Notes under the pieces: model-generated
The model's input: the letters and a program-made list of their open reading frames with translations, nothing else
Database searches by the model: none
What the model was told of the DNA's origin: nothing
Origin: Ectothiorhodospiraceae bacterium
Lineage (GTDB): Bacteria; Pseudomonadota; Gammaproteobacteria; XJ16; Halofilaceae
Assembly (NCBI GenBank): GCA_007134775.1
Contig: SLKC01000010.1
Location: 1 to 52,719, forward strand
DNA length: 52,719 nucleotides
Direction: 5' to 3'
Shown here: positions 1 to 52,719 of the stretch, in pieces
Layout of the letters: each line of letters starts with the position of its first letter
Numbering within the stretch: position 1 is the first letter of the stretch
Program-made: the position numbers and the translations under genes

Positions 1-47
1 GACTGTTAATCACTAGGTCGGCGGTTCGAATCCGTCCCGGGGAGCCA
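1..47 (+). tRNA. tRNA-Asn (GTT), 3' portion only
   Basis: The window opens inside a tRNA. The first bases form the 3' side of an anticodon arm whose loop reads CTGTTAA, giving anticodon GTT (Asn). A variable region, a TPsiC arm containing GGTTCGAATCC, the acceptor 3' strand and an encoded CCA (45-47) follow. The 5' half lies before the window. tRNA-Asn 3' ends are common integration sites, and the next 2 kb holds foreign-looking DNA and transposase debris. I found no second copy of the tRNA 3' end in the window, so no att pair can be claimed. Confidence 0.93.
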
Positions 48-392
48 TACAATCAAGAACTTACGGCATCTGCCGGACCATCCCTCCGCCACTGGTCACG
101 GCACCACTTGCAGTTTCGTCTCCCAGTTCCACGGCTGCAGACCCGGCGCATTCGAACGCAGACCACATGTAGCGACCAGGCCCACCTTCCAAGCTTGCGA
201 CATGCCCGACCGGATGACGTGACGCGCGAACATCGGGCGCAACTCCCACAAAAACCTTGATCGATGCTCTCCGTTGAGGTCCACTAGGCCTGTCTGCTGG
301 TCCACGGAACGCGGCTGAGCAGCTCCACACTTCCCCCACTCGCAGAACTGGGTAGTGGTCCAACAATCGAGATCCGTGTCACGGAGGACGGG
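48..392. other. Non-coding stretch between tRNA-Asn and PP-loop gene
   Basis: About 345 bases with no convincing gene. Two minus-strand open frames cross it, but neither has a recognisable product or good ribosome site, and they overlap each other. No repeat or terminator hairpin with a T-run was seen. A GGAGG near 380 belongs to the gene that follows. Confidence 0.5.
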
Positions 393-1154
393 ATGAGCAC
401 CACACATTCAGACACAACCGATGTACTGTGGACAGGCGGATGGGACTCATCCTACCGCGTTCTGGCGCTGCTCGCCGGGCATGGCGGTAGGATCCAGCCG
501 CACTACGTCCGGGACCCGGAGCGCCTCTCACTGGAGATCGAGGTCGAGACGATCGAGGCGATCCGCGAGCGCGCCAATCGGCGCTTCGGGGAGCGCATCC
601 TACCGCTGCGGATGCTGGAACGAGTCGACATCCGCGTACCCGACCACGTCCAGAACTGGTTCCTAGCCCTCAACAAGCGTTTCCGCCTCGGTTCGCAATA
701 CAACTGGTTGTCGGAGTACTCATTGCGCGAGACCCGGGGGCAACTCGAACTCTGCATCCACGTCGATGACAAGGCGCACAAGGCCATCAGCTGGGCACAC
801 GATCACCGTAACGATAGAGAAGCCGCTGCGCTGGTCGATGCAGTCGATGGTCTACTGCTGTCGCGCTTCCGATTCCCGATTTTGGAGATGTCCAAACTCG
901 ACATGCAACGGGCGGCTCGGCAAGGCGGCTTCGATGATCTGCTCGAATTGACGTGGTTCTGCCATGAACCCACACGAGATGGCCGCCCCTGCGGGTTCTG
1001 CGGGCCCTGCACCTGGACACTCGAGGAAGGACTGGGCCACCGCATTCCTGGCGATCGCCGTTTCCGCGCCGGCCTCTATCGCTGGATCGGCCGGCATCTA
1101 CCGAGCTGGCGCGCCCGCCAGGCCTTCCTGCGCGGCGTCCGCGGAACCCATTGA
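393..1154 (+). CDS. QueC-like PP-loop ATPase with Cys4 zinc site
   Basis: A 253-residue protein. The N-terminal motif T14-G-G-W-D18-S19 is the PP-loop (SGGxDS class) that binds ATP pyrophosphate in N-type ATP pyrophosphatases. Cys190, Cys200, Cys203 and Cys206 (C-x9-C-x2-C-x2-C) match in position and spacing style the zinc site of QueC, the 7-cyano-7-deazaguanine (preQ0) synthase. The middle of the protein does not look like canonical QueC, so it is probably a divergent relative that adenylates an unknown carboxylate or amide. The start has a good GGAGG about 6 bases upstream. The TGA stop abuts a sequence resembling an insertion-sequence end (CAGGCCGTTGAAAA, 1155 on), so the 3' end may have been altered. 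Neighbours (tRNA-Asn, transposase relics) suggest acquisition by transfer. No partner que genes are nearby. Confidence 0.7.
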   Translation: MSTTHSDTTDVLWTGGWDSSYRVLALLAGHGGRIQPHYVRDPERLSLEIEVETIEAIRERANRRFGERILPLRMLERVDIRVPDHVQNWFLALNKRFRLGSQYNWLSEYSLRETRGQLELCIHVDDKAHKAISWAHDHRNDREAAALVDAVDGLLLSRFRFPILEMSKLDMQRAARQGGFDDLLELTWFCHEPTRDGRPCGFCGPCTWTLEEGLGHRIPGDRRFRAGLYRWIGRHLPSWRARQAFLRGVRGTH

Positions 1155-1585
1155 CAGGCCGTTGAAAACGGTCCCGTCATGGCGCCGTTTGCCGGATAAT
1201 GGCATCCGATTACCGGTCATCAGGAAGCGAGGCAATGCGCGGAGCGGAGATCACCCCGGAGTCGCTTTTCACGCCGGTCCATCTCGAGACTTTCGTGGCC
1301 GCCGATCATCCACTGCGCCCGATCCGCGCGATGGTGAACGAGGCGCTGGGACGCATGTCGTGGCTATTCAATGCGATGCATGCGGAAGGCGGACGCGAGT
1401 CGATCCCGCCGGAGCGCCTGGTGCGCGCGATGCTCCTGCAGGTGCTGTACTCGGTGCGCCCGGAACGCCGGCTGGAGCAGATCAACTGCAACCTGCTGTT
1501 CCGCTAGTTTGTCGGGCTCGCGATCGATGATTCGGTCTGGAACCACTCGGTGTTCTGCAAAAACCGCGATCGGCTGATGGAGCAC
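1155..1585 (+). pseudogene. IS5-type transposase remnant, N-terminal part
   Basis: The reading frame starting at ATG 1235 gives a typical IS5-family transposase N-terminus: a HLETFVAADHPLRPIR segment, then a GRESIPPERLVRAMLLQVLYSVR segment. It is cut by a TAG at 1505-1507 exactly where a Trp is usual, then continues in frame as FVGLAIDDSVWNHSVFCKNRDRL to about 1583, where similarity ends. No DDE catalytic domain remains. The bases from about 1156 (CAGGCCGTTGAAAA) look like the left terminal repeat of this type of element. It is non-functional. Confidence 0.75.
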
Positions 1586-1601
1586 AGAGTAGTGTATCCA
1601 G

Positions 1602-1913
1602 GCCAACAACGTCCGTCTCTACCGGTCGCGGCTTTTGAACGACACGCTGGCCGACGCGCTCGCCTATCGCCAGCCCAAATGACCCCGCCAGGCGCTCGAG
1701 GAATGGCTGGCGTGGGCGAGCCGCTCGAAGCTCGAGCCGTTCGTGCGCCTGACCAAGACGATCCGCGAGCACAAGGACGGGATATTGGCCCACACACAGG
1801 ATCGACTGACCAACGGCTTCGTCGAGGGCATCAATTATCGCCTGCTGTCATTGGCCCGGAACATCGGCCTGCACTCGGTCAGTACCCGCGTCATGCTGCG
1901 GTGCACCACTTGA
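1602..1913 (+). pseudogene. ISL3-type transposase remnant, C-terminal part
   Basis: This frame reads as the C-terminus of an ISL3-family transposase: a VRLYRSRLLNDTLADALAY block, an ALEEWLAWASRSKLEPFVRL block and an HTQDRLTNGFVEGINYRLL block, which carries the conserved N-G-x-x-E-G-x-N end of the DDE domain. An in-frame TGA at 1680-1682 interrupts it and the frame ends at TGA 1911-1913. It joins directly onto the IS5-type remnant, so the scar is composite, from two unrelated elements. Inactive. Confidence 0.75.
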
Positions 1914-2036
1914 CGCTGTGGCATGGACTTTGCCGAGCCAAAGCCGCCCGGAACTTCTGACGTTTCACCCGGTCTCCCATGACAGTGACTGCCACTTGTT
2001 TTGGTGCAGCTCCTGAGAGCACAAACGAGAACGACC

Positions 2037-3125
2037 GTGACTCGACGCATCACGCCCCGAAGATATCTCGGCACATTCACCGCCCTCACTCTTGTCGGAG
2101 TGCTTGCACTGGTCTGGAACGCCGACTACTACCGCCAGGCGATTACTGGGCACGCCCAGATGATGCTCGCGCGGGTGGCCATCGACGATCTGGTCGAGCA
2201 ACCCGACGTCGACCCGGCGCTGCGCGAGCAACTGGGCCTCGCGTCGCGGATCCGCGAGTTCGCGACCGCCGAACTCACCCTGCCCGACAACGACAGCTAT
2301 CGCCATTATGCATCTCTCGAGCGTGACCACGCCGTGTGGACGGTCACGGCCCTGCCTGAATTCTCGCTCTCGCCAAAGGAGTGGTGTTATCCGATCGTCG
2401 GCTGTCAGACCTATCGCGGCTACTTCGACGAAGAGCGCGCCCGCGCAATGGCCCAGCAGTTGCGCAATCAGGGTTACGAGGTGGTGGTCGGCGGAACCTC
2501 GGCCTATTCCACGCTCGGATTTTTCGATGATCCCATCACCGACGTCATGCTCGCGCGCAGCGATGCCGCCCTCGCCGACCTCCTGTTTCATGAACTCGCG
2601 CACCAGCGACTGTTCGTGCGGGGTGACACAATGTTCAACGAAGGCTACGCCAACTTCGTCGGCGAGCAGGGTGTACGCGAGTGGCTTGGCGCGCGCGGGG
2701 AGTCCGTGAAATTGCAGCGTTGGCAGGCCCGGCGCGAGCAGACACAGGTATTCAGGGATTTGCTGCTTGAGACACGCGATCGGCTCGATGCCCTCTACGC
2801 CAGCTCGATCTCGCCGGAGGCGATGCGCGAGCAGAAGGCGGATATCCTCGGAGATACGCGAATGGTCTTCGACCAACAGCTCGTTGCGAACCATCCTGGC
2901 CTGGCCCGCTTTCGATCCTGGTTCGACGAGCCCGTGACCAACGCCCGCCTGGCGCGAGTTGCCACCTACCGCAAGTGGATGCCGGCTTTCCGGACGCTCT
3001 ATGAGATGCACGATGGGGACTGGGCTGCATTCCACCACGCGGTGGAGGAACTGGCCGAACTGCCACGCGCAGCGCGCGACGAGCGGCTGCGCTCCTACAT
3101 GGCGGAGCCGCCGACGGCCCTGTAG
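2037..3125 (+). CDS. Membrane-anchored zinc aminopeptidase (Aminopep/DUF2265 family)
   Basis: About 362 residues. A basic N-terminus followed by a single hydrophobic segment (roughly residues 10-27) suggests a periplasm-facing anchored protein. The zinc motif H185-E186-L-A-H189 sits in LLFHELAHQRLF, with a likely third ligand E202 in FNEGYANFVGE. This matches the putative aminopeptidase family (Pfam PF10023), whose physiological substrate is unknown. The GTG at 2037 is preferred because it places a short positive stretch before the membrane segment; a TTG at 2001 in the same frame is the longer alternative. The gene stands alone between the transposase scar and the LiuR-type operator at 3243. 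Confidence 0.8.
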   Translation: MTRRITPRRYLGTFTALTLVGVLALVWNADYYRQAITGHAQMMLARVAIDDLVEQPDVDPALREQLGLASRIREFATAELTLPDNDSYRHYASLERDHAVWTVTALPEFSLSPKEWCYPIVGCQTYRGYFDEERARAMAQQLRNQGYEVVVGGTSAYSTLGFFDDPITDVMLARSDAALADLLFHELAHQRLFVRGDTMFNEGYANFVGEQGVREWLGARGESVKLQRWQARREQTQVFRDLLLETRDRLDALYASSISPEAMREQKADILGDTRMVFDQQLVANHPGLARFRSWFDEPVTNARLARVATYRKWMPAFRTLYEMHDGDWAAFHHAVEELAELPRAARDERLRSYMAEPPTAL

Positions 3126-3206
3126 CGCCGGCCGACCAGCGTCAAGCGCCCATGCCCCGTCAGCAGCGCGGTTCCGTCAACGCTTGCACCGATTGCGCGC
3201 GTTCGC

Positions 3207-3215
3207 ACGTAAACG
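3207..3215 (+). promoter_or_regulatory. Possible LiuR half-site
   Basis: ACGTAAACG here repeats the right half of the palindrome at 3243-3256, 41 bases upstream centre to centre (about four helical turns). The left half does not match, so this would be a weak accessory site at best. Confidence 0.3.
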
Positions 3216-3238
3216 GGGCCCAAGGCGGGTGCAGATTG

Positions 3239-3265
3239 TTGACGCTTACGTAAACGGCATGTAAT
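3239..3265 (+). promoter_or_regulatory. LiuR-type operator/promoter of the upstream acyl-CoA ligase gene
   Basis: The palindrome CGCTTACGTAAACG (3243-3256) is a one-mismatch version of the perfect site found before liuR. It overlaps a TTGACG -35-like hexamer (3239-3244) and precedes a TGTAAT -10-like hexamer (3260-3265). The regulator site therefore lies in the promoter spacer, as is usual for MerR-family proteins. Confidence 0.7.
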
Positions 3266-3315
3266 GTCGCTCGCAACGCTTGTCAAAAGCCAGCCGCACG
3301 GCTCCGGGAACAGGT

Positions 3316-5013
3316 ATGGCGAAGCACGCTGGCAGTTACGTGCACGGAGTAGGGCAGCAGCCCCTCATCGGCGAGGCGATCGGGCACTACCTGGAGCGGA
3401 TTGCGGACTCACGCCCAGATTCGCTCGCCCTGGTCGACATGCAGCAGGGCCAGCGCTGGAGCTGGAACGAACTCAACGCCCGCGTTGACGACTACGCCGC
3501 GGCCTTCCTCGCCCTCGGTCTGGAGCCCGGTGACCGCCTCGCCATCTGGGCGCAGAACCGCTGCGAGTGGGCCCTGACCCAGTTCGCCGCCGCCCGCGCC
3601 GGGCTCATCCTGGTCAACCTCAATCCCGCCGCCCGCGCCGGCGAGGCCCTCGCGCAGCTCCAGCTCGTGAAGCCACGCGCCCTGGTCATCCAGGATGCGT
3701 TCAAGACCAGCGACTATATCGTCATGACGCGGGAGATCCTGCCAGAGATCGACACCGCGCAACCGGGCGAACTGCGCAGCGCCGCGCTGCCCGAACTCGA
3801 CTGGGTCATTCGCCTTGGCGACGAGCAGACCCCCGGCATGGTCAACTTTTCCGAGCTGCCGACGCGGGTGGATGACGCCGCGCGTGACCATCTGCGGGCC
3901 GTCGCCGATTCGGTGCAGTTCGACGCGCCGGTCAATATCCAGTTCAGCAACGCAACCGGCGGCAAGGCGGCCGGCGCGACGCTGACGCATCACAACATCC
4001 TCAACAATGGCCACATCGTCGGGCAGACGCTGCGCTTGGGCCCGGCCGACCGCGTCTGCATCCCGGTCCCGCTGTTCCATTGCTTCGGGATGGTGATGGG
4101 CAATATGGCCTGCCTCGCCCACGGCAGCACCATGGTCTACCCGGGCGAGGCCTTTGACCCGGCAGGGACGCTCGAAACGATCCACGAGGAGCGGTGTACC
4201 GCCGTCTATGGGGTCCCGGCAATGTTCAGCGCGATGCTCGACCATGAGCGCTTCGCCGACTTCGACCTGGGCAGTCTGCGCACCGGCATCATGGCCGGCG
4301 CGCCCTGCCCCATCGAGACCATGCGGCGCGTCATCGCGGAAATGAACATGCACCAGGTAGTGATCGGTTACGGCATGACCGAGACCTCGCCGGTCTCCTT
4401 CATGAGCGACGTCGATGACGACATCGAGCTGCGCGTGTCCACCGTCGGCACGATCCAGCCCCATACCGAGGCCAAGGTTATCGACAGTGCGGGCCGCATC
4501 GTGCCACGCGAGATCACCGGTGAGCTGTGCACACGCGGCTACCACGTCATGCGCGGTTATTGGAACAACCCCGAACTCACCGCCGAGGTCATCGACGCAG
4601 CCGGCTGGATGCACACGGGCGATCTCGCCCGCATCGACGCGAATGGTTACTGCCGCGTCGTGGGCGGCCTGAAGGATGTCATCATCCGCGGTGGCGAGAA
4701 CATCTACCCGGCAGAGGTCGAGGAGTTCCTGCAGGGGCATCCGGACATCGCCGAAGCGGTGGTCGTGGGCGTGCCGGATGCGCGCATGGGCGACGAAGCC
4801 TGTGCCTGCCTGCGACTCCAACCCGGCACGTCGCTTGACGAAGAAGGCGTGCGCGCCTACTGCCGCGAGACCATTGCGCACTACAAGATCCCGCGCTACA
4901 TCCGCTTCTACGAGCGCTTCCCGGGCAGCACAGGCGGCGCCCTGAAGTACATGTTGCGCGACGAAAGCGTGCGCGCGCTGGGCCTGGAGAACGCCGATGC
5001 AGAATCCACGTGA
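3316..5013 (+). CDS. Acyl-CoA synthetase homologue with degenerate ATP-binding motifs
   Basis: A 565-residue member of the acyl-CoA ligase (ANL) family; the fold-defining motifs YGMTETSP, HTGDLARID and IIRGGENIYPAEVEE are intact. The ATP-handling residues are not. The P-loop normally read as TSGTTGxPKG is FSNATGGKAAG (residues 210-220), which lacks the TSG and PKG residues. The Arg of the GRxKD hinge is Gly451. The catalytic C-terminal lysine (TGK) is Gly541 in STGGALKYM. The frame is continuous through each site, so a simple frameshift is not the cause. A functional-looking ligase lies downstream inside the ABC operon. The protein may bind acyl-CoA or a carboxylate without adenylating it, or it may be decaying. 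ATG 3316 is chosen; an in-frame TTG lies at 3280. It is preceded by a LiuR-type operator. Confidence 0.8.
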   Translation: MAKHAGSYVHGVGQQPLIGEAIGHYLERIADSRPDSLALVDMQQGQRWSWNELNARVDDYAAAFLALGLEPGDRLAIWAQNRCEWALTQFAAARAGLILVNLNPAARAGEALAQLQLVKPRALVIQDAFKTSDYIVMTREILPEIDTAQPGELRSAALPELDWVIRLGDEQTPGMVNFSELPTRVDDAARDHLRAVADSVQFDAPVNIQFSNATGGKAAGATLTHHNILNNGHIVGQTLRLGPADRVCIPVPLFHCFGMVMGNMACLAHGSTMVYPGEAFDPAGTLETIHEERCTAVYGVPAMFSAMLDHERFADFDLGSLRTGIMAGAPCPIETMRRVIAEMNMHQVVIGYGMTETSPVSFMSDVDDDIELRVSTVGTIQPHTEAKVIDSAGRIVPREITGELCTRGYHVMRGYWNNPELTAEVIDAAGWMHTGDLARIDANGYCRVVGGLKDVIIRGGENIYPAEVEEFLQGHPDIAEAVVVGVPDARMGDEACACLRLQPGTSLDEEGVRAYCRETIAHYKIPRYIRFYERFPGSTGGALKYMLRDESVRALGLENADAEST

Positions 5014-5015
5014 GC

Positions 5016-5030
5016 AGGGCCATCGGCCCT
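5016..5030 (+). terminator. Short hairpin after the ligase-like gene
   Basis: AGGGCC-ATC-GGCCCT forms a 6-bp stem with a 3-base loop two bases after the stop codon. No T-run follows, so it is a weak terminator or an mRNA 3'-end stabiliser separating this gene from the livG promoter. Confidence 0.4.
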
Positions 5031-5055
5031 CTAGCGCGGGCCAACAGGCACGATA

Positions 5056-5090
5056 TTACGTTTACGTAAGCGTAAGTTCACGCCTATGAT
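5056..5090 (+). promoter_or_regulatory. LiuR-type operator and promoter of the livG operon
   Basis: TTACGTTTACGTAAGCGTAA (5056-5075) is a palindrome with one mismatched pair. TATGAT (5085-5090) is a good -10 element, with TTTACG (5061-5066) as a -35 inside the operator. The overlap suggests repression of the transporter operon by the MerR-family protein encoded at 13266. Confidence 0.75.
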
Positions 5091-5164
5091 CCAACTCGAA
5101 TCGCGCGGGCCGGTGCACCGGCCGCCAATGTGTTCCACAGGGGGCAACGGGGGACCGCACCACC

Positions 5165-5965
5165 ATGGCAGATGAGCAAGGCACCGACCGCGAGAAGGTT
5201 CTGGTCTGCGACGGCATTCGCCGCTGGTTCGGCGGCTTGCAGGCGCTCAAGGGAATCACCATCGGGATCGAGCGCGGCGAGATCTACGGACTCGTTGGAC
5301 CCAATGGTTCAGGCAAGACCACGCTGGTCAATGCCATCACCGGCTTCTATCCGCCACAAGAAGGCACGATCACCTTCAACGACCAGATCCTCAACGACCG
5401 CAAGCCCTATCGAGTCGCCCAGCTGGGCATCGCCCGCACCTTCCAGAACGTCGCCCTCTTTCACGGCATGAGCGTGCTGGAGAACATCCTCCTGGGCCGG
5501 CACATCTACATGAAGCCGAGCGCGCTCTCCTCGCTCTTCTACTGGTGGTGGGCCCAGTCCGAGGAAGTCGCGCACCGCGCCAAGGCGGAAGAGATCATCG
5601 ATCTGCTGCAGCTTGAAAGCGTGCGTGACGAACCGGTCGATGTCATCCCGCTGGGCGTGCAGAAGCGTGTCGAACTTGCGCGGGCGCTCTGTGCCGAGCC
5701 GAGCTGTCTCATCCTGGACGAGCCCATGGCAGGCATGAATCAGGAGGAGAAGGAGTACATGGTGCGCTTCATCCTCGACGCGCAAGAAGCCCTAGGCCTG
5801 ACCATCCTGTTGATCGAGCACCATCTCGACGTGGTCACGGCCATTTGCGAGCGCGTGCTCGTGCTCAACAACGGCGAGAAGATCGCCGAAGGCCCGGCCC
5901 GCGAGGCCATGAGCGACCCCGCCGTGGTGGCGGCCTATGTGGGGAAGAAAGACGATGCAGCCTGA
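5165..5965 (+). CDS. livG: ABC transporter ATP-binding protein, LivG type
   Basis: A 266-residue cytoplasmic ATPase of the hydrophobic amino-acid uptake (HAAT) class. The Walker A GPNGSGKTT is at residues 45-53, the Q-loop region is FQN, the signature is the LivG-style IPLGVQKR (161-168), Walker B is CLILDE (181-186) and the H-loop is LLIEHH. It should pair with LivF (11272) and energise the LivH/LivM channel. The 3' end overlaps the next ligase gene by 11 bases, showing translational coupling. The start has only a weak G-rich ribosome site. The transported compound need not be an amino acid, given the ligases and the LiuR-type control. Confidence 0.93.
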   Translation: MADEQGTDREKVLVCDGIRRWFGGLQALKGITIGIERGEIYGLVGPNGSGKTTLVNAITGFYPPQEGTITFNDQILNDRKPYRVAQLGIARTFQNVALFHGMSVLENILLGRHIYMKPSALSSLFYWWWAQSEEVAHRAKAEEIIDLLQLESVRDEPVDVIPLGVQKRVELARALCAEPSCLILDEPMAGMNQEEKEYMVRFILDAQEALGLTILLIEHHLDVVTAICERVLVLNNGEKIAEGPAREAMSDPAVVAAYVGKKDDAA

Positions 5966-7925
5966 GCAGCAGCCAGCGGACGCAACGGATCCCGCCGCCC
6001 TCCATCCCAACTGGGTGGCGGATGATCACCTGATCAACCTCCTGCGGCACAACGCCCGGGAACACGGCGATGAAATCGCCATGCGCGAGCGCGAATACGG
6101 CATCTGGCAGGAGTATACCTGGAAGGACTACCTCGACCGTGTGCTCTGCTTCGCCGCCGGCCTCGACGCGCTCGGCGTCAAGCCCGAGGACAACATCCTC
6201 GTCATTGGAGACAACCGTCCCGGCCTCTATTTCGGCATGGTGGGCGCGGTTGCGCTGCGCGCCGTACCCTCACCCGCCTATCCGGACACCACGCCGGAGG
6301 AGATCGCCGGTCACATGGAGCGCGAGGGCATTCGCTTCGCCCTCGCCGAGGACCAGGAGCAGGTCGACAAGCTGATGGGCATCCGGGCCAACGGCTACGA
6401 TGCGCTCCAACAGATCATCTACGATGATCCGCGCGGCCTCGCCGGCAAGGAGCCGGCCGGGGTGGTCGCCTTCAACGACATCGTCGAACGGGGACGCGAG
6501 CGCCTGCGCGAACGGCCCGGCCTTGAGGACGACATCCTCGGACGCGCTTCGGTCCATGACATTGCCGTCCTACTCCACTCCTCGGGTACCACGGGTGCGC
6601 CCAAGGGCGTTCCGCTCAAGCATGGCCACGTCCTCTCCGGTGTACGCAATGCCGCGGCGGCCGGCTACTTCCGCGAAGGTGAGGTGCACATGGCCTACCT
6701 GCCCATGGCGTGGGTAGGCGATTTCATCTTCTCCATCGGGGCCGCACTCGCACTGCGCTTTACAGTCAATATCCCCGAACGCCAGGAGACAGCGCTGCAC
6801 GATCTCCGCGAGATCGCCCCGACCCTCTACTTCAGTTCACCGCGCGCCTGGTCCAACATGCTCACCCGTATCCAGGTGGGCATCGATGAATCCACACTCT
6901 TCAAGCGCATGCTCTACGAGCTGTTCATGCCCTTCGCGGTGGAACTCGAGCGCCGACGCCTCGATGGCGAGCAGCCCACGGCCCTGCAGCGCTTCTGGCG
7001 CGGCCTCGGCGAAATCCTCGTCTACGGCCCGATCAAGGACCAGCTCGGCCTGGCCCGCGTCGAACGCCCTTACACCGCCGGCGAGGCCATCGGCGAGGAT
7101 GTCTTCCTCTACTTCCGCGCCCTCGGCCTGAATCTGCGCCAGTTCTACGGCCAGACGGAGAACTGCGCCCTCGCCTGCGCGCAGGACCCAGACACGATCA
7201 AACTGCACACAGTGGGCAAACCTTTCCCCGGGGTGGAGATCAAGCTCGACGACCAGGGCGAGATCCTGATCCGCGGTGACAACGTCTTCGACGGTTATTA
7301 CCAGAATCCCAAGTCGACGGCCGAAACTCTGCAGGACGGCTGGCTGCACACCGGTGATGCCGGCTACCTCGAGGAGGACGGCCAGGTGGTTGTGCTTGGG
7401 CGCGTCTCTGAGGTCGTCTACACAGCCGCCGGCGAACGATTCATCCCCACCTATATCGAGAACCGTCTCAAGTTCAGCCAGTACATCAAGGATGTCTGCA
7501 TCCTTGGCCAGGATCGCGACTCCCTTGCCGCACTGGTTGCGATTGACATGAGCGCGGTCGGGCACTGGGCCGAGGAGAACAACATCCCCTACACTTCCTT
7601 TGCCGACCTGTCGCAGAAACCGGCTGTCTATGAACTCATTCAGGGCGTGATCGAGCACGTCAATGGTGTGCTCCCGGACGGACTTCAGATCCGGCGATTC
7701 GTGAACCTGCACAAGGAGTTCGATCCGGATGATGGCGAGGTCACGCGTACGCGCAAGTTGCGGCGTAGCGTAATCGATGCCCACTATGCGCCGATCATCG
7801 ACGCCCTCTACGACGGCAGCGAATCGGTCGATTACGAAGCCCAAATCACCTACGAAACAGGCGAGTCGGGCGTGCTCAAACGCCACCTCACCGTTGCCGA
7901 TGTCCCGCCTGCCGCGGAGAAATGA
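5955..7925 (+). CDS. AMP-forming long-chain-type acyl-CoA synthetase in the ABC operon
   Basis: A 656-residue ANL ligase that makes acyl-CoA from a free carboxylate, ATP and CoA. The ATP motifs are intact: SSGTTGAPKG in the middle, LHTGDAGYLEEDG, and a C-terminal TRTRKLRR carrying the likely catalytic lysine, as in the FACL class with about 650 residues. ATG 5955 is chosen; it overlaps livG by 11 bases and has GGGGA upstream. An in-frame ATG at 5937 is possible. The gene ends in an ATGA overlap with livH. Its place between livG and livH implies that the imported substrate is trapped as a CoA thioester; branched or short-chain carboxylates are the most likely given the liu genes nearby. Confidence 0.9.
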   Translation: MQPEQQPADATDPAALHPNWVADDHLINLLRHNAREHGDEIAMREREYGIWQEYTWKDYLDRVLCFAAGLDALGVKPEDNILVIGDNRPGLYFGMVGAVALRAVPSPAYPDTTPEEIAGHMEREGIRFALAEDQEQVDKLMGIRANGYDALQQIIYDDPRGLAGKEPAGVVAFNDIVERGRERLRERPGLEDDILGRASVHDIAVLLHSSGTTGAPKGVPLKHGHVLSGVRNAAAAGYFREGEVHMAYLPMAWVGDFIFSIGAALALRFTVNIPERQETALHDLREIAPTLYFSSPRAWSNMLTRIQVGIDESTLFKRMLYELFMPFAVELERRRLDGEQPTALQRFWRGLGEILVYGPIKDQLGLARVERPYTAGEAIGEDVFLYFRALGLNLRQFYGQTENCALACAQDPDTIKLHTVGKPFPGVEIKLDDQGEILIRGDNVFDGYYQNPKSTAETLQDGWLHTGDAGYLEEDGQVVVLGRVSEVVYTAAGERFIPTYIENRLKFSQYIKDVCILGQDRDSLAALVAIDMSAVGHWAEENNIPYTSFADLSQKPAVYELIQGVIEHVNGVLPDGLQIRRFVNLHKEFDPDDGEVTRTRKLRRSVIDAHYAPIIDALYDGSESVDYEAQITYETGESGVLKRHLTVADVPPAAEK

Positions 7926-8815
7926 CGATGGATATCGCCTACTTCATCGAACTGCTGATCAACGGGGCCTTGACCGGCATGATGTACGGTCTCGCTGCCC
8001 TCGGCATCGTCCTCATCTACAAGTCGTCCGGCGTGCCCAACCTCGCTCAGGGCGCGATGGTGATGCTAGGCGCCTACTTTGCCTGGATCGCCGCGGCCCA
8101 GTGGGGAATCCCCCTGCCATTTGCCATCGCTCTGGCCGTCGTGGGCATGTTTCTCTTCGGCCTCTTTACCGAACGTTTCCTGCTGCGGCGCATGGTCGGG
8201 CAGCCGATCATCATGATCGTGATGCTCACCCTGGGTCTCGAGATCCTGCTGCGCGGCTTGGGACCCGGACTGTTCGGTGCCGCCCCGAAGAGCCTGGATA
8301 TTGGCATCGGTCTGGCACCGATCATTATCGGTGACGTCTTCATCAACCGCTCCTATCTTGTCGGCGCGATCGTCGGCGTCATCATGATCGGTCTCGCCCT
8401 GCTGTTCTTCCGCACGCGCCTGGGGACGAAACTGCGGGCAGTGTCGGACGACCACGTAGCCAGCTGGTCGGTGGGCATCTCGGTCGAACGCGCCATCGCA
8501 ATCTCCTGGGGGCTTGCGGGCGCCTCCGCAGTGGCCGCTGGCGTCATGTGGGGCTCGGTCCAGGGCATCGACTGGACCCTGTCCCTGCTGCTATTCCCCG
8601 CCGTTGCCGTGGTAATCCTGGGTGGTCTCGACAGCATATATGGGGTCCTGGTTGCGGGCCTCATCGTGGGTATCCTGGGCAGCGTCATCCCCGGCTACGT
8701 CGACCCGATCGTCGGTGGCGGCACGCGCGATGTCGTCACGTCACTGATCATCCTGCTCACCATCATCTTCCGACCGCACGGCATCTTCGGCCGCGAAGAC
8801 ATCGAGAGGGTCTGA
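7922..8815 (+). CDS. livH: ABC transporter permease, LivH type
   Basis: A 297-residue integral inner-membrane permease with repeated hydrophobic segments and the HAAT-family pattern (G-L-x-Y-G-L-A-A-L-G-I-V-L-I-Y-K near the N-terminus, then a G-A-Y motif). It forms the channel with LivM. The start overlaps the preceding stop as ATGA; a second ATG at 7928 is equally usable. Six bases separate it from livM. Confidence 0.92.
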   Translation: MTMDIAYFIELLINGALTGMMYGLAALGIVLIYKSSGVPNLAQGAMVMLGAYFAWIAAAQWGIPLPFAIALAVVGMFLFGLFTERFLLRRMVGQPIIMIVMLTLGLEILLRGLGPGLFGAAPKSLDIGIGLAPIIIGDVFINRSYLVGAIVGVIMIGLALLFFRTRLGTKLRAVSDDHVASWSVGISVERAIAISWGLAGASAVAAGVMWGSVQGIDWTLSLLLFPAVAVVILGGLDSIYGVLVAGLIVGILGSVIPGYVDPIVGGGTRDVVTSLIILLTIIFRPHGIFGREDIERV

Positions 8816-8820
8816 CCGCC

Positions 8821-9891
8821 ATGTTCTATCGACTGTCCGGAGTTCACCACACGCGCTACGAGACGGCACGCCAGATCTGGCCCGTTCCCACGGACCGCCG
8901 CGTCGTCTATATCCTGCTCGCGCTCGCGCTTGCGGCCCCGCTCTATCTCCCAGATCTCTACCTCTCGAGCTACGTGCTGCCCTGGCTGGTCTGGAGCGCG
9001 GCAGCGCTATCGCTGACGCTACTGATGGGCATTGCCGGCCAGCTCCATTTCGGTTTCGCCGCCGTTATGGCAATCGGTGCCTACTCCAGCATCCATCTCG
9101 CCCGCGCAGGCGTCCCCTTCGAGCTCGCGCTGATCGGTGCAGGCGTGATCACCGCTGTCATCGGCACCCTCTTCGGGGCCGCCGCGCTGCGCGTGAAGGG
9201 GCTCTATCTGGTCATGGCGACACTCGCCATGCAGTATCTCGTCGACTGGGTGATCATCAATGTGCCCGCCATATCGGGTGGCGCCCAGGCAACGCTGAAC
9301 ACGCCCGAGGTCAGCTTCCTGTTCATGCCGCTGTCCGGCACCGGCCTCTATTACGGAGCGCTGCTGTGGGCCGTGATCGTCACCGTGTTCGTACTCAACA
9401 TCAAGCGTACCAGCTTCGGTCGCGCACTGGTCGCCATCCGCGACAAGGACTATGCCGCCGCCGTCATCGGCGTGAACCCGTTCAAGTACAAGCTGCTCGC
9501 CTTCTTCACCGCGTCGTTCCTTGGCGGTATCAGCGGGGCTGTTCTCGCCTTCTGCTACTACCAGGCGGTCACCCCGGAGCAGTTCGGCTTCAACGTGTCG
9601 ATCCAGTTGGTGGCTATGGTCCTGGTCGGCGGCCTGGGCAGCGTGATCGGTGCCTACCTTGGCGCCGGCTTCGTGCTACTCGCACCGATGTTCTTGACCA
9701 ATGCTGTCGCCTATCTGGCGGTATGGGGCGTGCTGCCGCTGTCATCGAGTCTACTGGCCCACATTCCGCTGATGGTCTACGGGCTGTTGATCGTCGGGTT
9801 CATCCTCTTTGAACCGCTGGGCCTGGCGAAGATCTACGACAATATACGCAAGTATTTCCTGGTCTGGCCTTTCCGCCATACACAGAGCTGA
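8821..9891 (+). CDS. livM: ABC transporter permease, LivM type
   Basis: A 356-residue permease with many membrane segments. The LivM signature region LLMGIAGQLHFGFAAVMAIGAYSS and the later GRALVAIRDKDYAAAVIGVNPFKYK loop, the coupling helix that contacts the ATPase, are both clear. It partners with LivH. ATG 8821 follows the livH stop by a few bases and has GAGAGGG upstream; longer in-frame extensions back into livH are overlap artefacts. Confidence 0.92.
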   Translation: MFYRLSGVHHTRYETARQIWPVPTDRRVVYILLALALAAPLYLPDLYLSSYVLPWLVWSAAALSLTLLMGIAGQLHFGFAAVMAIGAYSSIHLARAGVPFELALIGAGVITAVIGTLFGAAALRVKGLYLVMATLAMQYLVDWVIINVPAISGGAQATLNTPEVSFLFMPLSGTGLYYGALLWAVIVTVFVLNIKRTSFGRALVAIRDKDYAAAVIGVNPFKYKLLAFFTASFLGGISGAVLAFCYYQAVTPEQFGFNVSIQLVAMVLVGGLGSVIGAYLGAGFVLLAPMFLTNAVAYLAVWGVLPLSSSLLAHIPLMVYGLLIVGFILFEPLGLAKIYDNIRKYFLVWPFRHTQS

Positions 9892-9892
9892 A

Positions 9893-9913
9893 CCGACATC
9901 CGCGGGATGTCGG
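9893..9913 (+). repeat. Perfect hairpin between livM and the binding-protein gene
   Basis: CCGACATC-CGCGG-GATGTCGG is an 8-bp perfect stem just after the livM stop. A smaller CCC-TTCG-GGG hairpin with a UUCG-type loop follows at about 9921-9930. There is no T-run. These probably mark an mRNA processing or stability boundary before the highly expressed binding protein. Confidence 0.5.
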
Positions 9914-9957
9914 ATGAGATCCCTTCGGGGGAGAGAAGCAAGCAGGAGGAGCGAACA

Positions 9958-11202
9958 ATGCGAAACGCAATCAAGGGCCTCATCGGTGCCGCAGGTGTCG
10001 CGGCCATCGGTGTCAGTGGGGCTGCAAAATCGGATGACACCTTCACCATCGGACTATTGCAGGACTTCACGGCGGTCTACACCTTCGTGACGGACGAATA
10101 CCACCACGGCCAGATGGACTACATCGAGTTGGTCAACCAGGAAGGCGGCGTCGAAGGACATACCATCGAGACCATCGTGCGGGATACCGGCAACGAGCCG
10201 CAGCGCGGCATCGAGGCCTACAGCCGGGCACGCGACCAGGGTGCCGTGCTCGTCGACTTCCTCAGCACACCGGTATCGCGGGCGATGGTCAACCGCGTAC
10301 TCGACGACGAGATCGTCATGATCACGGCCCTGCACGGGCGCGGTGATGCCAGCCACGGCACGACCTTCCCCTATGTCTTTCCGATGATGGCGACCTACTG
10401 GTCGCAGGCAATGGTGCTCGCCGACTACATCGACCGCGAACAGGGCGGACTCGAAGGCAAGCGCATCGCGCACGTCTACATCGACTCGCCCTTCGGGCGC
10501 GAACCGGTGCCGGTGCTCGAGGAACTGGCCGAGCGCAAGGGCTTCGAGTTCGAGACCTTCGCCTATCCGAGTCCCGGGACCGAGCAGTCGGCGACCTGGT
10601 CGGACGTCCGGCGCTTTCAGCCCGATCACGTCCTGATCTGGGGTGCGGGTGGCGGCCAGCCCGTCTCCGTGCGCGAGGCGATTCGTGCGGGGCTCGACCC
10701 CGCGGACATCCTCTCCGTCGTGTGGATGGCCGAAACCGACGCCAACACCATCGGAGTCGATCATGCCACCGGCGTGAAGCGCTTCGAGGCCGTTGCAACG
10801 GGCACGGACTACCCGATTATCGAACGCATCCAGGAAGAGGTCATCGACCAGGGCCTCGGTGCTGGCTCCGAAGATGAAGTCGGTACGACCTACTACAACA
10901 TCGGCGTCGCCACTATGGCCGTTGCGGTCGAGGGCGCCCGCCTTGCACTGGAAGAGTTCGGTGGCCCCCTCACCGGCGAAAAGCTGCGCGACGGCCTGCG
11001 CATGATCGAGGAGTTCGATGCGGAAGGGATGATGCCGCCGATCACGATCACTGAAGAGGATCACCAGGGTGGTGGCTTCGGCCGCGTCTCCCAGTGGAAC
11101 GGCGAAGCTTGGGAGCCGATCACCGACTGGTTCGCAGCGCACCAGGACATTGTCTGGGAGGAGATCGAAAAGGACGCGGCGGAGTTCCGCGAGGACAACT
11201 GA
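9958..11202 (+). CDS. ABC transporter periplasmic substrate-binding protein, LivK-like
   Basis: A 414-residue protein with a Sec signal peptide (basic RNAIK, hydrophobic core, cleavage near residue 21-23) and no lipobox Cys. The mature part begins DDTFTIGLLQDFTAVYTF and is of the type I periplasmic binding fold used by branched-chain-amino-acid and aromatic or amide uptake systems. An AGGAGG-like site lies 8 bases before ATG 9958. The ligand cannot be read from the sequence. Its operon mates (acyl-CoA ligase, LiuR-type operator) argue for a carboxylate linked to leucine or isovalerate degradation rather than leucine itself. Confidence 0.88.
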   Translation: MRNAIKGLIGAAGVAAIGVSGAAKSDDTFTIGLLQDFTAVYTFVTDEYHHGQMDYIELVNQEGGVEGHTIETIVRDTGNEPQRGIEAYSRARDQGAVLVDFLSTPVSRAMVNRVLDDEIVMITALHGRGDASHGTTFPYVFPMMATYWSQAMVLADYIDREQGGLEGKRIAHVYIDSPFGREPVPVLEELAERKGFEFETFAYPSPGTEQSATWSDVRRFQPDHVLIWGAGGGQPVSVREAIRAGLDPADILSVVWMAETDANTIGVDHATGVKRFEAVATGTDYPIIERIQEEVIDQGLGAGSEDEVGTTYYNIGVATMAVAVEGARLALEEFGGPLTGEKLRDGLRMIEEFDAEGMMPPITITEEDHQGGGFGRVSQWNGEAWEPITDWFAAHQDIVWEEIEKDAAEFREDN

Positions 11203-11213
11203 GAATGTGGCAC

Positions 11214-11243
11214 TGCCGGACGGCCGCCCGCGGCCGTTCGGCA
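11214..11243 (+). repeat. Strong intercistronic hairpin between the binding protein and livF
   Basis: TGCCGGACGGCCGC and GCGGCCGTTCGGCA form a 14-bp stem with one G-U pair and a very short loop. It lies between the binding-protein stop and livF. Such stems commonly protect the upstream binding-protein mRNA and reduce downstream expression. No T-run is present. Confidence 0.6.
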
Positions 11244-11271
11244 ACCTCCGCCACCTGACCGGGACCGAGAC

Positions 11272-12120
11272 ATGACGAGTGAAACCGCACAGGCAGAGGC
11301 AGAACCGCAGGCTGCGACCGACATCGTCCCTCCGTTGCTGCGCATGAGCAATGTCGAGGTCGCCTACGACAAGGTGTTCCTCGCCATCAAGGGCGTATCG
11401 CTGGAATTGAACACGGGCGGCATGGTCGCGCTACTCGGTTCCAACGGGGCGGGCAAGAGCACGACGCTGAAGACGATCAGCGGACTGCTGGCCCCCGAAC
11501 GCGGCGCCGTCAACCGTGGCAGTGTAGAGCTCCGCGGTCGCGACATACTGCCCTTGCCGCCGCCGGCACGCGTCCACCTGGGGATTGTCCATGTCCTCGA
11601 AGGCCGACATGTATTCGGGCACCTGACGCCCGACGAAAACCTGCTCGCTGCCTTCCCCACCAGGGGACGGCGCGAACGCCTTGACGAGCTACGCGAACAG
11701 GTCTACACGTATTTCCCTCGCCTGCGCGAGCGCTCGCGAACCAAGGCGGGCTACCTCTCCGGCGGCGAACAGCAAATGCTCGCCATCGGCCGCGCGCTAA
11801 TGACCGAACCGAACCTGCTGATGCTCGACGAGCCCAGTCTCGGCCTAGCCCCGATGCTGGTCGAAGAGATCTTCGGCATCATCCGTGAAATCAACAAACA
11901 ACAGGACGTCGGCATTCTCCTGGTCGAACAGAACGCTGCGGCTGCATTGGAGATTGTCAGCGACGCCTATCTGCTGGAGAACGGCCACGTCGTCATGAGC
12001 GGCAAGGCCGATGTCCTGAAGCAGAACCCCGACGTCCAGGAGTTCTACCTCGGCGGTACCGGCAAGGTCGACTACCACAACGTCAAGCACTACCGCCGAC
12101 GCAAGCGCTGGCTTGCCTGA
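11272..12120 (+). CDS. livF: ABC transporter ATP-binding protein, LivF type
   Basis: A 282-residue ATPase with Walker A GSNGAGKST (56-64), signature LSGGEQ (162-167) and Walker B LLMLDEP. It partners LivG. Compared with E. coli LivF it has a 20-residue N-terminal extension and a basic C-terminal tail (KHYRRRKRW), seen in my recollection in LivF proteins from ligase-containing operons. The stop is followed 10 bases later by the AhpD-like gene. Confidence 0.92.
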   Translation: MTSETAQAEAEPQAATDIVPPLLRMSNVEVAYDKVFLAIKGVSLELNTGGMVALLGSNGAGKSTTLKTISGLLAPERGAVNRGSVELRGRDILPLPPPARVHLGIVHVLEGRHVFGHLTPDENLLAAFPTRGRRERLDELREQVYTYFPRLRERSRTKAGYLSGGEQQMLAIGRALMTEPNLLMLDEPSLGLAPMLVEEIFGIIREINKQQDVGILLVEQNAAAALEIVSDAYLLENGHVVMSGKADVLKQNPDVQEFYLGGTGKVDYHNVKHYRRRKRWLA

Positions 12121-12130
12121 GGAGGGCGCG

Positions 12131-12721
12131 ATGGATCCGGCAGCGACTACTCCCTCTGAGCACGTGGCCTCGCGCTTTCCGGTGCCCGCGCTCGAGGCAC
12201 TGCCCGAGGACCTGCGCGCGCGCGTTAACGAAGTCGCGGAGAAGCTCGGTTTCGTACCGAACGTCTTCCTCGTCCTCGGCCACCGCCCGGCGGAGCTGCG
12301 CGCCTTCATCGCCTATCACGATGCCCTGATGGAGAGTGAAGTGGGGCTCACCCGGGCCGAGCGCGAAATGATCGTGGTCGCCACGTCGAGCGCGAACCGG
12401 TGTCTCTACTGCACCGTGTCGCATGGCGCGTTCCTGCGCATCCGCTCGAAGCGACCCGAACTCGGCGACCAGCTCGCAGCCAACTACCGTGAGGCGGAGA
12501 CCACGCCGGCCCAACGGACCATGCTCGACTACGCCATGAAACTGGCCGAGACCCCATGGCTGGTTGACGACAGCGATTTCGAACGCCTACGCGCCGCCGG
12601 CTATTCACAGGACGCGATCTGGGACATCGGCGCGATCACCGCCCTGTTTGCCATGTCCAATCGGTTGGCGAGCCACACCGGCATGGGGCCGAACCGACCC
12701 TTCTACGGTCTGGCGCGATGA
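12131..12721 (+). CDS. AhpD-like peroxidase-related protein (carboxymuconolactone decarboxylase fold)
   Basis: A 196-residue protein of the CMD/AhpD superfamily. The redox motif C-L-Y-C in SSANRCLYCTVSHGAFLR is the AhpD-type CxxC with downstream His, and the family is annotated as peroxidase-related enzyme. It is probably cytoplasmic and may reduce peroxides generated by acyl-CoA oxidation, though no function is proven for this subgroup. GAGGAGGG lies just before ATG 12131. It is the last plus-strand gene of the transporter operon and converges on the thioesterase. Confidence 0.8.
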   Translation: MDPAATTPSEHVASRFPVPALEALPEDLRARVNEVAEKLGFVPNVFLVLGHRPAELRAFIAYHDALMESEVGLTRAEREMIVVATSSANRCLYCTVSHGAFLRIRSKRPELGDQLAANYREAETTPAQRTMLDYAMKLAETPWLVDDSDFERLRAAGYSQDAIWDIGAITALFAMSNRLASHTGMGPNRPFYGLAR

Positions 12722-12735
12722 CCCCCTTGAGGCGC

Positions 12736-13173
12736 TCAGCCAGGGTCGGGCACCACCGCCAGTGTTACCGTGGCCTTGGCGCACAGCGTATCCCCGCCGT
12801 CGCCATCGTGCGCGCGCAGCCACGATTCCGCGACAATGAGGCTGCGCCCCGGGCGCAGCACCTCGGCGTGACAGGTGAGCTCATGGCCGAGTGCGGGCCG
12901 GAGCAGATTCAGCTTAAACTCGACCGTGAGCACGATCTGGTCGGCGGCGACGAGGGTAAAGGCCGCACAACCGGCCGTATGGTCAGCGATCGTCGCCTGC
13001 ACGCCGGCATGGACATAGCCATCCTGCTGGCGATGGTGGGGCGCCAGCACCAGACGCGTGTCACACCACCCCGGTCCCGTGTCAACCAGTGTGAGGCCAA
13101 GGAGCTGGATGAAATCGGCATCCTGGATAATGCCGGCGACGCGCTCGCGATACAGCGGATTGTGGACTTCCAT
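12736..13173 (-). CDS. PaaI-type hotdog thioesterase
   Basis: A 145-residue single-hotdog protein. The segment GYVHAGVQATIADHTAGCAAF matches the PaaI/YbgC-like active-site helix (HGG/HAG followed by D). It is likely to hydrolyse small acyl-CoA esters and so recycle CoA during isovalerate breakdown. GGAGGAACC lies directly before the start. It is divergent from liuR across a perfect LiuR-type palindrome, implying shared control. Confidence 0.85.
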   Translation of the reverse strand: MEVHNPLYRERVAGIIQDADFIQLLGLTLVDTGPGWCDTRLVLAPHHRQQDGYVHAGVQATIADHTAGCAAFTLVAADQIVLTVEFKLNLLRPALGHELTCHAEVLRPGRSLIVAESWLRAHDGDGGDTLCAKATVTLAVVPDPG

Positions 13174-13215
13174 GGTTCCTCCGGAGCCGATGGGCGAGAA
13201 CGGCAAATTATGTTA

Positions 13216-13239
13216 CGTTTACGTAAACGGCAATATACT
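13216..13239 (+). promoter_or_regulatory. Perfect LiuR-type operator and liuR promoter
   Basis: CGTTTACGTAAACG (13216-13229) is a perfect 14-base palindrome in the divergent region between the thioesterase and liuR. TATACT (13234-13239) is a 5/6 match to a -10 for liuR. The same palindrome occurs at 3243 and 5059. The form agrees with the LiuR motif described for gammaproteobacterial leucine and isovalerate degradation regulons. Confidence 0.85.
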
Positions 13240-13265
13240 TGCCGATCGACGACGGTAGCAATCCG

Positions 13266-13763
13266 ATGAGCGATTTCCGTGAGGCCAGTGATGACAATGC
13301 CCTCAAGGGTACGACATACAGGATCGGCGAACTCGCGCGCGAATTCGGTATCACGACGCGAACCATTCGCTTCTACGAAGACGAGGGTCTGCTCGCACCG
13401 ATCCGGATCGGCTCCAAGCGCCTCTATCGGCGGCGCGACCGCACCCGGCTTAAGCTGATCCTGCGCGGCAAGCGCCTCGGCTTCACGCTGGGCGAGATCC
13501 GGGAAACGTTCGATCTCTACGACCAGGCCCACGGTGAGGCCAAGCAGCTACGCTACTACCTGCGCGTGCTCGAGGAGAAACACGAACAGCTACTGCGCCA
13601 ACGCCAGGATCTCGACGACACGCTGGCCGAGCTGAGCCAGTCCTACGATCACTGCCGGCAACTACTGGCGACACAGGAGCGTGAGCGCACCACGAAAGAG
13701 CGGGAGCCTGAAAGCACGCAACAAGAAACAGCCCGGCCGCACCGGCCCGCGAAATCATCCTGA
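13266..13763 (+). CDS. liuR: MerR-family regulator LiuR
   Basis: A 165-residue regulator. The N-terminal winged-helix domain YRIGELAREFGITTRTIRFYEDEGLLAP is MerR-type, and the following RRRDRTRLKLILRGKRLGFTLGEIRE matches LiuR closely. A leucine-rich dimerisation coil and a charged low-complexity tail follow. There is no metal-binding Cys set, consistent with a metabolite-responsive (acyl-CoA type) member. It heads the liu operon and is flanked by its likely operator. ATG 13266 is chosen by homology; the ribosome site is weak, consistent with low autoregulated expression. Confidence 0.88.
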   Translation: MSDFREASDDNALKGTTYRIGELAREFGITTRTIRFYEDEGLLAPIRIGSKRLYRRRDRTRLKLILRGKRLGFTLGEIRETFDLYDQAHGEAKQLRYYLRVLEEKHEQLLRQRQDLDDTLAELSQSYDHCRQLLATQERERTTKEREPESTQQETARPHRPAKSS

Positions 13764-13878
13764 ACAGGACCGGGCATGCAACGCCACCGGAGAGACGCCG
13801 ACGGCATGACCGTGGCGACCGGCAGCCGTACGCCAACGCGGTCGGCGCGCATGGCAACGAACGGGGAGTGAATCGACC

Positions 13879-15042
13879 ATGCAGTATCCGACACTGAATT
13901 TCGGCCTCGATGAGGAGATCGATATCCTGCGCGACACGGTCGCCGGCTTCGCGCGTGAGCACATAGCCCCCCACGCCGACGAAATCGACCGCAACAACGA
14001 GTTTCCTGCCGAACTCTGGCCGAAGATGGGCGAACTCGGGCTCCTCGGCATTACGGCCGAGGAGGACTACGGTGGCAGTGCGATGGGCTACCTCGCCCAT
14101 ATCGTCGCCATGGAGGAAATCTCGCGTGCCTCCGCTGCGGTCGGGCTCTCCTATGGCGCGCACTCGAATCTCTGCATCAATCAGATCCGTCTCAACGGCA
14201 CCGAGGAGCAGAAGCGTCGCTACCTGCCCGGCCTCATCAGCGGCGACCAGGTCGGTGCCCTGGCGATGTCGGAGCCCGCTGCCGGCTCCGACGTCGTCGG
14301 CATGAAGTTGCGCGCCGAGCGCAGCGGCGAGGGCTACCGGCTCAATGGCAACAAGATGTGGATCACCAACGGCCCCGACGCCGACACGCTCGTCGTCTAT
14401 GCCAAAACCGACCCCGACGCTGGCTCGCGCGGCATCACCGCGTTCCTCGTCGAACGCGGCATGCCGGGCTTTAACACCGCGCAGAAGCTGGACAAGCTGG
14501 GCATGCGCGGCTCCAATACCTGTGAGCTGCTCTTCGAGGACTGCTATGTCCCTGCCGACAACGTCCTCGGCGCGGTCAACCGCGGCGTCGCCGTACTCAT
14601 GTCGGGCCTCGACTACGAGCGGGCCGTGCTCGCCGGCGGGTCTCTGGGCATCATGGATGCCTGCATGGACGCCGTACTGCCCTACCTCCACGAGCGCCAA
14701 CAGTTCGGCCACCCCATAGGCGAGTTCCAGCTCATGCAGGCCAAGCTCGCCGACATGTACACGACGATGAACGCGGCCAAGGCCTACGTCTACGCCGTGG
14801 GCCGCGCCTGCGACCGCGGCGAGACCACGCGCAAGGACGCTGCCGGGGCCATCCTCTTCGCCTCGGAGAAGGCGACCTGGATGGCCCTGGAAGCGATCCA
14901 GGCTCTCGGCGGCAACGGCTACATCAACGATTACCCGACGGGCCGCCTGCTGCGCGACGCCAAGCTCTACGAGATTGGGGCCGGCACGTCGGAGATCCGC
15001 CGCATGCTCATTGGCCGCGAACTGTTCGAGGAGACCGCCTGA
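13879..15042 (+). CDS. liuA: Isovaleryl-CoA dehydrogenase
   Basis: A 387-residue acyl-CoA dehydrogenase oxidising isovaleryl-CoA to 3-methylcrotonyl-CoA with FAD. The catalytic Glu247 lies in [12 protein letters not shown], the position characteristic of isovaleryl-CoA dehydrogenases. The FAD/ETF motifs [13 protein letters not shown] and the C-terminal [19 protein letters not shown] are intact. GGGGAGTG precedes ATG 13879. First catabolic gene of the liu operon. Confidence 0.95.
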
Positions 15043-15072
15043 GGGCGAGCGCTGCTGTCCGGGAGATCCTCC

Positions 15073-16680
15073 ATGGCCGTCATCAAGAGCAAGATCAATC
15101 CGCGCTCACCGGAGTTCGCCGCCAACCGCGACCACATGCAGGCGCTGGTCGACGACCTGCGCGAGCGCGTGGCCAGCGTGCGCGGCGGTGGTGGTGAGCG
15201 CGCTCGCGAACGCCACCTCGCGCGCGGCAAGCTGCTGCCGCGCGAGCGAATCCGTACCCTGCTCGATGTTGGCTCTCCCTTTCTTGAGCTCTCTCAGCTC
15301 GCCGCAGGGGGAATGTACGACGACGAAGTCCCCGCAGCCGGCCTGATCACGGGCATCGGTCGCATCTGCGGGCGCGAGTGCATGATCGTCGCCAACGACG
15401 CGACGGTGAAGGGCGGCACCTACTACCCCCTGACCGTAAAAAAACACCTCCGCGCCCAGGAGATCGCGCGCGAGAACCGCCTGCCCTGCCTCTATCTGGT
15501 CGACTCGGGCGGCGCCCATCTACCCAGCCAGGACGAGGTCTTCCCCGATCGCGACCACTTCGGCCGGATCTTCTACAACCAAGCGACGATGTCGGCGCTC
15601 GGCATCCCGCAGATCGCGGTCGTCATGGGCTCCTGCACAGCCGGCGGCGCCTATGTGCCGGCGATGGCCGAGGAGAGCATTATCGTGCGCGAACAGGGCA
15701 CCATCTTCCTCGGCGGCCCGCCACTGGTGAAGGCGGCAACCGGCGAGGAGGTCAGCGCCGAGGAACTCGGCGGCGCCGATGTGCATTCGCGGGTCTCCGG
15801 TGTGACCGACCACTACGCGCTCAACGACGCCCACGCACTTGGCCTGGCCCGCACCGCTATCACGCACCTCAACGGGCGCAAGCAGATCGATCTCGACATA
15901 CGGGAGCCACGCGAGCCCTGCTACGACCCGGCAGAGATCTACGGCATCGTGCCCGACGACACACGCAAGCCCTACGACGTCCGCGAGATCATCGCCCGGA
16001 TCGTCGACGGCTCCGAGTTCGACGAGTTCAAGGCGCTCTACGGCACCACGCTCGTCTGCGGCTTTGCCCACATCCATGGCTATCCCGTCGGCATCGTGGC
16101 GAACAACGGCGTGCTGTTCTCCGAGTCCGCACTGAAGGGCACGCACTTCATCCAGAGCTGCTGCCGGCGCGGTATCCCGCTCGTCTTCCTGCAGAACATC
16201 ACCGGCTTCATGGTCGGCAGCAAGTACGAATCGGGCGGTATCGCCAAGGACGGGGCGAAGATGGTCACCGCCGTCGCCTGCGCCAACGTGCCCAAGCTCA
16301 CCGTGATCATCGGCGGCAGTTTCGGCGCCGGCAATTACGGCATGTGCGGGCGGGCCTACTCCCCGCGCTTTCTCTGGATGTGGCCGAATGCGCGCATCTC
16401 GGTGATGGGGGGCGAGCAGGCCGCCAACGTCATGGCGCAGGTGCGCCGCGACAGCCTGGAGCGCAAGGGCGAAGAGTGGCCCGCCGAGGAGGAAGAGCGG
16501 TTCAAGGAGCCGATCCGCGCGCAGTACGAGACCCAGGGCCACCCCTACTACGCCACGGCCCGGCTCTGGGATGACGGCGTCATTGACCCGATCGACACCC
16601 GGCGCGTGCTCGGCCTGGGCCTCTCCGCAAGCCTCAACGCGCCCATCGAGAAGACCGATTTCGGCCTGTTCCGCATGTGA
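15073..16680 (+). CDS. liuB: Methylcrotonyl-CoA carboxylase, carboxyltransferase (beta) subunit
   Basis: A 535-residue biotin-dependent carboxyltransferase that transfers CO2 from biotin on LiuD to 3-methylcrotonyl-CoA. It has two crotonase-fold halves: [19 protein letters not shown] and [22 protein letters not shown] in the N-half, and [20 protein letters not shown] and [19 protein letters not shown] in the C-half. The SGGAHLP/QDEVFPD pattern is typical of methylcrotonyl rather than propionyl enzymes. GGGAG precedes the start. Confidence 0.95.
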
Positions 16681-16689
16681 GGGCTGCCC

Positions 16690-17484
16690 ATGGCATCCGA
16701 GAATATCAACCTGCACATCGACGAAGGCATTGCCACGCTGACGCTGAACCGGCCGTCACGGCACAACGCCTTCGATGACACGCTCATCCAGGAGCTCACC
16801 GACACCCTGATCGCGCTCGGCCAGCAGGACGAGGTGCGCGCCGTGGTTCTCGCGGGAGAAGGCAAGAGCTTCTCCGCCGGCGCGGATCTGAACTGGATGA
16901 AGCGCATGGCCGACTACGACCGCGAAGACAACTATCGCGATGCGCAGGCGCTGGGCCATCTGATGCATACCCTCGACGCCCTGCCGAAGCCGACCATCGC
17001 GCGCGTCCATGGCGCCGCGCTCGGCGGTGGCGTCGGCCTGGTCGCGAGCTGCGATGTCGCCATCGCCGCGAGCACGGCCGTGTTCAGTCTCTCCGAAGTC
17101 CGCCTCGGCCTGATGCCCGCGGCCATCTCGCCCTTCGTCATCAAGGCCATGGGCGAACGCCAGGCACGCCGCTACTTCATCACTGCGGAACGCTTCGATG
17201 CCGACGAAGCGCGGCGGATCGGGCTCGTGCACGAAGTCGTGGCGCCCGACGCCCTCGACGCCACCATCAATGAGTTGCTCGAACGGTTGCGCGCCAACGG
17301 GCCGCACGCGATGGTCGCCGCCAAGCAGCAGGTGCTCGACGTGGGGGGCCGCCCGGTCGACACCGCCATGCTCGAGGATAGTGCCCGGCGCATCGCCGAC
17401 ATCCGGGTCAGCCCCGAGGGCCGGGAAGGCATCAGTGCGTTCCTGGACAAGCGCAAGCCCGATTGGACACCGGCCGACGACTGA
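16690..17484 (+). CDS. liuC: Methylglutaconyl-CoA hydratase
   Basis: A 264-residue crotonase-family enzyme that hydrates 3-methylglutaconyl-CoA to HMG-CoA. The oxyanion-hole motifs are present (SAGADLNWMKRM and HGAALGGGVGLVASCD), and the downstream LSEVRLGLMPAAISPFV helix is typical of LiuC/AUH proteins. It lies 9 bases after liuB and is co-transcribed. Its role is assigned from family and position in the pathway order. Confidence 0.92.
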   Translation: MASENINLHIDEGIATLTLNRPSRHNAFDDTLIQELTDTLIALGQQDEVRAVVLAGEGKSFSAGADLNWMKRMADYDREDNYRDAQALGHLMHTLDALPKPTIARVHGAALGGGVGLVASCDVAIAASTAVFSLSEVRLGLMPAAISPFVIKAMGERQARRYFITAERFDADEARRIGLVHEVVAPDALDATINELLERLRANGPHAMVAAKQQVLDVGGRPVDTAMLEDSARRIADIRVSPEGREGISAFLDKRKPDWTPADD

Positions 17485-17525
17485 TGGCCCATCCGCGCAC
17501 GCAGCGCGGCGAGAGGATGACCACC

Positions 17526-19538
<2,013 letters not shown>

Positions 19539-20027
19539 ATGATGTATCAACAGGGCCCGCTCTACCTCGAGGACCTGTCGCCAGGCATGCATTTCGCCGC
19601 GCCCGAATGGGAGGTGACCGCCGAGGACATTGTCCGCTTCGGGCGTGAATTCGACCCGCAGGCCCAGCATATGGACCCGGAGGGCGCACGCGACTCCTTC
19701 TTCGGCGAGCTCGTGGCCAGTGGCTGGCACACGGCGGCGATGGTCATGGGCATGGCAATGCGCTCGGAGATGCAGATGACGGGCGGTCAGGCCGGCATCA
19801 GCGTCGATCGCCTGCACTTCAAGCGCGCCGTAAAACCCGGCGATACCCTGCGACTCGACATCGAGATCCTCGAGGCCCGCCGTTCGCGCTCGTTGCCCGG
19901 GCGCGGCATCGTCCAGTACCGCTGGTTCTGCCACAACCAGCACGACAAAGCGGTCATGGACATCGTGGCCACGGCACTCGTGCGCGCACGCGACGACACC
20001 ACCGAACCACCCGACAAGACGGATTGA
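19539..20027 (+). CDS. MaoC-family (R)-specific hydratase-like protein
   Basis: A 162-residue hotdog-fold protein with the MaoC hydratase pattern: Asp39 and His44 in EFDPQAQHMD, followed by FFGELVASGWHTAAMVM. It starts at the base after the liuD stop (GAGAGGAG ribosome site) and ends 4 bases before liuE, so it is fully embedded in the leucine operon. The pathway already has a crotonase-type hydratase (LiuC), so the role is unclear. It may act on an alternative intermediate, act as a stereochemical bypass, or hydrate an acyclic-terpene-type enoyl-CoA. Confidence 0.85.
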   Translation: MMYQQGPLYLEDLSPGMHFAAPEWEVTAEDIVRFGREFDPQAQHMDPEGARDSFFGELVASGWHTAAMVMGMAMRSEMQMTGGQAGISVDRLHFKRAVKPGDTLRLDIEILEARRSRSLPGRGIVQYRWFCHNQHDKAVMDIVATALVRARDDTTEPPDKTD

Positions 20028-20031
20028 GGCC

Positions 20032-20928
20032 GTGAAGCTGGAACTGCCTGCAAGCGTAACCCTGGTCGAAGTCGGCCCGCGCGACGGCCTGCAGAACGAA
20101 TCCGCGGTCATCCCGGCGGCGACCAAGATCGAGCTGATCCAACGCCTCGCCGCCAGCGGCCTGCCCGCCGTCGAGGCCACCGCCTTCGTCTCGCCCAAGT
20201 GGGTACCGCAGATGGCCGACCACGACACCGTCCTGCGCGGCATCGAGCGCCGCCCCGGCGTGCGCTATCCCGTGCTCACGCCCAACCTCAAGGGCTACCA
20301 CAACGCGATCGCCGCAGGCGCCGACGAAGTCGCCATCTTCGGTGCGGCGTCGGAGAGTTTCTCGCAGAAGAACATCAACTGCAGCATCGCCGCGAGCCTG
20401 GATCGCTTTGCCCCCATCGTCGAGGCCGCGCGCGCCGAGGGCGTGCGCGTGCGCGGCTACGTCAGCTGCGCCCTCGGCTGCCCCTACGAGGGCGCGATCG
20501 AGCCGGCGGCCGTGGCCGAAGTCGCCAGCCATCTCCACGAGATGGGCTGCTTCGAGGTCTCACTGGGCGATACCATCGGTGTCGGCACACCGCTCGCTGC
20601 CCAGCGCATGGTCGAGACCGTGGCCGAGCGCGTGCCGATCGAGCGCCTGGCCGCCCACTTCCACGACACCTACGGTCAAGCGCTGGCCAACCTGTTCGCC
20701 GTCCTGGCCCTCGGCATCCGTACCGTCGACAGCGCCGTCGCCGGTCTCGGCGGCTGCCCCTATGCCCGGGGCGCCTCGGGCAATGTGGCCACCGAGGACG
20801 TTCTCTACATGCTCCACGGCATGGACATCGACACGGGGGTCGATCTCGACGCCGTCGTCGCCGCGGGCCAGTGGATTTGCACAGAACTGGGCAAGACGCC
20901 GCAGTCGAAGCTCGCCCGGATCGTCTGA
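20032..20928 (+). CDS. liuE: Hydroxymethylglutaryl-CoA lyase
   Basis: A 298-residue TIM-barrel lyase cleaving HMG-CoA to acetoacetate and acetyl-CoA. The motifs EVGPRDGLQNE (metal-binding Asp/Arg), HFHDTYGQALANL and the catalytic GLGGCPYARGASGNVATED are intact. The start is GTG 20032 with GAGG close upstream. It ends the liu operon; no acetoacetate CoA-transferase genes follow in this window. Confidence 0.95.
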   Translation: MKLELPASVTLVEVGPRDGLQNESAVIPAATKIELIQRLAASGLPAVEATAFVSPKWVPQMADHDTVLRGIERRPGVRYPVLTPNLKGYHNAIAAGADEVAIFGAASESFSQKNINCSIAASLDRFAPIVEAARAEGVRVRGYVSCALGCPYEGAIEPAAVAEVASHLHEMGCFEVSLGDTIGVGTPLAAQRMVETVAERVPIERLAAHFHDTYGQALANLFAVLALGIRTVDSAVAGLGGCPYARGASGNVATEDVLYMLHGMDIDTGVDLDAVVAAGQWICTELGKTPQSKLARIV

Positions 20929-20961
20929 TCCCGACCGCCCCGACCGCTGCGCGACTCACCC

Positions 20962-20976
20962 GCCCCGGCGCGGGGC
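20962..20976 (+). terminator. Probable liu operon terminator
   Basis: GCCCCG-GCG-CGGGGC is a 6-bp GC stem 33 bases after the liuE stop, followed by CGTTT and a C-run. It is a weak intrinsic terminator. Confidence 0.45.
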
Positions 20977-21058
20977 CGTTTCCCCCCCTGTTGCGCGTGG
21001 TTGACCCTCAATGGCCAATGATGCACCGTTCCCTGGTAACTTGTGCAATGGAGTTGCG

Positions 21059-23242
21059 ATGGCGCGTGAAGGCGCGGGGGCCGACCAACGAATCCGCTCA
21101 ATGGTCCCGCCCAATCGCTGGCTCCGCCCCGCGCGGATGGCGTTGGCCATTGCCGGTGCCTACGCATGCATCGGCTTCCTCTGGATCGCGTTATCCGACG
21201 GCTTCGTCGCCTCCCTCGACCTACCCCCTGACCAAATCACGCGCCTGCAAAACCTCAAGGGCTGGGCCTATGTCGCGGTCACGGCTGCGCTGCTCTACGG
21301 CGTGTTGCACTACCTGTTCGCCCGCCTGGAGCGAACCCGCAAACAGGTCGAAGCGGGGCACACGCAACTGACGGTACTCAATCGACTCTATCGGGTACTG
21401 CGCACAATCAATGGCGCCGTCGTGCGCTCCGAGAATGAGTACACGCTGATGCAGGAGGCCTGCCGGGCCGCGGTCGTCGAGGGTGATTGCGAGCTGGCCT
21501 GGGTCGGCCTGCCCACCCCCGACGGCACCGAGCTGCAGCCGGCGGCGCACGCCGGGTGCCCCCATGACGCCCTACGCGATCTGCGGCTGGCGTTCACTGA
21601 TGGGGAAGCCGCCGCGAATCTCCTCGCCCTGCGTGCCGTCATCGAGAATCGCAGCCTGTTCCTGCCAGGCGACATAGACGATCGCGCCGACGCCACGACC
21701 ACGGCGCAGCTCGACGCGTTCGGCTACCGCGCAATGGCCGCACTGCCCCTGCCGCTGGAGGACGACCAGCGCGGTGTCCTTGCACTCTACAGTCGTGCGC
21801 CCGACGCGTTCGCCATGCAGCGCGCACAGTCGCTGCTGCAGGAGATCGCCAACGGTCTCGCCGTCGGCCTCATTTACCACCGCCGCGGCTCGCGGCTGGA
21901 GGACCTGGCTCGCTATGATCCGGTCACGGGCATCGCCAACCGGCGGCTACTGGAGCAGCGCCTGTTGCAGACCCTGTCGCAGGCCGAACGCCAGGGCACG
22001 GCCGCCGCGGTCATCGTCCTCGACATCGACGATTTCCACACGGCCAACGACCTGGGTGGCCGCGCCATCGGCGACAGCATACTCCAGAAAGTCGCGGCCA
22101 CGCTGACAGGGCGAGTACGCCCCGACGACGCCGTCGCCCGCATGGGCAACGACGAGTTCGCCATCGTATTGAGCGATCTGCCGTCCGGTATCGACGAAGT
22201 CAGCGCACGCGTGCGCCGCATCACCGACTGCTTCCCGCTGCACGTCGAACGCGAGGGGCAGCACTACTCCGTTACCGCCAGTCTCGGCATCGCCGTATAC
22301 CCGCTCGACGCACAGGATGTCGACGAGTTGCTTGCACACGCCGAACTCGCCCTCGCCAGTCGTCCCCACGGCCACCGCTCATCCGTGCTGTTCTATGCCC
22401 CCGAACTCAACGAGCGCGCCCGCAGCGAACAGGCATTGAGCAACGCGCTCCATGGAGCGCTGGAGCGCGGCGAGTTCTACCTCGCCTATCAGCCAATCGT
22501 CTCACTCGCTGACGAGCGTCTGACCGGCTGTGAGGCCCTGCTGCGCTGGCAGCACCCGCAACTGGGCGCGGTTTCTCCGGGGCGTTTCATCCCCGTGGCG
22601 GAGCGCAGTGGGCTGATCCAATCGATCGGTGACTGGGTGCTGCAGCAGGTATGCGCACAGCTTCACCAGTTTCCCAAGTCCGCCGGCAAGGGACCGTTCC
22701 AGATCTGTATCAACGCCGCCCTGCAGCAGCTACAGGACCCCGGCTTCCCGGAGCAAGTGGGCCGTGCACTGGAAGGTTTCGACAGCACCGAGCGGCAACT
22801 GGTGATCGAGCTCACCGAGAGTCAGTTCATGCGCGACCCCGAGCGGACCACCGAGACCTGCCGATCGCTGCGGGCTCTGGGGTGCGCGATCCATCTTGAT
22901 GACTTCGGTACGGGCTATTCCGCACTGAACTACCTCACTCAGCTACCGCTCGACGGCCTCAAGATCGACCGCTCCTTCGTCGCCCGCATCGCGGAGTCGG
23001 GGAACACCCGCTCCGTCGTCGAGGCGGTAACCACACTGGCCCGCGGCCTCGATCTCGAGGTCATTGCCGAAGGCGTGGAGAATGCCGCCCAACTCAACGG
23101 CGTCCGCGCCCTCGGTTGCAACCAAGCGCAGGGCTACTATTTCGGGCACCCCGGCGCCCTCGAGAATCTACTGCACCTGCAGCACCGCCCAACGCAGCGC
23201 TGGGGCCGGTGGCAGCACGGACGCCGGCGCCATCCCGCCTGA
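21059..23242 (+). CDS. Membrane GAF-GGDEF-EAL protein, probably a c-di-GMP phosphodiesterase
   Basis: About 727 residues. Two hydrophobic segments near the N-terminus (around 27-45 and 75-95) are followed by a GAF-like region, then GGDEF and EAL domains. The GGDEF active site is degenerate: it reads GNDEF (ARMGNDEFAIVL), and the usual NDxxGHxxGD is NDLGGRAIGD, so cyclase activity is doubtful. The EAL motifs EALLRWQHP, LDDFGTGYS, LKIDRSF and VIAEGVE are intact, so it probably hydrolyses c-di-GMP, with GGDEF as a possible GTP sensor. ATG 21059 has GGAG 5 bases upstream; an in-frame ATG at 21011 is the longer choice. Confidence 0.85.
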   Translation: MAREGAGADQRIRSMVPPNRWLRPARMALAIAGAYACIGFLWIALSDGFVASLDLPPDQITRLQNLKGWAYVAVTAALLYGVLHYLFARLERTRKQVEAGHTQLTVLNRLYRVLRTINGAVVRSENEYTLMQEACRAAVVEGDCELAWVGLPTPDGTELQPAAHAGCPHDALRDLRLAFTDGEAAANLLALRAVIENRSLFLPGDIDDRADATTTAQLDAFGYRAMAALPLPLEDDQRGVLALYSRAPDAFAMQRAQSLLQEIANGLAVGLIYHRRGSRLEDLARYDPVTGIANRRLLEQRLLQTLSQAERQGTAAAVIVLDIDDFHTANDLGGRAIGDSILQKVAATLTGRVRPDDAVARMGNDEFAIVLSDLPSGIDEVSARVRRITDCFPLHVEREGQHYSVTASLGIAVYPLDAQDVDELLAHAELALASRPHGHRSSVLFYAPELNERARSEQALSNALHGALERGEFYLAYQPIVSLADERLTGCEALLRWQHPQLGAVSPGRFIPVAERSGLIQSIGDWVLQQVCAQLHQFPKSAGKGPFQICINAALQQLQDPGFPEQVGRALEGFDSTERQLVIELTESQFMRDPERTTETCRSLRALGCAIHLDDFGTGYSALNYLTQLPLDGLKIDRSFVARIAESGNTRSVVEAVTTLARGLDLEVIAEGVENAAQLNGVRALGCNQAQGYYFGHPGALENLLHLQHRPTQRWGRWQHGRRRHPA

Positions 23243-23325
23243 CCGTCCTTTGCGCTTTTCTGGCTGAACGGTCCGGCCGCAAGCGTCGCCCTGCCCGCCA
23301 TCATTGAGACTCGACCAGCGACGCC

Positions 23326-23712
23326 TCATTGCGATCGGGTCTGGTCAAGCGCGTACGGCTCAAGGACCTCGAGGGGGATGATGGCCAACGTCTCCTCATG
23401 CGTCGCGCGCAGGAACACGCCGGGGGCCTTGGCAGCGCGGTGGGCCTCGAGCCAACGGCCCGCGCACAGACACCAGCAATCCCCGGGGCGCAGGCCGCGG
23501 AAGCCCGCCATCGGATTGGGACTCGCCAGATCATTGCCCTTCGAGCGCGAAAAGGCCAGAAACTCCTGCGTCACGCGGGCGCAGACCGTGTGGATGCCGC
23601 GATCCTCGTTGCCGGTATTGCAGCAGCCATCGCGATAGAAGCCGGTAACTGGATCCGTACCGCAGGTCGCCAGCGGTTCACCGTAGACGTTGCGCGCGGG
23701 AAAAGGTTTCAT
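23326..23712 (-). CDS. DUF2237 family conserved protein
   Basis: A 128-residue protein matching DUF2237: it opens NVYGEPLATCGTDPVTGFYRDGCCNTG and carries the GDCWCLCAGRW segment. Several conserved Cys residues suggest a metal or redox role, but none is established. GAGAG lies before the start. It is probably cytoplasmic. It converges on the GGDEF/EAL gene and stands alone. Confidence 0.85.
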   Translation of the reverse strand: MKPFPARNVYGEPLATCGTDPVTGFYRDGCCNTGNEDRGIHTVCARVTQEFLAFSRSKGNDLASPNPMAGFRGLRPGDCWCLCAGRWLEAHRAAKAPGVFLRATHEETLAIIPLEVLEPYALDQTRSQ

Positions 23713-23804
23713 GTTGCTCTCTTGTGGCCGTTCCAACCGAGACCAGCATAGTGCACCCTGCAAGGACCAGCGGCCATCCCTCAGCGTATGGGCCCGGCGT
23801 CGTG

Positions 23805-25247
23805 TCAGTGCACCACGATTCGATCGCGACCCTGGCGCTTGGCTTCGTAGAGCGCCTCATCGGCCCGGTGCAGTAGGGTCCTCATCGAGTCCCCGTGGCG
23901 GAAGGCCGTGACACCGACCGAGCAGGTCTGGTCTGCCGGCACAGCCGTAGCGAGGCGCTGCACCACCTCCGTGCTGGTATCGGGCGTCATCGCGGGCAGA
24001 ATCACGACGAATTCTTCCCCGCCAATACGCCCGATGAAATCCGTTTCCCGAAGTACCCGCCGCCAGCGCTCGACCACCCGGCACAGGAGGTCATCCCCCG
24101 CCGGATGCCCGTGCCGATCGTTATAGCGCTTGAAATGATCCAGATCCAGGAAGGCCACGGTCAGCGGGATGTTGGTCCGCCGCGCGCGCGCCATCTCGAG
24201 CTCGAGGCGCTCCTCGAATCCGCGGCGATTGGCTACCCGCGTCAACGGATCCAGGCGTATCGCGCGCTCGAGCTCGTCCGATTGCTGCTGGACATAACGC
24301 AGCAGGAACGTCATACGCACAAGCATCAGCATGAACAGCAGGATCGAGGCCAACGCCCCGATGCGGACAAGCTCATGATCGGCCCGCGCAAAGATCAGAA
24401 TCACCGCAGGCACCGTAATCGAAGCGATTCCTATGACCAGCAATCGCAGGAACGGCCGGCGACGCGCCGTCGGCTGCTCCGAGAGCGCACATGTGGCGGA
24501 CGGATGCCAGGCCGCCGCCGGAATGAGGCCGTAAACCGCGAACCAGAACATATCCACTGGTCCACCCGGGGCATATCGGTTCAACGCGACCGCTTGGGCA
24601 TGCAGCAGCTCGCCCACGAGCAACACGGAAACGGCGCCGATCATCATGACCAGGGCCGTCGATCGCTCCGTCGACAGAAAGAAGAGCTTGAGCAGGAAGG
24701 ACAGAACCACGAGACAGGCCACGGGATAGGCGGAGTTGAGCACAACCCTCGCTACATCGCCATCGACCTCTCCCAGGTGGGGGCGGACCATCACGGCCCA
24801 GAACAGCACCGCCGCTGCCACGACAATCATCGAGGCATCCAGCACTGCCCCTTCGCTCGACTCCACGTGCCGCCCGTAATACCACAGCGCCACGACGAGC
24901 AGGACATAGCCCGCCAGGTACAACAGATTGGCGATCAACGGATCACCGTCGAATGAGCCGAGATCGAAGCCGAACCAGAGGATGTTGGCAACGCCACTCA
25001 TCATCAGCACCAACCCAACGAGCAGCCAGCTTGCCCGCCTGTAGAGCGTCGAGCGCCACCACCACGCGGCGAGCACAGTGGTAGCCGACAGCACGCTGAC
25101 CAGCGAGAAGATCGCGGCCGCACCCACACCATAGGGGATCGCGAGATAGACCGGCGCCAGCAGGGCCACCGTGACGAGCGGCAACCCCCAGACGTACCGC
25201 GGTACCTTCTGCACTGACCCCGCCCTCCCGTGCGGTTTGACCCGCAT
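23805..25247 (-). CDS. Membrane diguanylate cyclase (GGEEF)
   Basis: A 480-residue protein. The N-terminal half has about eight or nine hydrophobic segments forming a membrane sensor of unrecognised type. The C-terminal GGDEF domain has DPLTRVANRRGFEERL, the catalytic RIGGEEF and an upstream RETD that fits the inhibitory RxxD site, five residues before GGEEF. It should make c-di-GMP and be feedback-inhibited. ATG 25247 is chosen because GGGGAGGGG lies just upstream. The neighbouring EAL protein at 21059 may oppose it. Confidence 0.9.
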   Translation of the reverse strand: MRVKPHGRAGSVQKVPRYVWGLPLVTVALLAPVYLAIPYGVGAAAIFSLVSVLSATTVLAAWWWRSTLYRRASWLLVGLVLMMSGVANILWFGFDLGSFDGDPLIANLLYLAGYVLLVVALWYYGRHVESSEGAVLDASMIVVAAAVLFWAVMVRPHLGEVDGDVARVVLNSAYPVACLVVLSFLLKLFFLSTERSTALVMMIGAVSVLLVGELLHAQAVALNRYAPGGPVDMFWFAVYGLIPAAAWHPSATCALSEQPTARRRPFLRLLVIGIASITVPAVILIFARADHELVRIGALASILLFMLMLVRMTFLLRYVQQQSDELERAIRLDPLTRVANRRGFEERLELEMARARRTNIPLTVAFLDLDHFKRYNDRHGHPAGDDLLCRVVERWRRVLRETDFIGRIGGEEFVVILPAMTPDTSTEVVQRLATAVPADQTCSVGVTAFRHGDSMRTLLHRADEALYEAKRQGRDRIVVH

Positions 25248-25386
25248 TACCCCTCCCCCCCTTGTGAAATCGCGTGCTGAAAGCGGGGCCAACAGCTAGC
25301 TCAGAATGGGCGCGGCGTGCGCAGCAGCGCCATGGCTCAACGCAATGCCGCCCGTTGTGTGCAAAGATGGAGACCCATCATCGTGT

Positions 25387-26424
25387 TCAACATGATCGCG
25401 CCTGCGGCAGATGCGCGCGGATGCGTTCGACGGCGTGATCGATGGCCGCATCATCGATATCGAGATGGGTGACCAAGCGAACCCGCCGGCCCCCCGCGAT
25501 GCGGATCCCTTCGGACCACAATGCGGCCCGGAGCTCGTCGCCCGTGGTTGCGTCACCGACATCGAGATGGACCATGTTGGTACTCGCGTACACATTGTCC
25601 GCGCCGACGACGGCCTCCAGGCCTGCAGCAAGAACGCGCGCACGGCGATGGTCCTCGGCCAAGGACTCGACATGGTGGTCGAGGGCGTAATCGATTGCGG
25701 CCGCGATAATCCCAGCCTGGCGCATGCCACCGCCGACCATCTTGCGCCAACGCCGTGCGCTCGCGATCCATTGCGCCGACCCGACGACGACGGAGCCTAT
25801 CGGTGTCCCCAGTCCCTTTGAGAAACAGAGACTGATCGAGTCCGCCCCATTCGCAAGCTCGCTCACTGGACGATCCGTGGCGATGGCGGCATTGAACAAG
25901 CGGGCGCCGTCCAGGTGCACCGCCAGGCCGTGCTCGTGGGCGAGATCACTCGCTGCCTGCAGGAACGTGCTCGGCAGCGCACGACCGGCGTGGGTATTCT
26001 CCAGCGCGAGCAGGCGGCTGCGTGCGAAGTGTGAATCCGGCGGCTTGATGACCCCCGCGATATCCTCAAGCGCGAGGGTGCCGTCACGGCCCACTGGAAT
26101 CGGTTGCGGCTGGATACTGCCCAACACCGCACCGCCACCAGCCTCGTACCAGTAGGTGTGGTAGCGCTGGCCGACGATGTACTCGTCGCCACGCTGGCAG
26201 TGGGCGAGCAGCGAGACGAGGTTGCCCTGCGTACCCGAGGGCACCAACAAGCCCGCCTCCTTACCGGCGAGTTCCGCCACGCGCGCCTCTACGGCGTTGA
26301 CCGTAGGGTCCTCTCCGTAGACGTCATCGCCCACGGGCGCGCGCGCCATGGCCTCGCGCATCCCCGGCGTAGGCTGTGTCACCGTATCGCTGCGCAGATC
26401 GATGACCGCCATCTCACCGTTCAT
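25387..26424 (-). CDS. ltaE: Low-specificity L-threonine aldolase
   Basis: A 345-residue PLP enzyme splitting L-threonine or allo-threonine into glycine and acetaldehyde. The PLP lysine is K203 in SLCFSKGLGTPIG; IDLRSDTVTQPTPGMREAM and VHLDGARLFNA are family motifs. Several in-frame ATGs cluster at 26412-26436; 26424 is preferred for a GGAG 6 bases upstream. About 100 bases separate it from slyD. Confidence 0.9.
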   Translation of the reverse strand: MNGEMAVIDLRSDTVTQPTPGMREAMARAPVGDDVYGEDPTVNAVEARVAELAGKEAGLLVPSGTQGNLVSLLAHCQRGDEYIVGQRYHTYWYEAGGGAVLGSIQPQPIPVGRDGTLALEDIAGVIKPPDSHFARSRLLALENTHAGRALPSTFLQAASDLAHEHGLAVHLDGARLFNAAIATDRPVSELANGADSISLCFSKGLGTPIGSVVVGSAQWIASARRWRKMVGGGMRQAGIIAAAIDYALDHHVESLAEDHRRARVLAAGLEAVVGADNVYASTNMVHLDVGDATTGDELRAALWSEGIRIAGGRRVRLVTHLDIDDAAIDHAVERIRAHLPQARSC

Positions 26425-26525
26425 CGCCATCTCCATCGAGCACACACGATCGGCCACGATACCGAGCGCACAAGCCGCGCGAAAGCGCGACACAGCCCAT
26501 ATCGGTCAGCCACAGCAGGAGGTCT

Positions 26526-26984
26526 TCAGCCCTCTGGACGGTTATTGCGCAGTTCGGCAGCCGTCGCCGGGCGCACGCTGCGCACGCGGCAATCGAAGTG
26601 CAGGGTTCGTCCAGCCAGCGGGTGATTGCCGTCGACGACGACGCGATCCGCCTCCACCTCGACGACCCGAAGCGGGAACTCCCGATTCTGGTGGCGCGTG
26701 CGAAGCACCTGGCCGGGCTTGAGTTCGATCCCCTTGGGGAAGTAATCGGGCGGCGCCTCGAACACAAGGCGTTCGAGCCGCGGCCCATAAGCCTCGTCGG
26801 GCGGCAGCTCAATGCATCGATGCTCACCGACGGTGGCGCCGCTCAACCCCTTCTCCAATGCCGGCAGGATCTGCTGGCGGCCGTGGATGTAGCGCATCGG
26901 CTCGCCATCATCGATGCGACGACCGGCATCGTCGGTGGCGACATAGTCAACGGTTATCACCGTGTTATCGGTCACACTGATCAT
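26526..26984 (-). CDS. slyD: SlyD-type FKBP peptidyl-prolyl isomerase without metal-binding tail
   Basis: A 152-residue FKBP-fold protein with the insert-in-flap chaperone domain (GPRLERLVFEAPPDYFPKGIEL) and the conserved VDGNHPLAGRTLHFD segment of SlyD. The His-rich nickel-binding C-terminus of E. coli SlyD is absent; the protein ends in NNRPEG. The start lies two bases after the TorD-like chaperone stop, so it is translationally coupled to the molybdoenzyme operon. E. coli SlyD has been reported to bind Tat signal peptides, so a role in maturing the Tat-exported catalytic subunit is a reasonable inference. Confidence 0.88.
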   Translation of the reverse strand: MISVTDNTVITVDYVATDDAGRRIDDGEPMRYIHGRQQILPALEKGLSGATVGEHRCIELPPDEAYGPRLERLVFEAPPDYFPKGIELKPGQVLRTRHQNREFPLRVVEVEADRVVVDGNHPLAGRTLHFDCRVRSVRPATAAELRNNRPEG

Positions 26985-26986
26985 GC

Positions 26987-27973
26987 TCAAGGTTCGGGCG
27001 GCGAACCGGCCGGGCTGAGCCCCATCGAGCCCGCACGACAATCCTGGCACACCTGCAGATGGTCACTGGCGAGCCCCTTCGCCTCAAGCGCCTGGATCAT
27101 GAAGGCGAGATCCCGCCCCAGGGCGAAGGCCTGCCCACAACGACGGCAGTGTACGGGCTCCGCCTCATCATCAACCGCTCCCGTGTCCGCCGTCTCTTTC
27201 TCCGCCCTTCGCGACGCCAATGCCTCGATCAGGGTCGGCCGCGTCGGTGGTGGCGCCTCGCTCGCTTGCTCTGTCGCTGGGAGTCGTGCTGCGAGCGTCT
27301 GGCGAACGCGCTTCAGCGCATCCGCCGTCAGGCGCGCCAGCTCGAAATAGGCGAGATGCGGTGCCTCCGTACTCGCCTGCTCCCGCAGGCGCGCGACCAG
27401 ATCGGGCAACCACGCCAGCAGGAACTGATCGATGAAATCGCGGGCTTCGGCGACGAGGCCCGTACGTTCGGCCGCATCGACCGTCTCGGCGGCCAGCAAA
27501 TGGAGGTACCCGACGAACTGGAGTTGCAGTGCCAAATGATCGGGTAGATCGCGGAACGCCGCATCCCGCACCAATCCATGACGCTGGTAGCACTCCTCCA
27601 TCGCGAGCGTGCTGCCCCCCATGAGCGCGCCGTCGAGATAGATCCCGGCATTGAGCGGCGCGATCACCGGTGGCGCAAGGAAGAGCCGGCTGTAGACGCG
27701 GCGAAAGCCGCCCGGGGCGTCCGCGGCCTGCGCCAGCGCGGTGGCCAGCGTGCCCAGCCGCTGCGGTTCGACGAACTCGAGTTCCTCGTTCAACGCCTCC
27801 AGATCGGGCACCAACTCCTCTCGCAAGACGCGCGCCCGGGCCGCATCCTGAGGCAAGAGGAAGGTCTTCCCGAGCAGCACGAGCAATTCGCCGCCGAGGG
27901 ATAGACTCGAGTCGCCCGGTCCAATCGAATCACCTGCGCCCGCCGCGCACGAAGCTGGCTGTTCAACTGCCAT
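26987..27973 (-). CDS. arxD: TorD/DmsD-type molybdoenzyme chaperone with C-terminal zinc ribbon (ArxD-like)
   Basis: A 328-residue protein, longer than the usual TorD length of about 200. Residues about 30-230 form the all-helical TorD domain, including the signature LPDHLALQLQFVGYL. A Pro-rich linker leads to a treble of paired cysteines: C276-x2-C279 (CRRCGQAF) and C309-x2-C312 (CQDC), a likely zinc ribbon. The TorD part should bind the Tat signal of the catalytic subunit and hold it for cofactor insertion. The ribbon is not part of standard TorD. The 5' end is separated from the NrfD-type gene by a perfect hairpin. The gene name follows operon order and is an inference. Confidence 0.78.
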   Translation of the reverse strand: MAVEQPASCAAGAGDSIGPGDSSLSLGGELLVLLGKTFLLPQDAARARVLREELVPDLEALNEELEFVEPQRLGTLATALAQAADAPGGFRRVYSRLFLAPPVIAPLNAGIYLDGALMGGSTLAMEECYQRHGLVRDAAFRDLPDHLALQLQFVGYLHLLAAETVDAAERTGLVAEARDFIDQFLLAWLPDLVARLREQASTEAPHLAYFELARLTADALKRVRQTLAARLPATEQASEAPPPTRPTLIEALASRRAEKETADTGAVDDEAEPVHCRRCGQAFALGRDLAFMIQALEAKGLASDHLQVCQDCRAGSMGLSPAGSPPEP

Positions 27974-28023
27974 GATCCCGGCTCCAGTGGTCGCGCTCGC
28001 CCAATCGTCGATGAACTGCAGGC

Positions 28024-28057
28024 GTGGGCGGGGACCGGCGCAGCGGTCCCCGCCCAC
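28024..28057 (-). repeat. Perfect 14-bp intercistronic hairpin
   Basis: GTGGGCGGGGACCG and CGGTCCCCGCCCAC pair perfectly across a 6-base loop, three bases beyond the stop of the NrfD-type gene. No U-run follows on the minus strand. It probably protects the upstream mRNA for structural subunits and lowers expression of the chaperone. Confidence 0.7.
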
Positions 28058-28060
28058 CCC

Positions 28061-29278
28061 TCACGCCCCGGTGGCCTCCTCCCCGGCCGCCGCGGCGGGT
28101 GCTACACGCTCGGCCTTTTCCGGCGAGGCTGCCGCCAGTGAGAACCACTTCTCGCCGAGCGCATACAGGGCCGCGAGCAAGGCGAAGCCCATCACGGCGA
28201 GCAGCCATTCATTGAAGGAGGGCACATATTCGGCCAAGCCACGCTCCCAGGTTCCCTTGAACAGCGGTACGACCTGACCGCCCACCATGAAGAACAGCCG
28301 CTCGATGAACATCCCGGCGATCACGAGCAGAGACGCGATCACTTGCACGCCCATGCGTCCACGCAGGCTGCGCTGCATCAGCAGAATGAAGGGCAGGACC
28401 AGCCCTGCCCAGATCGCGAAGTGGTACCACGGGGAAGCGAGCAGGTACTGCGTCCAGACGAGATGGATGCCCGGGGTGTTCGCGTACAGTCCAGCCATGG
28501 CGCGCGTAAGAAGCAACACGAGGGTGATCCCGAGCGCCGCTGCGAACAGCTTCGGCAGCGTGCTGTCCATGATCTGGCGTACGCCCGCCGGCATCTCGGG
28601 GGTCGCCCGTCCGCCGTAGCTCACATGGAGCGCGAGAACCAGCATCGCAATCCCGGACAGCAGAGCCGTCGCATAGAAATACGCTGGCAGCAGCCCCGTG
28701 CTCCAGAAGGGGCGCATGTCCATCATGCCGAAGACCATGGCCAGCATGCCCGCAGCGAGCATCGCAGCGATGAACGACGCCAAACCGAGCTGATAGCTGG
28801 CCTTGCTGTCCCAGTCGCCCTGCTCCATGCGACGGAACTTCAACGCCATGAACAGCAGATCGAGCAGGTAGAACAGGCCCATCCAGAAAAAGGCCGACTC
28901 GATCTGCATGTTCAGCGGGATGGCAACGATCATGCGAAAGAGGTAGGGCAGCTCGACGGCCAGCACCGCGAGGCCCGCTATCAACGTGATCAGTGCCAGC
29001 CAGATCGCCCGTTTGACGATGGGATAGAAGCGTTCGAACCCGAACAGCATCGCGAGCGCGGCCACGATCGTCAGTCCGGACGACGTCAGGGCAAAGAAAA
29101 CGTAGGTGGAGATGGGCAATCCCCACGCGACCACGGCATCCATGTTGAACGCTGCATGTCCCTGGGTCGCGAGGTTGTAGCTGGCGATTGCGAAGGCGAT
29201 GGCCGCGACCACCGCGCCCGCAACCAGCACGACCGTCATCCGGTCGCCCTGCAATGCGCTATTGTCTTGTGCAGTCAT
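28061..29278 (-). CDS. arxC: NrfD/PsrC-type quinone-interacting membrane subunit (ArxC-like)
   Basis: A 405-residue integral membrane protein with about nine or ten hydrophobic helices and the polysulfide-reductase NrfD family pattern (AWGLPISTYVFFALTSSG near the N-terminus, FWMGLFYLLDLLFMALKF mid-protein). It should anchor the periplasmic catalytic and Fe-S subunits and exchange electrons with the quinone pool; no haem ligands are expected. It lies 12 bases downstream of the Fe-S subunit gene. Confidence 0.82.
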   Translation of the reverse strand: MTAQDNSALQGDRMTVVLVAGAVVAAIAFAIASYNLATQGHAAFNMDAVVAWGLPISTYVFFALTSSGLTIVAALAMLFGFERFYPIVKRAIWLALITLIAGLAVLAVELPYLFRMIVAIPLNMQIESAFFWMGLFYLLDLLFMALKFRRMEQGDWDSKASYQLGLASFIAAMLAAGMLAMVFGMMDMRPFWSTGLLPAYFYATALLSGIAMLVLALHVSYGGRATPEMPAGVRQIMDSTLPKLFAAALGITLVLLLTRAMAGLYANTPGIHLVWTQYLLASPWYHFAIWAGLVLPFILLMQRSLRGRMGVQVIASLLVIAGMFIERLFFMVGGQVVPLFKGTWERGLAEYVPSFNEWLLAVMGFALLAALYALGEKWFSLAAASPEKAERVAPAAAAGEEATGA

Positions 29279-29290
29279 GACAGATACCCC

Positions 29291-30040
29291 TTACCCTTCC
29301 GGCTCGAAGGCGGGAATACTCGCCCCGGTACCGAGATAGTAAACCTGCGGGCGGTTGCCCGTATGATCGAGCAGGCGGACGCCCTTCTTGTTGGCAATCT
29401 GCTTGTTGACGTTGCTCTCCGGATTGTCGAGATCGCCGAAGAAGCGCGCCTTCGGCGGACAGGTACGCACACAGGCGGGGACGTACTCAACCAATTCCGG
29501 ATCGTCCTCATCGAGATCCGGAACGCCCTCGGGCGCGTGCTGTACCCGGTGATAGCAGAACGTGCACTTGGAGACGACGCCCTTGGGCTGGATGCCGATA
29601 CCGCGCCGGCTGTCCTGTGCCGGATTCCGGTACGGCGGATCCCACAACGCGTTGCCGTCCTCGTCGGCGAAGACCTCCTTGAGGTCCGGCTCGACGAGTG
29701 GCTGCTCATCGGCGAAGAACCGGACGCCGTACGGGCACGCAATCATGCAGTATTTGCAACCGATGCACTTGTCCCAGTCGATGAAGACGATACCGCCGGC
29801 ATCGTGATCCTTGTAGGTTGCCCGTGTCGGGCAGACGTGGACGCAGGAGGGGTCCTCACACTGCATGCAGGGGCGCGGCAGCCACTTCATCTGTCCGCTC
29901 GGGTATTCGCCTTCACGGTAGAACAGCACATCCTGCCAGCCTTCTCCTGGCAGCGTATTGTTCTCCATGTCGCAGGCGGTCGTGCAGGCCTGACAGCCCG
30001 TGCACTTGTCCAAGTCGATGACCATTCCCCACTTAGCCAT
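29291..30040 (-). CDS. arxB: Four-cluster ferredoxin subunit of the molybdoenzyme (ArxB-like)
   Basis: A 249-residue DMSO-reductase-family electron-transfer subunit. The cysteine runs CTGCQACTTAC, CMQCEDPSCVHVC, CIGCKYCMIAC and the C-terminal CTFC...CVRTC indicate four [4Fe-4S] clusters, as in PhsB, TtrB, ArrB and ArxB. It would be carried to the periplasm with the Tat-bearing catalytic subunit, since it lacks its own signal. About 20 bases separate it from the catalytic gene. Confidence 0.85.
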   Translation of the reverse strand: MAKWGMVIDLDKCTGCQACTTACDMENNTLPGEGWQDVLFYREGEYPSGQMKWLPRPCMQCEDPSCVHVCPTRATYKDHDAGGIVFIDWDKCIGCKYCMIACPYGVRFFADEQPLVEPDLKEVFADEDGNALWDPPYRNPAQDSRRGIGIQPKGVVSKCTFCYHRVQHAPEGVPDLDEDDPELVEYVPACVRTCPPKARFFGDLDNPESNVNKQIANKKGVRLLDHTGNRPQVYYLGTGASIPAFEPEG

Positions 30041-30060
30041 AATTTCTACTCCTCAATCGG

Positions 30061-32586
30061 TCAGACCCGCTCAATGTCCACCCGCCCGCTGTAATAGGCA
30101 GCCAGGCCGGAAATGGGGTCGGAGACGTTCTCGGTGATCTCGTTCGGATTACCCGGCAGGACATCGCGGTCCTGGCCGGTCGCCCACTGCCCGTGGGCCC
30201 AGTGACCGAATTCATAGGGGAGCACGATCGTGTCCGGACGATGCTGCGGGACAAAGCGTGCGTAGGCCTCGATCGAACCGAGATCGGAGCTGATGCGCAC
30301 GCGATCACCGTCCTCGATTCCGTGGCGTTGCGCCGCGTCCGGATGGATTTCCAGATAGGTCCGGTCGTTGCCACCGACGATGGGCTGCTGCACGGCGATT
30401 GCTTGTGGCACATTCGCCCCGCGTCCTTCCGCGGTCATCGGCGTCTTCGGCGTGACGAAGAACAGCTCGCGATCACCCCCCGTGTGCGCTGGCGCGACCC
30501 ATTGCGGATAGCCGACGCGGTTGGTGGACACACCGAGCTGCTCGGCGATGTAATCGGCTTGTGTCTCAAGGTGCGCAGAACGGAATTCGAAGCGCCCCGA
30601 GGGCGTCGTCAACAGCTTCTCACCGACCTCCTCCGCCGACATCTCCCGGGTGTAGGCACTGCCATCCCATTCGTAGAAGACGCCGCGATGCTGCTTCCAC
30701 GAGCGCGGCTTACGGTACCACACCCCCTTTTCCTTCCAGGATTCGAAGCCGTCGACACCGTTGTCTCCGGGGTCATCCGCAAAGCCCTCGGCCAAGTGGC
30801 GCAGCAGGTTCTCGACATTGTCCACCCGCCGATAGTACGCACTCGTCGGCCCCTCGATGCGCTTGCCGATCTCGATGAGCATATTGCCGAATTCGGTCGT
30901 GTCGTGGATCGGCTCGACCGCAGGCACACGCAGCGCCGTCATCGGCCAGCCCTCGAACGGATACGTCGGCGAATCCTGCAACCGCTCCAGGTAGGTCGAT
31001 TCGGGCAACACGATATCGGCGAACTTCGAGGTCTCGCTGGGATAGGGCGAGGTGTCGATGACGAAGATCTCACGCAGCATCTCCTCCCACTCCGGCGCAT
31101 CCGGTGCGGTCCAGATGGGATTCGTGGTGTAGAACATCGCCATCTTCAACTTGTAGGGATCGCCCGCATTATGGTTGCGCGCGACCTCCTGCATCATCGT
31201 ACCGGCGAAGGGCCAACGCTCGGTCCCGGCCATGTCGATGCGCGGGTACTTCCCCTGCATCTCACGCGCCACCCCATCGAGATACTCGTCGGCGTGAGCG
31301 GGCCCGGGCCCGTATGACGGCCCCTCCTGATAGAACATGCCACCGTCGGCCCAGAGTGAACCGCTCAGCGCGTTGAGCGCGTGGATCGCCATGCCGTTGT
31401 AGACGCCGTTGGTATGCGAGGTTGGACCGCGCTCCATGATCGCCATCGCCGGGCGCGTGCTACCGAACTCGCGGGCCGTGGCCAGGATGTCGTCACGCGC
31501 AATGCTGGTGACCTCCGCTGCCCATTCCGGCGTGCGATCCTTGAGTTCGGCGTTCCACCAGTCGATCAAACCCGTGGTCCAGTTCTCCATGAACGTATCG
31601 GGATCGATCGTCTCGCCCGTGACGAACCGGTTTTCGCCATCGTCAAAATCGCCCACGAACTCCTTATCCCACAGCCCCTCGGTCAGCATGACGTGAGCGA
31701 TGGCGAGGGCCAGAGCCCCGTCCGTGCCCGGGCGGACCATCAGGTAGCGATCCGAAGCCGCCATCGTGGGGTTCATGCGGACATCGACCGACGTCACCTG
31801 GGTGCGCGGACTCTTGGTCCGGATATGGCCCCAGATTTGCATCAAGTAGTTGTAGGGGCGGAAGGCCTCCAGGAAGCCGGTGCCGAAGTTCAAGATGTAG
31901 TTCGTGTTGGCATAATCGTAGGCGTTGTAGGAATTGTTGCCGTCGGTCGCGGCCTTGGCGCGCTTGGAGCCCTCGGCGCAGATCGAGGCGTGGCCGATCG
32001 CCGAGTTCGGCGTGCCGACCAGCTTGCCCCAATCCCCGTAGAGACCGGCATCGCTCGGGCCCCAGCCGCGGCCATAGAAGTGTGCGAACTTGTGCGCCTC
32101 ACCATTCTCGCGCAGCTCGTTGATGCGCTGGGCAATCTCGTCGTAGGCCTCCTCCCAGGAGATCGCCTCCCAGCCGGGATCCTCGTCGCGCCCCTTGGAC
32201 GGGTTCGTGCGCCGCATCGGCCCCTTGAAGCGGTCGGGGTCGTAAAGAAAGTAGGTCCCCAGGTGTCCTTTCGGGCAGAGGCGGCCGTTGGCGATCGGAT
32301 TGCCCGCGTCACCGTAGATGCTGACTACACGCCCGTTGTGCGTATACACATCGATGCCACAGCGCGCCGGGCACTGGTGACAGATATTCTTTGTTTTCTC
32401 CAGCATATTGGGCGCAAAGCCGTCGCTCGCATGCGCGGACTCGGTGGCCGCACTGCTCGCTCCTGTGGCGGCGGTAAAGCCGACCAGCTTGTGAAGGGCA
32501 GTCGCTCCGATGGCCCCAGCGCCGGTGAACCCGGTCGCCTTCAGGAAGCGCCTTCGCGAGAACTTGGTATTCAGTATCCCGTTCAT
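30061..32586 (-). CDS. arxA: Molybdopterin catalytic subunit, ArxA-type arsenite oxidase (DMSO reductase family)
   Basis: An 841-residue bis-MGD enzyme. The Tat signal SRRRFLKATGF is near the N-terminus. C69, C72, C76 and C104 (CxxCxxxC...C) bind a [4Fe-4S] cluster, and C203 in HASICAEGSK is the likely Mo ligand, as in ArrA/ArxA. Residues 171-176 read YGRGWG; GRGWG is, as I recall from the literature, the motif separating ArxA (anaerobic arsenite oxidase) from ArrA (RGRY). The operon order (ferredoxin, catalytic, Fe-S, NrfD, TorD) matches arxB'ABCD. No ars, arxXSR or selenium genes are nearby, so the substrate remains unproven; a tetrathionate, selenate or polysulfide role is the alternative. 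Confidence 0.75.
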   Translation of the reverse strand: MNGILNTKFSRRRFLKATGFTGAGAIGATALHKLVGFTAATGASSAATESAHASDGFAPNMLEKTKNICHQCPARCGIDVYTHNGRVVSIYGDAGNPIANGRLCPKGHLGTYFLYDPDRFKGPMRRTNPSKGRDEDPGWEAISWEEAYDEIAQRINELRENGEAHKFAHFYGRGWGPSDAGLYGDWGKLVGTPNSAIGHASICAEGSKRAKAATDGNNSYNAYDYANTNYILNFGTGFLEAFRPYNYLMQIWGHIRTKSPRTQVTSVDVRMNPTMAASDRYLMVRPGTDGALALAIAHVMLTEGLWDKEFVGDFDDGENRFVTGETIDPDTFMENWTTGLIDWWNAELKDRTPEWAAEVTSIARDDILATAREFGSTRPAMAIMERGPTSHTNGVYNGMAIHALNALSGSLWADGGMFYQEGPSYGPGPAHADEYLDGVAREMQGKYPRIDMAGTERWPFAGTMMQEVARNHNAGDPYKLKMAMFYTTNPIWTAPDAPEWEEMLREIFVIDTSPYPSETSKFADIVLPESTYLERLQDSPTYPFEGWPMTALRVPAVEPIHDTTEFGNMLIEIGKRIEGPTSAYYRRVDNVENLLRHLAEGFADDPGDNGVDGFESWKEKGVWYRKPRSWKQHRGVFYEWDGSAYTREMSAEEVGEKLLTTPSGRFEFRSAHLETQADYIAEQLGVSTNRVGYPQWVAPAHTGGDRELFFVTPKTPMTAEGRGANVPQAIAVQQPIVGGNDRTYLEIHPDAAQRHGIEDGDRVRISSDLGSIEAYARFVPQHRPDTIVLPYEFGHWAHGQWATGQDRDVLPGNPNEITENVSDPISGLAAYYSGRVDIERV

Positions 32587-32612
32587 CCGGTTTCTCCTCC
32601 CCCTACACAGAG

Positions 32613-33854
32613 TTAGGGCTCGTCGTTGTCGCGATGTATCACCGGCGTCTGCGCCTTGACGCGAGCATTACTCCCGCCAAAGAGCAGATCCCGGGTTCCA
32701 CCAGCAAGCAAATGGTGTTTCTTGCGACAGGCCGGACACAGACCGTCGCTGCCGCTGCCACTGAACGGCTGGCGGCACTCGCTGCAGCGCCGAATTCGGT
32801 GTCGAATCCGACGGCCGGCCAGCCCACCGTCCGCGTGCAGCGTTACCGCCTCTTCCGGGCAGGCTCGTACGCAGAGGCCGCACGAGATACAGTGATCCGG
32901 ATCGAAGTCGATGCCGCCGGCCTCCTCTTCCATGACGACCTGCAGTGCACCCGTGGGACAGACCGCCGCGCAGACCTGATGGCCCTGACAGCGCGTCGGC
33001 GTGATGGTTACGTCCGGTTGATGGGCCGGGGACAGCGGTGCACCCAACTGTTGCGCGGCAACGACCAGGCGCCGGTGGGAGGGCACGGGATGCTCCCGGA
33101 CCGGCGGTTCGCGTCCCGCCCCACTGTCGGCCGTTGACTGCTGGCACTGCTCAGCCGTGGTCGCCGCATGCGCGAGGAGGTGGCGGAAGAGTTCGCGCCG
33201 GGAGACGCGCCGTTCGCCGCTCGCCCGCGGGATCCCCGCGGCCGTCGCCCGCGACGGTGGTAGTGGGCGTGACAGGCGCCGAGGCAGTCGCGCCGGATCC
33301 GTACCGGCTGCAGCAAGCGCTTCGCGGGCGGTCGTCTCGGCCTGGGTGGCCGCAGGCGCCGCGCCCCCAGCCGGGCAGTCGCGGCACCAGCCGCGATCCA
33401 GCAACCGCACCCCACCCGGATACTGGGCACTCAACAACGCCAGCATGCCGCCATCGAGCCCGCCAAGGCACGGCACACGTAGTGTTGGGTCGGGCGACTC
33501 CTCGTAGGGGACACGCCAGCAGTCGACGTGTAACGGTGCGTCATCGGCATCGTCCGCCGCCGACATCCGTTCCCCGGACTCGCCAATTCTCGCCGCCGCG
33601 CTCGGGAAGCCCCGTACGCGCAGGGCCGCAGTCGGACATGCGCTCGCGCACTGCCCGCAGCGGATGCAGGCATCACTGAGACTCAGTTCACCGCTGTCAG
33701 CGGCCAGGGCATCCACGGGGCAGGCACGTACGCAGGCGTCGCAGTCGGCCCAGGGCGAACGCGCGGGCAGGCAGGCTTCGCGGGCGAAGGTGACATCGGG
33801 GAGATCCGCGCGTAATGGCCGGAACGCCTGCGTCGCCGAAGTTGCACGGGCCAT
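32613..33854 (-). CDS. Polyferredoxin with C-terminal zinc ribbon (ArxB'-like)
   Basis: A 413-residue cytoplasmic-looking ferredoxin and first gene of the operon. Cluster motifs: C38/C41/C45 with C28 as a possible fourth ligand, C63/C66/C69/C73, C289/H292/C295/C299 where His replaces the second Cys, and C322/C325/C328/C332. Between them lies an Ala/Pro/Arg-rich linker. The end carries C357-x2-C360 and C373-x2-C376, a zinc ribbon whose CSECRQPF resembles the CRRCGQAF of the downstream chaperone. It sits where arxB' (arxB2) sits in arx operons. An FNR-type promoter lies upstream. Confidence 0.78.
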   Translation of the reverse strand: MARATSATQAFRPLRADLPDVTFAREACLPARSPWADCDACVRACPVDALAADSGELSLSDACIRCGQCASACPTAALRVRGFPSAAARIGESGERMSAADDADDAPLHVDCWRVPYEESPDPTLRVPCLGGLDGGMLALLSAQYPGGVRLLDRGWCRDCPAGGAAPAATQAETTAREALAAAGTDPARLPRRLSRPLPPSRATAAGIPRASGERRVSRRELFRHLLAHAATTAEQCQQSTADSGAGREPPVREHPVPSHRRLVVAAQQLGAPLSPAHQPDVTITPTRCQGHQVCAAVCPTGALQVVMEEEAGGIDFDPDHCISCGLCVRACPEEAVTLHADGGLAGRRIRHRIRRCSECRQPFSGSGSDGLCPACRKKHHLLAGGTRDLLFGGSNARVKAQTPVIHRDNDEP

Positions 33855-33884
33855 CGGGACTCCGTGAGCAGCACACGTCGCTGC

Positions 33885-33926
33885 AGTCTAGCCACACGAC
33901 CGCCCCCGAATATTGATCTAGATCAA
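33885..33926 (-). promoter_or_regulatory. FNR/ANR-activated class II promoter of the arx-type operon
   Basis: TTGATCTAGATCAA (33913-33926) is a perfect FNR box (TTGAT-N4-ATCAA). On the minus strand a TAGACT -10-like hexamer occupies 33885-33890, which puts the box centre at -41.5 from the predicted start near 33878. This is the standard spacing for FNR activation. The operon is therefore probably induced when oxygen is low. Confidence 0.8.
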
Positions 33927-34146
33927 TTTTGCGGCTTTCTCTTCGCCGATCCAACGAATTGAGTGCCGCCAGAGACTCAGGATCGGCCCATGATTCTTCG
34001 TGAGACCCCACACGGGATACCGCGAGTGCCCAGTCAATTGACGCCCGCGTGCCCCCGATGCTCAACTGACCGTACTGCGCAACCACGCGCCAATTGACCA
34101 CCAGTGCGCCGTATCGAGGCCCCCTCCCCAAACCGAGCAGTGGCTC

Positions 34147-34857
34147 ATGCACACTCAAGCCTACCTGCAGACACAGGATTTCCGCTGGCACGGGCGCGCC
34201 GACGGTCTCGATCAGCTCATTCCCGGACGCGACCCGACCGGTCGTGTCGCCTTCATCGCCCCCGAGCCGGCGCACAATTTGGCCGATCTAAGCGGATTGA
34301 TCCTCGCCCTCGCCCACGCCTTCTACGCGCGCCCGGAAGCGCATGTCCCCGGGTTTTACGACTATCCATCCCACTACGTGGTGGGCGGCCTCGAAGGTGC
34401 CGACTCGCGGCTGTTGCATACCGCCGCGAGCGAGCCATGGAGTGAAGCTTGGTGCGAGGCGGACGTCTGGCCGAACACCCATCACGCGGTGGCCGACCCA
34501 ACGCCGTTCCATCTCATCCAGGCCGTCTACATGCTCGAGCCGAACATCCTTGTGTGGCCTGCGCACCTTACCCTGCCCGTCCACTACGCGCCGATCGAGA
34601 ATGCGGTCAATCCCGACCAGCGCGATATGGAAGGCCTGCTCGGCCGGCGCTTGCAGCAGGTGCTGCTGTATTCGCCCGCCCCCCTGACCCCAGACGACCC
34701 GGCAGCCACTCGTATTGAATTGACTGGCGGCGCGCAGGATCTCGCCCGCAAAGCCCTGGCCTGTCTGCCCACCTCCGATCAGCCGCCCGCTGCGCGCCTC
34801 GCCGCTGCCTGGTTCCGGCCGCAGCCAGTGCAGGAGTTCCTGCATCCGCGAACGTGA
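34147..34857 (+). CDS. Conserved-looking protein of unknown function
   Basis: A 236-residue soluble protein that I do not recognise. It has no signal peptide, membrane segment or Cys pair and is rich in His, Trp, Pro and Tyr. Notable stretches are AFIAPEPAHNLADLSGL, PGFYDYPSHYVVGG and VWPNTHHAV. The coding frame has strong third-position GC like its neighbours. It diverges from the arx-type operon, whose FNR box lies about 227 bases upstream of its start, and converges on the DUF21 gene. A link to the molybdoenzyme is possible but only positional. Confidence 0.6.
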   Translation: MHTQAYLQTQDFRWHGRADGLDQLIPGRDPTGRVAFIAPEPAHNLADLSGLILALAHAFYARPEAHVPGFYDYPSHYVVGGLEGADSRLLHTAASEPWSEAWCEADVWPNTHHAVADPTPFHLIQAVYMLEPNILVWPAHLTLPVHYAPIENAVNPDQRDMEGLLGRRLQQVLLYSPAPLTPDDPAATRIELTGGAQDLARKALACLPTSDQPPAARLAAAWFRPQPVQEFLHPRT

Positions 34858-34921
34858 ACCCGATGAGCCACAGCGGAAGAGTGATCCCGTCCCCGCCCGG
34901 CGAGACACACTGGCCGAAACC

Positions 34922-34938
34922 AACCCGTCGAGAGCGGG
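34922..34938. terminator. Weak hairpin between convergent genes
   Basis: An ACCCG/CGGGT stem with a short loop lies between the two convergent stop codons and is followed by GCAATATTA. It is weak and may serve either direction. Confidence 0.25.
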
Positions 34939-34945
34939 TGCAATA

Positions 34946-35986
34946 TTAGGCGTCAGCTCCTGACTTGTTCCCCGGCGTCACGCGCCCGACGCCACGCAGC
35001 AGGCGACCGAGGATGTCGGTACTGCTGATCAATCGCGGCGCGTTGTTCCAGAGCAGGATCACATCATTGCCGACCAGCGTGTCTCCCATGCTTGCCGGGC
35101 GTACGCGGATTTGGGGCAGGAGATCGCCGAGCAGCCGATCACCATCTCGCACCACGATCGGCTGGTGACAGTGTGCCAGCGGATCGAACCGATCGGGCTG
35201 CAGCAATAACGCACTGATGAACTCGGACACCCGCAGTACCATACCCGGTTCCCCCGTCGCTTCATCCTGCAGCACGACCCAACTCCTTTCAGAGCGCGTA
35301 ATCACCTGCAGGAAGGGATCATCCTGTTCGGCTGCCACCGGCGGGAAGCATGGTTGCCCCTGCTCGAAGGCGAGAGGGACGATGCTATCCGGGCTAATGG
35401 GCTCACCCTCGTTGCGTAACGGTACATCGTCGAGCTCCAGGAAGTTACGCGCACCACGTCCCTCAACCCGCGCGATATCACTCTCGCCTGACTCCATGTG
35501 CAATTTCAACAATCGATGCAGATCGCTTTCGGGGAAGTAGCGGATCTCCTCACCCCCGAGCCACGCATCCAGCACCCAGGCCGTGGGCCGGGCAACGGGA
35601 TAGATCAGAATCTGGTAGCAGCGCAGCACCGGATAGAGCACGGAAGCCACGCGTAACGCATGGCGCGAGAAATACGATTGCGGGATGATCTCGGCGAAGA
35701 TCGTGATCACGACCGTGGAGAAGAGAAAGGCCGCTACCCCGCCCATGACCGAGCCGGAGAGCAGCGCCAGCATCACGTTGACGCCGACGTTGCTCCACAG
35801 GATCGTCACCAGCGCAAAGTTCGAATCCTCGCGCATGTGCAGCACGCGCGCCGCGCGCTTGTCGCCTCGGCCAGCAGCGAGCTCGAGTTCCAGCTTGCTG
35901 CGCGCGAACAGCCCCAGATTCAGACCGGACAGGATCGCCGACTGCGACAGACAGAAGAGCACGCCTAACCAGGTCAACAGCGTCAT
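34946..35986 (-). CDS. DUF21/CNNM-type membrane protein (CorB/CorC-like)
   Basis: A 346-residue protein. Residues 1 to about 150 form the DUF21 transmembrane domain with three or four helices (LFCLSQSAILSGLNLGLFARSKLELELA, then FSTVVITIFAEIIPQSYFSRHAL). The rest corresponds to a CBS-pair-like cytosolic region that is poorly conserved. The CNNM family is linked to Mg2+/Co2+ or Na+-coupled Mg2+ transport. The HlyC-type C-terminal domain is lacking. It is separated from arcC by 259 bases and its role here is unknown. Confidence 0.8.
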   Translation of the reverse strand: MTLLTWLGVLFCLSQSAILSGLNLGLFARSKLELELAAGRGDKRAARVLHMREDSNFALVTILWSNVGVNVMLALLSGSVMGGVAAFLFSTVVITIFAEIIPQSYFSRHALRVASVLYPVLRCYQILIYPVARPTAWVLDAWLGGEEIRYFPESDLHRLLKLHMESGESDIARVEGRGARNFLELDDVPLRNEGEPISPDSIVPLAFEQGQPCFPPVAAEQDDPFLQVITRSERSWVVLQDEATGEPGMVLRVSEFISALLLQPDRFDPLAHCHQPIVVRDGDRLLGDLLPQIRVRPASMGDTLVGNDVILLWNNAPRLISSTDILGRLLRGVGRVTPGNKSGADA

Positions 35987-36245
35987 GTACCCCCCTATTC
36001 GGCCACTGGAGCGTCACCCAGGCGCAGGGTCGCTCCAACCGAATCAGCCGGGGATACCAGCATGGCTGCAGCGGGATTCCGCACACTCGGATACCGCGCG
36101 ATGTTACCACCGCGCGGGCGCCGCCAGGATGGAACCGATCACACCGAAGGCGTTGATCCACCGAGAAAATCGATCGCGCGAGCGCGAGATCACTGGAGGA
36201 AGATACTTACGTGCGCCTGGCGGCTCGACCGTTACCGCCGCTGAG
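35987..36245. other. Intergenic region downstream of arcC
   Basis: It holds no convincing gene. TCGCGC-GA-GCGCGA (36174-36187) is a 6-bp hairpin that could end arc transcription, without a T-run. The promoter of the DUF21 gene should lie at the 35987 end; no clear hexamers were seen. Confidence 0.4.
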
Positions 36246-37169
36246 TCAAGACCCTTCGCTATTGGCGGCCACCAGGGTCCCGGCCTCGCCCGTCAGGATG
36301 GCCGCCGCATCTTCGAGACGGCCGATGCCGGCGACGCCACCGGTGGCGCGAACAAAAGCGCAGGCGGACTCGACCTTCGGCCCCATGGAACCGGCGGCGA
36401 AGTCCATCGCCTCCAGTGTGGCCGGTCCGGCGCGCCCGAGCGGCCGCTGTTGCTGGCTCCCCCAATCGGCAAAGACCGCTTCCACATCGGTGAGCATCAG
36501 GAAGGCGTCGGCGCCCACTTCGCGTGCGAGCAGTCCCGCGGCGCGATCCTTGTCAATGACGGCCTCGATGCCCTCAAGGTGCCCCTCTTCGCCGCGGATC
36601 ACGGGGATCCCACCACCACCGGTACACACGACGACCACGCCAGCGTCGACCATCGTGCGGATCACGCCGCCCTGAAGGAGCTTGCGCGGATGCGGTGACG
36701 GTACCACGCGGCGCCACTGCCCCCCTTGTTCCTCGACGAAATCCCAGCCGTATTCGCCGCGCAATTGTTCGGCGACTGCCGGCTCATAGACAGGACCGAT
36801 CGGCTTGGTCGGCGCCTGGAACGCCGGATCGTCCGGTGCCACTTCGATCTGGGTGAGCAGCGTGCCGCATGGGGTATCCGCGGGCAGCGCATTCATCAGT
36901 TCCTGTTCAATCAGGTAGCCGATCATGCCCGAGCTCTCCGCACCGAGGACATCCAACGGATAGGCGGCGACCTCCGTATAGGCGAGCGCCTGCAGCGCCA
37001 GCAGGCCAACCTGGGGCCCGTTACCATGGGCGACCACGATCTCGTGCGACCGGGCCAGCTCTGCCAGCGCACGCGCCGCCACGCGCACGTTACGGCGCTG
37101 GTTCTCCGCCGTCATCGGCTCGCCCCGCCGCAACAGGGCATTGCCCCCAAGGGCCACGACAACCCGCAT
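36246..37169 (-). CDS. arcC: Carbamate kinase
   Basis: A 307-residue amino-acid-kinase-fold enzyme making ATP from carbamoyl phosphate, the last step of the arginine deiminase pathway. The motifs VVALGGNALLRRGEP, VVAHGNGPQVGLLALQ, CTGGGGIPVI and AVIDKDRAA are those of ArcC. It starts four bases after arcB, so it is co-translated. Family-typical length. Confidence 0.95.
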   Translation of the reverse strand: MRVVVALGGNALLRRGEPMTAENQRRNVRVAARALAELARSHEIVVAHGNGPQVGLLALQALAYTEVAAYPLDVLGAESSGMIGYLIEQELMNALPADTPCGTLLTQIEVAPDDPAFQAPTKPIGPVYEPAVAEQLRGEYGWDFVEEQGGQWRRVVPSPHPRKLLQGGVIRTMVDAGVVVVCTGGGGIPVIRGEEGHLEGIEAVIDKDRAAGLLAREVGADAFLMLTDVEAVFADWGSQQQRPLGRAGPATLEAMDFAAGSMGPKVESACAFVRATGGVAGIGRLEDAAAILTGEAGTLVAANSEGS

Positions 37170-37173
37170 GATC

Positions 37174-38175
37174 TCAGCCCCCCAGCGTCGCGACCAGCAT
37201 GGCCTTGATCGTGTGCAGGCGATTCTCCGCCTGCTCGAACACCACCGACGCGGGTGACTCGAACACCTCGTCGCTTACCTCCATGCAGTCGAGACCATAC
37301 TCCTCATGGACCTTGCGACCGACCTTCGTCTCAAGATCGTGGAAGGCGGGCAGACAATGCATGAACTTCGCATGGGGATTGCCCGTACCCTCCATCACTT
37401 CGCGGGTCACGCGGTAGGGTTGCAACAAACGGATGCGCTCCGCCCACACGTCGTCGGACTCTCCCATCGATACCCACACATCAGTGTGGATGTAGTCGCA
37501 GTCCCGCGTGGCCTCCGCGATGTCCTCGGTCACGGTCACGGCGCCGCCCGTGCGCTCGGCAATCCCGCGGCATTGTTCGACAATCCCCGACTCGGGCCAG
37601 CACTCCTTCGGACCGGCGAGACGGATGTCCATGCCAATCAGGGCGGCGCCGACCATCAACGACGTGCCCATATTGTTGCCGACATCGCCGAGGAAACAGA
37701 ACTTCATGTCCGACAGATGCTTGTGTGTATACTCGCGCATGGTCAGCAGATCCGCCAGGATCTGCGTCGGGTGGAACTCATCGGTAAGGCCATTGTAGAC
37801 CGGCACGCCAGCGTTGTCGGCCAAGGTCTGCGCCGCCTTCTGACTGAAGCCGCGGTACTCGATGGCGTCGTAGAGGCGACCGAGCACTCGCGCTGTATCG
37901 CGCGTACTCTCCTTGTGCCCCATCTGCGTGCCGGTAGGCCCGAGATAGGTGACATTCGCTCCTTGGTCGAAGGCGGCAACTTCAAAGGCCGCTCGCGTGC
38001 GCGTCGAGTCCTTCTCGAAGATCAGTGCGATGTTGCGTCCGACCAGGCGCTGTTGCTCGAAACCGCCGTACTTCGCGGTTTTCAGCGACGCCGATAGACG
38101 CAGCAGGAACCGGATCTCGTCTGGCGTGAAATCGAGCAGAGAGAGAACGCTTCGACCGTGCAGATTGACTGCCAT
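37174..38175 (-). CDS. arcB: Ornithine carbamoyltransferase, catabolic
   Basis: A 333-residue enzyme converting citrulline and phosphate to ornithine and carbamoyl phosphate. The carbamoyl-phosphate loop STRTR is in [20 protein letters not shown], and the catalytic HCLPAFHD motif is present. The start (ATG 38175) follows GGGAGGTG. Operon position between arcA and arcC and length support the catabolic form. Confidence 0.95.
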
Positions 38176-38206
38176 GATGCACCTCCCGTGCACCGCAAGT
38201 GCTGTG

Positions 38207-39433
38207 TCAGGCCGGATCGCGGCTCAGCGGACAGGTCATGCAGTGACCGCCACCGCGCCCGCGCCCGAGTTCCGCACCCGGCACAGTGATCACTTCCACA
38301 CCGGCCTTGCGCAACAGTGTGTTCGTGTAGGTATTGCGGTCATAGGCAACCACCACGCCGGGCTCCAGTGCAATCACGTTGTTGCCGTCATCCCACTGTT
38401 CACGCTCGGCCACATAGGCGGATCCGCCCGTACCGATGGCCCGCAGCTTGTTCACACCGATCGCCTTGGCCACCACCTCAAGGAACGGCTTCTTCTCCAT
38501 GACCGCTTCGATCCCGTTGCCATCATCGGTCGGCCCGAGGCTGTAGGCCGTGATGCGGTCGACGACTTCACTGAACACCGTGACCACATCGCGATCACAG
38601 AACGTGAAGACCGTGTCGAGATGCATGTACGAACGTTCTCGCGGCAACTGGCAGGCAATCACCCGCTCAGCGGCACCGGCTCGGAACAGTGACCGCGCAA
38701 TCTGGCCGACTGCCTGCGGGGTTGTCCGCTCGCCCATGCCGATCAGGACCACACCATTACCGATCGGCATCACATCGCCGCCCTCGCAGAAGGCCATGCC
38801 GTGATCCGTATCCGGATCGCCCCACCAGACCGGGAAATTGGCTGCACGAAAATCGGGATGGAACCGGTAGATGGCGGTGATGTTCAATGTCTCGAGGTGA
38901 CGGGCCTGCCAGCGCATCGGATTGAGGGTGACGCCACCAAAAATCCAGCAGGTGGTATCTCGAGTAAACAGGTGGTTCGGCAGCGGTGGCAGGACGAAGT
39001 CCTGGGGTGCCAGCACCGGGGCAAAGACCCCCTTCGCGTCGATCGGCAGCTCTGCCCGGCTCATGCCTCCCTCGAGGATGAGCGACAACGACTCGGCATC
39101 AAGCTCCATCAGATAGGCATGAAGATCGCCCGCCAGGCCTACCCCGACGGTATTCTCGTTGACCCGTCGGTCCAGCAACCAGCGCCGCGCCTCGGGATCC
39201 TGCAGTGTCTCCTCAAGCAGTTCGCGCAGGAACACGACCTCTGCCCCGCGGTGGCGGATCGCGTCGATGAAGGTCATGTGCTCCACGCGCGCCTGCTTGA
39301 CCCAGATCACGTCATCGAACAAGAGTTCCTTGCAATTGCGTGGCGTAAGTCGGTTCAGGGCCGCGCCAGGGCGATGCACCAGCACACGCCGCAGCTTGCC
39401 CACCTCCGAATACACACCGTACTGGATCGTCAT
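38207..39433 (-). CDS. arcA: Arginine deiminase
   Basis: A 408-residue guanidine-modifying enzyme hydrolysing arginine to citrulline and ammonium. The catalytic Cys398 lies in [14 protein letters not shown], with [12 protein letters not shown] and the HLDTVF His motif in place. ATG 39433 follows GGAGGGATGTC. It is the second gene of the operon, after the antiporter. Confidence 0.95.
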
Positions 39434-39489
39434 GACATCCCTCCTGGTCGCCCCGCAACCGGGGAGCCGGCTGCGGGGCGGGTCCTCGC

Positions 39490-41232
39490 TCAATTCGTGT
39501 CTGCCGTCCCTGCACGTTCGTCGGTGATCGGTCTACCGACGAGCCAGACCAGTGCAACGATGCCAATCAGCCCCAGGATGAGGCCAAGCCAGACCGGCAG
39601 GCCCAGGCCCACAGGCAGCAGCCCCAGCACGATGGCAATCAGCCCCACACCCAGCGCATAGGGTAGCTGCGTATTGGTATGTTCGGCCACGCCGCAATGG
39701 GAGGTCGCAGCGGACAGCACCGTGGTATCCGAGATCGGCGAGGCATGATCGCCCCAGACGGCGCCCGCGAGTACCGCCGCGATGACCCCGTGGAGAATCG
39801 CGTAGCCCGACGCATCACCCATCCCGGCCTGCTGCAGGATGGTCCAGGTCAACGGCACAGCCAGTGGCAGCAGGATGCCCATCGTGCCCCAGCTCGTGCC
39901 GATGGCGAACGACATCGCCGCCGCCAGCACAAAGATGATCACGGGCATCAGGCCGGGCGGGATTGCCTCGCCCAGCATCCCGGCAAGGAAGTCCGCCGTG
40001 TCGAGCTCCTGGGTGACATCGGACAGCGCCCAGGCGAAGGTCAGAATGACCAACACCTCGAGCACGCCGCGCACCCCGGCGAACCACGCCCCCACGGTCT
40101 CCTGCATGCTCAGAATGCCCTGCCCCACGCTGAGCACCGCGGCGACCAGCACCGCCAGCAGCGACCCCCAGAGCAAGGTATTGAACGGATCCGCGCTGCC
40201 GATCACCTCGCGCAGATTGTCGCCCTCCCCCGTGATGAACAGCCCCGCGACGGTGGCCACGACGAGGACGACCACCGGCAACCAGGCATTGATCGTGCGC
40301 AGCGGGATCTCCGCCTTGGCGCGCAACTCATCGCCCGTATCGTCGGCCTCCTCGACTACCTCGTCGCCATAATTCAGGCGGCCCTCACGCGCGGCCTGGC
40401 GCTCGGCCTTCGCCATCGGCCCGAAGTCACGTCCGGTAGCGATCACCAGCCACATGAAGATGAACGCCAGAATCGGATAGAACATGTAGGGCAGCGCATT
40501 GATGAAGGCGCCGTAGGCGGCGATCTCATAGCCTTCGAGACCGCCCGTGGCGTCTCCGATCAGGCCCACCTGGAAGCCGACCCAAGTGGACACCAGCATC
40601 ACAGTAGCAAGCGGTGCCGCGCAGGTATCGACGACATACGCCAGCTTTGCGCGCGAGATCTTCAGACGGTCGGTCATCGGCCGTACGGCATTGCCGTGGA
40701 CCAGCATGCTGGAGTAGTCGTCAAAGAAGATCGCCGTACCGACGGCGCCGGATGCGACATTACCGCGGCGGCGATTATGCGCCCAGCCGACGATGTGATC
40801 GACGATCGCCTTGATGCCGCCGTTATGCGAGATGATGCCCACCATGCCCGCGATGAGCATGGTGAACACGATGATCGCCATGTTGTACGGGTCGGTCAGC
40901 GCGTCGATGATCCAGGTATCGAGCGCCGACAGCAGACCGTGCCAGATGCCGGTAATGGAAACGTCCCAGGCAAACCACGCGCCCACCCAGAGGCCGGCGA
41001 ACAGGGACGGAATCACCCGGCGCGTCAGCAGCGCCAGCGCGATGGCGACGATCGGAGGCAGGAGCGACAGCCATGTGCCTGTCGCGATCGTGCCCTCGCC
41101 ATTCTCGGCCCAGGCAGTCGCGGGCAGCAGGGCGACCGCGAAGGTGGCAATTGCCAGTGCGGAGGGCACAACCAATGCTCGTTCGCCGCATCCGCCGATG
41201 CGACGCACGGTGCTGATGAGATTCGGAATCAT
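39490..41232 (-). CDS. NhaC-family antiporter in the ADI operon
   Basis: A 580-residue membrane protein with a signal-like N-terminus and about 12 or more helices. It is of the NhaC Na+/H+ antiporter superfamily ([41 protein letters not shown] and [21 protein letters not shown]). It occupies the operon position usually held by the arginine/ornithine exchanger ArcD, which is missing, so it may carry out that exchange or couple Na+ to it. A Na+/H+ role in a haloalkaliphile is the alternative. AGGGAAG precedes ATG 41232; a 6-bp GGCCGG/CCGGCC hairpin lies just upstream. Confidence 0.82.
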
Positions 41233-41317
41233 GTCGGCTTCCCTGGCCGGATACGCCGGCCCTTTCGTCTGAGCAATTCAAGGCTAACACTACACCAATG
41301 CGTGTGCATTCGCTGCA

Positions 41318-44047
41318 TCAAGTAGGCACGTCTTGCCCTGCGCCGCCATCGCGGCGACGGCGAAATATCGCCTTCTCCAGCTCCACCAGGACGAACAATG
41401 CGATACCGAAGGCGAGGATACGCAACCATTCGACGCTGCTGATCGCTGTCGTGCCGAACAGGAACTGCAGCGGCGGTGCGTAGGTGAACAGGGCCTGGAG
41501 CACGATGAGCCCCCCTACCGCGCCCAGCACCGCCCGGCTGCCGAACAGGCCGGCGCGGTTCACCACCGGCTCGAGGATGTAGCGGCTGTTGAACAGGTAG
41601 AAGAGCTGCCCCATCACCAGCGTGTTGATCGCCACCGTCCGCGCGAGTTCCACCTCGGCCCCCTGGTGTTCCATCCACAGGAAGTGGCCGAATGTGCCGC
41701 CGACCAGCAGGGCGGAGACGAAGCCGATCCGCCACAGCAGAAACCGCGACAGGATGGGCGTCCCGGGCGGTCGCGGCGGCCGCTCCATAACCCCGGGTTC
41801 GGTCGGCTCGAACGCCAGCGCCAGCGCCAGCGTGACCGCGGTGACCATGTTGACCCACAGCACCTGCACGGGTGTCAGCGGTAGCGTCAGGCCCAGCAGG
41901 ATCGCGGCGACGATCGTAAAGGCTTGGCCGCCGTTGGTCGGCAGCAGGAACAGAATGGCCTTGCGCAGGTTGTCATAGACGGTCCGCCCCTCCTCAACGG
42001 CGTGCGCGATCGACGCGAAATTGTCGTCAGCCAGCACCATCTCGGCCGCCTCCCGGGAGGCTTCCGTACCCTTGATGCCCATTGCCACACCTACGTCGGC
42101 GCGCTTGAGGGCCGGAGCATCGTTGACGCCGTCGCCCGTCATCGACACCACGTGATGATTGGCCTGGATGGCCTTGACTAGCCGCAGCTTGTGTTCCGGC
42201 GTCGTCCGCGCGAAGACGTCGACCTCCCCAACACGCCGTTTCAGTTCTTCGTCGGAGGTCTGTTCGAGGTCTTGTCCGGTCATCACACCGCCGTCACCGC
42301 CGATGCCGAGCTCCACGGCGATGGCGCCTGCCGTGATGCCGTGGTCCCCGGTGATCATCTTGACGCGGATGCCGGCGTCCCGGCATTCACGCACGGCGGC
42401 GACGGCCTCCTCGCGCGGCGGATCGGCGATTCCGCATACGGCGACCAGGACGAGCCCACCGTCTTCGACGTCACTGAACTCCAACGTACGCTTGTCGGGC
42501 CCAGTCTCCCGGGTGGCGATCGCCAGAAGTCGCTGGCCGCGCCCGGCCACATCTGCCATCCACTTCTCCCAGCGTTCGCGATCGAACTCGCGGTCGCCAG
42601 TGGTCGTGCGTTCCCGGTCGCAGAGCGCCAGCACGCGCTCGGGCGCCCCCTTGAGGTAGAGGAATGTCCCGCCATCGGCGTGATGATGGTGCAGGGTCAC
42701 CATGAACTTGTACGCTGCTTCGAACGGGATTACGTCATCGCGCGGATAGGTTTCGTTCGTCTGCCGCTGATCCAGGCCGCCCTTGAGGGCGGCCGTGACC
42801 AACGCCCCCTCCGTCGGATCACCCTCCATGATCCACGCGCCGTCGCGGCGGTGGACCTCCGCGTCATTGCACAGCAGCATTGCATGCAACGTCTCGGCGA
42901 GCACCGCCTGCTCCAGTGGCTCGACGTCACCGCCCTCGCGCGTGAATCCGCCGCGGGGCTCGTAGCCCACGCCATCGACGTCGAACTCGTCCTCGGCGGT
43001 GATGATCGCCTTCACAGTCATCTCGTTGCGGGTCAGTGTGCCGGTCTTGTCCGAGCAGATCGTGGTCACCGAGCCCAGGGTCTCGACGGCGGGCAGCCGG
43101 CGGATGATGGCCTTGCGTGCCGCCATACGCTGGACTCCGATGGCCAGCGTGATGGTCATGATGGCGGGCAGGCCCTCGGGGATCGCCGCCACCGCAAGGC
43201 TAACCGCGGCCAGAAAGGTCTCGAGGATGTCGTAGTCGCGTACCCAGTATCCGAAGGCGAACGTGAGCGCGGCCAGTGTGACGATGGCCACCGATAGCCA
43301 GCGGCCGAAGCGCGCAATGTCCTGCAAGAGTGGTGTGGTCAGGGTCTCGACTTCGCCGAGCATGGCCGAGATGCGCCCGATCTCCGTCGCGCCACCGGTC
43401 GCCACGACCACACCACGCCCCTGGCCGAAGGTGACCAGCGTCCCGGAGAACGCCATCGAGGTCCGGTCACCGAGATCCGCATCGACCTCCACCGGATCCG
43501 TCTGCTTGTCGACGGCCAGCGACTCCCCAGTCAACATCGCCTCATCGATGCGCATGTTGTGCGTACGCAACAGGCGGAGATCAGCGGGCACCTTGTCGCC
43601 AGCATTGAGAAACACGACATCCCCCGGAACAAGCTCCTCGGCAGGAATCGTGCGGCGGTGGCCGTCGCGGAGGACGAGTGCTTTCGGCGACAGCATATCG
43701 CGGATGGCGTCGAGCGCCCTCTCGGCCTTGCCTTCCTGGACGAAGCCGATGATGGCGTTGATCAGTACGACGCCGAGGATGACCCCCGTATCGATCCAGT
43801 GCTGCAGCGCTGCGGTGCCCAGTGCCGCGGCGATGAGGATGTAGATCAGAACATTGTGGAACTGCAGAAGGAACCGGGTGAGTGAACTCTTGCGTGGCGG
43901 TGACGGTAACCGGTTGTCGCCGTGTGCCTTCAGACGTGTGGAAGACTCCGCAGCGTCTAGTCCATCTTCTGAGACACCCAACCTGTCCAGACAGACATCA
44001 ACTTCAAGACTGTGCCACGCGGCACGGTCGCGCGCATCATTGTCCAT
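41318..44047 (-). CDS. P2-type cation-transporting P-type ATPase (second copy)
   Basis: A 909-residue pump: N-terminal cation-ATPase domain, actuator TGES loop, TM4 motif IPEGLP, phosphorylation motif DKTGTLT, KGAPE nucleotide site, TGDGVNDAPALK hinge and C-terminal helices. In TM6 the motif reads NMVTAVTL where calcium pumps have NLVTDG, so the Ca-site Asp is Ala, and TM5 has TNGGQ in place of a Glu-containing motif. The ion is thus not predictable; Na+ or K+ are plausible. ATG 44047 is chosen with GGGAG 5 bases upstream. It is a paralogue of the pump at 45867-48623. Confidence 0.88.
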   Translation of the reverse strand: MDNDARDRAAWHSLEVDVCLDRLGVSEDGLDAAESSTRLKAHGDNRLPSPPRKSSLTRFLLQFHNVLIYILIAAALGTAALQHWIDTGVILGVVLINAIIGFVQEGKAERALDAIRDMLSPKALVLRDGHRRTIPAEELVPGDVVFLNAGDKVPADLRLLRTHNMRIDEAMLTGESLAVDKQTDPVEVDADLGDRTSMAFSGTLVTFGQGRGVVVATGGATEIGRISAMLGEVETLTTPLLQDIARFGRWLSVAIVTLAALTFAFGYWVRDYDILETFLAAVSLAVAAIPEGLPAIMTITLAIGVQRMAARKAIIRRLPAVETLGSVTTICSDKTGTLTRNEMTVKAIITAEDEFDVDGVGYEPRGGFTREGGDVEPLEQAVLAETLHAMLLCNDAEVHRRDGAWIMEGDPTEGALVTAALKGGLDQRQTNETYPRDDVIPFEAAYKFMVTLHHHHADGGTFLYLKGAPERVLALCDRERTTTGDREFDRERWEKWMADVAGRGQRLLAIATRETGPDKRTLEFSDVEDGGLVLVAVCGIADPPREEAVAAVRECRDAGIRVKMITGDHGITAGAIAVELGIGGDGGVMTGQDLEQTSDEELKRRVGEVDVFARTTPEHKLRLVKAIQANHHVVSMTGDGVNDAPALKRADVGVAMGIKGTEASREAAEMVLADDNFASIAHAVEEGRTVYDNLRKAILFLLPTNGGQAFTIVAAILLGLTLPLTPVQVLWVNMVTAVTLALALAFEPTEPGVMERPPRPPGTPILSRFLLWRIGFVSALLVGGTFGHFLWMEHQGAEVELARTVAINTLVMGQLFYLFNSRYILEPVVNRAGLFGSRAVLGAVGGLIVLQALFTYAPPLQFLFGTTAISSVEWLRILAFGIALFVLVELEKAIFRRRRDGGAGQDVPT

Positions 44048-44179
44048 TCGCACTCCCTTTACCGTACTGCCGGTGTATCGGTACCGAAACGCCTGGAGAT
44101 CATGCTCGTGGGCCTAAGCCAGGTCCACCTCAGCATGGCGGTGCAGACGAAATCTTCGACTCCTTTGGAGAGAGCATAA

Positions 44180-44247
44180 CCGCAAATCGCGGAAATGGGG
44201 TCGCGGATTGCGGCCGCTTCTCATGTCGTTGTAACCCCATAGGGGTT
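44180..44247. repeat. Two inverted repeats between the thiol-redox gene and the second ATPase
   Basis: AACCCC-ATA-GGGGTT (44233-44247) is a perfect 6-bp hairpin. CCGCAAATCGCG/CGCGGATTGCGG (44180-44191 and 44202-44213) is a 12-bp stem with one mismatch and one G-U pair. Both lie in the 243-base gap and could end or attenuate transcription coming from the upstream genes. No clear promoter was seen. Confidence 0.45.
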
Positions 44248-44296
44248 GGCGACAGCGCCCACAATTCGTGTTGACTCCGGACCGAGAATATCCTGC

Positions 44297-45802
44297 TCAC
44301 CACTCGTCCCCAATGCGCAATCCGAGCTTCGGCAACAGGCAGCGATGCAATATCAGGATGAGAACCGTCACACCCGCGGCGGCGGCGAATACACCCAGCG
44401 CACCGCGGATGTCGTGCATCAGGTCGGGGGCGACGACCAGCACACCGGCCAGGGCCAGCATGATGATGCCGCCGATGAGCTTGAGGACGCGTCCGTGGCG
44501 TTCTTCGAAGCGGTCGACACGCATGGTGGTCAGCGCGATAAAGAAGATCACCAACTCGATGGTCAGATAGATCAGAAGATAGAGACCGAGCAGGAATGCG
44601 AAAAACAACCAGTCGATATTGTGACTGGCCACAATACCACTCCACAGCACCGGAAAGCCGGCGGTACATGGCAGTTCGATAAAGGCGATGCCGGCCGCCA
44701 TCAGCGCAGTCGCACCAATGAGCGCCGGCATGGAACGACCATTGGCTATCAGGCCGCGGATCCTTCTGTAGATACCCGGCTTGTGCCTTTCGTCGATGGT
44801 AAAGGAGAGGCCCCGCTGAAACCAGAAATAATCCTTGATATTGACCACGGCAAATACTAGAGCGAACAACGCCACTACCGGATAGATCCAACCAGCCATC
44901 CGCATCAGGTTAAGCGCGCCGAATACCCCGGTGATGAACATGCCATAGATTGCCGCGGTGACTGTCAGGAACGTCAAACCCACCACCAGGATGCGCCGGC
45001 GCGAACCGGAGTGGATGACCAGCGCCAGCAAGATGGTCAACACCCACAGCGAGCAGGGATTGAAGCCGTCGACGAAGGCGATCATCGCCGTTGACACCGT
45101 TACCGGTTGCATCATCAGATCGATGGTACCGGCCAACGGTACATTGAAAGTGAGCGATTCGCGCTCAGTCGCAACTGCCTCGAAGCGCTCACTGGTATCG
45201 CGCGAATCCGGGCAGTGGTCACTCTCCAGGCAGCGTTCCACGTGGCTGGCAATCTGGCGGCGTATCATCGCGCCATCGCCGATCCAGGCCCGGCCACCGA
45301 CGAACACGGCGGGCACGGAATCCGCACCCACACCGTGCACGGCAGCTACTTCAAGGAAAAGCGCCCGGGCCTGTGCGTCGGTGTGGACCTCGTAGCTTCT
45401 CACCATCAGCGCGTCGTGCGCGTCGTCGAGCGATTGAAGGAACGGCTTTTGTGCTTGACAGTGCGGACAGGTATCGCTGACGAATACCAGCATGTGCAGC
45501 GGTTCATCATCGGCGAGTACCATTCCGGAAATCGACCAGATCGTCAGCACGATCAATACAAAACGCATCGGCAAGGTCATGCGGGGCTCATGGAATAGGG
45601 AGCCCAACGGGATCCTCCTCAGGATCCCGATACCCCCCCGGGGGCGGATCAACAAGCGGGGCCATCCGGTGCGTCCCGGCCCCTGCACATACGGAAGACC
45701 ACCGCGCGGATCCCATTCCTCGACTTCGACGTGGTCGCGCTCGGGCTCGCACTGCCCGCACGCTGGAAACTCGCCCACGAAGGAAGGAAGCCTGAAAGTC
45801 AT
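44297..45802 (-). CDS. Thioredoxin-domain / CcdA-DsbD-like thiol-redox membrane protein
   Basis: Up to 501 residues. A signal-like segment (MRFVLIVLTIWSISGMVLADD) leads to a thioredoxin or glutaredoxin-type domain with C-P-H-C (FVSDTCPHCQAQKPFL). A DsbD/CcdA-like membrane part carries the paired cysteines FNPCSLWVL and LPCTAGFP. It would pass electrons across the membrane to a periplasmic thiol. The start is ambiguous: ATG 45802 has a strong GGAGG-rich site but puts 74 residues before the signal; TTG 45607 has AGGAGG 6 bases upstream, partly inside a hairpin; ATG 45580 has none. It lies between two P-type ATPase genes in one direction. Confidence 0.75.
   Translation of the reverse strand: MTFRLPSFVGEFPACGQCEPERDHVEVEEWDPRGGLPYVQGPGRTGWPRLLIRPRGGIGILRRIPLGSLFHEPRMTLPMRFVLIVLTIWSISGMVLADDEPLHMLVFVSDTCPHCQAQKPFLQSLDDAHDALMVRSYEVHTDAQARALFLEVAAVHGVGADSVPAVFVGGRAWIGDGAMIRRQIASHVERCLESDHCPDSRDTSERFEAVATERESLTFNVPLAGTIDLMMQPVTVSTAMIAFVDGFNPCSLWVLTILLALVIHSGSRRRILVVGLTFLTVTAAIYGMFITGVFGALNLMRMAGWIYPVVALFALVFAVVNIKDYFWFQRGLSFTIDERHKPGIYRRIRGLIANGRSMPALIGATALMAAGIAFIELPCTAGFPVLWSGIVASHNIDWLFFAFLLGLYLLIYLTIELVIFFIALTTMRVDRFEERHGRVLKLIGGIIMLALAGVLVVAPDLMHDIRGALGVFAAAAGVTVLILILHRCLLPKLGLRIGDEW
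45609..45628 (-). repeat. Perfect hairpin overlapping an alternative ribosome site
   Basis: GGGATCCT-CCTC-AGGATCCC (plus-strand reading) is a perfect 8-bp stem with a 4-base loop. On the minus strand the loop and 3' arm contain GAGGAGG, the Shine-Dalgarno for the possible TTG start at 45607. The hairpin could mask that site. Confidence 0.5.
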
Positions 45803-45866
45803 CCTCACCCCCCCCTCCTGGTCGGTCCGCCGCCACTCGAGAGAGAAGTCGCTTGAGCAGCGAGAA

Positions 45867-48623
45867 TCAAACCGCCGTGGCCCCGTCCCGACCGAATCGC
45901 CGCACCAGCACCTTCTCGATTTCAACGAGAACGAACACCAGCGCGCCGAAAGCGATGATCCGCAGCCAGTCCACCATGGTGATGGCCGTGGTGCCGAAAA
46001 GCGCCTGCAGCCACGGCGCATAGGTAAACGCGAACTGCAGCACTACAAGCACGCCGATTGCCGTCCAGATGGGACCAGTGCCGCGTAGGGCACGGGTCGT
46101 CAGTACTGGCTGGTACACCAGGACGAGATTGACCAGATAGAACGCCTGCGCTGCCACCAGCGTGTTGATTGCCACGGTGCGCGCGACCTCGATACTGGCA
46201 TCCTGCAGGAGCATCCAACTGAAGTGGCCGAAGGTGCCCGCCCAGAGAATGAGCGCGACAAAGGAGATACGCCACAGCAGAAAGCCGGAGATTAGCGGTG
46301 CGTCCGGCGCCCGCGGGGGGCGTTTCATGACGCCCGGCTCGGCAGCCAGGAATGCCAGCGACATGGCCAGCGTCACCGAGGTGACCATGTTCACCCACAG
46401 GATCTGCACCGGCATCAGCGGCAGGGTCATGCCGAAGAAGATTGCGATCATGATGGTCAGTGATTGCCCGGCGTTGGTCGGCAGCATGTGCAGGATTGCC
46501 TTGCGGATGTTGTCGTAGACCGCCCTCCCCTCCTCGACCGCGTGGGCGATCGAAGCGAAGTTGTCATCCGCTAGCACCATCTCGGCAGCCTCCTTCGCCG
46601 CCTCGGTCCCCTTCTTGCCCATCGCAACACCGATGTCCGCACGCTTGAGAGCCGGCGCGTCGTTGACGCCATCACCGGTCATCGCAACGATCTGGCCATC
46701 GGCCTGCAGCGCTTCGACCAGACGCAGCTTGTGCGCCGGGCTGGTACGGGCGAATACATCGGCGCCATGGACAGCGCGGCGTAGCTCGGTGTCGTCCATC
46801 GCTTCGACAGCCGAGCCGGACACCGTCGTGTCGCCACCACCACCGATGCCCATCTCGCGGCCGATAGCCGAAGCGGTGACCGCATGGTCGCCCGTGATCA
46901 TCTTCACGCGGATACCGGCATCACGGCACTCGCGCACCGCTTGCACAGCTGCCTCGCTCGGCGGATCGATGATGCCGAACACGGCGAGCAGCACCATGTC
47001 ATCAGCGACGTCGTCGAAGGTCAACGTGGTCTTCCCGTCGGCAGCCGGCTTCGCCGCGACCGCGAGCAGCCGCTGGCCACGCGCAGCGATCCCGTGCATG
47101 ACCTCGTCCCAGCAATCGCGATCGATCGGTTCATGGCCGTCCACCGTGCGCTGGTGTGTGCATACGGCGAGTACCGCCTCCGGGGCGCCCTTGAGGAGGA
47201 TTGAACCGTTACCCTGATGGTCATGGTGCAGGGTCGCCATGTACTTGTAGGAGGATTCGAACGGGATCAGGTCCGTCCGCGGCCGTTCCTGCGCAAGCAT
47301 CCGGGGTTCGAGGCCGGCCTTCACGCCCGCCACCATGAGTGCGCCCTCGGTCGGATCCCCAACCACGCGCCAGCCATCCTCCTGCCGATCCAGATACGCG
47401 TCGTTGCATAGCAGCACGGCTTCCAGCGCTTGGCGCAGGACAATGTCGTCGTCGACGTCAATGTCCTGCCCATTGACGCGGAACACGCCGTGCGGTTCAT
47501 ACCCGATGCCGGAAATTTCAACCTGCTGCTGCGCATGACGCACGCTCTGCACCGTCATCTCGTTGCGTGTGAGCGTGCCGGTCTTGTCCGAGCAGATCAC
47601 GGTGACCGACCCGAGCGTTTCGACGGCCGGCAGGCGGCGAACAATGGCATTGCGCCGGGCCATCTTCTGCACGCCAATGGCGAGCGTGATGGTCATGATC
47701 GCCGGCAATCCCTCGGGTATGGTCGATACCGCGAGGCTGGCGGCGGCCAGGAACATATCCGCAAGCGGGTAGCCTTGCACCCAGTAACCGAAGGCAAACG
47801 TCAGCGCCGAGATGCCGACGATCACCACGCTGAGCCAGCGGCCAAAATGCTCCACCCGCCGGATCAGCGGCGTGGTCAGCGACTCCACCTCGGAGAGCAT
47901 GCGCCCGATGCGCCCGACCTGCGAGTCCTCGCCGGTCGCCACGACCACACCACGCCCCTGACCAAAGGCGATGACCGTTCCCGAGTGGGCCATACAGGTC
48001 TGTTCGGCCACCGGGGCTGACTCCGCGACGGCGTCGACCCGCTTTTCCACTGGCACCGATTCACCGGTGAGGATCGCCTCGTCGATGCGCAGGTTGTGCG
48101 CCCGCACCAACCGCAAATCGGCCGGCACCCGATCACCGGCGTTGAGCAGCACCACGTCACCGGGCACCAGCTCCTCCGCCGCGATGGTCTGCTGTTGACC
48201 CGAGCGCAGCACGACCGCCCGCGGCGAGAGCATCTGGCGAATCGACTCCAGCGCGCGTTCGGCCTTCCCTTCCTGGACGAACCCGATGATGGTGTTGATC
48301 ACCACCACACCCAGGATCACGCCCGTATCGACCCAGTGACCCAGCAGCGCCGTACCCAGCGCTGCCACAATCAAGATATAAATCAGAATGTTGTGGAAAT
48401 GGCGCAAAAACCTCAGGATCGGATGGTCGCGCTCCGGCGGGCGCAAAAGGTTGCGGCCATGGCGCTTCAGGCGCTCTGCCGCCTCCGCCGTATCAATACC
48501 GTCATCGACGGACGTTGCCAGGCCTTCCGTAACCTCCTCAGTGGTCAGGGCATGGGATCGGGCTCGCACATCGGCGGTTGGATCCTCGGGACCCGCAAAG
48601 GACGCCGCCTGATGCTGTTGCAT
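45867..48623 (-). CDS. P2-type cation-transporting P-type ATPase (first copy)
   Basis: A 918-residue pump with all catalytic motifs: TGES, IPEGLP in TM4, DKTGTLT, KGAPE, TGDGVNDAPALK. TM6 reads NMVTSVTL, where the calcium-pump Asp is Ser, paralleling the other copy. The two are close paralogues along their length, so this looks like an old tandem duplication around the thiol-redox gene. ATG 48623 is chosen, with GGGAG upstream. It is first in the three-gene block, 64 bases from the next start. Confidence 0.9.
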   Translation of the reverse strand: MQQHQAASFAGPEDPTADVRARSHALTTEEVTEGLATSVDDGIDTAEAAERLKRHGRNLLRPPERDHPILRFLRHFHNILIYILIVAALGTALLGHWVDTGVILGVVVINTIIGFVQEGKAERALESIRQMLSPRAVVLRSGQQQTIAAEELVPGDVVLLNAGDRVPADLRLVRAHNLRIDEAILTGESVPVEKRVDAVAESAPVAEQTCMAHSGTVIAFGQGRGVVVATGEDSQVGRIGRMLSEVESLTTPLIRRVEHFGRWLSVVIVGISALTFAFGYWVQGYPLADMFLAAASLAVSTIPEGLPAIMTITLAIGVQKMARRNAIVRRLPAVETLGSVTVICSDKTGTLTRNEMTVQSVRHAQQQVEISGIGYEPHGVFRVNGQDIDVDDDIVLRQALEAVLLCNDAYLDRQEDGWRVVGDPTEGALMVAGVKAGLEPRMLAQERPRTDLIPFESSYKYMATLHHDHQGNGSILLKGAPEAVLAVCTHQRTVDGHEPIDRDCWDEVMHGIAARGQRLLAVAAKPAADGKTTLTFDDVADDMVLLAVFGIIDPPSEAAVQAVRECRDAGIRVKMITGDHAVTASAIGREMGIGGGGDTTVSGSAVEAMDDTELRRAVHGADVFARTSPAHKLRLVEALQADGQIVAMTGDGVNDAPALKRADIGVAMGKKGTEAAKEAAEMVLADDNFASIAHAVEEGRAVYDNIRKAILHMLPTNAGQSLTIMIAIFFGMTLPLMPVQILWVNMVTSVTLAMSLAFLAAEPGVMKRPPRAPDAPLISGFLLWRISFVALILWAGTFGHFSWMLLQDASIEVARTVAINTLVAAQAFYLVNLVLVYQPVLTTRALRGTGPIWTAIGVLVVLQFAFTYAPWLQALFGTTAITMVDWLRIIAFGALVFVLVEIEKVLVRRFGRDGATAV

Positions 48624-48686
48624 GGAAACTCCCTGACCCTGGATTCGCCGCAATGGCGATTTGCAGCGATGATTTTCGGGCCCCCA

Positions 48687-48738
48687 AATGACTCAGGTCA
48701 ATGCGCCCTTTCGGGGCGTTGGCCAGACTCGGGTCATT
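48687..48738. repeat. Long imperfect inverted repeat in the ATPase-glgC divergent region
   Basis: AATGAC and GTCATT form the outer arm, GGTCAA/TTGGCC the middle and CGCCC/GGGCG the top around a TTTCG loop. It lies in the 268 bases between the divergent ATPase and glgC starts, where both promoters must lie. It could be a bidirectional regulator target or an RNA hairpin. Confidence 0.4.
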
Positions 48739-48848
48739 GCAATTGCCTATTGCAGCGGCCTCGAAAACAAGCCGGATGCACAAGCATGCAATCCCTCGCA
48801 TGCAGGCCTAGTAGGGCGCCACCTGGGCCTCGAAGCGTATCGACGATT

Positions 48849-48902
48849 ATGAGAGTATCTCCGGTAGGGAAGTCGCTTAAGGACGAGCACGATGAGAGTA
48901 TC
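48849..48902 (+). repeat. Direct repeat ATGAGAGTATC at the glgC start
   Basis: ATGAGAGTATC occurs at 48849-48859 and again at 48892-48902, where it forms the glgC start. The copies are 43 bases apart and in different frames, so the first cannot begin GlgC. It may be a small duplication or a binding site. Confidence 0.45.
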
Positions 48903-50178
48903 GAACTCACAACAACGAAAATCCAGCGAACGCTTCGTGAGTGCACTGACGCGCGACACGTTGGCGCTCGTTCTCGCTGGCGGCAAGGGCACGCGACTAG
49001 GTGCTCTCACGTCTCATCGCGTCAAGCCCGCAGTACCCTTCGGTGGCCATTTCCGCATCATTGACTTCCCCTTGTCGAACTGTATGAACTCCGGCATCCG
49101 CCGCATTGGTGTGACTACGCAGTACAAGGCTCATTCCCTGATCCAAGGTCTGCACCATGCGTGGGGATTCCTGCGCCCAGAGATCGGCGAGTACCTCGAG
49201 ATACTCCCCGCGCAGCAGCGTACCGATGGCGGCTGGTACGCCGGTACAGCTGATGCCGTGTATCAGAATCAGGACATCATCCGCCTGCATGGAGCCAGTC
49301 ATCTGCTGGTCCTCGGCGGTGATCACGTCTACAAGATGGATTACGGCGCCATGCTCGCCTGCCACGCCCAGTCCGGCGCCGATGTAACCGTCGCCTGTGT
49401 ACCTGTACCAATCGAACGCGCTTCGGGATTCGGGATCATGGAAGTTGATAACGACAACCGAGTCACCCGGTTTACGGAAAAGCCGACCGACTGCGCGGGA
49501 ATGCCCGGTGATCCCGACCATGCACTCGCCTCGATGGGTATCTACGTCTTCGGAACGGACTATATCCTGTCACGACTGCTGGTCGATGCAGCCGACCCGA
49601 ATTCAAGTCATGACTTTGGGCGTGACATTATCCCGGCCACCATCCAAGACAGCGCCGTCTTCGCCTACCCATTCCGCGACATGCGCACGGGTGGGCCTAC
49701 CTACTGGCGCGACGTCGGCGACATCGATTCCTATTGGGAAGCCAATCTCGAGCTTATCGGCATCGCTCCGGAGCTGGACATCTACGATGAAGACTGGCCC
49801 ATACTGAGCTGGCAGAACCAGGCACCTCCGGCGAAGTTCGCGCTCGACGGTACGGGGCGCCCAGGGGAGGCGATCAACTCGATGGTCGCAAGCGGCTCGA
49901 TCCTCTCGGGTGCCCGTGTGGAGAATTCCATCGTATTCTCCTGCGTGCGTGTCGACGAGGGGTCGATGGTGGACGAATCGGTCATCCTGGATCACGTCCG
50001 TATCGGCCGCGACACACGAATTCACCGGGCCGTCATCGAGACCGGCTGCGTGATTCCCGACGGCATGCGCATCGGCGAGGACCCCGCCGCCGACGGCGAC
50101 CGCTTCGAGGTTAGTCGCAACGGCGTCGTCCTGGTCACTCCGGAGATGCTGGGACAATCCGTGCAGCATCTGCGATAG
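48892..50178 (+). CDS. glgC: Glucose-1-phosphate adenylyltransferase
   Basis: A 428-residue nucleotidyltransferase making ADP-glucose for glycogen. The N-terminal AGGKGTRLGALTSHRVKPAVPFGG loop, the LVLGGDHVYKMDY catalytic segment, FTEKP and the C-terminal left-handed beta-helix (MVASGSILSGARVENSIVF) are all present. The start has AAGGA about 8 bases upstream. No other glg gene is in the window, so glycogen synthesis partners must be elsewhere. Confidence 0.94.
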   Translation: MRVSNSQQRKSSERFVSALTRDTLALVLAGGKGTRLGALTSHRVKPAVPFGGHFRIIDFPLSNCMNSGIRRIGVTTQYKAHSLIQGLHHAWGFLRPEIGEYLEILPAQQRTDGGWYAGTADAVYQNQDIIRLHGASHLLVLGGDHVYKMDYGAMLACHAQSGADVTVACVPVPIERASGFGIMEVDNDNRVTRFTEKPTDCAGMPGDPDHALASMGIYVFGTDYILSRLLVDAADPNSSHDFGRDIIPATIQDSAVFAYPFRDMRTGGPTYWRDVGDIDSYWEANLELIGIAPELDIYDEDWPILSWQNQAPPAKFALDGTGRPGEAINSMVASGSILSGARVENSIVFSCVRVDEGSMVDESVILDHVRIGRDTRIHRAVIETGCVIPDGMRIGEDPAADGDRFEVSRNGVVLVTPEMLGQSVQHLR

Positions 50179-50202
50179 AGGTCGCGGCCCGATGGTATGA
50201 CA

Positions 50203-50230
50203 GGGCTACACACCGGCATCCGTGTGGCCC
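50203..50230. terminator. Hairpin between convergent glgC and dodecin genes
   Basis: GGGCTACAC pairs with GTGTGGCCC (9 bp with one G-U) around a 10-base loop, 24 bases after the glgC stop. It has no T-run, and may serve as a terminator for either direction. Confidence 0.4.
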
Positions 50231-50263
50231 GCGAACGCATCCGGGGGCCACTGCTCCAAGGCA

Positions 50264-50470
50264 TCAGCGCGTGATGACCGCTACCCGCATGTCGACGCGG
50301 TACGTGGTCACCACACCGTTTTCGACTTCGAGCTTCTGCCCGGCGACCCAGGCGCCCTGTATCCACTCGGGGGATTTCTCCGCCCTGACCCGCGCAATGC
50401 CGCTGCGCACGGCGTCGTCAAAGCTCTTGGGGGAATTCGAGCGAATCGCGAGAACCTTTGCCAAAGACAT
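50264..50470 (-). CDS. Dodecin-family flavin-binding protein
   Basis: A 68-residue protein with the dodecin pattern: KVLAIRSNSPKSFDDAVRSGIARV, a central W (PEWIQGAWV) and a closing GVVTTYRVDMRVAV strand. Dodecins form 12-mers that store riboflavin or FMN; the Trp stacks on flavin. Start ATG 50470 follows GGAGGG. An FNR-like box lies at 50537-50550. Confidence 0.85.
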   Translation of the reverse strand: MSLAKVLAIRSNSPKSFDDAVRSGIARVRAEKSPEWIQGAWVAGQKLEVENGVVTTYRVDMRVAVITR

Positions 50471-50536
50471 CCCGACCCTCCACTGGCACATTCGTGACTA
50501 CTTGGACCATCCTGCCAGTACCGAGCCCGGAGAACA

Positions 50537-50550
50537 TTGATTCTTGTCAA
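50537..50550 (-). promoter_or_regulatory. FNR-like box upstream of dodecin
   Basis: TTGAT-TCTT-GTCAA matches the FNR consensus in 9 of 10 positions. It is centred 73 bases before the dodecin start. The -10 expected from class II spacing is poor (CAGGAT), so support is moderate. Confidence 0.4.
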
Positions 50551-50761
50551 GAAACGGCCATTGATCGGGGGCAATCCACGGCACGCCCGGCGCGGGACGG
50601 AGCACAGCGGAGGATTGATTTCGCCTGCCCCGGGGAACCATCCTTGCCGCATGTTGGCCCGCAGTAACCACGAGCGAAACGCATAGTGAGTTCCGCCAAC
50701 GAAACACCCCGGCCACTCACAGCGGCGCAGGCCCATCGCGAGCCGCACGCTGCGCCCGGAC
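50551..50761. other. Intergenic stretch with no recognised feature
   Basis: Counting from the dodecin start, about 290 bases lack a supported gene. Open frames cross it on both strands but none gives a recognisable protein. Apart from the FNR-like box before it I see nothing here. Confidence 0.4.
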
Positions 50762-50896
50762 ATGGAACGCCGGATCGACGAGCTGCGCACGAGCATCCCG
50801 ACCGCGTTCAAGAGCAACGAGTGTCAGGCGCGACTGCAGGAGTTCCCGGACAGGATCCGCGAATTCAACGCCGAAAAACGCGCTGACCTTGACTGA
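50762..50896 (+). CDS. Small ORF, possible 44-residue charged peptide or gene remnant
   Basis: ATG 50762 opens a 44-codon frame, rich in Glu, Arg and Asp, with a coiled-coil-like run (MERRIDELRTS, then DRIREFNAEKRADLD). Its composition is more protein-like than neighbouring frames. No good ribosome site was seen, and I cannot name a family. It may be the tail of a decayed gene. Confidence 0.3.
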   Translation: MERRIDELRTSIPTAFKSNECQARLQEFPDRIREFNAEKRADLD

Positions 50897-50925
50897 GATC
50901 AACAGCCGGCGCAGATCGTTCGCGC

Positions 50926-50931
50926 TATAGT
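50926..50931 (+). promoter_or_regulatory. Likely -10 element for the acetyl-CoA-synthetase-like gene
   Basis: TATAGT matches a -10 in 5 of 6 positions and lies 45 bases before the chosen start. No convincing -35 was found at 17 bases, so an activator may be needed. Confidence 0.35.
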
Positions 50932-50975
50932 GGTCTGGCTTGCTGTCGCACGGCAAGCGCCTGCGGGGCCTCGAT

Positions 50976-52699
<1,724 letters not shown>

Positions 52700-52703
<4 letters not shown>

Positions 52704-52719
52704 ACGACATCCAGACCGC
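52700..52719 (+). CDS. Start of the next gene, truncated by the window
   Basis: ATG 52700 overlaps the ligase stop as ATGA and opens MNDIQT before the window ends. The overlap implies translational coupling. The product cannot be told from six codons. Confidence 0.5.

Follow-up and report, generated by a model that had tools for sequence, protein, structure and literature searches.

A conserved clade of acyl-CoA ligase homologues without three ATP-handling sites, encoded ahead of a branched-chain-type ABC transporter operon

Pseudoenzymes are well known among kinases and proteases; a conserved inactive acyl-CoA ligase family found no match in the literature searched, and the comparisons described here support the existence of one such conserved pseudoenzyme among the ANL ligases. 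In an alignment of 374 ANL sequences, just five residues are invariant, among them Arg{639} and Lys{740}, the P-loop Lys is 97% conserved across ANL sequences, with P-loop mutations severely hindering activity, and the A8 Arg is reported to stabilise the thioester-forming conformation also (PMC6122825). The FAAL-like domains of DIP2 are an ANL module repurposed from its original pathway, in which the adenylation residues are kept and needed (PMC9342972). The homologue described here, which we call the pseudo-ligase, would likewise put the ANL fold to a new use, but it has lost the adenylation residues that DIP2 keeps. The PRK12583/NF009233 ligases (ACSF2-like, liu-operon members) are at most 58% identical to it and alike in the acyl pocket and the A5, A7, and A8 motifs, whereas the pseudo-ligase is without the P-loop, the A8 Arg, and the A10 Lys, scores below the cutoff of that family model, and lies in a transporter operon. 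The FadD11-like long-chain acyl-CoA ligases of branched-chain-type ABC operons belong to the same superfamily and include the operon partner of the pseudo-ligase, but they are distant in sequence and keep all adenylation motifs. LiuR, of the MerR family, is known to regulate the use of branched-chain amino acids, and in its regulon and the liu leucine-isovalerate pathway (PMC5343134), as in the gammaproteobacterial members of the present clade, liu genes adjoin a regulator of MerR type and operators of the TTACGTAA type; however, no pseudo-ligase is named in the published regulons compared, and the Alcaligenaceae members of the clade are without the LiuR/liu context.

Sequence comparison places the pseudo-ligase in a single clade whose members have jointly lost three sites, are under selection at the protein level, and keep the same operon neighbours; LiuR-type operators are present in the window, with similar sites in most gammaproteobacterial loci. 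Its gene has the following parts in the window, which is the whole 52,719-nucleotide stretch of DNA analysed.

3316..5013, + strand: pseudo-ligase, a degenerate ANL acyl-CoA ligase homologue of 565 aa (open frame; PF00501/PF13193; 15 further orthologues with the same losses)
3946..3975, + strand: A3 P-loop, residues 211-220, SNATGGKAAG replacing TSGTTGxPKG (motif alignment)
4666..4668, + strand: codon 451, Gly for the invariant A8 hinge Arg, in G450-G451-L-K453-D454 (alignment)
4687..4707, + strand: A8 loop RGGENIY, residues 458-464, retained (alignment)
4936..4938, + strand: codon 541, Gly for the A10 catalytic Lys, in STGGALK (alignment)

The start (ATG at 3316) and the stop at 5013 are correct, the N-terminus agrees with that of the orthologues, and the frame is unbroken over all 565 codons for amino acids, as the preliminary description of this DNA had stated. 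Membership of the ANL superfamily is indicated by PF00501 (285.7 bits, cutoff 29.9, E=6.5e-85) and, for AMP-binding_C, by PF13193 (56.5 bits, cutoff 24.5). The closest NCBIfam model, the fatty acid CoA ligase family NF009233/PRK12583, was matched over its full length (E=1e-222) with 740.5 bits, which does not reach the cutoff of 832, and was the best model in 11/11 clade members scanned. The AlphaFold model has the ANL fold with a mean pLDDT of 78 and matches ANL structures, for example 3ivr (Z 37.6). Its domain orientation, nearer to the thioester-forming 5bsr and 5bst than to the adenylation-state 5bsm, and its low pLDDT at the P-loop were both discarded as evidence because the control model of an intact relative behaves likewise. 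The window genome holds no close intact paralogue, the next best match being 32% identical; a further ANL ligase fragment at the contig end (window 51531-52676) is 31% identical to the pseudo-ligase.

Translation and alignment confirmed the altered P-loop that had been read at S211-G220, and alignment also confirmed the reading of Gly451 for the Arg of GRxKD and of Gly541 for the C-terminal Lys. The P-loop pattern of competent ligases, [ST]SG[ST]TGxPKG, is absent, with Lys changed to Ala219, Gly to Ala213, and Thr to Gly215 in 16/16 clade members; S211, A213, G215, and A219 are fixed in all 16, against T, G, T, and K in 28/28 near-intact relatives. Position 451 is Gly in nine and Asn in seven members (n=16), and position 541 is Arg in eight, Gln in seven, and Gly in one (n=16), compared with Arg and Lys, respectively, in 28/28 near-intact relatives. 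K217 (of GGK) was considered as a migrated stand-in for the lost P-loop Lys and rejected because most members have E, F, D, or another residue there. Of the five residues invariant in the 374 ANL sequences, two (Arg{639} and Lys{740}) are missing from the pseudo-ligase and the Glu and Asp are kept as E356 and D436; the invariant Gly{573}, as assigned from the motif, is probably G402, also kept. The claim that motifs outside the ATP chemistry persist was borne out by A5 YGMTE (352-356), A7 TGD (434-436), and RGGENIY, along with T355, K453, and D454; E356, D436, and RGGENIY are invariant in an 11-member alignment and the same in further orthologues. The pseudo-ligase is predicted to carry out no adenylation.

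The joint loss of all three sites is common to 16 species, comprising nine Ectothiorhodospiraceae-type gammaproteobacteria and seven Alcaligenaceae. The 15 orthologues beyond the window gene come from four named Ectothiorhodospira species, one Ectothiorhodospiraceae MAG, three more genomes found by searching the order of Ectothiorhodospira, and seven genomes of Alcaligenaceae type, Paenalcaligenes among them. All other relatives examined (more than 100, at most 58% identical to the pseudo-ligase) keep the P-loop Lys, the hinge Arg, and the A10 Lys, and no intermediate with partial loss was found among the clade members and intact relatives examined. Chance is excluded, since 16 species share the three losses as a set and no other relative examined shows them. 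In a maximum-likelihood tree, the 16 members grouped as a single clade (support 100/100), the stem branch of which measures 0.47 changes per site; the tree alignment retained the motif columns, which are a few out of 564, and one mis-trimmed row (L187, 48% filled) was placed within the clade all the same. Internal stop codons in the pseudo-ligase were found in none of the 16 species, and the seeming stops in L223 (pseudo-ligase) and L016 (substrate-binding protein) came from alignments overrunning the gene end or beginning before the start and are not real. A sequencing or assembly artefact might be thought of, the window being one contig of a 201-contig assembly, but the same motif changes are present in independent isolate genomes of Ectothiorhodospira (E. 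magna, E. lacustris, E. mobilis DSM 237, and E. shaposhnikovii) and Paenalcaligenes (Paenalcaligenes hominis DSM 26613 and P. niemegkensis), which leaves this explanation with next to no probability.

Selection on the gene was evaluated by the Nei-Gojobori method. The dN/dS of the pseudo-ligase was 0.05-0.30 in close pairs, with bootstrap upper bounds of at most 0.38, and was far below 1 in every pair, whereas the operon mates had values approximately 2-3 times lower and intact Acinetobacter relatives, another genus and hence a rough yardstick only, mostly 0.02-0.03. From these pairwise comparisons, the pseudo-ligase is under purifying selection as a protein, less tight than that on an enzyme of the same family, and the 2-3-fold difference from its operon mates makes the constraint a moderate one. 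This difference and the long stem branch would be in keeping with a decaying gene that has recently lost its function and is a mere leftover; however, all 16 species are free of internal stops, dN/dS is well below 1 in every pair tested, and identical new residues are fixed across two proteobacterial families, so that we regard decay as extremely unlikely. In the alignment, the substitutions are fixed new residues and not drift, and beyond the P-loop the states newly fixed in the clade are A302, M363, Y532, and A76. The preliminary description had proposed a search for recurrent substitutions and low dN/dS among orthologues, and had named intact close orthologues or stop codons in related strains as signs of decay or error. 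Since the same losses were found to recur without stops in one clade with low dN/dS and with no intact relative inside it, the sequences compared give good support to a conserved non-adenylating subfamily. The pseudo-ligase is neither an error nor a recent decay.

The mean entropy of the A4, A5, and A8 regions was 0.37, 0.47, and 0.35 in the clade versus 0.72, 0.68, and 0.54 in the intact relatives, and the entropy of residues 61-120 and 467-520 was about equal in the two groups. This comparison sets clades of unequal depth against each other, and it therefore suggests, without proving, that the pseudo-ligase still makes use of the acyl/adenine pocket.

The gene lies directly upstream of livG-fadD11-livH-livM-SBP-livF (SBP, substrate-binding protein) on the same strand in 16/16 loci, including those of cultured Ectothiorhodospira and Paenalcaligenes; in L223 and L016, the view of the operon ends at contig ends. 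The six genes are present in the window as follows.

5165..5965, + strand: LivG-type ABC ATPase (LivG model, below the equivalog cutoff; neighbour kept in 16/16 loci)
5937..7925, + strand: FadD11-like acyl-CoA ligase (adenylation motifs intact: SSGTTGAPKG, YGQTE, TGD, GR, TRTRKLRR)
7922..8815, + strand: LivH-type permease (profile match and conserved order)
8806..9891, + strand: LivM-type permease (conserved order; start chosen to fit orthologues)
9907..11202, + strand: periplasmic substrate-binding protein, branched-chain amino acid/amide type (profile match and conserved order)
11272..12120, + strand: LivF-type ABC ATPase (profile match and conserved order)

LivH/LivM genes were found near none of the intact relatives with approximately 10 kb of flank. 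The six-gene core also exists without the pseudo-ligase, as in G449 (FadD11 70% identical), where a glpD-like gene stands upstream instead, and in several alphaproteobacteria with the same six-gene order. From this comparison of gene orders, the pseudo-ligase is thus a lineage-specific addition to the six-gene operon, and, as the alphaproteobacteria keep the order without it, it is not essential to the transporter. A second ANL gene was found near none of four further same-order operons, the G449 operon, and 20 more distant related operons, and the idea that the pseudo-ligase is a general part of this transporter type was rejected on these 20+1+4 pseudo-ligase-free operons.

The neighbouring ligase had been described as active-looking, in agreement with its intact FadD11-like adenylation motifs. 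Throughout their family, the FadD11-like ligases of branched-chain-type ABC operons are without the GGEN A8 loop, whether the pseudo-ligase is present or not; the A8 variant is GRVSE in the livG-fadD11 order and DRAKD in other members (window 5937-7925, L159-L179, L234-L237). A pairing of this adjacent ligase, adenylation motifs intact but A8 loop without GGEN, with a pseudo-ligase that keeps D436, T355, E356, K453, D454, and RGGENIY could point to an enzyme of altered chemistry, a non-adenylating ligase fold that would use, for example, acyl-AMP supplied in trans or perform another acyl transfer. We consider this unlikely because GGEN is missing from the FadD11-like ligases of this transporter family generally, even without the pseudo-ligase, and its absence is thus no specific complement; moreover, the lost Arg is the one with the reported second role in the thioester-forming conformation (PMC6122825). 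A split acyl-CoA synthetase, in which the FadD11-like ligase would make acyl-AMP on import and the pseudo-ligase would complete the thioester or hold the adenylate, is very improbable in our estimation, and the complementary loss in FadD11 was rejected as proof of it, the same A8 variant occurring in operons without the pseudo-ligase.

The regulatory setting involves three LiuR-type operators and the liu genes that lie downstream in the window.

3243..3256, no strand assigned: LiuR-type operator before the pseudo-ligase, palindrome CGCTTACGTAAACG (motif scan, window and genome)
5059..5072, no strand assigned: LiuR-type operator before livG, CGTTTACGTAAGCG, overlapping a promoter-like match (motif scan)
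13216..13229, no strand assigned: LiuR-type operator before the MerR/LiuR gene, perfect palindrome CGTTTACGTAAACG (motif scan)
13239..13763, + strand: MerR-family regulator, LiuR-like by context (PF13411/PF09278; adjoins liu genes in the window and in Ectothiorhodospira)
13879..20928, + strand: liu gene set (profile matches; same order as PGAP-annotated homologues in the Methylobacterium liu cluster)
from 13879, + strand: acyl-CoA (isovaleryl-CoA type) dehydrogenase of the liu gene set
from 15073, + strand: carboxylase beta of the liu gene set
from 16690, + strand: enoyl-CoA hydratase of the liu gene set
from about 17463/17511, + strand: biotin carboxylase alpha of the liu gene set
from 20032, + strand: HMG-CoA lyase of the liu gene set

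For CGYTTACGTAARCG-type palindromes at ≤2 mismatches, there were 8 strand hits versus 0.7 expected. A scan of the whole genome at ≤1 mismatch returned only the sites at 3243, 5059, and 13216. The predicted operator at 3243-3256 is consistent with membership of the pseudo-ligase in a LiuR regulon, and most gammaproteobacterial loci have similar operator-like sites ahead of the orthologue. Of the earlier proposal that the gene stands under its own LiuR-type operator inside the ABC operon, the operator held up; co-regulation with the ABC operon is probable from the sites, but a shared transcript with livG is not required, as livG has its own operator and promoter-like match. In the Alcaligenaceae loci, no liu genes were seen near the pseudo-ligase and no LiuR-type sites were seen, save one 2-mismatch site elsewhere in L051. 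Inspection by eye placed an argJ-like gene and a MarR-like regulator, not liuR, ahead of the pseudo-ligase in L042 and L051, and regulation thus appears to be rewired in Alcaligenaceae.

These arrangements bear on whether the pseudo-ligase might be a stand-alone sensor or store, which would bind acyl-CoA or acyl-AMP and buffer it or signal, for example to LiuR or metabolism, with the ligase and the transporter untouched. The pocket and A8 loop are hyperconserved in the clade, the separate operators of the pseudo-ligase and livG permit independent expression, and the gene lies near liuR in gammaproteobacteria, all of which would suit such a role. However, the Alcaligenaceae lose the liu/LiuR context and keep the same transporter neighbours, which makes the transporter module the constant partner, and we therefore hold the stand-alone role to be possible but rather doubtful. 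For the same reason, a liu-specific ligand may not hold across the clade, the Alcaligenaceae loci being without liu neighbours or operators.

As for the origin, 66 of the 73 intact relatives with flanking DNA sit with a full liu gene set and one sits with 4/5 genes, in a sample that is heavily Acinetobacter; PGAP-annotated intact examples occur in Methylobacterium and Paracoccus plasmid clusters. The simplest story from these gene neighbourhoods is that a liu-operon ligase was captured by the transporter operon and then lost its ATP chemistry. The ancestor would have been an ACSF2/PRK12583-type acyl-CoA ligase of the kind that many proteobacteria keep in the liu operon, and in one lineage its gene would have become fixed ahead of livG-fadD11-livH-livM-SBP-livF. 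The ATP-dependent half (the P-loop, which handles the beta/gamma phosphates, the Arg in contact with the ribose, and the A10 Lys) would then have been lost, with the acyl/adenine pocket and the A8 loop being kept.

We give about an even chance to the reading that the pseudo-ligase, derived from a liu-type ligase, is now a non-catalytic, ligand-binding partner of an uptake-and-activation module. Because the parts for ATP use are lost and selection is nevertheless maintained, the protein probably works by binding and not by catalysis. It may still bind a small acyl ligand, branched or fatty, in the form of the acid, the acyl-AMP, or the acyl-CoA. This binding could serve the module if the protein partners the FadD11-like ligase, the ABC ATPases, or both in a regulatory or structural role, for example by matching import to activation. 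The preliminary description had argued for a pseudoenzyme rather than random decay, which stands on the clade and on selection; the binding it had also envisaged, as an acyl-CoA sensor or as a partner or chaperone of the ligase or transporter, is compatible with the conserved pocket and the linkage to the operon. A shared operon does not prove a physical partnership, and we infer both the partner and the ligand.

Loss of the three sites and arrival in one transporter operon coincide exactly, and a before-and-after comparison is hence available between intact liu-operon ligases and operon-bound pseudo-ligases. Moreover, the pseudo-ligase occurs in cultured bacteria, where it is automatically annotated as an AMP-binding protein or ligase, so that any pathway prediction in which it is scored as an acyl-CoA ligase would be wrong. 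If it is a partner of the ligase or the ABC proteins, it would provide a link, open to testing, between the uptake of short or branched acids and their activation.

At the thresholds used, neither the pseudo-ligase nor the FadD11-like ligase is present in G001 and G002, which are congeners of the window organism, so that the locus is unevenly distributed in the genus and may be mobile or prone to loss. Upstream in the window, at 1199-1960, IS-type transposase-like fragments extend over two frames and, by eye and translation, possibly represent a decayed insertion sequence. Between livF and liuR (window 12113-13206) there is a carboxymuconolactone-decarboxylase-family gene (PF02627), and a minus-strand frame in the same interval looks by eye like a hotdog-fold thioesterase; both could act on acyl-CoA or products.

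Follow-up and report, generated by a model that had tools for sequence, protein, structure and literature searches.

A probable group 1 arx-type arsenite oxidase operon with a candidate FNR promoter and no adjacent arxXSR genes

The anaerobic oxidation of arsenite is commonly portrayed as arsenite-induced, with ArxXSR as the presumed sensor. The 52,719-nucleotide stretch of DNA analysed here (the window; contig SLKC01000010.1 of the Ectothiorhodospiraceae assembly GCA_007134775.1) contains an arx-type operon with a perfect FNR-type box upstream and no arxXSR genes. This raises the question of which substrate the enzyme uses and which signal controls it. An earlier note on the window had left two readings side by side, an oxygen-controlled arsenite oxidase and a sister enzyme with a different substrate.

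The five structural genes form a complete operon on the minus strand (26987–33854), and their order and subunits are those of arxB'ABCD, as the earlier note had reported. The gene arxB2 (arxB'; 32613–33854) encodes a 413-aa polyferredoxin with two pairs of 4Fe-4S motifs. It is followed by arxA (30061–32586), which encodes the 841-aa molybdopterin catalytic subunit; an arxB2 homologue also directly precedes arxA in 59 of 66 relatives. The 249-aa 4Fe-4S subunit encoded by arxB (29291–30040) is 82–85% identical to those of the nearest relatives. The remaining two genes are arxC (28061–29278), for a 405-aa NrfD/PsrC-type membrane quinone subunit, and arxD (26987–28057, start codon uncertain), for a TorD/NarJ-type chaperone whose C-terminal extension carries two CxxC pairs. 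The G+C content of the arx genes (64.9%) matches that of the two flanks (65.0% and 63.9%), and base composition thus gives no signal of horizontal transfer.

The whole interval 26526–33926 had been described as the arx operon. This holds for the five arx genes, while the left part (26526–26984, minus strand) is a sixth gene that had gone unnamed. It lies 2 bases 3' of the arx genes and encodes a SlyD-like FKBP-type prolyl isomerase (152 aa from the ATG). Aligned with its E. coli counterparts SlyD and FkpB, it shows the FKBP and IF chaperone domains and lacks the C-terminal metal-binding tail, the His-rich nickel tail. Such a tail is frequent in SlyD, yet not universal. All 24 group 1 loci in which its presence could be assessed have this gene, and we propose that it belongs to the group 1 arx operon as a sixth member.

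The window ArxA is nested in the ArxA clade both in a quick tree (85 rows) and in a careful tree (38 rows), and in the latter it adjoins Thioalkalivibrio denitrificans with 100/100 support. The Arx clade has 100% SH-aLRT and 100/100 support, and ArrA is placed outside it; Alkalilimnicola ehrlichii MLHE-1 is absent from the rows of both trees. The earlier note had named placement outside the ArxA clade as the refuting outcome, and the placement obtained favours the arsenite oxidase. The YGRGWG motif and the Cys molybdenum ligand that had been noticed in the catalytic subunit are located at residues 171–176 and 203. GRGWG is present in 65 of 67 ArxA sequences, the two exceptions being truncated fragments. 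The window ArxA retains Cys203, His199, Arg173 and Tyr220, as do all 67 of the filled rows. A 4Fe-4S site (Cys69/72/76/104) and a twin-arginine (Tat) signal near the N-terminus (SRRRFLKATG) are also present. By its sequence, the operon looks like a genuine group 1 ARX arsenite oxidase, and activity on arsenite is predicted.

The absence of arxXSR and ars genes from the window, also claimed before, is borne out: ArxX, ArxS, ArxR, Acr3, thioredoxin-type ArsC and ArsR have no match by tblastn with queries from relatives (E ≤ 1e-6). The genome (99.6% complete), the rest of which the earlier note had proposed to search for arsRBC, contains no detected Acr3, ArsB or glutaredoxin-type ArsC. The lack of the tested efflux genes (Acr3 and ArsB) is unusual for an arsenite oxidiser and counts against the explanation preferred below. 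The missing arxXSR is less odd than had been implied. Ospino et al. 2019 (PMC6549141) already describe arx clusters that lack arxXSR in Halorhodospira halophila SL1, a proven arsenite oxidiser, and in Halomonas, Marinospirillum and Nitrincola lacisaponensis.

The region upstream of arxB2 points to a different regulator. The claimed perfect FNR-type box is confirmed as the palindrome TTGATCTAGATCAA at 33913–33926, centred 65.5 nt upstream of the arxB2 ATG. It is the sole perfect TTGAT-N4-ATCAA in the 52.7 kb, and this pattern occurs in 0 of 100 dinucleotide-preserving shuffles. A putative -10 element, TAGACT (33885–33890, minus strand), has 4 of 6 matches to TATAAT. The box would centre at -41.5 relative to a start site near 33878, which is offset by 0 from exact class II spacing. 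A sigma-70 scan of the region finds no promoter-like site, which is what a class II promoter lacking a -35 element should give, and the scan is uninformative. A sigma-54-type (-24/-12) promoter is not found upstream of arxB2, where the best site has five mismatches. Five CRP/FNR-family matches are present in the genome, one with 40% and one with 30% identity to E. coli FNR. The first of these, the FNR orthologue, has all four cluster cysteines (CQDC-N5-C and a distal Cys) and keeps the E..SR recognition residues. To the extent of our literature search, this promoter logic has not been published for an arx operon: a perfect FNR box spaced as in class II promoters from a -10-like element, in a genome that also encodes an FNR with the four cluster cysteines.

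In the 54 relatives whose loci include 900 nt or more of upstream sequence, an FNR-like box (at most one mismatch) is present in 10 of the 19 loci without arxXSR and in 3 of the 35 with arxXSR (Fisher p = 0.0006, kinship ignored). As background, 56 of 3240 stretches of 360 nt drawn at random from these loci contain one. The other 9 of the 19 loci lacking arxXSR show none at this threshold. Only 4 of the relatives' 13 boxes are followed at class II spacing by a -10 of at least 4/6 matches, and loci that keep arxXSR account for two of the 4. With kinship corrected, 3.9 comparisons go the same way, 0.5 the opposite way and 3.6 show no difference (median p 0.25, not significant), and the link between the FNR box and the absence of arxXSR is only suggestive. 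A sigma-54-type site (GG/GC core, at most three mismatches) is present in 29 of 35 loci with arxXSR and in 1 of 20 without, the window included; the background is 9% of 2200 stretches. Here 6.2 of 8 kinship-corrected pairs go the same way and none the opposite (median p 0.03, or 0.06 without the window), so that this link is borderline.

The closest relatives (T. denitrificans, a Thioalkalivibrio MAG and a Halorhodospira MAG) keep both arxXSR and a sigma-54-like promoter. The regulatory switch therefore most likely arose in the window's own lineage. Replacement of arxXSR by FNR may have happened more than once among the relatives. In the genome collection searched, the genus, family and order of the source organism are each represented by the same three genomes, and ArxA searches of the other two give only 24–29% partial matches to other molybdoenzymes. 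Absence of ArxA from these genomes fits either gain by the window's lineage or loss in the others.

The reading that we prefer, at a probability of roughly 0.7, is that a group 1 ARX arsenite oxidase operon has been rewired at its promoter from arsenic sensing to FNR. This agrees with the oxygen-controlled arsenite oxidase suggested earlier, and the placement of ArxA, the loss of both arxXSR and the sigma-54-type promoter, the class II-like FNR promoter and the four-Cys FNR all argue for it. Without oxygen, [4Fe-4S]-FNR would bind the box at -41.5 and switch on sigma-70-dependent expression of arxB2ABCD-fkbP, irrespective of arsenite. ArxA would be matured in the cytoplasm, where ArxD, and perhaps the SlyD-like protein, would guard the Tat signal until the cofactor is inserted. 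After export together with ArxB, periplasmic ArxA would oxidise arsenite to arsenate and pass electrons through ArxB and ArxC to the quinone pool.

Alternatively, the enzyme is the same but its box answers to a DNR-type sensor of nitric oxide, or to some other member of the CRP/FNR family, and expression would then track denitrification and not anoxia itself. DNR/NO-type regulators recognise the same box as FNR, and there are five family members in the genome to choose from. However, the best match keeps the four cysteines and E..SR of FNR, and NapA has no match over the cut-off in the genome, which makes this reading rather unlikely; the missing NapA counts against the preferred reading as well. 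It is distinctly improbable that the operon is a standard arsenite-induced system with ArxXSR encoded elsewhere in the genome. ArxR-like NtrC-family regulators (about 40%, full length) do occur at L072 and L075, each adjoining a kinase, and a PhnD-like protein matches ArxX at 28% over partial length. The genome has no full-length orthologue of T. denitrificans ArxS or ArxX, however. The ArxS matches span only the generic kinase half (residues ~240–480 of 481), unlike arx-linked ArxS, which mostly align over their full length, and the sigma-54-type promoter has been lost as well.

Two further readings concern the reaction itself. An enzyme that runs mainly as an arsenate reductase would suit an FNR-only promoter, and ArxA has both activities in vitro according to a review (PMC7533571). 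Its motif is GRGWG and not RGRY, and the attached arxB2/arxC set is typical of oxidisers; we hold this reading to be a long shot. A sister enzyme for another substrate, such as a sulfur, selenium or antimony oxyanion, is very improbable. In its favour are the genome without Acr3, ArsB or glutaredoxin-type ArsC and a divergent ArxA, with a long end branch (0.28–0.32), a fair point for this reading, and departures at 16 of 284 near-invariant columns, the most of any row. None of the departures falls in YGRGWG, His199, Cys203 or Tyr220. We reject the sister-enzyme reading because ArxA lies within its clade and the catalytic motif, Cys, His, Arg and Tyr are intact.

A broader picture, which we offer tentatively, is that arx operons come in two kinds that have repeatedly changed into one another. 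One would have ArxXSR and sigma-54 and sense arsenite; the other would have an FNR box without either and sense oxygen, giving constitutive anaerobic expression with no arsenic sensor. The group 1 operon would include a dedicated SlyD-like Tat chaperone, and in this organism the oxidase may replace arsenite efflux. For oxidisers without arxXSR, proven or predicted, we found no proposed regulator in the literature, and an FNR swap would be a direct answer. If this is true, finding arx transcripts in anoxic soda-lake sediment would not necessarily point to exposure to arsenic. The ARX complex may also have a maturation factor that has gone unrecognised, for which the SlyD-like gene shared by all the group 1 loci judged is a candidate.

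Among known systems, the window shares the arxB2ABCD order, XGRGWG, the Cys molybdenum ligand and the Tat signal with ARX group 1 (A. ehrlichii MLHE-1, Thioalkalivibrio and Oceanospirillales), in which clusters without arxXSR are known as well (Ospino et al. 2019). What sets it apart is the perfect FNR box with class II spacing and the lack of arxXSR, which its nearest relatives in this group retain. In MLHE-1, an RpoN promoter and an ArxR site lie upstream of arx (Badilla et al. 2018, PMC5908839), whereas the window has neither such an RpoN promoter nor an adjoining ArxR orthologue. The nearest other family is the respiratory arsenate reductase ArrAB. The window ArxA scores 372.7 bits to Shewanella ArrA (6cz7), but ArrA carries (R/K)GRY where the window has YGRGWG and falls outside the ArxA clade. 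The SlyD-like gene is tightly linked to arx in the window, and the words isomerase and FKBP are absent from Ospino et al. 2019. Its product is 33% identical to E. coli SlyD and shares the FKBP and IF chaperone domains; unlike E. coli SlyD, which has a His/Cys-rich nickel tail, it is tailless and encoded in an arx operon. SlyD binds Tat signal peptides (PMC11198818).

The 85-row tree holds 69 Arx rows, which form a single clade with 100% support; of the remaining rows, 15 are other molybdoenzymes and one is ArrA-like. The window ArxA falls within the Arx clade and groups with Thioalkalivibrio; the earlier note had named placement outside the ArxA clade as refuting its reading. We assign the operon to ARX group 1 as a new member; this group is defined here as the clade of the 85-row tree to which T. 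denitrificans, the Oceanospirillales and the window belong. In a more careful 38-row tree, the window groups with T. denitrificans and the MAG relative of that species at 100/100 support, and the group that also takes in two Halorhodospira MAGs has 100/100 support as well. The wider group 1 set has 96/98 support. The ArrA-like row, L079, owes its label to a 1154-bit match, below the curated cut-off, and to an RGRY motif. Because this row sits on a long branch, the exact root is unsure. The window ArxA is nested deep within the Arx clade and is unaffected by this doubt.

To gather relatives, the ArxA protein of the window was searched against a single genome for each species; it matches 66 proteobacterial loci at 52 to 76% identity, many of them from soda-lake sediment. 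The YGRGWG motif reported in the earlier note is present, and GRGWG occurs in 65 of 67 ArxA sequences, window included; the other two are truncated. The nearest PDB chain is Shewanella ArrA (372.7 bits), which aligns RGRYSH to this site. Against the ArrA family model the window ArxA scores 437 bits, far below the cut-off of 1600. Its branch is long (0.28 to 0.32, versus 0.02 to 0.06 in its neighbours), and it deviates at 16 of 284 near-invariant columns, a count that none of the other 68 Arx rows reaches. None of these departures touches YGRGWG, His199, Cys203 or Tyr220. Arg173, His199, Cys203 and Tyr220, which we take to match the ArrA substrate pocket, are conserved in the window and in all 67 filled rows. 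Lys208 is also present in the window ArxA, yet in just 32 of 68 rows. Judged by its sequence, the operon would encode an arsenite oxidase.

Six minus-strand genes lie in the interval 26526-33926, separated by 2 to 26 bases. Family scans of each gene bear out the proposed arxB'ABCD order and subunits: arxB2 (32613-33854) is a polyferredoxin, arxA (30061-32586) an ArrA-related molybdopterin subunit, arxB (29291-30040) a QrcC/DsrO/ArrB-like Fe-S subunit, arxC (28061-29278) an NrfD protein and arxD (26987-28057) a TorD/NarJ-type chaperone. The sixth gene (26526-26984) encodes an FKBP-type isomerase; its ATG lies two bases past arxD, and an alternative longer ORF would overlap arxD. Among the relatives, arxB adjoins arxA in 63 of the 66 loci, as do arxC in 62 and arxB2 in 59. 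In the three loci with no arxB match (L050, L052 and L070), the available sequence stops in or just past arxA. Elsewhere in the window, arcC, arcB and arcA of the arginine deiminase pathway and an adjoining antiporter-like gene (36246-39493) are a few kb away from the arx promoter. This pathway is fermentative and elsewhere often ANR/FNR-controlled. The stretch 41318-48653 holds two PMR1/SERCA-like genes for cation P-type ATPases, between which lies an unassigned 574-aa ORF.

The claim that the window lacks arxXSR and ars genes holds: queries from relatives for ArxX, ArxS, ArxR, Acr3, thioredoxin-type ArsC and ArsR match nothing there. The genome as a whole measures 3.06 Mb, with 99.61% completeness and 1.35% contamination. 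It contains no Acr3, glutaredoxin-type ArsC or ArsB by searches that are positive in 7, 7 and 6 of 14 control genomes, respectively. Across the genome, ArxS of T. denitrificans has kinase-domain matches only and its ArxX one partial match. No arxA is found in two other genomes of the genus, which are all others examined in the family and order. The available portion of Ospino et al. 2019 (PMC6549141) describes arxXSR as missing in three Oceanospirillales genera and also in Halorhodospira halophila SL1, a proven arsenite oxidiser. The loss of arxXSR in the window is an already documented kind of gene loss.

The perfect FNR-type box of the earlier note is indeed present (TTGATCTAGATCAA, 33913-33926), and a perfect match occurs in 0 of 100 shuffles of the window. 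With the box centred at -41.5, the predicted -10 hexamer is exactly TAGACT (33890-33885). Encoded in the genome is an FNR-like protein with 40% identity to E. coli FNR. It keeps the CQDC-N5-C cysteine pattern as well as the distal cysteine, and the residues of the recognition helix are in place. For the window itself the box is a strong one, and the operon may be under oxygen control. By eye, the FNR gene (stretch L110) adjoins an electron-transfer flavoprotein alpha subunit-like gene. One-mismatch FNR-like boxes also occur at 50537-50550 and 50889-50902, near a small unassigned gene (50308-50817).

Promoters were scored in 54 loci: 59 of the 66 have an arxB2 match, and 54 of these have at least 900 nt upstream. 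With presence defined as a match of 90 bits or more for two or all three of the genes, arxXSR is present in 35 of these 54 and absent in 19. Boxes with no more than one mismatch, sought around the extrapolated arxB2 start (300 nt on its upstream and 60 nt on its downstream side), occur in 10 of the 19 loci without arxXSR versus 3 of the 35 with it (Fisher p 0.0006, kinship ignored; background 56 of 3240 random stretches). A sigma-54-type site (GG/GC core intact, at most three mismatches to TGGCACGN4TTGCA) occurs in 29 of 35 loci with arxXSR versus 1 of 20 without, counting the window (p 1e-8, kinship ignored; background 9% of 2200 random stretches). The single exception, locus L013, has a good site and just 2.2 kb of upstream sequence, and its contig end may hide arxXSR. 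The three nearest scorable relatives (L006, L007 and L008) carry arxXSR and, with two mismatches, a sigma-54-type site; none of them has a box within the one-mismatch limit.

The absence of arxXSR requires eight changes on the tree. In independent pairs, sigma-54 loss tracks this absence in 6.2 of 8 and runs opposite in 0 (median p 0.03; 0.06 minus the window). The FNR box tracks it in 3.9, runs opposite in 0.5 and is equal in 3.6 (median p 0.25; 0.375 minus the window). Given these kinship-corrected results, it is fairly well supported that the sigma-54 promoter tends to be lost together with arxXSR, and only suggestive that an FNR box is a general rule of loci without arxXSR. In ten loci of arxXSR-less Halomonadaceae and Nitrincola, an uncharacterised protein some 147 aa long is encoded just upstream of arxB2 (8148-8588 in locus L016; the other nine loci are L015, L019, L021-L025, L059 and L065). 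An RpoN promoter and ArxR site were previously described for MLHE-1 arx in the available part of PMC5908839. Two papers in which arx or arxA occurs alongside FNR bear titles on Halomonas denitrification and on Exiguobacterium genomes. The accessible portions of the literature on arx or arxA with FNR, arxA with rpoN and arxR promoters contain no FNR model for arx, and we found no published description of the putative promoter re-wiring of the window operon.

In 24 of the 27 group 1 loci, the FKBP gene follows arxD at a distance of no more than 850 nt; the sequence of the other three stops before a judgement is possible. Of the 39 loci outside group 1, 2 have the gene, 24 with sufficient sequence lack it and 13 are not judgeable. 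No paper joining arxA, arsenite and peptidyl-prolyl isomerase was found in the literature searched, and the terms "isomerase" and "FKBP" are absent from the available main text of Ospino et al. 2019 (PMC6549141). Since SlyD binds twin-arginine signal peptides, according to the accessible part of PMC11198818, and the window ArxA has such a peptide, a natural guess is that the FKBP protein might guard ArxA before export. Unlike E. coli SlyD, the window FKBP protein is missing the metal-binding tail; in full-length alignments that include the IF domain, it is 33% identical to E. coli SlyD and 30% identical to E. coli FkpB.
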